DNA from: Onthophagus taurus
Taxonomy: Eukaryota; Arthropoda; Insecta; Coleoptera; Scarabaeidae
Direction: 5' to 3'
Assembly (NCBI RefSeq): GCF_036711975.1
Contig: NC_091972.1
Span: 1,555,001 to 1,619,000 of the forward strand
DNA: 64,000 nt
Below are positions 1 through 64,000 of this stretch, piece after piece; positions within the stretch are counted from its first letter, which is position 1, and every line of letters begins with the position of its first letter. The position numbers were made by a program, and so were the translations under genes. Below the pieces are notes generated by a model. It did no database searches and was not told the origin of the DNA. It was given only the letters and a program-made list of their open reading frames with translations.

Positions 1-361
1 CCGCCGATTAATTATTACAATTAAGCTCTTTCTATTACAGAATACAATTAACAGTTGGGAGATACTACTTCATACCTCTCTATAGTCTTAATCTTTATAG
101 ATAAAATTAATCTATTTCGTACCAATAAAATTTGTTTTGTTATAATAGTTTATTGCAAATGGAAAAATAATTTTAATTTGCATTAATATTTGAACTAACA
201 CTAGCACTACCACTACAACTAAGTTGTTGCATATTTCACCCAAATTGTTGTATATGTTTCTAGTTCTAGGTCTAGTGATAATTTAATAAAAATATACAAC
301 AGCTGAATAACATGTAAAGCTAGAATTAACAGTATCATTAAAACTAACACTAGACTTAGAA

Positions 362-1810
362 CAGGGTGTATAAAAGAGAGGTGGTGTATCGACTGGCGTG
401 GCGTATGTGTTCTATATGGCTCGACCGGCAACGCATAAGTGGCATAGAATAGTGGGGGTAAAAGGCCTAGTCGGCAAGCGGACACGCTACGACAAGTTGT
501 TTTTTTTCGACTGTTGTACCGCATAATTAAATATTTTATAAATAAAAATGGTTAATAAATGTTGTGTACCAAATTGTACTTCTGGACATAGTTTCTGCGT
601 TGTAAATTTAGCCTCTTTATGTGTAAAAATACACACTTGCTGCCTCAATGGGCTAAAGCTATACCACGTTCTGACAAAAAATTCGGTATAAACGATCATG
701 TCATGTCGTGTAATAAATGGACAAATAAATAAAAGCCAATTTTTAACTAAATCTACGGCAGAAGGTTTACGTGTTTCATTACACTCCACACTAGATCTAA
801 CAAGATACTTGTTAGAAAAATGTGATTTTAAATATGTATTGACTGCAAAAATGAATCATGATCCATTAGAGGTAGGTGTTAATCCAATACAACTTTAATT
901 TTCACATAAAACGTTTATAGCGATTTTTTGGAAACATACGCCAAGCTGGAGGATGTAATGACCACCCTACCTTAGCAACATTTTTACAACTTTACAGAAT
1001 GTTGTCAGTGTATAAATTAGTTAAACCACCTAAATTTGGAAATTGTTCAATAGAATATGAAAACCAGCCTGACAAGCCAGATACGATTAAATTTGAATTT
1101 AGAGAATACACGGAAATATTTTCTAAAACCACCAATATATCCGAAAGAAGAAAACACATCTAAAAAATAAATTAGGCGGCCTCGTAGAAACATCTTCTTG
1201 GAATATTTCTGATATTCCCGTTGGTGATTTCGCTAACAGCGATATTTTGGATTGCGTCATTTATCATATGACTGAATTTATTTGTTTTAAGTTATTAAAA
1301 CGAAGGAAGCAACATTAACTAATATAAAGGGGTTTTCTAACACATCCAAATATCCGCATGTTTCATTTAATAAATGAAATCGAGAATTTTTTTACATATT
1401 ATATAAATAAAAAATCATGTAGTATTAACGCCGACATAGTAGACGATATGATCACAAACTACAATTTTTCTTTTCCTTGTACCGATCATAAATATGAAAT
1501 TATTAGTTTTGCAATACATTATTATATTCTCCATAGAATGAAACAATTTGTGATACAAGAAGACGCTCAAAATACGAAACCTTTAGCTAATAAAAAAAAG
1601 GAATCGAAATTGCTAAAAATATAAATAGTTTACTAAATTGACATTCATTAGATTTTATTTTGTTTCACCTATTTATATATTTTATTACCCTTGTTAAAAA
1701 ATAAAAATTGGTTGAATAAATTAGTGGTATTTTATTCGAACCAAACCTCTACTAGGCCTTTTACCCCCACCACTAACAGTCGTTTATCCACCTCTCCTTT
1801 ATACACCGTG
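362..1810 (+). mobile_element. P-element-like DNA transposon, 1449 bp, internally deleted
   Basis: The element begins with CAGGGTGTATAAA and ends with an imperfect 34-bp inverted copy (362-395 against 1777-1810, about 28 of 34 matching). A perfect 20-bp subterminal inverted repeat, GTGGGGGTAAAAGGCCTAGT, lies at 452-471 and 1751-1770. The flanks are an exact 8-bp duplication, ACTTAGAA (354-361 and 1811-1818). Ends in CA, about 30-bp TIRs, internal inverted repeats and 8-bp duplications are the known signature of the P superfamily. The inside encodes broken THAP/P transposase, so the copy is non-autonomous. Confidence 0.85.
548..1624 (+). pseudogene. P-element/THAP9-like transposase remnant
   Basis: The reading starts at an ATG at 548 with a THAP-type zinc-finger start, MVNKCCVPNCTSG. 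After a frame change it continues as PQWAKAIPRSDKKFG, the conserved W/P part of a THAP domain. The middle of the protein is missing. From 730 it resumes with AEGLRVSLHSTLDLT and FKYVLTAKMNHDPLE, then in another frame RFFGNIRQAGGCNDHP, which is the C-terminal catalytic part of P/THAP9 transposases. The open stretch 1358-1624 (88 aa) matches the family's far C-terminus (FPCTDHKYEIISF). Several stops and frame changes make it inactive. Family assignment rests on recognised motifs. Confidence 0.8.
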
Positions 1811-2235
1811 ACTTAGAACTAGAAATATTCGAATTTAATCGTCCAAAAAAACGCATGACTAAACCCGAATATTTCTAGGTTTAGTATTAATTCTAGTTTT
1901 AATTGTTATTCAGCGTTAAATTATGGTATATTTTCATTGAACGAAAAGTAAAACTAGCACTACACCTAGAACCAGAACCATGCGTCGCTTAAGACGGCTA
2001 AACCTGAATGTTTCTAGTTCTAGGTCTTGTGTTAGTTTTAGTGACAGCGCTAGGTAGCACTGTGTTGTATATTTTTATTGAACGAAAAGTAGAACTAGAA
2101 ACATTGCGTACGAATCACGTTGCGCAACTAATTTTACACAATTTTCGCAAAATAGCGATTGTTGCGCAATTTGTTTACAGGTGTATGATGGGGCCTATTA
2201 GTTCTAGTGATAATGCTAATATTAGTTCAAATCAA

Positions 2236-2874
2236 CACTGGTAAAAGCCTTCGTACTTATAATTTAAATTTATAAACAAATACTTAGTTTTAAAATTTTG
2301 AGTTAATTTTAAAGAGACGTTTAATTTATTATAAATGAAATAATTAATTTGAAGAAGATTATAGAGGGTTGAATAATTCTAAATCGACTAAATTTGGGAA
2401 TACTTTTCATTTAATTAAATAAACATTCCCAAAAAAAAACACATTGTGAAGAATACGGAAATAACACAAAAACAATTTTTAAAGTAGTTATAGAGGTTAA
2501 ATAGAAGACTCACGCCCTCGTAAACATAATCATTTTTTTTTTGTACACTCATTTCTTTCATTTAAACATTTATTTTTGATCTTAATCCATATAAAATCCT
2601 CCAATAATTACGAAATAAATCAATACATACCTCAAAGCATAAAAGCGTACCTTCTTGTAACTTGTTAAAGCTCTTTAAAAACCCTATTTTATCCAATTCC
2701 CAACCTTCCAATATTTTTTTCTTGAATTTCTTTTTTCTTAGTTTCAGTCCAAACATCTCAGTACATCCAATCACACTTTTTTTCCTTATAAATATTTTTT
2801 TTGTATTTTCTTAACTTTCTTTACGGTTGCCAGTACCTGTTCGCTAGTATAAGGTAAGTGGCGGAGAGCCGTTG
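2236..2874. other. AT-rich intergenic stretch downstream of PHAF1
   Basis: I see only AT-rich sequence with homopolymers and no credible coding region. The small minus-strand open frame at 2562-2774 is low-complexity lysine/leucine sequence. This stretch should hold the PHAF1 3' UTR and polyadenylation site, since PHAF1 ends at 2875 on the minus strand. Confidence 0.5.
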
Positions 2875-9790
<6,916 letters not shown>

Positions 9791-10319
9791 TATTAATCGC
9801 ACGTCTTCCAAGTGTCGATTGAAACTTTCGTTGAGGAGAATCACTTTACCTTTTACAACGAAAAAAACAATTTATTTCGACACCCTGTTCTTTGTCTAAA
9901 TTCAGTCAGACGCCATCTTAAAAACTCGAACTGTCACTTCAAAAACAGCTGATTGGGTTTGATATACAATTTTAGCTCTTACTACGTTCGATTTTCGGTC
10001 GAAAATTCTATGAAGAGGGGTTCACAAGTCAAAACAAAGACGCATTTTATCGTTTTGAAACGGCGGAGGAACGAGTTTATTGTTAATCTACTTGATTATT
10101 TTTTTACTATGGTATTAATTTAAACGGAAAGTGATTCTATTTGCCTTTTGTTAGTGTTTATTTTTTTTGTCGGTGTCGTCACGCAAAACTCGTGTTAGAG
10201 ATTTATTATTAATTAGTAATTGTTTAAAAATAGAAAAATTATACATTTCATTGATTTTGTACACGTTAAAAAATATTAAATAACTTAAAAAATGTATAAG
10301 CATTTTTATTTTTTTAATT
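9791..10319. promoter_or_regulatory. Presumed PHAF1 5' UTR and promoter region
   Basis: The PHAF1 start codon is at 9788-9790 on the minus strand, so this stretch lies immediately upstream. It is less AT-rich around 9890-10080 than its surroundings, as is common at insect gene starts. I see no TATA box at a convincing distance and no open frame. Function is inferred from position only. Confidence 0.4.
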
Positions 10320-10545
10320 TTTATATCTATTATTGAACTAAAACTAAAATTAACACTTGCATTGTCATTAAAACTAACACTAGACCTAGATCGAGAAAGT
10401 TTTGGGTTTAGCTAAACCTAAATGTTTCTAGTTGTAGGTTAATAGGCCCCATACACCTGCAAACAAATTGCGTAACAAGCGCTGTTTTGTGAAAATTGTG
10501 TAGTGTATGGTGTTGGTTAATGCGTTACGCACAGTGTTGTTAAAT
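10320..10545. repeat. CTAG-family repeat copy
   Basis: Contains AACACTAGACCTAGATCGAG, a TTTAGCTAAACC palindrome core and CTAGTTGTAGGT. It is followed by a segment related in reverse to 2110-2200 (GGCCCCATACACCTGCAAAC). No coding capacity. Confidence 0.65.
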
Positions 10546-10638
10546 ACCCGGGTATTTATTTTCGAAAATTCCCTGGATATATACCCGGAGGTATTTACCC
10601 AAGATGGGTATTTAGAGGTATTTATAAAATTTAATTTA

Positions 10639-11240
10639 AATTGAGTTGATGGCAGTTTTGCAAGTACTTCAAAAATGCAGAGTCGATTATCAATACACCA
10701 AACTTATTTATAACAGCTGCAAGAATTGGGCGTGGGGTAAGACAAACCGATACAATGTCCCCAAATTGTTCATCGCAGTCCTGAAGAATGCATTTAAACA
10801 ACTGGATTGGATCCAAAAAGGCATAAACATTAATGACAAATACCTAAGTCATTAATGTTTTCGGATAGCCTTGGAGAGATGCAACTGTAGCTGAACGACT
10901 TACAGGAGGGGTCTGCAAGAGTCGAGCTAAGTATCAACGTGGAGAAATCAAAATTTATGATAAATCTTATTCCCAGCTCTAACATCAAAATTAGAAAAGA
11001 AGACCTACGAAGGAGAGCTGGCGTAAATTATGTGGTCAACATTGTGGCAAAGCTCAAGTGGAACTGGGCGGGTCATGTTGCGCGAATGAAGAATAAGCAG
11101 TGGACAAAACGGTTGCTTGAACGGATAGACGAAGTAGAGAAAGACCCAGAGAAAGATTCAGACAACACAGAATAGAAACGAAGAAAACAGAATAGGGGAA
11201 GCCTATGTCCAACAATGGACGCAGAGGGCTGCTTGATGAT
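10639..11240 (+). pseudogene. RTE-like LINE reverse transcriptase C-terminal remnant
   Basis: The first part reads AVLQVLQKCRVDYQYTKLI, then PKLFIAVLKNAFKQLDW and GININDKYLSH, matching the fingers/palm border of RTE-type reverse transcriptases. The catalytic YADD region is lost in a frameshift. The open frame 10939-11175 has the typical tail KLKWNWAGHVARM, and a last piece reads GEAYVQQWTQRAA near 11200-11235. Truncated at its 5' end and full of shifts. An adjoining segment (10530-10640) with GGGTATTT repeats may be part of another element. Confidence 0.75.
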
Positions 11241-11334
11241 GATAAAATTTAAAAAGAGTACAAAGTGCACTAAAAAAATAAACAAGTTTATCATAATATC
11301 TTGATCTAATCTAAATCACAACAGATTCGTGAGA

Positions 11335-11700
11335 GACGTGCGACTAAACCCGAATGTTTCTAGTCCTAGGTCTAGTGTTAGTTCTAGTTTTAGTTGTTAT
11401 TTAGCGTTAGATTGTGGTATATTTTTATTGAACGAAAAGTAGAACTAACACTGGACCTAAACCAGAAACATTCGGAGTTAGCTGCACGTATCGCAAGACG
11501 GCTATACCCGAATGATTCCAGTTCTAAGTCTTGTGTTAGCTCTAGCGATAGTGCAAAACTAAAACTAACACTAGACCTAGAACCTACAACCAGAAACATT
11601 CGAGTTTAGCTGTGCGTCTTCAGATGTTAGTTTTAGTGCTAGTGTTAGTCTAGTATAATTTATTATTCAGCACTAGATTGTTGTATATTTTTATTGAGCT
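11335..11700. repeat. CTAG-family repeat block
   Basis: Several alternating sense and inverted units of CTAGTTCTAGGTCTAGTG and its complement, separated by AACCCGAATG-type cores and by TTGTATATTTTTATTGAACG linkers that also occur near 1930 and 2070. Open frames on both strands here are by-products of the repeat. Confidence 0.7.
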
Positions 11701-11754
11701 ACGGCGGACATTGCGCTCCCCGTGTTAATCCGTTATATCGAAGTTTTACTGTAG

Positions 11755-11835
11755 TGTCAAATTATATTGACTTGTTGCATTTTATGTGGGACAAAGTAGT
11801 AGGTACGCCCTAGTTTCTATGGAAATATATTTTAG
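11755..11835. repeat. Repeat shared with 61860-61925
   Basis: The run TTGCATTTTATGTGGGACAA followed by GTACGCCCT and TTTCTATG recurs almost unchanged at 61865-61925, and its start recurs inverted at 61640-61675. At both sites it borders CTAG-family repeats, so it may be part of the same composite repeat. Confidence 0.6.
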
Positions 11836-12307
11836 TACATTGCATCTTAAGTGAAATTCACTGTATAAGTGGTGTTACCATGACCAATAATTCACCAAAA
11901 GTTGTGGGATCCATTCGTAAATAATTTTTATAATGTACTGGTGAACTCAAGTTAAGTTCTTTGAGAAGATTTTTGATAGATAGCGCTAGTTAGCATAAGA
12001 TCAGGGCCGGCGCGAGGCTTTTTTACGCCCTAGGCCAAACTGTCCTATCACGCCCTTTGATTTGTACAATATACAGCACAGAATACAGAATCATTTTCTA
12101 TGTAGTCCAATTTAATGAACAAATAGCATAAATGAATAGGTAAAATATGAATAGGAAAAGAAATTTAAAAACTCTTTATAAAGAATAACATTGTCTAATA
12201 TTTTATTAATTCTAAAACATAATCGTATCGTTACTTCCAACAATATTAACATTTACGTCATAATATTGTAGATGCCGCACATTTCCCTTTGAAGGCAGGC
12301 CACAATA

Positions 12308-13645
12308 TTAAAATGCTACTTTGCGTGCTTTCTCTTGTGCAAATAATGAAATTAATTCACAGAGGTCCAGATTGTAAGCCAGTTCTTGCTCTATTGATAT
12401 TGTCGCTAATCCAACTAATCTTTCTTCAGTCATCGTTGAGCGCAAGTACGTTTTAATTAATTTCAATCTAGAAAAACTGCGCTCTCCACTTGCTACAGAA
12501 ACAGGGAGAGTTAATAAAATCCTTAACGCGACGTAAATATTAGGAACGCTATTCTGGAGATCATGCCTTAAAATGAAAAGAATAACTTCAGATGGGCCCA
12601 TTACTTTTGGAAGTCTTCGAGACACACTTTGAAGTTCCCAGCATAAGTCTTCTCCATCAATGTCTTTACAGGAATTATGCGTTAAGGCACTTTCAAACTT
12701 TTTGCATTGCATAAGAATATCTTCGTTTTTATCCTTTAAGTTAAAAATATCGTAAAGAAACCCAAATAAAGCACAATACTCTTGCATTTGATTAAATCTT
12801 TCCTGTATTGCATTTACTGCATTATCTATAATCATATTATAGAATGATATTTTATAGTTTTGTTTGGGATCTTGTATTGATACACCTTCGGCTTCATAAT
12901 CAAACTGTTTTTTAATTTTCCTTCACCTACTAGGTGCATTAGGAAAATTTGCATCAATATCGAGTTCGTTTGCCAGAAGTGATAAATTCTTTTCGAAGTT
13001 TTCATCTGATCGACAACTTACAAGATAATTCTTTGTAACTTCCAGCTGTTTCGTACATATAAATATGTCTGCATTCTTATTTTGCAGTAATTTGCTTGTA
13101 ATGTTGATTTCGAAAAGAATATTGTACCACGTAATAAGTGACACTAGAAATTTAAATGTACTTATACCATCTGCAATTCCTTTTGCTTCCACGCGCATGA
13201 TGTTTCCACTGTAACCTGCTGGGTTTGGGTCATTATAAATATCCATAAGAGCGTCATATATTTTCGAAATTTGAAATCGCAGCGGCTTCAACGCATCGAT
13301 ACGGCTTTCCCAACGTGTATCACTCAGGGGTTTGATAGTTAAATTTGCTGCATGTTTTTGAAGAATGTGCCAACGTTTTGTAGAACCAGCGAAAAAAGTA
13401 TAAATTTTTTGTACAATGTTAAAAAAACTTGTAGCCTCTAGGGAACAGCTCACAGCATCATTCACCACTAAATTCAAGGAATGGGCATTGCATGGAACAA
13501 AAGAATGCGCGTGGGTTTTTTTCAATGATTTTTGAAGAAAAACAAGGAGAGATCTTTTTAATTTGGCACTTTCTTTCTCTTTTTCCGCTTTCCGTTTTCG
13601 GTTTTGCGACCCAGAAGGTCGCTTAGGCTTACTAGCATCAGCCAT
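12308..13645 (-). pseudogene. hAT transposase, internally deleted, one in-frame stop
   Basis: The N-terminus MADASKPKRPSGSQNRKRK is the usual basic start of the ZMYM1/TTF-zinc-finger hAT group. It is fused after about 37 residues to the RNase-H part (FVPCNAHSLNLVVNDAV, then LSDTRWESRIDALKPL), so the zinc finger and first catalytic block are deleted. One TGA at 12923-12925 interrupts the frame; the same frame then continues without shift to the hATC domain (LLTLPVSVASGERSFSRLKL) and stops at 12308. Arginine CGA mutated to TGA would explain the stop. Non-functional here. Confidence 0.88.
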
Positions 13646-13914
13646 GACAGTTCTATTGAAAGAATACTTTGATTATTCTTGAAAAGCGAACATCACCTAT
13701 TGTAAGTGGTATTCATAGAACGCTTTTGGAGGAAGACATCGATAGGTTTTTAACAGAACGCAGAACACCGTAAACGACATTGAGAAAAATTTACAAGAAT
13801 CGATTTTTTAACTGCTTTATCTTACAGCATGTTTTTTTTTGTGGGCAAGAGGTTTAATGAGTTTTCATTGAAATAAGACAGTTATTAAAAAACAATTTTT
13901 GTGAAATTTTCTCA

Positions 13915-14904
13915 CAAGGGAAGTGTCACAACTGTGTCTCACCGATTTCGATGCAATTTGGTACAGTCATAGAATGGGCCAAAATAAGGTTCGCACATTT
14001 TTTTATACGTGCGGTAAAAGCCCCTGGGGCGAGTTATAGGGGTTGAAAGTTTGGAGAAAAAGTACGTTTTCACTTATATTTTGAAAACGAAAAGTGCTAT
14101 CAAAATTTGGTAAATTGTAACTGATATTTATTTTAAAAGAGCTTTCTTTTGATGTGTCACACATATAGCAGAGGGTTAAAAAGGGCGAACTACCCCTATT
14201 TTTTTGGAATTATTTAAAAACCACCCTATCGATTTTGGCGGCATTAAGTATACTTCTAGTGCGTTCAAAAATATTAGTTAAGGGTTTTTTCCCATTCGCC
14301 CTAGATCAACCCCAGCGAAGTTACGGGGGTTAACATGTAAGCACTTTTCGTAAGAATGATGTGATAAAATTGTCAGGTATTTTGAAAATACTTTAAACAA
14401 AACCGTAAATTAGTCGCACAATAAAATGTTTAGTGTAAAATAAGGCATAATACACCATATAGGGGTTGTTGGGGTTATCCACCCCCTTAAAAATTAATTC
14501 TATCCCGGGCGTTATTTGTCGATTACGGCGAAATTTGGTACTGTGTTTGTTTTATATTTGAAGTAAAAATTTTTGAAAATGGTTATAAGGGTTACAAATT
14601 AGGGGTAGTTTTTTGTTTATACCTCGAAGATGAAAACTGCCATCGTAACTGTGGTATTGTTTTTTAAAAATCTATCTATCGATGTTCCACGAGGTAAACT
14701 ACCCTCATTTTCTTTAAATAATAAATATAAAACTACTAGATAAATAAGATATTTTATTTATTTATGAGTTAAAAAGCAACTGACAAAAAAAATAGTTCAA
14801 TATACCAAAGAAGTTTATTCTACATTACTAATTGACGTTTTTTATGTATTATATTAATTTTCAATATTAAATTTATTTTTATTCTACATAATGTTGCCAA
14901 AAAT
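13915..14904. repeat. Left terminal inverted repeat of the Tc4/Tc5-like element
   Basis: Pairs with 16611-17600 without apparent gaps. Match breaks at 14905, after TTGCCAAAAAT. Confidence 0.9.
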
Positions 14905-15046
14905 ACACCTACCAAAAAAATTTTGGCACAATATTTGTTTTTTTAGTGCCGCTTGCTAAAGGTCATTTCTCAAAATAGTTTTTTCTAGTATAAAAGAACG
15001 TGTGCCCAGTGGGTAGATTTTAGTTTCAGAGCAACTGACAGAAGCA

Positions 15047-16636
15047 ATGGTTACAATAAACCCAATAAACGTTTTAAATTTGCTAATGACAGTTTTTACT
15101 GTTATGAATATTCCCCAGACTCCTGTAAATGAAGCAGAAGTTAGTTTAAAAGAAAATATACAGCGTATTTTAATGGAAAGTATGGAAGACTACAATATGC
15201 AAATTGAAGACGAAACTGTATTAATTTTCGATTCATCCAATGGCATCAATGACGGTCAGCAAATTATTGAAGACCAGGATACAACTGACAGGTTTGTAGA
15301 AGATACTGATGCTCATTGTCCATTGAAGGATGACATCGACTACGAGTACAAATTAGAGGCGGTAAATTACTGGACAAGTGGGAAGAAAGGTTATTTGAAA
15401 CTAGAAACCGTAAAAAACAAATACCGAAAAGTAACGTCAAAGACCCAATTGCACAGATGGTCTAAATATATTGAAGAAAGAGGGACATACAAAGAAAAAT
15501 TAGCAGAAATTACCGAATTTGTAATTAATCAAGCGAGAGCCGCCGTAGATAATAAATTGCCACTACATGATATTGATATACGCAGATGGGCTATACAAGC
15601 TAGAAATGAAAAGAATTTATCTCCTCAACTGTTCAAAGCATCTCATAGCTGGGTGCAACGTTTTAAGAAAGCAAATCGGTTAGTAAGCCGAAAAATAACA
15701 AAATTTCTATCCCAAAAACAAATTGGAAATGTTGATCGAGTAAAAACTTTAGCAAAAGATTTCGTTAAAGAGGCAAAGCTACAAATCCAAATATATGGAC
15801 CTGAAAACACCTACAATTCGGATCAGAGCGGTTTTAACTTGGAATTCCATTCGGGAAGAACATTAAGCGATTTAGGAGTTAAAACCGTAGAAAGTGTGGT
15901 CCAGTCGGTGTCATCTACAACGCACAGTTACACAATTCAACCCGTAATATCTGCTGATGGGAAACTTCTTTCTCCACTTTTTATTGTTTTAAAAGAACCC
16001 TCTGGCAGCTTTGGACCGAGGGTAGCAAATACAATGTTTAAAGCAGACAATATATACGTTTTGGCATCAAAATCTGGAAAGTTAACTTCAGAACACATGA
16101 AAAATTGGCTCCAAAATGTATATTTTCCAAATACTGGTTCTAAATCATTATTATTATTAGATTCTTGGAGTGGCCATTGTCCTGAAGTTATTAGTGAAAT
16201 AACTCCATCAGGTACTAATTTTAAACATTTATCTATACCTGCAGGGACAACAGGTCAAATACAGCCCCTAGATGTATTTGGTTTCAGAATATGGAAAAAT
16301 TTTATTAGAAGATTCTCTGATCAGATTATTCTTTACCAGTATGATGTCAATTTACATCAGAGGGATAACATATTAAAATTGCAATCGTTGACGCATAACC
16401 AGTTGGCTTCCCCTCGGTTTATAAATGTTTTTAAATACGCATGGTTTGCAAGTGGCTATATAGAGGAGAGACCAGACCATTTTGAAAATCCCGTGGAAGT
16501 TTGCTTTTCGAGTGAGAAGCCAACGTGTGATATCTGTGGGGATATAGCGGTCATAACATGTGCATGGTGTAAAAAATCCTTATGTTTAAAACATTTTTTC
16601 CACGACTTTCATTTTTGCCAACACTACGTAGAATAA
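15047..16636 (+). CDS. DDE transposase of the Tc4/Tc5-like element, 529 aa
   Basis: Uninterrupted from ATG 15047. Residues 1-95 are acidic with no recognised fold. About 97-220 look like paired CENP-B/pogo helix-turn-helix DNA-binding regions (YKLEAVNYWTSGKKGYLKLE, SHSWVQRFKKANRL). The DDE domain follows with likely catalytic aspartates D259 (YNSDQSGF), D372 (LLLLDSWSGH) and D409 (GQIQPLDVFG). The last 35 residues form a Cys/His cluster (CDICGDIAVITCAWC, CLKHFFHDFHFC) that could bind two zinc ions. The stop codon and last eight or so codons lie inside the right inverted repeat. Likely functional; I infer this from the open frame and the near-identical arms. Confidence 0.9.
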   Translation: MVTINPINVLNLLMTVFTVMNIPQTPVNEAEVSLKENIQRILMESMEDYNMQIEDETVLIFDSSNGINDGQQIIEDQDTTDRFVEDTDAHCPLKDDIDYEYKLEAVNYWTSGKKGYLKLETVKNKYRKVTSKTQLHRWSKYIEERGTYKEKLAEITEFVINQARAAVDNKLPLHDIDIRRWAIQARNEKNLSPQLFKASHSWVQRFKKANRLVSRKITKFLSQKQIGNVDRVKTLAKDFVKEAKLQIQIYGPENTYNSDQSGFNLEFHSGRTLSDLGVKTVESVVQSVSSTTHSYTIQPVISADGKLLSPLFIVLKEPSGSFGPRVANTMFKADNIYVLASKSGKLTSEHMKNWLQNVYFPNTGSKSLLLLDSWSGHCPEVISEITPSGTNFKHLSIPAGTTGQIQPLDVFGFRIWKNFIRRFSDQIILYQYDVNLHQRDNILKLQSLTHNQLASPRFINVFKYAWFASGYIEERPDHFENPVEVCFSSEKPTCDICGDIAVITCAWCKKSLCLKHFFHDFHFCQHYVE

Positions 16637-17600
16637 AAATAAATTTAATATTGAAAATTAATATAATACATAAAAAACGTCAATTAGTAATGTAGAATAA
16701 ACTTCTTTGGTATATTGAACTATTTTTTTTGTCAGTTACTTTTTAACTCATAAATAAATAAAATATCTTATTTATCTAGTAGTTTTATATTTATTATTTA
16801 AAGAAAATGAGGGTAGTTTACCTCGTGGAACATCGATAGATAGATTTTTAAAAAACAATACCACAGTTACGATGGCAGTTTTCATCTTCGAGGTATAAAC
16901 AAAAAACTACCCCTAATTTGTAACCCTTATAACCATTTTCAAAAATTTTTACTTCAAATATAAAACAAACACAGTACCAAATTTCGCCGTAATCGACAAA
17001 TAACGCCCGGGATAGAATTAATTTTTAAGGGGGTGGATAACCCCAACAACCCCTATATGGTGTATTATGCCTTATTTTACACTAAACATTTTATTGTGCG
17101 ACTAATTTACGGTTTTGTTTAAAGTATTTTCAAAATACCTGACAATTTTATCACATCATTCTTACGAAAAGTGCTTACATGTTAACCCCCGTAACTTCGC
17201 TGGGGTTGATCTAGGGCGAATGGGAAAAAACCCTTAACTAATATTTTTGAACGCACTAGAAGTATACTTAATGCCGCCAAAATCGATAGGGTGGTTTTTA
17301 AATAATTCCAAAAAAATAGGGGTAGTTCGCCCTTTTTAACCCTCTGCTATATGTGTGACACATCAAAAGAAAGCTCTTTTAAAATGAATATCAGTTACAA
17401 TTTACCAAATTTTGATAGCACTTTTCGTTTTCAAAATATAAGTGAAAACGTACTTTTTCTCCAAACTTTCAACCCCTATAACTCGCCCCAGGGGCTTTTA
17501 CCGCACGTATAAAAAAATGTGCGAACCTTATTTTGGCCCATTCTATGACTGTACCAAATTGCATCGAAATCGGTGAGACACAGTTGTGACACTTCCCTTG
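16611..17600. repeat. Right terminal inverted repeat of the Tc4/Tc5-like element
   Basis: Inverse copy of 13915-14904; its inner edge overlaps the 3' end of the transposase gene. Confidence 0.9.
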
Positions 17601-18194
17601 TCAGTGTTGTTTACGATGTTCTGATGTTTTAAAAATCCGTCGATATTTTAACTAATTTTAACGTCATAATATTTTCACACTTACCAAATGTTTTAAATCA
17701 CAACACAATAATAAAGGTTTTTTGGAAAAATGCGATCCGACTACACGCTAAACTACTGCTAAATTTTATAGGTTAGCTATTTAATTCTAGTGACATTTCT
17801 TGCGTTGACGGTGGTACGTATTACACTGGTATTCCGGGGTTCCCGTGAAAGCAATAGGAAGTAAGGTTATATTTATGTCTACTTCCTTTAGAGACATTAG
17901 AGACCATTAGAGAATGTAAAAAAGATCAGGCAATACACTAATTGAAAACCACGTTAAAATTAAAAATATTATACATAGTCCTTATAGTCCGGTCGAGTAT
18001 GTAATACGTACAATTGTTAAAGGTTGCCTAATACAGTGGTCGCTTTTGTTAAAAATTTGGCCCAATTAAGATTAATTTAAGAAAGTGCAAAACTTTTAGC
18101 TTTTTTTCTCGTGCGCCAAAATTTTGCGCCCCCCCAAACTCGCGCGCCCTAGGCAACCGCCTAAATTTCGCTTATGTCGCGCCGGCCCTGCATA

Positions 18195-18602
18195 AGATCA
18201 CTATGTTGCATATTTTTATTGCACTAAAACTAGAACTAACGCTAGACCTAGAACTAGAAAGTATCGGGTTTAGCCGTGCGTCTTCAGACACACGGCTAAA
18301 CCCGAATATTTCTAGTTTTAGGTCTAGTGTTAGTTCTAGTTTTATACTATCACTAGAACTAACACAAGATCTGGAACTAGAATCATTCGGGTTTAGCCGT
18401 CTTGAGAGACGTGCGGCTAAATCCAAATGTTTCTAGTTCTCGGTCTAGTGTTAATTCTAGAATTGCACTATCACTAGAACTAACACAAGACCTAGAACTA
18501 GAATCATTCGGGTTTAGCCGTCTTGACAGACGTGCGGCTAAACCCGACTGTATCTAATTCTAGGTCTGGTGTTAATTCCAGTTTTACACTAGCACTATCT
18601 AA
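18195..18602. repeat. CTAG-family repeat block with strong hairpins
   Basis: Three palindromic units, each with arms of CTAGAACTAACACTAGACC type and a centre such as GGTTTAGCCGTGCGTC followed by its inverse ACGGCTAAACCCG. Open frames on both strands are repeat by-products. Confidence 0.75.
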
Positions 18603-18603
18603 A

Positions 18604-19014
18604 GCGTGTCCCGTATCTTCCGCATCAGAGCATTATACGGTTGTAGGATACATTATTCAGAAGCGATTTTTCTAATAAATTTTTTTCGAAATGTTTATAA
18701 TAACCGCACGGGAACTGTTTTTCGGCGTCCATTGGCAAATCGTAAATCAGATTCAGGTAATTGGCCCAACCGTCGGCCGGACCGCCGATCAAAACACGTT
18801 TCCCACATGTACTTACCAATAGATTCGACACGCAAAGAGAAATACACTTTTTTCGTGAATCAAAATCGTCTGTTTTTGGATAAAAGCGGAGAATTTTAAA
18901 CAGTTCCCGTGCGGTTATTATAAACATTTCAAAAAAATTTCATTAGAAAAATCGCTTCAGAATAATGCATCCTTCAACCGTTAATGCTCTGATGCGGAAG
19001 ATACGGGACACCTG
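18604..19014. mobile_element. MITE with about 115-bp inverted repeats
   Basis: The left arm (18604-18718: GTGTCCCGTATCTTCCGCAT and onward) is repeated inverted at 18900-19014 with a few indels. The right end GGGACACCTG followed by TA resembles the CAGGGTGTCC ends of the larger Tc1/mariner-related elements here. The centre (18719-18899) is unique and non-coding. The left terminal bases have decayed. Confidence 0.7.
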
Positions 19015-19024
19015 TATATCTAAG

Positions 19025-19118
19025 AGAACGCAATTGATAATACTTGTCTGAATACTCAAATTTTTATTTTGGCCAGCATCCCAGAAACGTCTAATGACCG
19101 GTCTTGCTGAGACACCTG
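19025..19118. mobile_element. Terminal fragment of a long-TIR Tc1/mariner-related element
   Basis: This piece reads AGAGAACGCAATTGATAATAC, then GGCCAG, CCCAGAAACGTCTAATGACC and GAGACACCTG before TA. It matches the right ends of the elements at 30833-32616 and 35153-36618. Only the last 90 bases or so are present. Confidence 0.65.
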
Positions 19119-19334
19119 TATATTTATCTAAAAAAAAAAGACTAACATAAAGTAAAAAATAAATTAGGTGCAGATTTTTGGAGATGGCCAAAGATGAATC
19201 CAGAGGGATACCGAACAAAAGATATTAAATTAAATAACTTAGAGTTACTTTGTATATTTATTAATAAAATTCCTATTCTTCAATGTAATATAAAAATAAT
19301 AAAATAATTTATGTTTTAAAAAAACACCTTTGAT

Positions 19335-20568
19335 TTATTCAGACTGTTCCTTATAAAGTGAAATGTGTTGGAATTTTATGGCTTCTAATCCATAACTAGT
19401 TGTATTTGGAAGTAGGTATCTTGCAAAAATTTCTAAACACTTTGGATTTTTTGGAAGAAATTTTTGTAAAACATCTAAAAAATGAAAAATAAAATTATAT
19501 AATTACAATATAAATTATTGTTTTACCATTTAAAGGTGGTTTATGTGAATGAAGTGCACTTGGAACACTAACAACAACTTTTCCATCCATTATTGACGAA
19601 AATTTAGTGACATCTCTAGCAGCAAATAAAATTTGTTCGAATGGTTGTTTACCGGGTGGTTCAGAAAAATTGCAAATTGTTTCACCTTTCTTAGTAATCT
19701 ACAATTCTTGTTATCAACACTAACTTAATTATAAAATTGTATTTAATACCTTTAACCAAAACCAAGTTGCAAAATATTCCACACCCCATTTTTTGAAAAT
19801 ATCATTTTTAAGACTATTTATATTTGATTTAGCATTAGTACACCAAACCACAATTAAACTTCCATCATGAATTAACGATTCAATAGGAATATCCAATAAA
19901 TTGTTGTTGTACAGCATGTTATAACCATCATTAGACTTTTTTCTTTTACGTCTAATGTATTTATTCCACCAGGGTGGATCAATTATTACTAAATCAAATA
20001 TATTATCAAAACCTAATTTATCACCTATCACATTTACATTAGAACAATAAAATTTACAATCCTTTGGAAATAAGAACTCGGTATTTTTTAATGTCACATT
20101 TATAGCCACATCTTTTTGATTCTCTCCTTTTATTCCCTCTATATCACATTCCGATGATTCTCTATAAATCATATCAGATAATTTTAAGGCAGTTTCGTTT
20201 CCTTTAGCGTCATAATCATTTAGGTTTACCAAAAGAGCACTCCTTTCAATTAATTCTTTCTTGACCATCTCATATATTGATTTAATTCTTCCTATCTAAA
20301 TCAAAAAAAATTAATAATTAATATAATCTCAGAAAATACTTACCGAACAAGTAAGTTCTTGAAATTTTTCTTTGGTATCTTCTTTAGTGTCATCACCTTT
20401 CTTCTTTACAATTTTCTTATTAACATAGGGATGGGAGATGTTAAAAAGATCCTCGTTCGCTTGATACGAAACAACATTACCGTCTTTTTCTACGGATTCA
20501 TAAATCGTTTTAATATATTTTTCGTGTGAAATAAAAATAGCATTATCATTTTCATATAAAACACTCAT
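19335..20568 (-). CDS. METTL4: METTL4 homolog (MT-A70-family methyltransferase)
   Basis: Four exons on the minus strand (20344-20568, 19750-20295, 19527-19698, 19335-19474) encode 360 aa with consistent phases. The catalytic DPPW motif is at about residues 181-184 (FDLVIIDPPWWNKYI), in an MT-A70 domain that continues through LIVVWCTNAKSN, FATWFWLK, VVVSVPSALHSHKPPL and the C-terminal CLEIFARYLLP block. METTL4 is known as an N6-adenine methyltransferase acting on U2 snRNA cap-proximal m6Am, with debated DNA 6mA activity. No signal peptide. It is shorter than the human protein at the N-terminus, as often in insects. It shares a short upstream region with PIGK. Confidence 0.93.
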
Positions 20569-20744
20569 ACTTAATCATAATCAAAAAGAAAAGTCTAAAA
20601 AAAGTAAGGTTATGTGATGTATAAGTGAGGTTATGTTTCACTACGGAGTAATGCGACATCTATTAGTATTAATTAGAATTAACAAAAATTGATGTTTATT
20701 AATCTAACCTCAAAAATAACATTCAAAAAGTTATTTGTAAAGAA
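20569..20744. promoter_or_regulatory. Bidirectional METTL4/PIGK promoter interval, 176 bp
   Basis: The two start codons face away from each other and are 176 bp apart, so both promoters and both 5' UTRs must lie here unless an upstream non-coding exon exists. Two copies of a GGTTATGT motif (about 20607 and 20629) are visible. No TATA box is obvious. Shared regulation is inferred. Confidence 0.6.
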
Positions 20745-21913
20745 ATGATTTGCTTTTTTAAATTAATAACATCGTTTTTAATCATTTCTAACGTCTTAGC
20801 TGATAATGTAATGATTTTAATTATTTGATTCCAAATAATAAATAATTAATTTTTTAGGCTTTGGAGCAATTTGCTGCTAATAGTAAGGGGCACACAAATA
20901 ATTGGGCCGTTTTAGTAGACACTTCAAGATTTTGGTTTAATTATCGTCATGTTGCAAATGTTCTTTCAATTTATCGTAGTGTTAAAAGACTTGGAATTCC
21001 AGATAGTCAAATTATCCTTATGATTGCTGATGATATGGCTTGTAATCCGAGGAATCCTCGCCCAGCTACAGTTTTTAATAACGCGAAGCAACATATTAAC
21101 GTGTACGGAGATGATGTGGAGGTAGATTATCGAGGATATGAAGTTACTGTTGAGAATTTTATACGAGTATTAACAGGGCGTTTACCTCCTGAAACTCCGC
21201 GATCAAAGCAGCTACTTACTGATGAAGGGAGTAATATTTTGATTTATTTAACTGGGCATGGGGGTGATGGATTTTTAAAATTCCAAGATTCTGAGGAAAT
21301 AACCAGTCAAGAAATGGCTGATGCCTTAGAACAAATGTGGCAAAAACAACGATATAATGAAATATTTTTTATGATTGATACATGTCAAGCTGCCTCAATG
21401 TATGAAAAGTTTTATTCACCTAATATTTTAGCTGTTGGTAGCAGTTTAGTTGGTGAAGATTCGTTATCTGTAAATTTGAAAGGATTTTAAATATTATTTT
21501 ATTTATATTTATTTTTTTTAGCATCATGTTGATGCATCAATTGGAGTGTATATTATAGATCGTTATACTTATTATGCTCTTGAATTCTTGGAACAATGTG
21601 GAGCTGGAAGTAAAAGAACCATGGCTGAATTTGTATGTTTGTTATTTTTTTTTAACTATTTTAATATTTCGTTTAATTTTAGCTGAGGGTTTGTCCAAAA
21701 TCCCAATGTATTTCAACAGTTGGTATAAGAACTGATTTATTTAAACGAAGATTAACTGAAGTACCAATAACGGACTTTTTTGGGTCAGTTCGACCTGTTG
21801 AATTAACAGTATTAAATAACCACACCATTCCAATAATTAAAAACGTAAATAAACCCAAAGATAGCGTTTTAAAGAAAAATAAGTACAGTTTTGTACCTGC
21901 TTTATCATATTAG
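20745..21913 (+). CDS. PIGK: PIGK/GPI8, catalytic subunit of the GPI-anchor transamidase
   Basis: Four exons (20745-20807, 20858-21469, 21522-21632, 21683-21913) encode 338 aa. Exon 1 is almost exactly a signal peptide ([19 protein letters not shown]). The caspase-like C13 peptidase domain follows: [18 protein letters not shown], the catalytic His in LTGHGGDGF and the catalytic Cys in [11 protein letters not shown]. The conserved [13 protein letters not shown] and [19 protein letters not shown] blocks close it. It cleaves the GPI-attachment signal and joins the anchor in the ER lumen. I see no hydrophobic C-terminal membrane segment, unlike human PIGK. AATAAA is at 21948. Its last exon has two decayed tandem copies downstream. 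Confidence 0.95.
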
Positions 21914-22457
21914 TTTTTATTAGCATTTTGAAATAGTCAAATTTTTCAATAAAAAGAAATTAACAAGCTGAGTAGAATTTATTTCAAACACAACACTGAG
22001 TAACAATCATTATAAAAAAAGATATACAAAAATACAACCATTGAATAAGTCATATTATCAATTTTTTACTATAACATTAGGCACAGTAATAAAAAAATAA
22101 TTGCTGTCTCTAAAATTCTTTTTGTTATTAGTAGTTTTACAATAAAAGAAATTGTGTAAGCACATTAGAGTACTAAAGATCAAGAATAATATTGCAAAAG
22201 CATCCAAAAATTCTCTTTTTATTCGAAAATGCCTGCATCACTACTTTATTATGAGTATGAGTATCTGTAGGCTTAATATTCAATGTTAATCTTCAGACTA
22301 GAAAATATTACTCACACAATATTTAAACAACTCACATAATAAAAATATTAGAAAGTGTAATTGATAAAAATAAAGCTAATTTATAAAAATTTGTGTAAAA
22401 GAAATAAATAAAAAAAAATTAAAATTCAAATGCTTCTTGTCATCTCTTCACCCTGAC

Positions 22458-23630
22458 TTAATGCCCATCCTAAAAAAACATAAATTAATTAAAATCTTTA
22501 CATCATTACTCAACTTACCTTTCTTGGTTGTGGTTGCAAAACTTGTCCAGCAAATGATGTTAATAAAGATCCAACACTTCCCAATCCTCCAACAGATCCT
22601 TGTCCTCCAATATTACTTGGATTTAATGGTTGTTGTGGTTGCGCCTGAGTTTGTCCTTGAGTAAATGAAGATAACAATCCACCCAAAACTCCTAAAGTAT
22701 CTGGTTGTTGTTGTTGCTGAGGTTGTTGATATTGTTGTTGAGGGGGTGGTTGTTGCTGCTGCTGTTGAGTTTGAGGAGATGTAGTCAAAGTGGAAAGCAA
22801 GGAACCTAAGCTGCCAAGCACATCAGGCTGGTTTTGGGAAGGTTGTTGCAGTGGTTGTTGTTGCTGATATTGTTGATTTGGCTGATTTTGTTGTAATGGA
22901 GCTCGAGGGGGAGTTGTTAAAGTATTTAGTAACGTACCCAAACTTCCCATTATATCAGGGCCAGCTTGAGTTGGTTGTTGGGTTTGATTTTGATGAGATG
23001 AAGGGATATTAGGTTGCTGCTGGTAATTTTAAGGTTGTTGTTGCGATTGCTGTTGAGGCTGGTTAATAAATTAGTATTATTTGATTTTTACAATTTTCAT
23101 GAAAAACATTATAGAAACTTACATTGTTTCCTCCACTTGTTAATGATGATAACAGTTTTTCTGCCATCCCACTTGCTATTGCTCCTTGAATTACAGTTTG
23201 AGCTGAACCCAAGAAAGAATCTAAACTTGATTCACCTTTTTGATTCCAAAATTAGAAATATTTGCATTTCATAAAAAGATGTTATATTAAATAACATAAT
23301 AAAAACAACACTACAAGCAATTCTTAACAGCAAATTACAAACATTGTTTAGCATTGTTGACCAAAAATAAATAAAGTCTAAACTTTATCAACAAATTTTT
23401 AACAAATTTAATCCACATGTCCACGTGAAGGAGGTTGCTCCATAAGGTCCTGAGCCAAACTGATTTGGAGGAGGACCATATTGATTTGGTGGAGGACCAT
23501 ATTGATTTGATGGAGGACCATCTTGACTTGGAGGTGACCCATGAGGTTCATATCCCGGAGGTCCAAAATTTGCAGGACCTTGTGATGGAATATTACTTTG
23601 AGGAGCCATTGGTGTATCTTGTTGGGTTGG
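22458..23630 (-). pseudogene. Galectin tail copy 1 (no lectin domain)
   Basis: Exon equivalents on the minus strand are part of exon 4 (about 23400-23630), exon 5 (23123-23245), exon 6 (22519-23058) and exon 7 (22458-22469). Damage compared with the 26289-28136 gene: a small deletion shifts the frame at the Pro-rich end of exon 4, the exon-5 acceptor AG is changed to GG, and exon 6 has a TAA stop at 23029-23031. The 146-aa open stretch 22510-22950 still encodes the Gln/Pro-rich sequence. No promoter or start exon is attached. Confidence 0.88.
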
Positions 23631-23647
23631 GATTCATTTAATTTTAG

Positions 23648-23873
23648 CTGAGGGTTTGTCCAAAATCACAATGTATTTCAACAGTTTGTATAAGATTTAT
23701 TTAAACGAAGATTAACTGAAGTACCAATAACGGACTTTTTTGGGTCAGTTCGACCTGTTGAATTAACAGTATTAAATAACCACACCATTCCAATAATTAA
23801 AAACATAAATAAACCTAAAGATAGCGTTTTAAAGAAAAATAAGTACAGTTTTGTACCTGCTTTATCATATTAG
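23648..23873 (+). pseudogene. PIGK exon-4 copy 2
   Basis: Copy of PIGK 21683-21913 with an intact acceptor (TTTTAG before CTGAGGGTTT) but small deletions soon after (GTTGGTATAAG changed to GTTTGTATAAG, with loss of the following ACTG). The frame is therefore lost before the conserved FKRRLTEVP block. The stop and 3' UTR copy remain. Confidence 0.88.
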
Positions 23874-24407
23874 TTTTTTATTAGCATTTTGAAATAGTCA
23901 AATTTTTCAATAAAAAGAAATTAACAAGCTGAGTAGAATTTATTTCAAACACAACACTGAGTAACAATCATTATAAAAAAAGATATACAAAAATACAACC
24001 ATTGAATAAGTCATATTATCAATTTTTTACTATAACATTAGGCACAGTAATAAAAAAATAATTGCTGTCTCTAAAAATTTTTTTTGTTAGTATTACAATA
24101 TAAGAAATTGTGTAAGCACATTAGAGTACTAAAGATCAAGAATAATTTTGCAAAAGCATCCAAAAATTCCCTTTTTATTCGAAAATGCCTGCATCACTAC
24201 TTTATTATGAGTATCTGTAGGCTTAATATTCAATGTTAATCTTCAGACTAGAAAATATTACTCACACAATATTTAAACAACTCACATAATAAAAATATTA
24301 GAAAGTGTAAATGATAAAAATAAAGCTAATTTATAAAAATTGGTGTAAACGAAATAAATAAAAAAAAATTAAAATTCAAATGCTTCTTGTCATCTCTTCA
24401 CCCTGAC

Positions 24408-25590
24408 TTAATGCCCATCCTAAAAGCAAACATAACTTAATTAAAATCTTCACATCATTACTCAACTTACCTTTCTTGGTTGTGGTTGCAAAACTTGTCC
24501 AGCAAATGATGTTAACAAAGATCCAACACTACCCAATCCTCCAACAGATCCTTGTCCCCCAATATTACTTGGATTTAATGGTTGTTGTGGTTGCGCCTGA
24601 GTTTGTCCTTGAGTAAATGAAGATAACAATCCACCTAAAACTCCTAAAGTATCTGGTTGTTGTTGTTGCTAAGGTTGTTGATATTGTTGTTGTGGGGATG
24701 GATGTTGCTGCTGCTGTTGAGTTTGAGGAGATGTAGTCAAAGTGGAAAGCAAGGAACCTAAGCTGCCAAGCACATCAGGCTGGTTTTGGGAAGATTGTTG
24801 CAGTGGTTGTTGTTGCTGATATTGTTGGTTTGGCTGATTTTGTTGTAAAGGAGCTCGAGGGGGGGTTGTTAAAGTATTTAGTAATGTACCCAAACTTCCC
24901 ATTATATCAGGGCCAGCTTGAGTTGGTTGTTGGGTTTGGTTTTGATGAGATGAAGGGATATTAGGTTGTTGTTGGGGTTGCTGCTGGTAATTTTGGGGTT
25001 GTTGTTGCGATTGCTGTTGAGGCTGGTTAATAAATTAGTATTATTTGATTTTTACAATTTTCATGAAATACATTATAGAAACTTACATTGTTTCCTCCAC
25101 TTGTTAATGATGATAACAGTTTTTCTGCACTCCCACTTGCTATTGCTCCTTGAATTACAGTTTGAGCTGAACCCAAGAAAGAATCTAAACCTGATTCGCC
25201 TTTTTGATTCTAAAATTAGAAATATTTGCATTTCATAAAAAGATGTATTAAATAACATAATAAAAACAAAAGTACAAGCAATTCTTAACAGCAAATTACA
25301 AACATTGTTTAGCATTGCTGACCAAAAATAAATAAAGTCTAAACTTTATCAACAAATTTTTAACAAATTTAATCCACATGTCCAGGTGAAGGAGGTGTTG
25401 TAAGGTCCTGAGCCAAACTGATTTGGAGGAGGACCATATTGATTTGGTGGAGGACCATATTGATATGGAGGTGACCCATATTGTCCTTGAGGAGATCCAT
25501 GAGGTTCATATCCCGGAGGTCCAAAATTTGCAGGACCTTGTGATGAAATATTACTTTGAGGAGCCATTGGTGTATCTTGTTGGGTTGGTA
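24408..25590 (-). pseudogene. Galectin tail copy 2 (no lectin domain)
   Basis: Equivalents of exon 4 part (about 25365-25590), exon 5 (25087-25209, acceptor intact), exon 6 (24471-25022) and exon 7 (24408-24419). A TAG at 24669-24671 replaces CAG in the polyglutamine run of exon 6, and exon 4 has a frame shift near the Pro-rich end. The defects differ from copy 1, so the two copies decayed separately at least in part. Confidence 0.88.
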
Positions 25591-25605
25591 TTCATTTAAT
25601 TTTAG

Positions 25606-25755
25606 CTGAGGGTTTGTTCAAAATTCCATTGTATTTCAACAGTTGGTATAAGATTAAATAACCACACCATTCCAATAATTAAAAACATAAATAAACCTAA
25701 AGATGGCGTTTTAAAGAAAAATAAGTACGGTTTTGTACCTGCTTTGTCATATTAG
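25606..25755 (+). pseudogene. PIGK exon-4 copy 3, deleted
   Basis: The acceptor and first codons are kept, then about 80 bp are missing (GGTATAAGA joins directly to TTAAATAACC), which removes the [19 protein letters not shown] codons. The end of the exon and 3' UTR are present. Confidence 0.88.
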
Positions 25756-26288
25756 TTTTTATTAGCATTTTGAAATAGTCAAATTTTTCAATAAAAAGAA
25801 ATTAACAAGCTGAGTAGAATTTATTTCAAACACAACACTGAGTAACAATCATTATAAAAAAAGATATACAAAAATACAACCATTGAATAAGTCATATTAT
25901 CAATTTTTTACTATAACATTAGGCACAGTAATAAAAAAAATAATTGCTCTCTAAAATTTTTTTTGTTAGTAGTTTTACAATAAAAGAAATTGTGTAAGCA
26001 CATTAGAGTACTAAAGATCAAGAATAATTTTGCAAAAGCATCCAAAAATTCTCTTTTTATTCGAAAATGCCTGCATCACTACTTTATTATGAGTATGAGT
26101 ATCTGTAGGCTTAATATTCAATGTTCATCTTCAGACTAGAAAATATTACTCACACAACATTTAAACAACTTACATAATAAAAGTATTAGAAAGTGTAATT
26201 GATAAAAATAAAGCTAATTTATAAAAATTTGTGTAAAAGAAATAAATAAAAAAAATTAAAATGCTTCTTGTCATCTCTTCACCCTGAC

Positions 26289-28136
26289 TTAATGCCCATC
26301 CTAAAAACAAACATAAATTAATTAAAATCTTCACATCATTACTCAACTTACCTTTCTTGGTTGTGGTTGCAAAACTTGTCCAGCAAATGATGTTAACAAA
26401 GATCCAACACTTCCCAATCCTCCAACAGATCCTTGTCCTCCAATATTACTTGGATTTAATGGTTGTTGCGGTTGCGCCTGAGTTTGTCCTTGAGTAAATG
26501 AAGATAGCAATCCACCCAAAACTCCTAAAGTATCTGGTTGTTGTTGTTGCTGCTGAGGTTGTTGATACTGTTGTTGTGGGGGAGGTTGTTGCTGCTGCTG
26601 TTGAGTTTGAGGAGATGTAGTCAAAGTGGAAAGCAAGGAACCTAAGCTGCCAAGCACATCAGGCTGGTTTTGGGAAGGTTGTTGCGGTGGTTGTTGTTGC
26701 TGATATTGTTGATTTGGCTGATTTTGTTGTAATGGAGCTCGAGGGGGAGTTGTTAAAGTACTTAGTAATGTACCCAAACTTCCCATTATATCAGGGCCAG
26801 CTTGAGTTGGTTGTTGGGTTTGGTTTTGATGAGATGAAGGGATATTAGGTTGTTGTTGGGGTTGCTGCTGGTAATTTTGGGGTTGTTGTTGCGATTGCTG
26901 TTGAGGCTGGTTAATAAATTCGTATTATTTGATTTTTACATTTTTCATGAAAAACATTATAAAAACTTACATTGTTTCCTCCACTTGTTAATGATGATAA
27001 CAGTTTTTCTGCCATCCCACTTGCTATTGCTCCTTGAATTACAGTTTGAGCTGAACCCAAGAAAGAATCTAAACCTGATTCACCTTTTTGATCCTAAAAT
27101 TAGAAATATTTGCATTTCATAAAAAGATGTTGTATTAAATAACAAAATAAAAACAAGCAAACATTGTTTAGCATTGCTGATCAAAAATAAACAAAGTCTA
27201 AACTTTATCAACACATTTTTAACACATTTAACCTACATGTCCAGGTGGAGGAGGTGGTGCTCCATAAGGTCCTGGGCCAAATTGATTTGGAGGAGGACCA
27301 TATTGATTTGGAGGAGGACCATATTGATTTGGTGGAGGACCATATTGATTTGGAGGTGGCCCATATTGTCCTAGAGGAGGTCCTTGAGGTTCATATCCTG
27401 GAGGTCCAAAATTTGCAGGACCTTGTGGTGGAATATTACTTTGAGGAGCCATTGGTATATCTTGTTGGGTTGGAGCTTGAACTTTTGCATGTTGAGGTAC
27501 TTCTTCAAAAGAAATTAAAGATACAGAAACCTGTCCTTCAATTGATAGATGAGAAATATTTTTTATAGGGATTCTGTAAGGAAATTCGCAAAAATGTCTT
27601 CCATTAATTGCAATCTGAAAAAAAAATCATGATTAGTCATTTCATGGGAAGGTCACAATAATTATTAGAGCTGAAATAAGATTTCTTTTTTTAGTGATTA
27701 CATACTTTATATTCGGAGTTATCAGCAAATATAACAATTTCGAAATTTTCCCCAGGTTGGATGGGCAAGTCTCCTTTGTCTTGTTCCGCGCCCCAAATAC
27801 CACCTTCATAAGAATTTCTAGCTACATATCCTTCTAATAGCCTTACAGATAAATGTAGGCCAATGTCATCTTTATTTTCATTTGTAACCAAATTAAAATC
27901 AATCCTTTGGAAATGAAGCATTAATCAAAAAATTGATAAACCTTTTTGTATAAGGATGTTTCTCACCTTTCAGCTTGGGGTGCAGCACTTCCTTGTACTC
28001 TTATCAATTTACCACTAGAAAACCCATTTCCAATTGACCCTAAATAAGGTATGGGCTGTAATAAAAGAACGTTTTAATTAACATTCTTAATTACTTGCAA
28101 TAATATCAAACTTACAGGATTTGTTATAGGGTCCAT
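26289..28136 (-). CDS. Galectin with Pro-rich and Gln/Pro-rich tail; two splice forms likely
   Basis: Exons on the minus strand: 28116-28136, 27967-28055, 27706-27904, 27228-27614. Read straight, exon 4 ends at a TAA (27228-27230), giving 231 aa. Within it, GGACAT followed by GTAGGT is a usable donor; splicing there joins in frame to 26971-27093, 26352-26906 and 26289-26300, giving a much longer protein ending RKDGH. One lectin domain: HLSVR, YVARNS, IWGAEQ and INGRHFCEF carry most sugar-contact positions, with Ser where Asn is usual in HxNxR. The tail has [13 protein letters not shown] repeats, then Gln-rich blocks with [13 protein letters not shown]. Galectins lack signal peptides and bind beta-galactosides; I see none here. 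Confidence 0.9.
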
Positions 28137-29041
28137 AGCTTAGTTGTAGTCTCGATAAAGATTAGCACAAGTGAACTTAGGATTACTGCAAAGGAGGAGG
28201 AGCCTTCATTCTGACTGTGCAGGAACGTATTAACATTTAAAATTTTAAAAATAAGTATTATTTCGATAATTATTTTTGTCCTCTATAAGTCCTCTAATGG
28301 TTTTTTTTTCTTAATCAGCGAATCAATAAAAATAAGACGTAGCTCTTTGCTAAAGACATTATTTTATCATTATTAATTGGAATTAGTTTAGTGAAGACCG
28401 TGTTGAGAATTTTCTTTGAAATTTAGAGTTGAAAATATTAATTTAACAGTTAAATTTATCTCTTTATAGATTACATATTATAAGAGTTATTGAAAGTGTT
28501 CCCCTCCTTAGTCCAATCCTGTGGTGAATCCCCACTTTTCTTTGAATTGCGTCGGCATTAGCCAAACACTATTTATAACACACTAAAAAAATCTATTTTT
28601 CTTGTAAAAACGAAATTGATTCTCTTAAAAAATTATCATTAATTATAATTCACGATAACAATAAAACTATCCATCAAAATCAATTTATTTTTTTTTTAAT
28701 ACATCATTTAATACATTTATAATAAAATTTTTAACAAATAGTTTTTAGCATAATTTTATTTATTTATTTAACGTGAAATGTTTGTTAATAATAAATTGCG
28801 TAATAAAATACAACAATTTTTTTAAATCATTACTTTATGCTTACACGATTTGCGGATAGATGGCGCATTCGTGTCGGATTTAGGATTAGAAGAAGGCTTT
28901 TGACCTTCATTGAGGTTACCTTCTCAGAAAAAAACCGCCCGGTTTAACACCCGATAAATACACAAAACAGTTACAATTCACTTGTGAGTGACCGCGCCTC
29001 ATTTTTCTAGATAACAACAACGTAAAGTCCGGAAGACGATT
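28137..29041. promoter_or_regulatory. Divergent galectin promoter interval
   Basis: 905 bp between two start codons pointing away from each other. AT-rich, except a patch at 28860-29040 next to the plus-strand galectin. No open frame. Shared regulation of the pair is plausible but inferred. Confidence 0.5.
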
Positions 29042-30295
29042 ATGGCTCAACCGCTCGTAAATCCGGTAAGTTTCAAATCTTAAAATTTCCGCAAGAATGT
29101 TTCTTATTTAATAATTGCTTATTTCCAGGGGGTCCCATTAACGGCGCCTTTCGATGGGCCCCTTTTTCCGGGGAAAATGGTCCGTATTCGAGGATATACC
29201 CCCCCAAATGGAGAACGGTTAGAATCATATTTGCCATATAATAGAAAATTTGATAATCAATAATAAAAGAATTATTATGTTTTTATAGATTTGATATTAA
29301 TTTTCAAACAAAACCCACTGCTTACGATACTGATGATATAGCTTATCATATTTCATTTCGCATGATGCAAGGATATGTTGCTAGGAATTCTTTTCAAAAT
29401 GGGGATTGGCAGATGGAAGAAGGTGATGGAGATTTACCTATACAGAATGGGGTCCCATTTGAGTTGTTGATTTTAATTGAAGATATGCAATTTAAGGTAT
29501 ATAACTAATTAGATGTTAATTATATACAAATGGCTAAGGTATTATGAATCATGTGACTATGAGTAACATAATAACAATAGTCTAGAAAAGTGTAACCAAA
29601 TCCTTTTTTAAACCTATGTACATAGTGGATCAAAAGTATGTTATCTCACAAAATATGTGGAAGGGATAATTATTGAATTTTAAATAAAAATAGATAATAA
29701 CAAGATATTTTAATTTTTAGCTTGCAATTAATGGAAGACACTATTGCGATTTTCGCCACAGAATACCATTCCAAGCAATCACCCATTTAGGTATTGAAGG
29801 GGATATAACATTGTCATTGGTTGCATTTGAAGGTAATCCCCCAGCGTATGGTTCCCAACCAAATTACAATGGACAACCCGAAATGTACGCACCTGGTCAA
29901 CCATATGGACAACCCGGAATGCCATCAGCTCCACCACCTTATTCCCCTGTAAGTGAAACAATCTTAATTATATTTTCACCTCTCTCTCTTCCTCAGTATC
30001 ATCGCTTTCTTATTTATTACTTTTTTATAAAATTAGCATGCAAAATTACATTCAACTCATTTCAAATCAGCTTACAAGATTAATAATTGTTTTATTTTGA
30101 ATTTTTTTCTGTTTTCCCTGGTATTCCCACGAAAATACAATTATTGTAAGTGTTCCATTTCTGTTTAAACCGGTACTCATTATTAAATTGTTGTTACTTT
30201 GTGTTTAGGCAGTAAATATGCCCCAGATGTACGCGCCACCCCCAATGGGAATGCCCCCGCCCTACGGATCAGGATATTCCCATCCACCGATGTAG
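29042..30295 (+). CDS. Galectin with Tyr/Pro-rich tail, paralog of the neighbouring one
   Basis: Five exons (29042-29065, 29129-29217, 29289-29496, 29721-29948, 30209-30295) encode 211 aa. Start MAQPLVNP and exons 2-4 match the minus-strand galectin in length and in intron phase, so the pair arose by inverted duplication. The lectin domain has AYHISFRMMQGYVARNS, DWQMEEGDGDLP and INGRHYCDFRHRIPF. The sugar-site WG is WQ here and Asn of HxNxR is Ser. The tail is short, rich in Tyr/Pro/Gly/Met (GQPYGQPGMPSAPPPYSP), likely disordered. Polyadenylation signal AATAAA at 30564. No signal peptide, so cytosolic or non-classically secreted. Confidence 0.93.
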
Positions 30296-30563
30296 CCAAC
30301 CAAGGTGAATTCGTGTCCTGATGGTAGTTGTCAAGGATAACCGTCATGTGTCTTCAATTTCACGCTTTCCCACTACTTCGTTTTGTTGTTAGAACAATAA
30401 TATTCCTATTAATATACCACATAGAATATAAAACAAAGTATTGCAATGATAAAAAAATTAGTACAGTCAATATATTCTATTCCTGGCAATTTGTAAAATG
30501 TTACTGTTAGATCTGCCTTCTATGTTTTATATAATATATATGTTGTATTGAGGGGTACTGTTT

Positions 30564-30569
30564 AATAAA
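30564..30569 (+). terminator. Polyadenylation signal of the plus-strand galectin
   Basis: AATAAA 269 bp after the stop codon, the first canonical signal downstream. Confidence 0.6.
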
Positions 30570-30832
30570 ATAATTAAAACTATAACCAGTTTCGTTTTGT
30601 GCAATTAAAAAGCTAGGTTAGAATATAATCTGACTTTTAAGGAATGCTATTTATTAACTTTTAAAAATCTTTATGAAGGTTAAAAATTCTTCTTTGATGC
30701 ATTAGCCTTACATCAATACTCTCCCATGGAATAGATAGACCATATTCAGTAAAGTCATTAAAGATGTACAAAGAAATGTAGAGATTAATTTTGTTTGAAG
30801 TACAAAAATTTAACAACAATCTTTGGCCTATA

Positions 30833-32616
30833 CAGGGTCATCCACGACGACCGTCCATTAGAACTCTACAGGGTTCTGGCCAAAATACAAATTTGAAAAT
30901 TCAGATTTAAGTATTATCAATTGCGTTCTCTTTGGCTAAAATATTTTCAAATATCTAACACTTCCGGTTATACCGGAAATCGCCACCTACTTTATTTTTT
31001 TAAATGGAATACCCTGTATTTTTACATATTTGGATTTGTCTGTTTTCAAGGTTTATGAATGACTTTACTTTTTGCAATTTGATTCGGTCGTTCTTGAGTT
31101 ATTCGAATTTTTCTAGAAAAATCTGCTCCAGCAGATATTTATTCAAAAAATCAGAAAACACTCGATTTTTGGGGTATCAATTTAGGATTCAGAACATGCT
31201 TAAGTAACATGATGGAGTATGTTTTGGTGCCGAGTATGGTTGTCTAGAACGTTTGGTCACTTTACTATGGCACGTTACCTTTTCGAAACTTGGAAGTACC
31301 ATAACTTCATTTCTTTAAATGGCACCCCCCATATTTTATTACTTAGTAGTCTTCGCTGTCTCATTTTACATCTTTTATATCCCATGTGTCCTATACTTAA
31401 CATTTATAGTTTGGGAAATAATTAGGGTTTATTGAAAAGTGCACAGTTAAACCGGAAGAGGTGACAATTTTCATATTTTAAATGGAACACCCTGAGTTTT
31501 ATAACATTTTTCAATCAAAAATGTCAACTACAACGTTACTTTTTATAATTTATAAATCATCTACTTTGACCGCCGGAAAAAAAATTTTGTGTTGGGAATG
31601 TTGTTGTGGTTATGTATTATCAGAGGATCAGTAAGGAAAGAGTAAACAGTTTGACATTTGCTAAAGCTATGGTTTACTTCTGTTGGTGTGATGACTAGGT
31701 TACTTTTTGTAGTGATCTGTTCTCAAGAAATGCCACGTTTGGAATTTAGTAATGAGGATTATTTGAATTTGATAATGATTTATGGAGAGTGCAATATACA
31801 GGGGCCTAAAATTGAACAAAAATATAATGAAATACAGGATGTTCCATTTGAAATATGAAAATTGTCCCGGAACCTGAAAATATTCTAGTAAAAAGCTGGC
31901 ATCAAGCACAGAAGTCTGCAAATTTTCAAAAGGCCAGTTCATATGGTTATACACTAGGTCACACTAGGTATTCATGGCACACTAGGTTAAATATCGATAT
32001 ATGTGTGCATTTTTCAAAAAACCCTAATTATCTCCTAAACTATAAATGTTAGGTATAGGACATATGGGATATAAAAGATGTAAAATGAGACACCGAAGAC
32101 GACTAAGCAATAAAATATGGAGGGTGCCATTTAAAAAAATGAAGTTATGGTATTTCCAAATTTCGAAAAGTTAACGTGCCGTAGTAAAGTGACCAAACGA
32201 TCCAGACAGCCGTACTCGGCACCAAAACATACTCCATTATGTTGCTTACGCATTCTGAATCCTAAATTGATATCCCAAAAATCGAGTGTTCTCTGATTTT
32301 TTTAACAAATGTCTGCTGGGGCAGATTTTTCTAGAAAAATTGGAATAACTCGAGAACGGCCAAATCAAATTGCAAAAAGTAAAGTTATCCATAAACCTTG
32401 AAAACAGACAAATCCAAATATGTAAAAATATATAGGGTGTTCCATTTAAAAAAATAAAGTAGGTGGGGACTTCCGGTATAACCAGAAGTGCTAAAAATCT
32501 GAAAATATTTTAGTCGAAGAGAACGCAATTAATAATACTTAAACCTGAATTTTCAAATTTTTGTATTGGCCAGAAACCTGTAAAGTTCTAATGGACGGTC
32601 GTCGTGGATGACCCTG
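30833..32616. mobile_element. Foldback Tc1/mariner-related element with about 610-bp inverted repeats
   Basis: The left arm (30833 to about 31440) starts CAGGGTCATCCACGACGACC and is mirrored by about 32010-32616; TA flanks both ends. About 180 bp in from the left end is AAATGGAATACCCTGTAT, an inverted echo of the terminus. The centre has a fragment starting at 31730, MPRLEFSNEDYLNLIMIYGE, which matches the N-terminal helix-turn-helix (DUF4817 type) of this insect transposase group. The rest of the transposase is gone. Confidence 0.85.
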
Positions 32617-34170
32617 TATAATATAAAAAGCGATTAATTTTTGTATTTATGCCTAAATCTATTTTCTTGTCACTTCAGTAATGGAGAAGGCACCTTAAGA
32701 AGAAGGTATGCTGCATGTAGAGAAATGTCAGAAATTTGCAGAAATGTCTATAGACCTAAAGCTACTTTTAGGACTCAGATAAGACACAAAAAGAGGTGTT
32801 AAAATTGGTCTGTAAAGTTTATGATAGAGATACTTGTAGTGCAATACAGACACAACAGAAAATGCGCTACCATATTGGGAAAGGCAACAATATTTGTAAG
32901 GCTTTCAATTTCAACCTCATTACTGCAGAATATCTTGAATGTCTCGTAACATTGATTGGCAATAAAATTGAAAGGATGTGTACAAATCATCTTCTTTGCT
33001 TATTCTTTTTTGAGGCTTGCACTTTTCTTCTTACAATATGATGTTCGTCTCTGTGCATAAAGTATCATCTCAGGCAACTCCTGTAAGTTTCTCAGTCACA
33101 GTTTCTCTTCATGGCAGCTTCAGCCAGGTCTCGCCGACTTTATGCTCCACATCGACTTCCTCATTATTAGAAATCAATGCTTAAATTGTACGACTTTCGG
33201 GATTGGTGCTTCATCAGGGTAATAGACTTATTAAAGCAACCAGATTTCATTTACTTCCTCCAGCTAGTTTTATCTCTAACTTCCGGAAAAAGTTACCAAT
33301 AACCTAATCTCTAGTTAAATGCAAAAACCTTACTGACTTTTTAGACGCCTTTTTTACAATATTTTGGATATTATACAGATAAATACAATAGTTGCAGAAC
33401 AAGGAAAAAATTTAATAATACATTACTTAAGCTATTGAGTCGTTCATCATAAGATAATCTTACATTTTAAAACAAGAATCCTGAAAGTCAGATAAATATC
33501 GAGTAAATATCTAGTAATCTAACAGAGAGATATTTCAACGATGGTAAGAAAGAAAACCTAGAACAGGAAATTTGACCATATCAAGACTACATTTGGTAAA
33601 TTTTTCTTGTTGTCTAGTCATTGACATATGAGTACTGAAAATATTAAATTTTTTCTTGATCCAACTTCATCTTACTATGTTTTTATTTCATATGCAAGAG
33701 GGATTGAAGAATAAATAAGTATAAAAAGATGAAGTAATAAGAATAACCAAGTAATATTGGGATAAGAACATTTATTGTCATAATAATTTAGTTGTCCAAT
33801 ATACTCCAAGGTATCTAATAGCTATAACCCAACCCAACCCAAACTATTTTTATATTATTGTAATCATTCCTTAGAATATTTCATTCAATTTCTTTGTCGC
33901 TTTCTTTTCTTATCTTCAAAATGTCAACTTCTCTTCTCATTTATCTTGTAACATAACGTACATATGTGACACACCTTTCCTTACATTGTCTATTATAGAC
34001 TTATCTCAGATTTACGTTCCTTTTTATAGAACAATTACTTATATCTGCTCTTGTATTCGTCTTAGTCATAAGTTTCATTTCCTAATCTTGTTCGTCAACA
34101 TCATCTGGATAATATTTTTGACATTTCAACATATAATCCTCAGTTTATAAGATCCTCTCGCTACATTACG
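32617..34170. other. No recognised feature
   Basis: About 1.5 kb without a credible gene. Open frames at 32796-33041 (both strands) have no family resemblance that I can recognise. The part nearest 34170 may be the decayed extension of the LINE tail that follows. Confidence 0.4.
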
Positions 34171-34199
34171 AAAACTCATTTCTAAAACATGTTCTGTTC

Positions 34200-34520
34200 C
34201 ATTTATCCGCTACTTTCTAATTTAACTACATTCTGTATCAAGCGCTTCTTGCATAGTATCAAAAGAATCTGCACGAAAAGAGTTAGCAGGAAGAGCCTTC
34301 TTCAGGTACCTATTATGGAAATGATAACTTTATTTATGGTTGCTCTGAATAATTTGGTGAGTCCTCTTCAGTGGCTCGCAAAAGGTAATGTTTGCATCAT
34401 AATATGTCCAAGAAAATCCAGATTTTTTCTCTTGATGGTATTTTTCACTTCCAAATCCTTTCAAAATCGCAAAATGTTAGTTACTCTATCCACCCATGAG
34501 ATCCTCAGTATTCTTCTATA
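34200..34520 (-). pseudogene. LINE reverse-transcriptase C-terminal tail
   Basis: On the minus strand from 34520 the sequence reads RLYRRILRISWVDRVTN, then DLEVKNTIKRKNLDFLGHI and, in another frame, LFRATINKVIISI. This order is the conserved tail of many insect endonuclease/reverse transcriptases (usual RRMLKISWxDxVTN ... FGHVMR ... LFRAAxxKV). Several frameshifts. The clade cannot be set from the tail alone. Confidence 0.65.
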
Positions 34521-34688
34521 GAGTCACATTTCGAAAATTTGTGTTGCCTAGGTTCAATCTTTGATAAGAACCATACAAGTACCTTATATTACATAAATTA
34601 TATATATCGGGTAGGCAGACCAAACAACCTTGCACCGATAGATAACATTTTCAAATTTCACCGTGCAGTCCACCCATTAGAACCTTAA

Positions 34689-34891
34689 CCCCTTCACGCC
34701 CAGTGACGCCAACGGTGGCGTTCTAGTAATGTGCTTTTCACCAAAAACGCCAACGGTGGCGTCATAACGTATTTTAATATAAGATAGTAGTGTTGCTGTG
34801 ACATTGAGATTTTTAAGGCTGGAAAGTTCAAGTTAAGGCTCAAGTTGGTGTTGCAGAGATTATTTTCAATTTAATTCTGGACGTGAAGGGG
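34689..34891. mobile_element. piggyBac-type MITE, 203 bp, TTAA-flanked
   Basis: TTAA at 34685-34688 and 34892-34895 flank ends CCCCTTCACGCCCAG and its inverse CTGGACGTGAAGGGG, 14 of 15 matching. Two internal copies of ACGCCAACGGTGGCGT, themselves palindromic, lie at about 34707 and 34748. TTAA duplication with C-run termini is the piggyBac hallmark. No coding capacity. Confidence 0.8.
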
Positions 34892-35152
34892 TTAATGCTG
34901 CTACGAGTAAGTGCTAAAATATTTTCAGGTTTGACAGTGGCGATGTTGATAAACAACTTAGGTAGCGTGTTTCATTCCAAGATAACTGGTCCACAGTAGG
35001 TGAAATCTCTCATCAGCCCACAGTCCAATCCATCATAAATGATATACCCCAATTTGCTGGCCCCAATTTTTTCCACAAAGACTCAATAATGCAAGTGTCT
35101 CACATCACAAAATTTTCTTTTCTAGTAGTAGTTTTCTGTATTCGAAGTTATA

Positions 35153-36618
35153 CAGGGTGTCTCAGCGAGACCGGTCATTAGACGTTTCTGGGGTTCTGGA
35201 AAAACAAAAAATTTGAGAATGCAGACTTAGGTATTATCAATTACGTTCTCTTCATCTAAAATATATTTCAGATTTCTGGCACTTCCGGTTATACCGGAAG
35301 TCGCCACCAACTTTATTTTTTTAAATGGAACACCCTGTATATTTTACATATTTGGATTTGTCTGTTTTAAAGGTTTATAAATAACTTTACTTTTTGCAAT
35401 TTAATTCGACCGTTCTCGAGTTATTCGAATTTTTCCAGAAAAATCTGCTCCAGCAGACATTTGTTCAAAAAATCAGAGAACACTCGATTTTTGGGACATC
35501 AATTTAGGATTGAGAACATGCTTAAGCAACATGATGGAGTATGTTTTGGTACCGAGAACTGCTGTCTAGAACGTTTGGTCACTTTACTATGGCACGTTAA
35601 CTTTTCAAAATTTGGAAGTACCATAACTTCATTTTTTTAAATGGTACCCCCCATATTTTATTTCTTAGTCGTCTTCGGTAGTTCATTCTACATCTTTTAT
35701 ATCCCATATGTCCCATATCTAATATTAATAGTTTGGGAGATAATTAGGGTTTTTTGAAAAATATCATAATATGGATATTTAGCCTAGTGTACCATGAAAA
35801 ACAAGCCTTCTCAATGAGTTCTTGTCAAAGACTCACTTGTTTACGTCACTTGATGCATGTGAGCTAATAATTATCTGTTATGTCCCTTAATATTAGTACT
35901 GAAACGAGTTAAAATCGATAACAATAACGAAAGTAATATTTACACAAATCAAGAAATTCTTAATTTAATTTTTTTGCATGAAAAGCGCGACAAAGGTCGT
36001 AGTATTATTCCCAGATCTTCTTTGGCAGTTCGAATTGAGGTGTTGGGACTGGGCTCGAAATAAGACAAGGTATTCACCTCTTCCGTTGCATTATCTACTA
36101 CATTTTTTGGTCAGTTTAACACGTGATTAATACGTCCAAAATGCAAAAAATGCTTCTATTCTTCTAAATTTACCTTTTGTCATCGGAGATAAATGTGGAT
36201 AATTTTCATTAAACATTCTGCAAGTTCTACTAAGAACTTTATCGCACTTTTCGTGCACAAAAAATAAATTATGGATTTCTTCATTTGTATAAACATTATT
36301 TACGTTATTAATATCCATTTTAACTGGTTTTGGACTCACAAGCATCAAACAACCTAAATTAGACTTTGACGTTTATCAATAAGTCATTAAACATTTGTTT
36401 TCCATGGCACACTAGGTTAATATCGATATGATATGTGAGCATTTTTCAAAAAACCCTAATTATTTCTCAAACTATTAATGTTAGGCATAGGACATATGGA
36501 ATATAAAAGATGTAAAATGAGACGCTGAAGACGACTAAGTAATAAAATATGGGGGTTAAAATTCGGTTTGGCCAGAACCCCAGAAACGTCTAATGACCGG
36601 TCTCGCTGAGACATCCTG
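35153..36618. mobile_element. Second foldback Tc1/mariner-related element
   Basis: TA-flanked. The left arm (35153 to about 35770) is the same family as 30833-32616, with a different outermost 80 bp (CAGGGTGTCTCAGCGAGACC). The right arm is shortened: it holds 36405-36555 and the last 65 bp. The minus strand 36127-36348 encodes YTNEEIHNLFFVHEKC and FNENYPHLSPMTKGKFRRI, a DUF4817-type transposase N-terminus, more intact than in the first copy. Confidence 0.83.
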
Positions 36619-37306
36619 TATACTTTCTGAGATACGCTCGCATTAAAGCAAATAACCTTATAAAATTAATCAAACCAATAGCGTAATTGTAACAAATTAA
36701 ATTAAAAATATTTCCATGTGGAAAGTTCAATTTCTCCTTGATTTCGATACTTTTGCTATCTATTATAATTTTAAAATATTTCTAACATAAATATATACAA
36801 AATAAGAAAAATTTGGTAATCGAAATGAAAATTTTGAAAGAATTAATTTATAAAATACTTATTAGTTGCAAAATAATAAAATGTTTTGTAAAACAGCGCG
36901 CGCATTGTAGAAATTTAATCATTATCAATACAATAATTCCGCAATGCGGGCGTCGGATGGCGCCACGCGCATTGTTGTAAACCTGGCTGTACCCAAACCG
37001 CTAGTTGGTTAAGGTTCGGAAGACCTTAACATTTAGGGGGATCTATCAATCAAACGGAGACCGATGGGGCCCGAAGAGCATACGTTCGTAACCTTTGCCC
37101 ACCAACGTTAACCTTAGAAAAAATCCGCTCGCCAATATCCTTGGGTACGTCCCGTTATGTTTCGAAACTTCCTCGTAAACGCTTTGGCAATTCGCATTCG
37201 TTCCGATCTAACGGAACCGTTTGTGTGTCGTTTTTTCCCGACAGTGCCAAGGGGGCCCTCGTCGCAGGTATTTATCCGTTGCTTATTGCGACGCAATTGA
37301 TAAGAG
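36619..37306. promoter_or_regulatory. Upstream region of the nucleotidase gene
   Basis: AT-rich to about 36900, then clearly more GC-rich with CpG dinucleotides through about 37430, as expected around a gene start. I see no TATA box. Open frames on both strands here (for example 37114-37482 minus) look like chance frames in GC-rich sequence. Confidence 0.45.
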
Positions 37307-39974
37307 ATGGCGAGTTTCGCCGCGCAGGCCGCTTTACGGGCAAGATGGACTTCTTTGGTGGAGGAAGGCATTGAGATGCCTACGGAGGTTTCCAGTAAAG
37401 TAACGAGCGTGGTCGGATGGTTGAAACAGGTTCTAAAAAAAATCAGCAATGAATTGGTCGATGTTATTTTATTGTCAAGCACAGAGTATAATGAGCTTTA
37501 TTGTAAACGCACATAGCTTCCGTTTTCTTTTATTTTCTTTCAAATAATTTGCATGAGACGCTCCTTTATTTCGTTATTTTTCTTTATTTACCACGTGCAA
37601 TTATGTATAGATAGAAAATTGTTGTCATGGTCAGTTTATTTTTAGTCACGGCACATTGGCAAAGTTACAAATAAAAACAAGTTCTACACCATACTGATTA
37701 GTTTAATGTTTCATTAAACATCTATTTACTCGAAATAATTAGAACGACCCCTCCGGTTTTGTTTTAATAAGGAAATATATAATATAGTCAAATTCGACGG
37801 TCGTCTCGTTTCTATTTTAGCATTGATAGTTTCACGCACGAGTCAATAGTTTTATTCGCACCGTTTCTTCTTTATTTGGTGTCCAATAATTTTGTGTCTT
37901 TGTTTTAATAGAGTAAGTTTAAATCCGATAAGTTTTTGTGCGTTTTTATCGCAGGCATCACTCGAAGTTCGCGCTGCCGGAAGAAGAGCGGTCAATACAT
38001 TAGCCGGAAACGCGATGAACAACTCTTTGGTGATTCTTCATTTTAACGACGTTTACAATGTCGAGCCATCCGGTAGGGAACCAGTTGGTGGTGCAGCCAG
38101 ATTTTGTACAGCAATCAAAAGCTTCCAACATCTTAATCCTTTAGTATTATTTAGTGGTGATGCTTTCTCGCCAAGCATGCGTAAGTACTTAGTTGATTTT
38201 TAGATGGTTTGAAAATTGTCTTTTTTCTTTAGTTAGTACGTTTACAAAAGGTGAACAAATGGTGCCAGTTTTAAACGATGTCGGTACTCATTGTGCGGTT
38301 CTTGGTAATCACGATTTTGATCATGGTTTAGAAGTACTCTCTCAATGGGTCGCGCAAACTCAATTTCCATGGTTAATGTCTAATGTGTTAGATAATGAAA
38401 CGGGGCGCCCTTTAGGCGAAGGACGAATAACTCACGTTGTTCATTGGGCTGGGAAAAGAATAGGTTTGGTTGGGTTGGTTGAAAGAGAATGGTTGGACAC
38501 TTTAGCGACGATAAATCCAGAAGAAGTAACGTTTTTGGATTTTGTTGAAGCCGGAACTAAATTGGCTGTACAATTAAAACAAGAAGTAAGTCATAACACT
38601 TTTAAAATAATTTTAGAACGCCGAATTTTCTTTTGAAGGGTTGTGATTACGTAATAGCCTTAACACACATGAGAACACCAAACGATATTAAACTAGCTGA
38701 AAATTGCGACGAAATCGACTTAATATTAGGCGGTCACGATCACGTTTACGAAATAAAAGACGTTAACAGTCGTTTGATTATAAAAAGCGGCACTGATTTT
38801 AGGCAGTTTAGCAAAGTGACCATTCATTTTGATAAATTTAATTCAAACGGAAAACCACTTGTTACTGTGGAAGAAATTAATGTTACATCACAATATGAGG
38901 AAGATCCCAAATTAAACGAAAAATTAGAGAAATATACTAGTATGGTTGAAGGAAAAATGGATGAGATTCTTGGTTGTTTTACGGTACCTTTAGATGGAAG
39001 ATTTTCAGCCATTCGAACGGGCGAGTCTAATTTAGGAAATTGGGTAAAAAATTTTCTCTAAATATTGATAAAAAATAATTTCTTTCTTAATTTAGGTGTG
39101 TGATGTTGTATTAGCAGCAACCGGTGCTGATTTAGTGGTTCTAAACTCAGGAACGTTTCGTTCTGATCAAGTCCACCCAGCAGGAGAATTCACAATGCGC
39201 GATCTCGTTAATGTAATCCCAATGAGAGATCCTTTAACAGTTTTATTAATATCAGGAAAAACACTTATTGATGTCTTAGAAAATGGAGTTAAAATGTACC
39301 CAAAATTAGAAGGTCGATTTCCCCAAGTAGCCGGGCTTAGTTTCGCTTTTGATCCAAGAAAACCACCCGGATCCCGAGTTGATAAACGCTTCATCCGAAT
39401 CGGGGATGAGTACATCAACGAGGATCAAATGTATAGGCTTGCAACGAAAAGTTATTTAAAATCAGGATGTGATGGATATGTTATGCTAAGAAATGCAGCT
39501 GTTGATTTAGACGAAGATGTTTGTCCAGAGTTGGGGTTAGCGATTCAAAATCATTTTCAAGCCATTAATATCAGACAGGGCAAAACAAAAAAGCTTTCGA
39601 AACATCGACAATCGTTGGTTACATTGTCACGACGACATAGTTTAGTGAAAATGTTGGATGGAACTGAATTAGATGGGCCTCCACCTTTACGTAGATCTAG
39701 TACTGTTGAAGTTAATCCGCAACAAACAACCCGATTAACCAGAAGGGCTTCTTTAGATGATTTAGAACAAGAATCTTGTCAGTTAACTCCAAAACTTGAG
39801 CAACGAATTATAATTATTAACAACGATGAAGTAATAATTAATTATTCTTAACATTTTATTATCTCACCGTTTTTATTTTTTGTTTAGAAACTTCAAGAAT
39901 TAGAACTTCTCAAGCAAAGGCTAGAACAAGACGCTGTTATACAAGAAGTAGACGAATGTTCACCTCAAAATTGA
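37307..39974 (+). CDS. 5'-nucleotidase-family metallophosphoesterase
   Basis: Exons 37955-38180, 38233-38585, 38639-39043, 39096-39830 and 39888-39974 join in phase. A likely first exon, 37307-37429 (MASFAAQAALRARW..., ending AAACAG then GTTCTA), would give 642 aa; if absent, translation could start at the ATG at 38015. Domain 1 is a calcineurin-like phosphoesterase: LHFNDVYNVEP, FSGDAFSP, LGNHDFDHG and LGGHDHVYE supply the two-metal site. Domain 2 is the C-terminal nucleotide-specificity domain (LNSGTFRSDQVHPAG, GRFPQVAGLSFAFD, KSGCDGYVML). The end is a basic, Ser-rich segment and a short coiled coil (KLQELELLKQRLEQD). No signal peptide, so probably cytosolic; the substrate is not shown by sequence. 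Confidence 0.9.
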
Positions 39975-40708
39975 TTACAAAATTAGGTTATGAATATGAT
40001 AAGTAAAAAGTGCACAATGTAGCGCAAAATTTTGTTAAAGTACAATATTTTAACAATAGGAACTTTAAGGGTGTGTGAATGCTCTGTAAAGTTTTTTTTA
40101 ATACCGTTAGAAAAGCTGACAAAAAAGACAAAAGCCAATTACAGTTCGCCTTAACGTCTTTAGATATTTCTCGTTGATAATTATATATGTATTACGAAAA
40201 TGCGTAGCTTTTTACATTTAAATGTTTTTTTTGATTATTATATAACTATATTCCAACATTATTTGGCAGTTTCCAATATACAGGGTGTATCTGAATGATT
40301 GCAACAAACTTCAAGGGTGATATTCTTTAATGAATTTTATGGGTACTTTGATATAATTTTTTTTTCTCAAAAACCATAAACGCTAGGAAAATAAAATTTG
40401 GGGAATATGTTTAACTCATAATAGGGCACGTTTTGACCCTATTTGTACTTTCAACCTAACCTTCTAAACTACTAAACTGGTTACGTTTAGTAACCTCTTT
40501 ACATTTTTGCTAAAATTTTTTTATGCAGATGATAAAATACATTACAAAAATTTTACATAGGTAGATGAAAGTATCCTAAAACTTTTTTGTCTCTCTAAAA
40601 TTTTTCCAAAAACGAGTAATTTTTGAGAAAAAAAATAATAAAGCAAACACTGCCCGTAAAACAACGGGGTTGTCAAAAGCTGGAATGAATTTTTAATGAA
40701 AAAATTTT

Positions 40709-40931
40709 AGTAGGTTTTGCAATCTTTGACAGAAATATTTTTGACGTTTAAATGTCAGTGTTTTTCTTACTATTATTATTGTTTTTCAAATTAATTTTTA
40801 AATAAAGTCCTATCGTATTTACGCTCGTTCACTCGACGTTTCAAAATTTTAAATAAAACAATAATAATAGTAAGAAAACCACTGACATTTAAACGTCAAA
40901 AATATTTATGACAAAGATTGCAAAGCCTACT
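40709..40931. repeat. Near-perfect hairpin, 223 bp
   Basis: The left half, AGTAGGTTTTGCAATCTTTG to GTAAT-rich centre, is mirrored by CAAAGATTGCAAAGCCTACT; the arms share TGACGTTTAAATGTCA. Looks like a small MITE inside the outer foldback element. Confidence 0.7.
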
Positions 40932-40944
40932 AATCCAATGTATA

Positions 40945-41983
40945 CAGTATGTCCCAGGATAGATGTTACAAGCGATATAATGACTTAAAAATTTTTGAAT
41001 TTTATCTTAAGGCTGAGGAATTAAGCCCTGCTTGGTGCGAAAAGAATTTTAAGTATATTTTCATATTTTGAAAATCAACTCGGCCTTGATAGTGAAAAGA
41101 AAACTATTTTTAGTTCAGGTAAAGTAACCTTTTTGTTCATGATACTGAAAAATGTTATTAAGAAAAGTTATTCAAAATGTGAAATTATGTTGATATACAA
41201 AATTTCAGAAAGATCTATCTACTTTGGTTGAACCATAACATTTTACTTTAAATAACATAAATATTGTATAATTTTATTTTATTTATAGAAAATCGAACGT
41301 AAACTTAACTGTCGTTTATTCAACATAACATCCACCTTTTGTTGCTCACTTTTCTATACGATGCCTAAATTCTCTAAAGCTGTTCCGAATTTCTTCGATG
41401 CGTATTTGTCGCATAGCATTTGTTATCGGTTCTTTCAATATTTTTCGATTGTTCGGTATTGGTTGAGCGAAAACTAGTTGTTTAAGGGGACCCCATGAAA
41501 GAAATCTAATATTGTAAGGTCGGGAGACCTTCGAGGCCACGCAATGGGACCATTTCTAGATATAATCTTTTCTCGAAATATTAAATTTAACCATTCAGCT
41601 ACACGTACTGTAGAATGTGCAGAGCATCCATCGTGTTGGAAGTAAATTGCCTGTCTTTCTATCAGCAAAAAAAATTCTTATCTAAAATATAGTGGTTTAA
41701 TCAATGTAGGTAGATCTTTCTGAAATTTTGCATAGTGCCACAATTTCTCATTCTGAACAACTTTTCTTAATGATATTTTGCCGTATCAGGAACAAAAAGC
41801 TTACTTTACCTGAACTAAAAATAGTTTTCGCTTCACCATCAAGACCGAGTTGATTTTCAAAATATAAAAATATACTTAAAATTCTCTCCACACCAAGCAG
41901 GGCTTAATTCCTCAGCCTTAAAATAAAATTCAAAATTTTTTAAGTCATTATACCTCTTGTAACATCTATCCTGGGACACACTG
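40945..41983 (-). mobile_element. Nested Tc1/mariner-like element with transposase fragments
   Basis: Ends CAGTATGTCCCAGGATAGAT and its inverse, TA on both sides, arms of about 285 bp. Between them the minus strand (41346-41668) encodes the C-terminal half of a DDE transposase in two frames: YFQHDGCSAHST (second Asp), WPRRSPDLTILDFF (third catalytic position), then SWGPLKQLVFAQPI and FREFRHRIEK. The N-terminal half is deleted. Confidence 0.82.
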
Positions 41984-42299
41984 TATATCATTTTCATAAA
42001 AAAAATTTAGGCATAAATTGAACGGGGGTTGTTTCGTTTAGTAATTTAGAAGGGTAGGTTGAAAGTACACATAGGGTCAAAATTATCAAAATTATGAGTT
42101 AAACATATTCCCCAAATTTCATTTTCCTAGCGTTTATGGTTTTTGAGAAAAAAAAAAATTAAACCGAAATTTTCCGCCATTTTTGGAGGGGTGTAGCTCC
42201 TTAGGGTAGCTACTTAAGGGTACTTATATATCAAAGTACCCTTCAAATTCACTAAAGAATCATCCTTGAAGTTTGTTGCAGTCATTCAGATACACCCTG

Positions 42300-43004
42300 T
42301 ATAGGTAATTAAATTTAATTCAAAAATCGAATATTTTTAGGTTTTAAATAATTTATTTAAACAAAAATTTGAAAAGTCTGGTTTACATTATTTATACGTT
42401 TTTGATTTGACTGCCGTTTTATACGTTCCATGTCCAATAATCCATTTTAGTCATGTTTATGGTTGTGAATACATCCATTTTATATTTAGTTTTACCGTTT
42501 TTTCGCTTTTTAATACATAATTCAAGCTAACCAATAAATTGTAATTAAATGATTACCTCTAATTAGCAGGGTTTTTAAAATAGATAATAGGTCATAAGAA
42601 GTTAAGTTACCCCTTTTTTAGATTATGTATAAATTTAGGTTATATGGTGTGTACATATTAGAGATATTTTGTTTAAATTTATTAATTACTAGCAATTTTA
42701 GTGATCAATTCTTAAATTAATAAGTTTTTAATAAAAAAAAATCCTTACTTTATGCTCACACCATATAAAAAGCAATTTACATCACAAAATAACTCATAGA
42801 AATGTACTCCTCTAGAAAAAAAAGTACCTAAAATAACAAATAAACATTTCTTAAGTAATTAAATTGTAATTTTTATTTCTTTTCTTATTTTTTTTTATCC
42901 TAAAGTTATGTTTTTATACAATATTTTTAGCATTGAGTAATAAATATTATAATAAAATAACAAATTACATTTAATTTACAGTATAAAAAATTACATTAAT
43001 ATGA
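42300..43004. other. No recognised feature
   Basis: Very AT-rich stretch between the foldback element and the SYS1 stop codon. It should include the SYS1 3' UTR. No open frame or repeat worth naming. Confidence 0.4.
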
Positions 43005-43591
43005 TTATAAATCAGTTTTTGGACCTAAACTCAAAGGAATTGCCTGTAACTCCGAGCGGAGGCACAAAAATTCCCCACATACACACATAAGACTTACACA
43101 CGCTATGTTTAATAACCACCATGAAAAGGTTGTGGGAAAACTCCCATTATAACACCAACAAACGATCAAGTGAAATAAATGCCAAGTACAACTAAAATCT
43201 AAGCACTGCTTAGTTCTTTCAACTATAAACCACAATGCAACAGCTCTAAAAAATTAAAAGTGTTATTAAAAATAAGCAATTTAAATGAAATATTAACTTA
43301 CCCCACCAAGGCATTTATTACAAAAGCAAATATCACTAGTTTACCTCCTAAATCTCTGATTTGAATCTCCTAAATAAATTAATCAAATTAAATTAATTCA
43401 TTTTCACTTAATTAACTTACATGGTACTCAAAAATATGATCCAACGTTCTTGTATCACTTGTTAAACCACCCAAAATAGTTAGTAACAACCCCAAACTAG
43501 TGTACAATACACATTGCATGCACACAATTTGTGATATTAATAACCAAGGGTCCCATTGGGCATAACGGAACGAACCGGTCAATTTCTTCAT
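43005..43591 (-). CDS. SYS1: SYS1 homolog, Golgi integral membrane protein
   Basis: Exons 43421-43591, 43302-43369 and 43005-43245 on the minus strand give 159 aa, against about 156 in human SYS1. The start MKKLTGSFRYAQWDPWLLIS and blocks IVCMQCVLYTSLGL, RTKQCLDFSCTWHLFHL, FPTTFSWWLLN and GEFLCLRSELQAIPLS match the family closely. Four hydrophobic segments are visible, about residues 16-40, 68-88, 97-115 and 120-140. SYS1 recruits ARFRP1/Arl3 to the trans-Golgi and acts in Golgi trafficking. Divergent from CLASP with 850 bp between the starts. Confidence 0.95.
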
Positions 43592-44441
43592 TTCTTAATC
43601 TCAAGATTTCTATTTTTTACATTATAAAGTTTAATTATTATTAACGTCAAAAGATTTCATCAGGTTATATTTACGACATATTTAAAACGTCATGTCACTT
43701 TTGACATATCACGATTAAAAATACAGAAATCTGCAAATCAATTGTGCGAATTATCTTTGTTTTATTAAAAAAATAAAATAAATTAATTCAATAATAGGTA
43801 AGTTATGTTACAAGATAAATATAAATTAATAAACTTTTATATGTTTCATTAATAATTAATTGTGTACTACTTGAAAACGATTTAAAAAAAATTGTAGATG
43901 TCGCTGATGTAGACTCCCTGATTTGCCGGTAGGTTTGACAGTTCCGGTAGAACTATTTGTAGTATATTGTCAAAATGGCTATACGTTAGGTGTTTCGGTT
44001 AAAAAAACTCCTTAAATTCCCATTTACATATTAAATTATACTATTTTAATACACGCCGAATAAACCTTTTCCTCGCATTATGTATTATATGCGGATGTGT
44101 GGTATAAAATAAAAAACCGTGTGTTGTGATTAATTCAGCAAATTTAGTGTAGGGTGAATTTTGCATCAAAACGAGGGTTGTTGGCGTGCGGTTCTTGAAG
44201 AAAAATAACGGGAAATCAGTTAAATTTTTATGTTAGTTCCCGTATTGCGGAACAGGCGAACGGAGGGTAACCTTATTTGTCAAATGTCGTCGAAGTGTTG
44301 ATGAAAAAAACGGGATAATAAATGTACGAAATATACGTTGTTTGCGAGTAATTTTGGGGCGTGTGGGCGATAAATAATCGAAAAATATAAGTAGTTTAAC
44401 TTCAAAATTTCCGGTATTACTTTTTCGATTTATTCGCCATC
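43592..44441. promoter_or_regulatory. Divergent SYS1/CLASP upstream interval
   Basis: Holds both 5' UTRs and promoters. The part from about 43900 is less AT-rich with CpGs, fitting the CLASP start. No TATA box is clear and no open frame is present. Confidence 0.5.
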
Positions 44442-47400
44442 ATGGCATACGTGTGTCCGAAGGATTTGGATGGGTTTTTACCGCTTCTATCGAAAGCCGA
44501 CACAAAATTTCGACAACAAGTCGGACAGGATCTTCTTTCTTACCTTGCGGAACCTTCTAATTCAATTTTGTGTCAGGATATTGGCCAATTTATTGATGGT
44601 CTTATACCATGGATGCAAAGCAGTAATTATAAGGTAAGTACAAGTGTTAAAAGTAAATATTTGTATAAATTATTTAACAAAATATTAACACGTGAGTAAA
44701 ATTATGTAAATATGAGTTGACCTTTACGGCAACAAACAGTTAGTATTTAAAGTTATCTTTTATTATCTAATTGTTTATCAAGATTTTTTGTTATATATAG
44801 ATTAATTTTTATTTATTATCAACATACCTAAGTAATGTTTTTATGATATCTCCTCAACATTGCGACAATCTATTGTCTATGTTGCAATGTTGCGGAGGTC
44901 TTGTGCATCATTAAGATCCATCTTGCAATGTTGATGCCCAACTTTCCTTACAGCGATCGTGGTTTTTATTTTTGTGTCCATTCTGGCAACATTCTCTCTA
45001 ACTTTTTCTTCACTTTCTTGTCCATTTAACAATGTCCTCATGCTTTGATGTGTTCGCTTCGTTGTCTGTCTTTTAAACAGTAGCTGTTAGAGCTTTTATT
45101 GGCATGATGGGTCTTATAGCATAATTTGTGTCTTGCTGTTGCCGTGCAATGTTAGGACACACCCTTATGCAATGCAAAATAATTATAATGAACGGAATTT
45201 ATGTCACTATTTAATAATGGGATATAAGTAGTTTGTATCCTAACCTCAGTATGTAAATATTTTTTAAGTAAATAATTAAATGCGATTACTCTATATTGCT
45301 TTTAAAGGCATTAATAATTGCTCAAACAAAATAACGATAAGACTCCAATATTAAAGCGACTTATTCTTAGTATAAAAAGAATTAACAATAAACAACTTCA
45401 TTTAATGGTTCAACTTCTATTTCTTTTTATTTGACGGCTTATCGAATTTAACCTAATTGGGTCAATTCTATTTTTATTCGGTTTACATCATTGTGGTTAA
45501 ATTTAGCCGGGGATTGTTTACGTTTTTTTCTCAACGTCTCACCTTAGGTGTTCGAATTCAGGTGTCAAGGTCTCCTTTATAAACAGAGTAAGTAGGTTTT
45601 AGCCACTTTGTAATGGATCTTTTTTCTTCAAAAAAATTTCAAGATATCTACTTGTATTTTAATGAATCCTATTAACCTTTTTCTTTAACCCATTAACACT
45701 CCATGTGCATTAAAGTTTCTCCACATTATTAACTTTGATATCAAATAAAAAAATCTGCGCAACATATGGCGATTAAACCGCAGTTGTTGCATCACCGTCT
45801 ATTTTCTATGCTATTAAACGTCACTTTAAGGCGTATCAACTCAATTATATTCACGGTAGCGTGAAAATATTTTTGAAACACCATCATTCGTTTCGATGGT
45901 CTTAAACGTCTTAAAACCTCTTTAAATCATTGATAATTTAATATAGTAAGAGTGTTTTCAATGTATCCATAGAGTTGGTTGATTTAAGGTAATATTAGCA
46001 TTTAGGTTCGTAGTTTGCAAAGTTCAATGTACTCTATATGCCGAGATTTTAAAATAACTTCTTCAACGGGGGTTTGTAAACTTCCACAGCGCCATCGAAA
46101 ACGTGCATATGGATGGCGTGTAATGTAGTCGGTGTACATTTTCATCGATTTAATAAAAGGTAAACCCACGGGAGGGTTAAATTGGGGAAACTAAATGTTG
46201 TCGTGTGAATCGCGTGATTATAAATGTTTTTCTTGGTTGAGGGGTGAATTAGATGAGTTTAATTTCATTCTAAATAAAGGAAGAGAATATAAAAGGTTGA
46301 GAAAAGATAAGATCGTGTGAAATATTCATACATTGGATGAGACTAACGGATTTTTTTTATTCTTTGTGATCGTAACCTTCAAGGCAAAAAAATCCCAAGT
46401 AATGTTACCCTATTTAACCAAATAAGGTTTTCTATGTGAATAAATAGGTATGATTTCACCGTGTAGGTTTTTTTTACAAATCGTAAAATTCCTTTACGGG
46501 ACAATGGGCCATTATTTCCTCTTCTATCCCACATACAAATACGGTGGTAGTCAGTAAAAGCACATTCTTTGAACTTGTCGGACTTGTTAAAGACTTGGAC
46601 TGTCACCGCTTAGTTCCTTTCACACGTATCATAAGAATTATTTTGCAGTACACTCATTTGGAATTTTCTCTTTTTTTTGTATCAGTTTAGAGTTTTTTAG
46701 AAACATGAAATCTCTCTAGAAGGTGCTATTCCAAACTCTTGGAGCTTTCCAAAATTGTCACCAACCCAGGACTAAAAAAAAACTTATTTAAAAAATTCAA
46801 ACAACAAAGGTAAAACTTGTTGATTAAAGAGGCTTTCACACCAAAGTAACATGTCACTTTCGATATGCTATCAGGAAGCAGGATGGATCGCGCAACATTC
46901 AATTTTACTTTCATACCAAATGTAGCTTGCTATTCTAAATATGAAATATGAGCTTAATTGGTTTTGTCATCTCGCTAGGAGATGACAAATAGGAGGGGAA
47001 AAAAGAAGATACGTTAAGTTACGAATCACTCTGTATGATAAAAATGTCTTTTACCTTGAGAGTAATTTATAAAATCCTATTTGTGTTTTAAATTACATTC
47101 AATTGGTCGTTGTTAAAAGGAAATAATAATAATGATGTAGATAAAGATGGTTAGAGAGATTTGTTATTTAATGTAGTTGAATTTTATTAACTTTTGAAAT
47201 TGTTTTATTGTTTTGGTGAAGTAATTGAAGACAAAATTAGAACTTGTAAAACTTGAGCTTAACGGCTCTATTTCCAGCTTACATTTAAAGCGCGCGTACT
47301 TTCAAATACTTTCTTCTATTCAATCTATTTTCATAGTTACCCCTCTCTGTTTTGCGCTACACGGTATTTTTGGAAAATGCTCCTGGTAGTTAGTGTAGCG

Positions 47401-50128
47401 AAGTGTCGCCAAAAGGTCGGCCAAATTAACACTAAATTAAAACTTTTTATTGAAATAAATAATCAATCAAAAAATGTTTTATTTTAACTCAAAATTTGGT
47501 ATGTATTATTTATTTTGAAATGTTTTTCCAACTAACAGTTATGAACACCCTTAAATTAGTAAACATTAGTAGGCGTTGTGTACGTGATGGTTATTTAGCC
47601 TTGGTAATCTGTATTTGACCGACTCTCTTACGTAAAATGTCCAATTGAAACAAATAATATACACTTTATTTCAACGAAGGTTTATCATTGCATGCAACCA
47701 ATTAGTTGTTAATTAGCATACAAAAAGCGATTGTTTTCAATTTTAATCGTTAAATGATGCTTTTGAGAAAAGTTAAAAAGATGATTCTAACAAAATCTGT
47801 TAGATTTGCCCGTTAACCAAATGCCGTTAGTTATACCTTATTACATGTGTAAATGAGAGGCAAATGTTGGTGGTTATGTACAGTCTTTCATTTACATGAT
47901 TTAATTTCCTATAATTTTCGTCGCGTGATTACGGTTTTAGAGTGTTTATTAATTTACAACCGGTTTTTAACCCACTGGAGTTTTATTTTGTAACAATAAA
48001 TAATAAATTAATAATTTTTTAAAAATTTTAATCCACTTTTTTATGTTTGCCATACGTAAAAGAGTTACAAAAATAAAAACCCGAACTGGTAGGCGTTATA
48101 AGTGATACCCGAAATGGAAACTTGTATTTTTTTAATTCTACTTGAACATTCTACATACAAAACATTCCGACAGTTATATTCATACTTTCTAGTGACTAAC
48201 GTCTGTAATGTAATAAACATGTTTCTTTGATTTCAATAAAAGATACGATAATTTGTTTTTTTGTAGGTTTCCAGCAATGGCATCGAGGTGATGACATACC
48301 TCGTGGATAGATTAGGACATGATTTCCGGCCATACTTACAAACAGTGTTGCCAGCCGTCGTGGACCGACTCGGCGACGCCAAAGACACCGTACGAGAGAA
48401 AGCGCAACTTTTGATATTGAAAATTTTGGAACGCGAAGTGTTGACCCCGCAAAGTTTATTGGACAAATTGACCCCGAGCTTTTCGCATAAGAACGCAAAA
48501 ATTAGAGAGGAGGTGCTTCGATGTTTAGTTAACACACTCAATGAGTAAGAATAATATTTTTTTTCAAAATCAAATCGAATTACAATTAATTATTTTGCGT
48601 AGACATGGAGCTCAAACAGTCTCATTAAATAAATTAATTCCACATATTGTAAAATTACTTTCGGATTCAACAGTGACAGTACGTGACACCGCTTTTTCTA
48701 CTATGGTAGATCTGTATAAACACGTTGGTGATAAATTGCGAATAGACATCCAAAGAAGAAATTTGATACCTACGGCTAAACTTCCTGTCCTCCTGGCACG
48801 ATTCGAAGAAGTAAAAAGTGCCGGGGAATTATTACCGACAGCCGCTACAAATATTGATTGTACGTTTTATTGAATATCGCGTAACCTTAAATTTTAATTA
48901 AAACTATTTTTAGTTTTTACTGACGAAGTGGATAAAGCTGTTATGGCAAAACCAGCAGTGCCAGTTAAAAAGTTAGGATTAGGTGCTGTTTGTAGGAATC
49001 CTTCATCAGCTAGTGCTCGACAAGCTGCTTCTTCACCAGCCATTACGTCAGGTAGGTTCAAATTTTGTAAGTATAAATGTTGTTTTAATTTGTGTAACTT
49101 GTGACTGGTTATCTATGAGATATGTAAATCTAAATAACACCAATAAATTTAAGAAGGGGAATTTTAACCAACTTTAAAGAAATTAAGAAATTAATTTAAA
49201 TATCTTTACAAAATAAAGGGATAAATTTAAGAATCTTCCCCATAACATTCTCCCAGGTCTCCTTCAGTCATCCTCTTCATCTGTATACCTTCCAAACTTG
49301 TTTCACTTGCCCTTTTTTTTTAGTCTGACTAGATGTCCCCACCAACTCAGTTCTTTATTATCTATATTCTCCAAAATGTTCTCCACCCCCACTTCTTTTC
49401 TGACCTCTTGATTTCTAACTCTATCTCGCCTTGTTATATTTTTTATTCTTAAATCTTGCTTTTGTCCTTTTCTGTCAGTATCCATAACTCGCTTCCATAT
49501 GTCAATATTGATCTATTTACTGGTTTATATACTACTATCCGTGCAAAAAGTCAAGGCCCCTCAATTTAGAGATCGATATCTTCGTAACCGCTCGAAGGAA
49601 GAAGTTGCGGTAAAGTTTATTGAAATCAGTGAATATTTCTACGTAACATATGTTAACACTTTCGTGACCGATCACGTATTTTTACGTTTTTATATTGTCA
49701 TCAGTGAGGAGCCGCTCACGTATTTTTACGTTTTTATATTGTCTATAGCCAGGCGCCGCTCACGTATTTTTACGTTTATATGACATTACTTGCGGCTCCT
49801 GGCGTAACAATACGTAGCGAAGATGCCGGCCATTAACGTTATCCTAATTGTATGTTGAGCGGACGCGAAAGTGTTAATTTGAAAAATTTCGGATTCACGG
49901 TTTTCTTTTTATCGCTAGTTAAATGAAAAAAGTACCCGATTTTTGAGAGTGCCAGCAACTTTGTCTACTTAGCGATTTTTTTTCTCCAAAACTATTTGAC
50001 AAAAAAATTTCAAATTTGAAATTTATTTATTTATTTGTAATCTTTGGAATACAAACAGGACAGGCCCAGTGAAGTATCCACTAATAATACATAAGAAGAA
50101 CAATAGAAAAATTAATGTTAATAATAAT

Positions 50129-50172
<44 letters not shown>

Positions 50173-53100
50173 GGTGTCCCACCTAAGTTGCCTCGGTCCA
50201 TAGCCGAATTATGATTGAGTTTTTCGAAAAATGTTTCAGATAAAAGTTGAATCGAATCATATTGTACATATTTTAAAATTAGTTTCAGTAATGGCGGACT
50301 TCCGCTTCTACCGGAAATGGATATCAACTTTGTTATTTTAAATGGAACAGCCTGTATATTATTGCATTTTTGGATTCTTTGTGAAATTTCAATGGTACTT
50401 TGTTAAGGATACCTTAGGTCTAACTGGTATCGTTTTTGAATTATATGACGATTTTAGAAAAAAATGACATTTGCAGCGTCTTATAAATTTGGTAATATTG
50501 CCGAAACTGTGAAAGCTAGAAAGATTTGGTTTTCTGTTTTGGATTAACAATAAAAGAACACACGTTTGCTAATAGAAAATTATGCATTTATATTACGGAA
50601 TTCTTAAGTAGGGATCTGTAATTTTGGAACTTTTTAATCATGGATAACTTATTTTTTTTAAATGGAACAATATACAAATTTTTGCAAAACTGAATGTAAA
50701 ATTTAATTTCCCTTCAGTTTTATACAGGTATCATGGTGTCTATCTTCAACGGTTTTGGAGATATTCCCGATTTTTCAGTTTTTTACGTTAGGTATGTATT
50801 GCGAAGTAGGCTTAGGACTGATAAAATGGAAGGTGGTCGACGCTTTGCAATACTATTAAAAATTGAAGTAGGCTTGGAAAACAAACTAGGTAAACTGTCA
50901 TTACTGTTCCACGCATTAGAACTGTCATTAGTGTTCTACGCATTAGAACTGGCTTTCAAAGTATTATTTGTTATCATAATAATTAAAAATGTCACTTACG
51001 CGGAAAGAATTAATCGATATGGTTTTCGTCAAGAGTTTACGCACAACAATATCCAGATAGGAGGCATCCAAATAAGAGGGCATTTCTGTCCTTACTGAAA
51101 AGATTTACAAATACTGGATCCGTAAAACGTACTAAGCGCAACCGTAATAACTCCGTACTTACGGATGAAAACCAGTTGCACGTATTGTTAGCTGTGCAAG
51201 AAAATGCAGAATCTAGTGTGCGTGAAATAAGTAGGTGGACAAACATCAGTAAATCTTCGGTACACCGTATCGAATCCAGTTGCACCAGGAAATTACTGAA
51301 GGCGATTTCGAAAGCAGGCTGTTATTCTGTCAGTGGGCAATTGAAAGAACTAATCTTGATGCGAATTTTTTCGGACAGGTGATGTTTTCAGATGAAGCTA
51401 CCTTTCACAAAAATGGGTTTGTGAATCGTCATATCGTCATGAATTGTCATTATTATGATACAGCCAGTAGAGATGGTCAGTGAACGTGTGGGCAGGTGTC
51501 ATTGGAACGCATATCATAGGCCCTTTCTTTCATAATCAACGTTTGACGGGTAGGATTTATTTAGAATGTTTAGAAAATAGTTTGGGCGTTCTGTTGGAAA
51601 ATATTCCACTAGCTATTCGTTAGTAGATGTGGTTCCAACTCGATGGTGCTCCACCGCACAATACCGCCCAAGTACGTCGGTATTTGGATGTGTCCTTTCC
51701 CGACCGCTGTTAGATGGCCTCCGAGATCGCCAGATCTTACCACTTGCGATTTCTTTTTATGGGGTTTCATTAAAAGCAAGGTTTATGAGACATCACCAAC
51801 TACTCCTGACGATATGCGTCAACGTATTGTAAGAGCTTTTCAAGAAATCACACCAGAAATGCTCAGAAATGTTCAAAACTCCTTACAAAAACGATTTCAA
51901 TTATGTAGTGAACAAAACGGACAACATTTTGAACATTTGATGCAATAGTGTTTCTTTATGTGTGTTTTGTTTCCAGTGGTCTGGTTGTGTTTTGTTGGCC
52001 ACTTTTTAAGCATGCCGGTAATATTTCTGCCAGTCCTAAGCCTGGTAAAATGCGAGGGGAAGGTGGCCGGCGCTGCGAAATAAGTATCTATCGTTAAAAA
52101 CTGAAAAATCTCCAAAACCGTTGAAGATAGACACCATGATACCTGTATAAAACTGAAAGGAAATTAAATTTTACATCCAGTTATGCAAAAATTTGTATAT
52201 TGTTCCATTTAAAAAAAATAAGTTATCCATGATTAAAAAGTTCGAAAATTACAGATCCCTACTTAAGAACTCCGTAATATAAATGCATAATTTTCTATTA
52301 GCAAACGTGTGCTCTTTTATTGTTAATACAAAACAGAAAACCAAATCTTTCTATCTTTCACAGTTTCGGCAATATTGCCAAATTTATAAGACGCTGCAAA
52401 TGTCATTTTTTTCGAAAATCGTCATATAATTCAAAAACGATACCAGTTAGACCTAAGCTATCCTCAACAAAGTACCATTAAAATTTCACGAGGAATCCAA
52501 AAATGCAATAATATACAGGATGTTCCATTTAAAATAACAAAGTTGATATCCATTTCCGGTAGAAGCGGAAGTCCGCCATTACTGAAACTAATTTTAAAAT
52601 ATGTACAATATGATTCGATTCAACTTTTATTTGAAACATTTTTTGAAAAACTCAATCATAATTCGGCTATGGACTGAGGCAACTTAGGTGGGACACCCTG
52701 TATATAAAAGTAAACAAAAACCAGCAAAAGGGAAAAAATGAACAAAAAATAAAATAATAACAAAAACAAAATGACAATATGTTTAATGATGTTAATAATA
52801 ATATGAATATTAATATCAACGACTCGCTCAGCTGTCAGACAACGCACGCAATGCTACTGACATTGCAAGTGGCGAATGTTTTTGGCAGAAGATAGTGAAC
52901 GAATACAAGACAGATCAGAAAAAGGACGGGATATGCGACATATAAATCCCAGCATGCGAGAAGCCTTGTTAACAATATAGTCAATATGAGCCGAAAAAGA
53001 GAGTTTAGAGTCAAAAATAACTCCAAGGTCTCTCACGCATTCGGATTGTCTGAGGATAGTTGAGCCAAGGGAGTAATCAAAGACGACAGGATAGCGTTTA

Positions 53101-56100
53101 CGAGTAAATGTAATTTTACTGCGTTTATCAAGGTTTAAGAACAAGTTATTTCTTAAACAATATTCATGTAACTAGTTTAAATCGTCTTGCAGTTTTGCAC
53201 AGTCGTCGGTAGAACAGATGCGGCTAAATATCTTGCTATCATCGGCGTAAAGTAGAAAATTTGAATGGTGAAAACATGCATGGATATCGTTAATGTAGAG
53301 TAGAAAGAAAAGCGGTCCCAGATGACTACCCTGAGCGAGGCCAGAAGAAATATCTCTAAATGCAGAGCGGTAGTTACCTATGCTAACAGCCTGCGATCTG
53401 CCGGAGATGTAAGATGAAATCCAGGAAATTAACCAGTTGGAATGTCAAAATTAGCAAGTTTAGTTAAAAGGATCCCATGATCAATTCTATCAAACGCCTT
53501 GCTATAATCGGTGTATATGGCGTCTACCTGGCGTCTAAATGGTGGTAAACCAATGTGTTCTTAATGTGGGACATATTTAATTTTTTCGATATTCCATATA
53601 GTTTCGCGGAAAATCGCGGTTTAGTAGGATGCGGTTATTTCGAAAACGACCTGACAGATTTCAACGCGATTTTTACCAAAATATGTCAAATAATGTCGGT
53701 TGTCGGATTCCGTTATTAGTTTTTCAAAATTAGGGCTCCCGAATTTTTTAAGAGCGATTTAATGGAATTACAAATTATAGAGAAACAGAAATAAGTTATG
53801 CAGGGAGAGGAAGGGTATCCCAGACAGTACGTCGCGTCTTTATCTTACCTACATAAAGAAATAAGGCGCGACGTCCTGTCTGGGACGCACCATCTGTTCC
53901 GATTGGACAGAACCCCCGTCACCCCGCAGAGCTTATTTCTGTTTCTTTTTAATTTGTAATTCCATTAAATCGCTCTTAAAAAAATAGGGAGCTCCACAGA
54001 CTACTACCAGACGGCCAACTCCATTGTGAAAGCGAGATCCAATATATACCGGTCTCTCTCACTCATCATGTAACACTTATGTAGATGGCAGTGAGAAGCA
54101 AAAATGCAATTGGCGCCAAATTCAAATCTTTTATTTAATTTAAAATTTGAATCAGGAATAATTTTGATCTAATGTGCTTTTTGTGGATCTATTAAGCTAT
54201 ATTTAGCTTGCGTAAGCCAAAATAATTACAGCTTAATAGACAAATAAAAAGCACCTCAAATCAAAAAGTTATAATTTTATAATTTCAATGCAAAATAAAG
54301 AGAAATCCATTGGCGATTTAAAATTTTATATTTAAATGACAATATAATTACAATAAAAACCGCTGTCCTCGTCTTCTCCGGGATGACCCTCACAGGTTGG
54401 GTTGGGTTGGCCGTTTTTGTCTGTGGTTTTCAATTGATAAAGTACATATAACAAAAAAGCATTATAACAAATAAATGTTGGTTATCAACCACCAACTGCT
54501 TCTTACCCTAAGTGACATGGTGTTATCAAAAATTTGAATACTTAATTTGAATACTATTGAAATTAAAAATTAATATAATTAAAATACTAACCTGTCCTTA
54601 TTCTTGGGAAAACAAAATAATTTTCCAACTTCATCTTCGCTACATCCACACACAATGCAAAACATTTTTACAATAATTATTCTCGAAAATTATTCGTAAA
54701 AAATACAACGCAAAAATAGATAATAAGCACAAATAAGACAATAAACGCAAAAGGACTGTGTGACATGTGACATACATAAAATGTCAAAACCGCTTAAACA
54801 AAGTCAACAGCTTTCTGTAATATTACTAACGACATGTACGCCATCTACTAAGGATTTCTATCAAGATGACAAAGAGAAAATATCGGTATTATGATGTGAT
54901 AATAAGAGATAGAGAATGGCCTATCATTTTCCCGGTGAGCTAACTCTCTGCCTTACTCTGTGGGGAGCTCTAATTTTGAAGAACTGGTAACGGAATCCGA
55001 TAATCAACATTATTTGACATATTTTGGTCAAATCCGCGAGGAAATCCACTCAGCCGTTTTCGATATAAGGGCGTCTTACTAAACCGCGATTTTCCGCGAA
55101 ACTGTATGGAATATCGAAAAAATAAAATATGCCACTCATTAAGAACACATCAGGCTACAACCAGTTCAAAATTAAAATTTTTTCGTACGATAGTTTTCGA
55201 GAAAAAAAAACGCCAAGTTGACAAAGTTGCCGGTACCGTAAAAAATCAGGTACTTTTTTCAGTTAACTCGCGATAAAAAGAAAACCGTGAATCCGAAAAT
55301 TTTTAAATTAACATATGTTTCGTAGAAATGTTCAGTGATTACAGCAAACTTTGTCGCATTTTTTTTTATCAAGCGGTTGCGAAGGTATCGATCTCTAAAG
55401 TGAGGAGCCTTGACTTTTTGCACGGATAGAGTTTGAGTACTTTTCTTTTCCCAATAAAGTCAAATCAAGCCTTCTCGTCAGTGGAAAGTATGTTTATTCT
55501 AGTCTTTCGTTTCTACTCCATCATGTTTTCCAGTTTAATCGATTGTAACTCCTAAATACTTGTCTTCCTTCTATCGTCATCATTTTAGTTTTTTTTTTCT
55601 ATTTATTTTCATGCCATATTCTTTTAGTACTTCATTCAATGTTGTTTCGTCCACTTTATTATAACATAATCTTAAACTACAACGTTCCGGTTCATAAGCA
55701 TAACTATTAGAACTTTAATGGGGTTAGCAGAACTTTGAAATTGCAAAAAATTTCAACCTCACGAGACTTGGGTAATTTCGGCCACGTGGAATAATTTGGA
55801 CGTTTGTAACTTTCTCGATTTAAATCGCTGCTCAACGATTCGTAAGAATAATCGTTTGAACTCAAAGGGAGGTAAACGAAACTTCTATCAGAACTTCAAA
55901 TTGTATTTTGTGTATTGACTTAAAGTATTTAAAAAATTTTTACATTTATTTATCACAGTAATTATGTTTTTAGACATTTGAAAAATTAATCATACCGTTT
56001 GAGAGTTATATTTCTCTTAATACTATTTGTTTGTGACAACTACTATTATACAGGGTGATTCAAAAAACCTCTGACAGACTTCTAGAGTAGATAATACATG

Positions 56101-59100
56101 AAAAATTAAGATGAATAGTCTTAATATACATCGGGTCGCAAATGCCTCTTTAACGAGATATAGCGCGTCAAAGTTTCTTTAAAATTAAACATTATCTGCA
56201 ATAAAAAGCTCTTTTTTTAAAATATTGTCTACGTCATCACTAATTTTGTCAAACGGGCAGTATTTTCGTGTAAAGTGATCAATTATCTATCAATTGGTCT
56301 CTTACAAAACTTTGATCAAAACAATAGTTTTTAAGAAAAACACGTTTGTAGAAAATTTGTTAATCCAATCAAAAACTGTTGCTGTTTTACTTTACACGAA
56401 AATACTACGTTTGACAAAATTAGCAGTGGCGCTGAAAATATTTTTAAAAAAGGGCTTTTTATTGCAGATAATGTTTAATTTAAAAGAAACTTTGACGCGC
56501 TATATCTCGTTAAGGAGGCATTTGCGACCTCATATATATTAAGACTTTTCATCTTAATTTTTCATGTATTATCTACTCTAGAAGTCTGTCAGCGGTTTTT
56601 TTAAATCACCCTGTATAAACAGGCATAGTGAGTCGCAAAAGACATAAACCGCCGTGTAACGATGAAAATGTGCGCTATTCTCAACATATTCGTGAAAGAA
56701 CCTTCTAAAGTTTATCGCTGTTATTTAGAAACAATCTATAAAAAGGGGGGCAACATAAAATCCTTAGGGCATCGACACATTTTGTTTTCCTACCAAAAAC
56801 GTTATAAGACTTTGTAAAGGCGAGTTAAAGTTAAAACGTTAGAGTTAATATTTAAAATAAAATTTAACCTCATCGTTTTTCTTTATTTCATTTTCATCAT
56901 AACTCATTTAAATAACAAGAATTAATTATTTTTCTTATTTGAGCATTGCTTAATCATCTCTCAGTTTTCATTTTTATACTCATATGTACATAAACGCCGT
57001 ATTATCGTGAATCTAATTCGTATCCCCTAAAATTTTAAATGCAAAACACTCGAGTATATAAATAGCATACGAATTAGATTCACGAAAATATTAATTTTGG
57101 AAATTTTATTTTCAACTTGAATCGATTGGAATTATATTTGATTCTTTATCGATTTATCGCTTTTAACTTTATCATTTTTAAAATTTTTTACATCGTTCAT
57201 TTTATTTTCTTTCTGTTTTATATTTGCTACTGCTGTTTTATATTACTGCTGATTTTACTTACTGCATGAAGGAACTTTAAGCAGAATGGGTTCGCTGCGA
57301 CGAGTTTACAGTAATTGTGGATGTAAGTTTTTTTTTTATTTTGCAGTTTTATGTACATAAACACTATTTTTGATTGGCTTTTTATTTTTCTATTTCAATC
57401 ATCTATCTACTAAGTTTATACTTCTATTTATTTCTTCGATAACCTTTATCGAATTCCAATTTATAGCGGGTGCTGTTGACGAAGAAAGTTTTTTGAAATT
57501 GTTCGAGGATGTTTCTCCAGTTCAACTCTTTTCACAGCGAGAAGTCGTTGATCACATGAAAGGCATTGCTGAAACGATTTCTGACGTAAATAAAGACTGG
57601 AATAAACGAGTGGAAGCGGTGTGTTAATACATTTTTTTATTTTAATCAATTTCTATTTAATTTTGTGTTTAGTTGAGGAAAGTTCGAGCGATTATTATAG
57701 CAGGTGGCACGAATTTTAGCGAGTTCCACACCTATATAAAACAAATGGAACATTCTCTTCAAGACTCGTGTAAAGATTTACGATCGCAAGTTGTTAGGGA
57801 AGCTTGTATAACCATAGCTTATTTAGCCAAGACTTTAACGAATAAATTTGAACGTACCGCAGAGTATGTTCTTAGTACTGTAATAAATTTAATACAAAAT
57901 TCGGCAAAGGTGACAACACAAATATTTTTAACTTATATATTTTATGATATATCTTAAATTTTAAGATTATGGCAACATCTGGCTTAACTTGTGTAAAATT
58001 TATAATCCAATATTGTCAAAGTCCCAGATTAATACCAATTATAACATCAAATTTGGCTACATCAAAAAGTAAAGAAATTAGACGAAGTTGTTGCGAATTT
58101 TTGGAACAGATGTTGATGCAATGGCCGACGCATCCTTTAGAGAAGCATATCGCCATCTTGCAGGACGCTGTCAAAAAGGGAATAGCAGACGCTGATTCTG
58201 ATGCTAGAGTTAGCTCCAGGAAGTAAGTAATTAAAGCTACTAATTAAATTGATTAAAAAAAAACGTTAAAATTATAGAGCGTTCCGTGGATTTAAGGAGC
58301 ACTTTCCAGACCAAGCGGAGGCACTGCTACAATCGTTAGAACCGAGCTATCGGCGAGCCCTTCAAGGGGAATTATGCTTATCGTCGAGTTCTTCGAGTGG
58401 TAGCCTTGCTCAAACTGGTTCTGCATATAAAACATCGTCGAGACAACAATATAGGCCACCAACAACTCAGAGTACAACCGGTAATTATTATTTTCTTTTT
58501 AATTTTTGTTTAATAAAGGTGAAAAAACATTAACAGAAAATATGAGAGGCAAACAAAAAAAAATTAAAACTTTTATATTAGGCTTAAGAAAACTAAATTA
58601 CTATGGTTCTTGTTTGATTGCTAACGCGATGACAGGAAGTACAGAAAATCTTTTCGGGGGTTTACAAAGAGCCCCATCACTACCGAGGAGTTACAGACAA
58701 CGTAGTGGAATCCCAGTTTTGAGTAGTACGTAACAGTACACGTAAACGTATCACAATTTTGAATCTACAAATATCACATTTTGCTTTTTCAATCTGTTTT
58801 TATTTTTACCTAAAGCTTTTTACCACAACCAAAACCATGGAAACCTTTTTTATTAAGTAAAACTTTTATTTTAATATAATGCATATAATGAGGGCTACTC
58901 CTGAGTGAATAATAGCTCATTATATGTGAGTCAAATACTATACTTTGCCCACGACTACTGGTGAAATTGATTCTATAAATTTATTTTTTTAAATGAAGTT
59001 TAAACGTCAATGTGACACAAATTCAATGTTACCAACTGTAACTAACTTCACAACAATTTGTCAAAATTAAATGTCAATTTTATGCAACGTCATTTTTTTT

Positions 59101-62100
59101 ACAAAAATTAATTAATTTATGCTTAAATCATACGAAAAAAAGGAATTTGTTTACGTTTTTTTAATATCAAACCTTTAGAAAGTCCTAAGGAATGAAATTA
59201 AATTGGCGTTTTTTGAAATTTTGACGTTTCAAATAATTGTTATTATAAAAAGTTTTAATTGTTATTCAGCGCTAAGTTGTATATTTTTAAGTTTCGGGTT
59301 TAGCTCTGTGTCTTCAGACGCTGAATGTTAGGTAAGGTTAGTTTTGTTTACAAACATTAATTATACCATGAAGTATTCTTTGGAAATTAGTAATGGCAAT
59401 TATAGCGTGAAGTTTTCTTTTGTAATGTCAATTATAGCGTGAAGGAATGTTCGGTAAGGTTAGTTTTGTTTACAAACATTAATTATACCTTGAAGTTTTC
59501 TTTGGCAATTTGTAATGGCAATTATAGCGTGAAGTTTTCTTTTGTAATGTCAATTATAGCGTGAAGGAATGTGAGCTAAGGTTAGTTTTGTTTACAAACA
59601 TTAATTATACCATGAAGTATTCTTTGGAAATTAGTAATGGCAATTATAGCGTGAAGTTTTCTTTTGTAATGTCAATTATAGCGTGAAGGAATGTGAGGTA
59701 AGGTTAGTTTTGTTTACAAACATTAATTATACCATGAAGTTTTCTTTGGCAATTAGTAATGGCAATTATAGCGTGAAGTTTTCTTTTGTAATGTCAATTA
59801 TAGCGTGAAGGAATGTGAGGTAAGGTTAGTTTTGTTTACAAACATTAATTATACCATGAAGTTTTCTTTGGCAATTAGTAATGGCAATTATAACGTGAAG
59901 TTTTCGTTTGTAATGTCAATTATAGCGTGAAGGAATGTTAGGTAAGGTTAGTTTTGTTTACAAACATTAATTATACCATGAAGTATTCTTTGGCAATTAG
60001 TAATGGCAATTATAGCGTGAAGTTTTCTTTTGTAATGTCAATTATAGCGTGAAGGAATGTTAGGTAAGGTTAGTTTTGTTTACAAACATGAATTATACCT
60101 TGAAGTTTTCTTTGGCAATTATACTTTTTTTTTTTAAACCAGGAGGAGTATTTTAAATTTGTCACCAGATTGACCTTACACGTGAATGGTTGAATGCGAG
60201 GAAGGTTCACACACAGGCAATTTTGAATTTGAAGGTTAGGTTATTGACAATTCGACAGTTTCGTGTCATTATTGTAAATTTTGTGTTCTTAAACCCTTCT
60301 TTATTATATTTTGAAATAAATACACTCATAACTTCAATGTTAATTTATATGTTTAGTGTTGACGATAACAAACGAAAATAAATACAATAATAAGTAAATA
60401 AATAAATAATAATAATTATTAATTTAAATTTACCGCCAAAATATCTAGTGATATTTTCTGGTGATTTTTCCTAGTGTAAATCTGACTTTCGCGTTTACTC
60501 CTCCTGGTTTAAAAACAGAGTATAGTCTGTCCTGTGAATAATGATTATTCGCCGATATTATTCACTCCGTGAAAAATGACTAACCTTTTGTTTTAGAAAA
60601 CTCATTTATAAGCTATATATTATAAGGTATATTATTATATGAGCATATAATGAGGGCTATTATTCACTAAGGTTAAGTTTAATAAGCATAATTAACCTGA
60701 TTTATATGTGAGTAGAATACTATACTTTGTCCACGACTATTGAAATTGATTCTATAAATTTATTTTTAAATACATTTTTGAACAAAGTTTAAACGTCAAT
60801 GTGACACAAATTCAATGTTACCAACTGTAACCAACTTCACAACAATTTGTCAAAATTAAGTGTCAATTTTATAAAACGTCGTTTTTTTTACGAAAATTAA
60901 TTAATTTATGCTAAATCATACGTAAAAGGAATTTATCTAATTCCGTTATGAAAATTAAATTTTACATGTCTATCTGACGTTTTGTAACGTCACTTTTTTT
61001 TATAACTAGTGATGTAATGATTTCAACCTAACTACAAATTGATAAATTGACATCTGTCACTAATAGAATAAGTCAAGTTTTGAACAAAAATTGCTTTGTC
61101 AATGGAATTAAGATAAAATTTTGTACTTAACACGTTATGAAACGGCTAATTTTGTATAACTCACGTAATTTGAGTAATTTAACAAAATTTTTGAATGAAC
61201 TTTAAACGTCAATGTGACACAAATTCAATGTTACTAACTGTAACCAACTTCACAACAATTTGTCAAAATTAAATGTCAATTTTATAAAACGTCGTTTTTT
61301 TACGAAAATTAATTAATTTATGCTTAAATCATACGAAAAAAGGAATTCGTTTAGGTTTTTTTAATGTCAAACGTTTAGAAACTAAAAAATTGAATTAAAT
61401 TGACGTTTTTTGAAATTTTAACGTCTCAAATACTTATTATTAGTCTGTCAAGTTGGTTAACCGTGAATAATGATTATTATTCACCGCTATTATTCACTCC
61501 ATGAAAAATGACTACCCTTTTGTTTTAGAAAACTCGTTCATAAGGTATATATTATAAGGTAGTCGTGGACAAATTAATTTAGTAAGTAATTAGTAATTAA
61601 TTTAGTAATTTAGTAACCATAGTTACGAAACTACTGTGCAGTTGCACTGTCCCACATAAAATGCAACATAGCTTAATAGTACAGGCATTAGGTAGTTTTG
61701 CAAAGGAAAAGTTTTGCTGAGAAAAAGGTGAGTGAAAAAGGTCTTGTGTTAGTTCTAGTTTTAGTGCAATAAAAATATGCCACAAGTGATATCTTATACT
61801 AACTAGTGCTACCTACCACTGTCACTAGCACTAACATTAGACCTAGAACTAGAAACATTCAGATATGTTGCATTTTATGTGGGACAAAAAGTAAATAGGT
61901 ACGCCCTGGTTTCTATGAAAATATATGTTATTTCAACTCGTTTGCTTCTTTATCCCCATTTAAAATCATTTGTATTTGTCACACAGCTACTTCTTTGACG
62001 TTGTTGTGACTACATCATGATGCTTTATTGGAATTAATTTTAGAAATTGATTTAAATTTTTAGATGTTGGAAAACGTGGCGTCAGAAGCAACTCTGCTAT

Positions 62101-62189
62101 TGACTTGCAGGCAGCGCAAAGAGCGAAGGCTCGAGCTCAATACGCTGCGATAGCAAGAAATAAGGTTACATCGGGGACGGCTAGTTTAC
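44442..62189 (+). CDS. chb: CLASP (chromosome bows/orbit/mast), 5' half; continues past the window
   Basis: Ten exons join in phase: 44442-44633, 48267-48544, 48603-48859, 48914-49051, 57467-57618, 57673-57909, 57966-58222, 58278-58480, 58636-58725 and 62064-62189. TOG1 is exons 1-3 (KDLDGFLPLLSKADTKFRQQ, YLVDRLGHDFRPYLQ, VRDTAFSTMVDLYKHVGD). TOG2 is exons 5-8 (NKRVEA, LRKVRAIIIAGG, REACITIAYLAKTL). A Ser/Arg-rich linker follows with an SxIP-type EB1-binding motif (RSGIPVLSS). CLASP stabilises microtubule plus ends and kinetochore attachments. Introns 1 (3.6 kb), 4 (8.4 kb) and 9 (3.3 kb) are repeat-rich or long; the others are about 50 bp. The exon after 62189 lies outside the window. Confidence 0.95.
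44634..48266. other. CLASP intron 1
   Basis: 3.6 kb with no coding region or clear transposon end. Near 44870-44950 the motif GCAATGTTG and its inverse recur several times, but without a clean unit. First introns of this length often carry regulatory sequence; nothing specific is visible. Confidence 0.45.
49215..49537 (-). pseudogene. LINE reverse transcriptase, C-terminal part (left of an insertion)
   Basis: On the minus strand: VNRSILTYGSELWILTEKDK near 49480-49525, then in 49303-49485 RRDRVRNQEVRKEVGVENIL and LSWWGHLVRL. These are the consecutive tail motifs of an endonuclease/reverse transcriptase LINE. The upstream part of the same open frame lies at 55427-55670, across the 5.9-kb element. 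Orientation is opposite to CLASP. Confidence 0.78.
49672..49782. repeat. 44-bp tandem repeat, 2.5 copies
   Basis: TCACGTATTTTTACGTTTTTATATTGTC-type units start at 49672, 49716 and 49760. Each contains the small palindrome ACGTATTTTTACGT. It lies inside the left arm of the 49538-55426 element and is missing from the right arm. Confidence 0.75.
50020..50169. repeat. Likely jockey 3' end and AT microsatellite
   Basis: ATTTATTTATTTGTAATC at about 50022 is, on the minus strand, an A-rich 3' tail of the type seen on jockey-clade LINEs. It is followed by ATAATAATA runs and about 14 AT dinucleotides (50133-50169) into which the next element inserted. Confidence 0.5.
50170..52700 (+). mobile_element. 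Tc1/mariner-related transposon with long inverted repeats, 2531 bp
   Basis: Ends CAGGGTGTCCCACCTAAGTT and its inverse with TA on both sides; arms run about 600 bp (50170-50770 against about 52100-52700). An inner AAATGGAACAGCCTGTAT, an inverted echo of the terminus, lies about 170 bp from each end. The centre encodes a decayed DUF4817/DDE transposase. The left flank is an AT microsatellite. Confidence 0.9.
50989..51948 (+). pseudogene. DUF4817/DDE transposase, about 320 codons, several lesions
   Basis: Begins MSLTRKELIDMVF at 50989. Helix-turn-helix traces follow (RRHPNKRAFL, LAVQENAESSVREISRW). The first catalytic Asp is in QVMFSDEATFHKNG, the second in WFQLDGAPPHNTAQ, the third position in WPPRSPDLTTCDFFLWG, ending EQNGQHFEHLMQ. 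At least one deletion after SSVHRI, three or more frameshifts and an in-frame stop before MWFQLDG disable it. Confidence 0.87.
52850..53550 (-). pseudogene. Jockey-clade LINE reverse transcriptase, C-terminal remnant
   Basis: The minus strand reads, with shifts, AIYTDYSKAFDRIDHGILL, then GSHLGPLFFLLYINDIH, FLLYADDSKIF with the catalytic YADD, and in the open frame 52854-53144 LGVIFDSKLSFSAHIDYI. The order and motifs are those of jockey/CR1-type reverse transcriptases. It continues toward 50020 as 3' sequence, with the 50170-52700 transposon inserted into it. Confidence 0.85.
53557..55148. mobile_element. Foldback element with about 190-bp arms and inner palindromes
   Basis: TGTGTTCTTAATG at 53557 pairs with CATTAAGAACACA ending at 55148; the arms share TTTTCGATATTCCATA and TTTCGCGGAAAATCGCGG. 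Inside, 53746-53985 is a second palindrome (AAGAGCGATTTAATGGAATT and inverse), and GAGCTCCACAG (about 53993) faces CTGTGGGGAGCTC (about 54957), so two further units are nested or fused. A THAP-like exon lies at 54592-54665. Confidence 0.7.
54592..54665 (-). CDS. Isolated THAP-like zinc-finger first exon
   Basis: Starting from an ATG at 54663-54665, 74 bp encode MFCIVCGCSEDEVGKLFCFP and five more residues (KNKDR, with the last codon split), followed by a strong donor, CAG then GTTAGT. The spacing C-x2-C, then F-x-FP, is the opening of THAP and THAP-like domains. No second exon with the remaining CxxH part is visible within the element. It may be the 5' exon of a transposon gene or captured host exon. 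Function unproven; the match is short. Confidence 0.4.
55427..55670 (-). pseudogene. LINE reverse transcriptase, upstream part (right of the insertion)
   Basis: On the minus strand: VDETTLNEVLKEYGMKINRK (near 55580-55660), then KMMTIEGRQVF, which is the thumb-side region following the YADD box in insect LINEs. The frame continues across the 49538-55426 element into 49537. Degenerate. Confidence 0.72.
55671..56050. other. CLASP intron 4, unassigned
   Basis: AT-rich sequence with no recognised ends or open frames. Confidence 0.4.
56051..56613. mobile_element. MITE, 563 bp, TA-flanked, arms about 230 bp
   Basis: Ends CAGGGTGATTCAAAAAACC and its inverse, with TA on both sides. The arms match through ATGAAAAATTAAGATGAA and GCGCTATATCTCGTTAA. 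Little unique sequence remains between the arms. The terminal CAGGGTG is shared with the larger Tc1/mariner-related elements in this window. Confidence 0.85.
56614..57466. other. End of CLASP intron 4
   Basis: Mostly AT-rich. It contains a 19-bp inverted repeat, TCGTGAATCTAATTCGTAT at 57005-57023 and its inverse at 57067-57085. It also holds a stretch (57267-57330) with donor-like sites that could hide a small alternative CLASP exon, which I cannot prove. Confidence 0.45.
58870..59225 (+). repeat. Interspersed repeat, copy in CLASP intron 9
   Basis: Same unclassified family as 5650-5990, which is in the opposite orientation. Contains GCATATAATGAGGGCTAC, AATTCAATGTTACCAACTGT and ATTAATTTATGCTTAAATCA. 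Confidence 0.65.
59331..60120 (+). repeat. 122-bp minisatellite, 6 full copies plus a partial one
   Basis: Units begin GGTAAGGTTAGTTTTGTTTA at 59331, 59453, 59575, 59697, 59819, 59941 and 60063, a constant 122-bp period. Copies differ by a few bases (for example ACCATGAAGTATTC or ACCTTGAAGTTTTC). Each unit has an internal duplication around AATTATAGCGTGAAG. It lies in CLASP intron 9. Confidence 0.95.
60131..60515. mobile_element. Small element with 20-bp perfect inverted repeats
   Basis: TTTTTAAACCAGGAGGAGTA at 60131-60150 and its exact inverse at 60496-60515. The interior is AT-rich with no real gene. No convincing target duplication was found, so the class is open. Confidence 0.6.
60530..61600 (+). 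repeat. Two further copies of the 5.7-kb/58.9-kb interspersed repeat
   Basis: Cores at 60640-60960 and 61190-61440. Each is joined to the same side segment, GAATAATGATTATT then GAAAAATGACTA and TTGTTTTAGAAAACTC (60535-60640 and 61465-61560), which suggests a longer family unit or a local duplication. Confidence 0.65.
61740..61925. repeat. CTAG-family copy with the shared GTGGGACAA segment
   Basis: GTTAGTTCTAGTTTTAGTGC at 61748 and TTAGACCTAGAACTAGAAAC at 61836 frame it; the segment 61862-61925 repeats 11775-11835. Confidence 0.65.
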
Positions 62190-62665
62190 GTAAGTTTATT
62201 TTAAAGAGTTATTTTAAAATTTTAGAAAATTGTTAGCAACATTTTAGTGTTATTAAATAAAAAGAAATTTCATAAAAACAACTTTATATAATCCAGCGAG
62301 AACTTGAACACGAATATTGTAATTATTCGTTTTCTGGGGGAGTAAACCTTTGACGTTTCCCAATATTACTATATGACTATCAAACGTTTGTATGTATGGA
62401 AATTTAGCACCCAATTCTTATTTTATTAGTATTTTAATTTCAATTGCTGACAATTTTCTAATTCTAATCATTTATTTTCAGTCACCATAACTGTACAAGG
62501 CATGATGAAATCTATGATATCAATATTTTCACTTTGTGATTTACCAGTAACCAAGCACCATTATTATTAACTTACAAAAGAATATTGTTTTCAATGTAAT
62601 ATTGGTTAATTTTGACATGACTTAAAATTTTTTTGAACTATGATGAGTAGGAAGGCTTTCATGGC
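62190..62665. other. CLASP intron 10, unassigned
   Basis: No open frame, exon with CLASP similarity, or repeat ends seen. Confidence 0.4.
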
Positions 62666-62669
62666 TGGT

Positions 62670-63425
62670 GTTAATTAAACTAAAACTATCACTAGAACTA
62701 GAAATTTTCGGGTTAAGCCGTCTTTTGAGAAAATGTTTGACGTTTTGGATTCCATGTTGCAAATTTTTTCAGAAACAATTTCGAAGTGAATGTTAGTTCT
62801 AGTCTTTAGGTTCTTAGTCTTTAGTGACTGTTAGTTCTAGCCGTCTTTAGAGACGTGCTACTCATCAGCATCTAAGTTCTAGTGACAGTGCAAGTGTAAA
62901 ACTAGAACTAACACTAGACCTAGAACTAGAATCATTTGGGTTTAGCCGTCTTTAGCGACGTGTGGCTAAACCCGAATGATTCTAGTTCTTGGTCTAGCAT
63001 TGCACAATAATTAAAACTAGAACTAACACTAACACTAATGTTTCTAGTTCTAGGTCTAGTGTTAGTTCTAGTTTTATACTAGCACTATTACTATGTAGAA
63101 CTAACACTATACCTAGAACTAGAATCATTCGGGTTTAGCCGTCTTTAGAGACGTGCCGCTAAACCCAAATGATTCTAGTTGTAGGTATAATGTTAGTTCT
63201 AGTGACAGTGAGAGTGTAAAACTAGAACTAACACTATATCTAGAACTAGAATCATTCGGGTTTAGCCGCACGTCTCTAAAGACGGCTAAACCCAAATGTT
63301 TCTAGTTCTAGGTATAGTGTTAGTTCTACATAATAACAGTGCTAGCAAACCCGAAAGTTTCTAGTTCTAGGTGTAGTGTTAGTTCTAGTGATAGTGCTAG
63401 TGTTAGTTCTAGTTTTAGTTTAATG
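62670..63425. repeat. Largest CTAG-family block, at least five palindromic units
   Basis: Alternating units of CTAGAACTAACACTAGACC and inverse, with centres TCGGGTTTAGCCGTCTTTAG and inverse. Units are about 100-130 bp and vary in linker. In CLASP intron 10. Confidence 0.78.
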
Positions 63426-63532
63426 TAATAATCGTATTTACATAATCAAACAAAATACTTTATCGTTTAGTTTTAAGAAATATTTCTCAAAAGTGAGTAC
63501 TTAATAAGATTTCAAAATTAATTAATAATATA

Positions 63533-64000
63533 CCGGGTGTAACAGGATCATGGTGCACCCCCCGTATGTCCTTTAGTTTTGTAGATAATTGATTCAAATT
63601 TGGGACATCCTATACATATGATAAGAGACACTTTTAAAATTAATCTTTTTTTCAATTCCGATTTTTCCGGAAGTGACACTAACTTTAGATTTTTAAATGG
63701 AACATCCTGTAGATTATTACATTTTTGAAATCTGAATAATTTTCTGAATCCAATGGTACCACATAAGTGACATTTCAAACGTCAATATTTTTTAGAATTT
63801 AATTTTTAAATTTCCTAATTTTCTAATTAACCCGTGTAATGCTAGAAAAATGTAAATTCCGTCATTTTGATGAACTTTATTTGCACATAAATCACGTAAT
63901 TTGGTATTTTTGGCGGAATTTAGATTTTTCTAGCATTAGACGAGTTAATTAGAATAAAACGGAACTCTCATGGCACACTTAAATGGAAAATTAAACATTA
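63533..64000. mobile_element. Left part of another long-TIR Tc1/mariner-related element
   Basis: After TA, CGGGTGTAACAGG opens an arm with TTTCCGGAAGTGAC and AAATGGAACATCCTGTAG about 160 bp inside, the same layout as in the elements at 30833, 35153 and 50170. The right end lies outside the window, so the identification is partial. Confidence 0.6.

Follow-up and report, generated by a model that had tools for sequence, protein, structure and literature searches.

Three tandem copies of the joined 3′ ends of convergent PIGK and galectin genes in the beetle Onthophagus taurus, probably a partial duplication with pseudogene fragments

The 64-kb stretch of Onthophagus taurus DNA analysed here (the window, in which all positions below are numbered) contains a PIGK gene and a galectin gene whose adjoining 3′ ends occur three times in a row. 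The question raised by this locus is whether such an array provides the two genes with alternative or antisense 3′ ends, reflects an error of assembly, or is simply what a duplication left behind. Our analysis makes it very likely that the array is an ordinary partial tandem duplication with pseudogene fragments, without any sign of a new mechanism. The features on which the argument depends are listed in Table 1.

Table 1. Positions of the PIGK and galectin genes, the three units, their junctions and the substitution-free tract in the window
Feature	Position	Strand	Remarks
PIGK exons 1–3	20745–20807, 20858–21469, 21522–21632	+	Outside the array; spliced reading with exon 4
PIGK exon 4, unit 1	21683–21913	+	Intact copy
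Unit 1	21668–23630		PIGK exon 4 intact, galectin tail broken
Substitution-free tract	21905–22116 (unit 1 coordinates)		209 aligned columns, running from the last bases of PIGK exon 4 into the intergenic space
Junction of units 1 and 2	23625–23647		Interior of galectin exon 4 fused to the final 15 nt or so of PIGK intron 3 (alignment)
Unit 2	23633–25588		PIGK tail and galectin tail both broken
Junction of units 2 and 3	25583–25605		Breakpoint as between units 1 and 2, one base different (alignment)
Unit 3	25591–27473		PIGK exon 4 copy (from 25606) damaged, galectin exons 7–4 intact
Working galectin gene	26289–28136; exons 28116–28136, 27967–28055, 27706–27904, 27237–27614, 26971–27093, 26352–26906, 26289–26300	−	Pfam, PDB, open spliced frame

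The four spliced + strand exons of PIGK encode a 338-aa product, which matches Peptidase_C13 in Pfam (9e-45) and a solved GPI-anchor transamidase in the PDB (3.3e-142 over residues 10–305). PIGK accounts for the single PF01650 match in the 290.8-Mb genome. On the − strand, seven galectin exons are joined across GT-AG introns into one open frame. Its product matches Gal-bind_lectin in Pfam and solved galectins in the PDB, the galectin domain being followed by a P/G/Y/Q-rich and Q-rich tail. A second galectin, on the + strand at about 29.0–30.3 kb, stands head-to-head with the first.

Self-alignment of positions 21401–28300 revealed that the repeated sequence is real and forms three direct units arranged head to tail. 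Each unit consists, in order, of the final 15 nt or so of PIGK intron 3, PIGK exon 4, an intergenic space of about 0.5 kb, galectin exons 7, 6 and 5, and a 237-nt part of galectin exon 4 (378 nt in full); both genes are thus captured incompletely, PIGK with its exon 4 only. PIGK-derived sequence (+ strand) opens every unit and galectin-derived sequence (− strand, convergent) closes it, at the starts and ends given in Table 1, and two odd bases lie between neighbouring units. The first-pass annotation had proposed that the parent genes converge tail-to-tail and that the duplication spanned both 3′ ends, and the analysis supports both points. It had also described three units of about 1.96 kb, each combining PIGK exon 4 with galectin exons 7 to 4. 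The number of units, the start-to-start spacings (1.965 and 1.958 kb) and the whole exons 7–5 fit that description, but the third unit is only 1.883 kb long and exon 4 is represented by just the 237-nt part. For the same reason the array does not reach 27614, as had been suggested; homology stops at 27473, with exon 4 partly included.

A repeat search of positions 19000–31000 (minimum length 40) returned 8 direct families, every one in three copies, with a first spacing of 1950–1965 and a second of 1859–1888 (1958 for the family preceding the deletion in unit 3). When a 2001-base array query was run against the genome (290.8 Mb, 33 contigs, very common words skipped), only five matches of 53–88 bases were obtained off the array, which is not proof that other copies are absent. 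Three of these five form a second locus (contig C8, 3388369–3388571), which on inspection by eye was rejected as an array copy, being a look-alike repeat in a coding-like stretch of another gene. The remaining two matches are weak (53–67 bases).

For PIGK as for galectin, the tail that survives intact is the copy joined to the gene's own 5′ exons. Neither protein is changed, since PIGK terminates in unit 1 and galectin in unit 3; with one good tail copy kept by each, both genes are intact. Both attached tails are open, and all four spare tails (two per gene) are damaged. As had been noted earlier, the lesions of the extra copies differ from one another. The PIGK exon 4 copy of unit 2, from 23648, has a 5-nt frameshifting deletion and an early stop; if this exon were used, reading would stop 18 codons into it and give 280 aa. 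The 5-nt deletion was absent from the lesion list of the first-pass annotation. For the copy in unit 3 an 80-bp deletion had been reported; the actual loss is 81 nt, which is in frame and leaves the copy open, and its use would give 311 aa without 27 residues. Among the missing residues is ITDFFGSVR, a stretch that the solved GPI-anchor transamidase chain 7w72_K shares without change.

For the galectin tails, the lesions reported earlier were recovered in both spare copies. In unit 1 there is a TAA at 23029–23031, and the exon-5 acceptor reads GG instead of AG; in unit 2 the TAG lies at 24669–24671, in exon 6. In both of these units galectin exon 4 is truncated and has no acceptor, and its donor is GTGGAT vs. 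GTAGGT. The donors of galectin exons 5 and 6 are identical across the three units, and AG is kept at the exon 6 and exon 7 acceptors in all three and at the exon 5 acceptor of unit 2.

With gaps counted (1860–2045 aligned columns), identity is 95.1% between units 1 and 2, 92.8% between units 1 and 3 and 92.4% between units 2 and 3, far above chance. Substitutions only, in the same order, come to 59/1936, 63/1838 and 71/1838 (3.1–3.9% pairwise). Overall, the spread of changes along the array is not over-dispersed (dispersion 1.11, p 0.21). The 209-column tract, which starts in the last bases of PIGK exon 4, contains zero substitutions among the three units and three small indels (1, 1 and 2 nt); its p value is about 0.001, rising to about 0.003 once the minisatellite is omitted. 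The tract may reflect recent gene conversion, constraint acting on the 3′ ends, or luck.

In the spare copies of galectin exon 6, an exon that was picked after inspection of the table, 11 of the 16 private changes are synonymous (p 0.0002–0.001 under three mutation models). By unit, the private changes in exon 6 are 5 synonymous, 0 nonsynonymous and 1 stop in unit 1; 6, 3 and 1 in unit 2; and 4 synonymous and 2 nonsynonymous in the working unit 3. Taking exons 4–6 of the spare copies together, 13 of 25 private changes are synonymous (p 0.002–0.014). These constraint counts omit the minisatellite columns of exon 4, and the rows at 27475–27479, which lie beyond the homologous border, were excluded from all claims. 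Alongside this synonymous excess, each spare copy of exon 6 contains a stop. Moreover, arithmetic on the counts makes the synonymous sites of spare exon 6 appear more changed than non-coding DNA, and for this reason the signal is not one of clean constraint. As its source we favour divergence between alleles that predates the duplication, or exchange with the working copy, rather than a function of the spare exon. The 209-column tract and the exon 6 excess are nonetheless not plain neutral decay, and they count against the explanation that we prefer.

An error of assembly, in which haplotype copies were strung together, has to be weighed because the units diverge by 3–4%, and uncollapsed haplotypes can differ by as much. 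Yet the units start and stop inside an intron and an exon at the same breakpoint, with no N base in the 64-kb window, the host contig measures 40.8 Mb, and the lesions respect which copy each gene needs; an artefact of this kind is very unlikely. We hold it to be extremely unlikely that PIGK and galectin transcripts extend across the array, pair with each other and give rise to small RNAs against either gene. Such double-stranded RNA had been suggested from the antisense layout, and the genes do face each other, with 3′ parts of both in every unit, but the sequence lends the idea no support. The repeat search found no inverted pairs of at least 40 nt in 19000–31000, and hence no hairpin. AATAAA hexamers are present on both strands in all three units: the PIGK hexamer sits at 21948, 35 nt past the stop; on the − strand two lie below the galectin stop, at 26083 and 26056, and units 2 and 1 contain the hexamer as well. 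The working stops of PIGK (21913) and galectin (26289) are 4.4 kb apart, vs. about 0.5 kb for the corresponding stops within unit 1, so that the array would separate the two transcripts rather than make them overlap.

Tandemly duplicated exons can serve as mutually exclusive or alternative terminal exons, and the array likewise has repeated exons beside their source gene; here, by contrast, the spare copies are marked by stops, a frameshift, a deletion and the loss of splice signals. That some of them are or were alternative terminal exons, with PIGK exon 3 spliced to copy 3 or galectin exons 4/5 spliced to exons 5–6 of unit 2 or unit 1, is a reading that we find highly doubtful. The open frame of PIGK copy 3 speaks for it, although the protein would lack residues of which some are identical in the solved enzyme, and the competing 50-nt intron ends at unit 1. 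The acceptors in front of the PIGK copies had been regarded as intact and possibly usable as alternative 3′ ends, a view that the sequence does not support. They do keep TTTAATTTTAG, but only about 15 nt of the intron was copied, and further upstream the branch-site region is replaced by galectin exon 4 in reverse orientation. A YTNAY match 15–45 nt before the acceptor was found in 9 of 9 introns of both genes and in neither of the two copied PIGK acceptors, which are not independent of each other. Absence of YTNAY from a 31-base stretch by chance is probably not rare. Given this and the dependence of the two acceptors, the missing motif only weakens the case for use of the PIGK copies. On the galectin side, the donors and acceptors preserved in the spare units also speak for this reading; since the exon 6 and 7 splice sites are kept in all units, those copies may, judging by these sites, be used. 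The galectin readings, however, would end at the TAG or the TAA, and the synonymous richness of spare exon 6, which would fit such use, is equally explained by pre-duplication allelic divergence or exchange with the working copy. A wider proposal has the spare tails as past or present working alternative 3′ ends, in which the galectin exon 6 copies would have retained their reading sense for some time, the 209-column block would be unchanged in the three units because it ends transcription in both directions, and the array would be a multiplied two-way terminator and isoform cassette. We regard this as very improbable.

The partial tandem duplication thus remains our preferred explanation, and its likely course can be outlined from the junctions. 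As both share their breakpoint (one base apart), they point to descent from one join, with the third unit as an expansion of the first duplication. A single illegitimate join would have produced two units, and unequal crossing-over between them, or a second duplication, would have brought the number to three. The spare gene tails, with no promoter and with incomplete splicing signals, would then have decayed, leaving about 3.8 kb of probably inert spacer that separates the 3′ ends of both genes. A two-step unequal crossover was also sought as a left/right mosaic in unit 2, from the order of changes private to unit 1 and to unit 3, and gave no significant signal (p 0.43; 0.19 without the minisatellite columns); we infer crossing-over from the shared breakpoint alone.

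The array is a further instance of a well-known kind of genome change. In a Drosophila yakuba survey (Rogers et al. 2017, PMC5460883), genes or gene fragments were captured by 1004 of the 1116 polymorphic tandem duplications, which makes ends inside genes common, and 76 chimeric genes were counted. Its authors link de novo transcription in that species to 5′ parts that were copied (PMC5460883). The array copied 3′ parts only, so neither gene's promoter moved and no chimeric gene is expected. As described in PMC5460883 and PMC6380325, partial (gene-fragment) tandem duplications of Drosophila are likewise direct tandem copies with ends inside genes and incomplete transcripts captured. The array differs from the duplications described there in that both captured ends are the 3′ ends of convergent genes, and from the surveyed polymorphism in that it consists of three copies, 3–4% diverged, in one assembly. 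Among the matches listed in a literature search, no report of the array was found, which is not proof of its being unpublished, and in one search none of the 15 papers listed, of 30 found, contained "PIGK". The locus illustrates clearly how a partial tandem duplication can span two convergent 3′ ends, and it calls for caution in annotation, where additional exons or genes of PIGK or galectin could be called spuriously.

The Tc5-like element of the window carries a transposase frame of 539 aa between inverted ends of approximately 994 nt each, which are 99% alike, and the flanking target duplication is TCA. From 432 first-look candidates genome-wide, 40 matches to its 1691-bp core were scored, and all 40 showed 100% identity. 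TNAG directly followed the right end in each of the 8 copies that were fetched, and matching TNA duplications could be seen for five of these, namely those with the left end within the fetched stretch. These observations suggest that a burst of the Tc5-like element took place very recently. More variation was seen in the left arm (96.7-97.5% identity to the window's copy), which occurred in two length forms.

Features of the window (window positions; strand where assigned)
Feature	Position	Strand	Description
hAT-type transposase stretch	12308-13672	-	match to hAT dimerisation region
Tc5-like DNA transposon	13915-17600		open transposase frame, inverted ends, target duplication
CTAGTTCTAG-rich repeats, GGGTTTAGCCG core	18222-18597 and 63096-63426		two sites related to each other
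PIGK exon 4	21683-21913	+	last exon; whole PIGK product 338 aa
First galectin	26352-27614	-	sugar-binding domain in front, long low-complexity tail behind
Second galectin	29043-30292		head-to-head with first galectin
Tandem array	59323-60121		122-bp unit, 6.5 copies, 96% matches

The hAT-type stretch is split into two adjoining stop-to-stop frames. Inverted repeats are also formed by the CTAGTTCTAG-rich repeats at 18.2-18.6 kb.

Judged by eye, a C-terminal membrane helix is not obvious in PIGK, whose product is shorter than the solved GPI-anchor transamidase chain (395 residues), a chain that has such a helix.

The domain order of the first galectin is the reverse of that in chimera-type galectin-3, where the low-complexity tail precedes the sugar-binding domain. 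Its tail comprises 21-bp repeats encoding GPPPNQY, with 4.4 copies in the tandem unit holding the working galectin tail (U3) and 3.5 and 3.1 in the spare galectin copies, and a Q-rich exon that contains three to four repeats of a 16-letter protein unit. The second galectin also terminates in a tail, here rich in P, Y, G and M.
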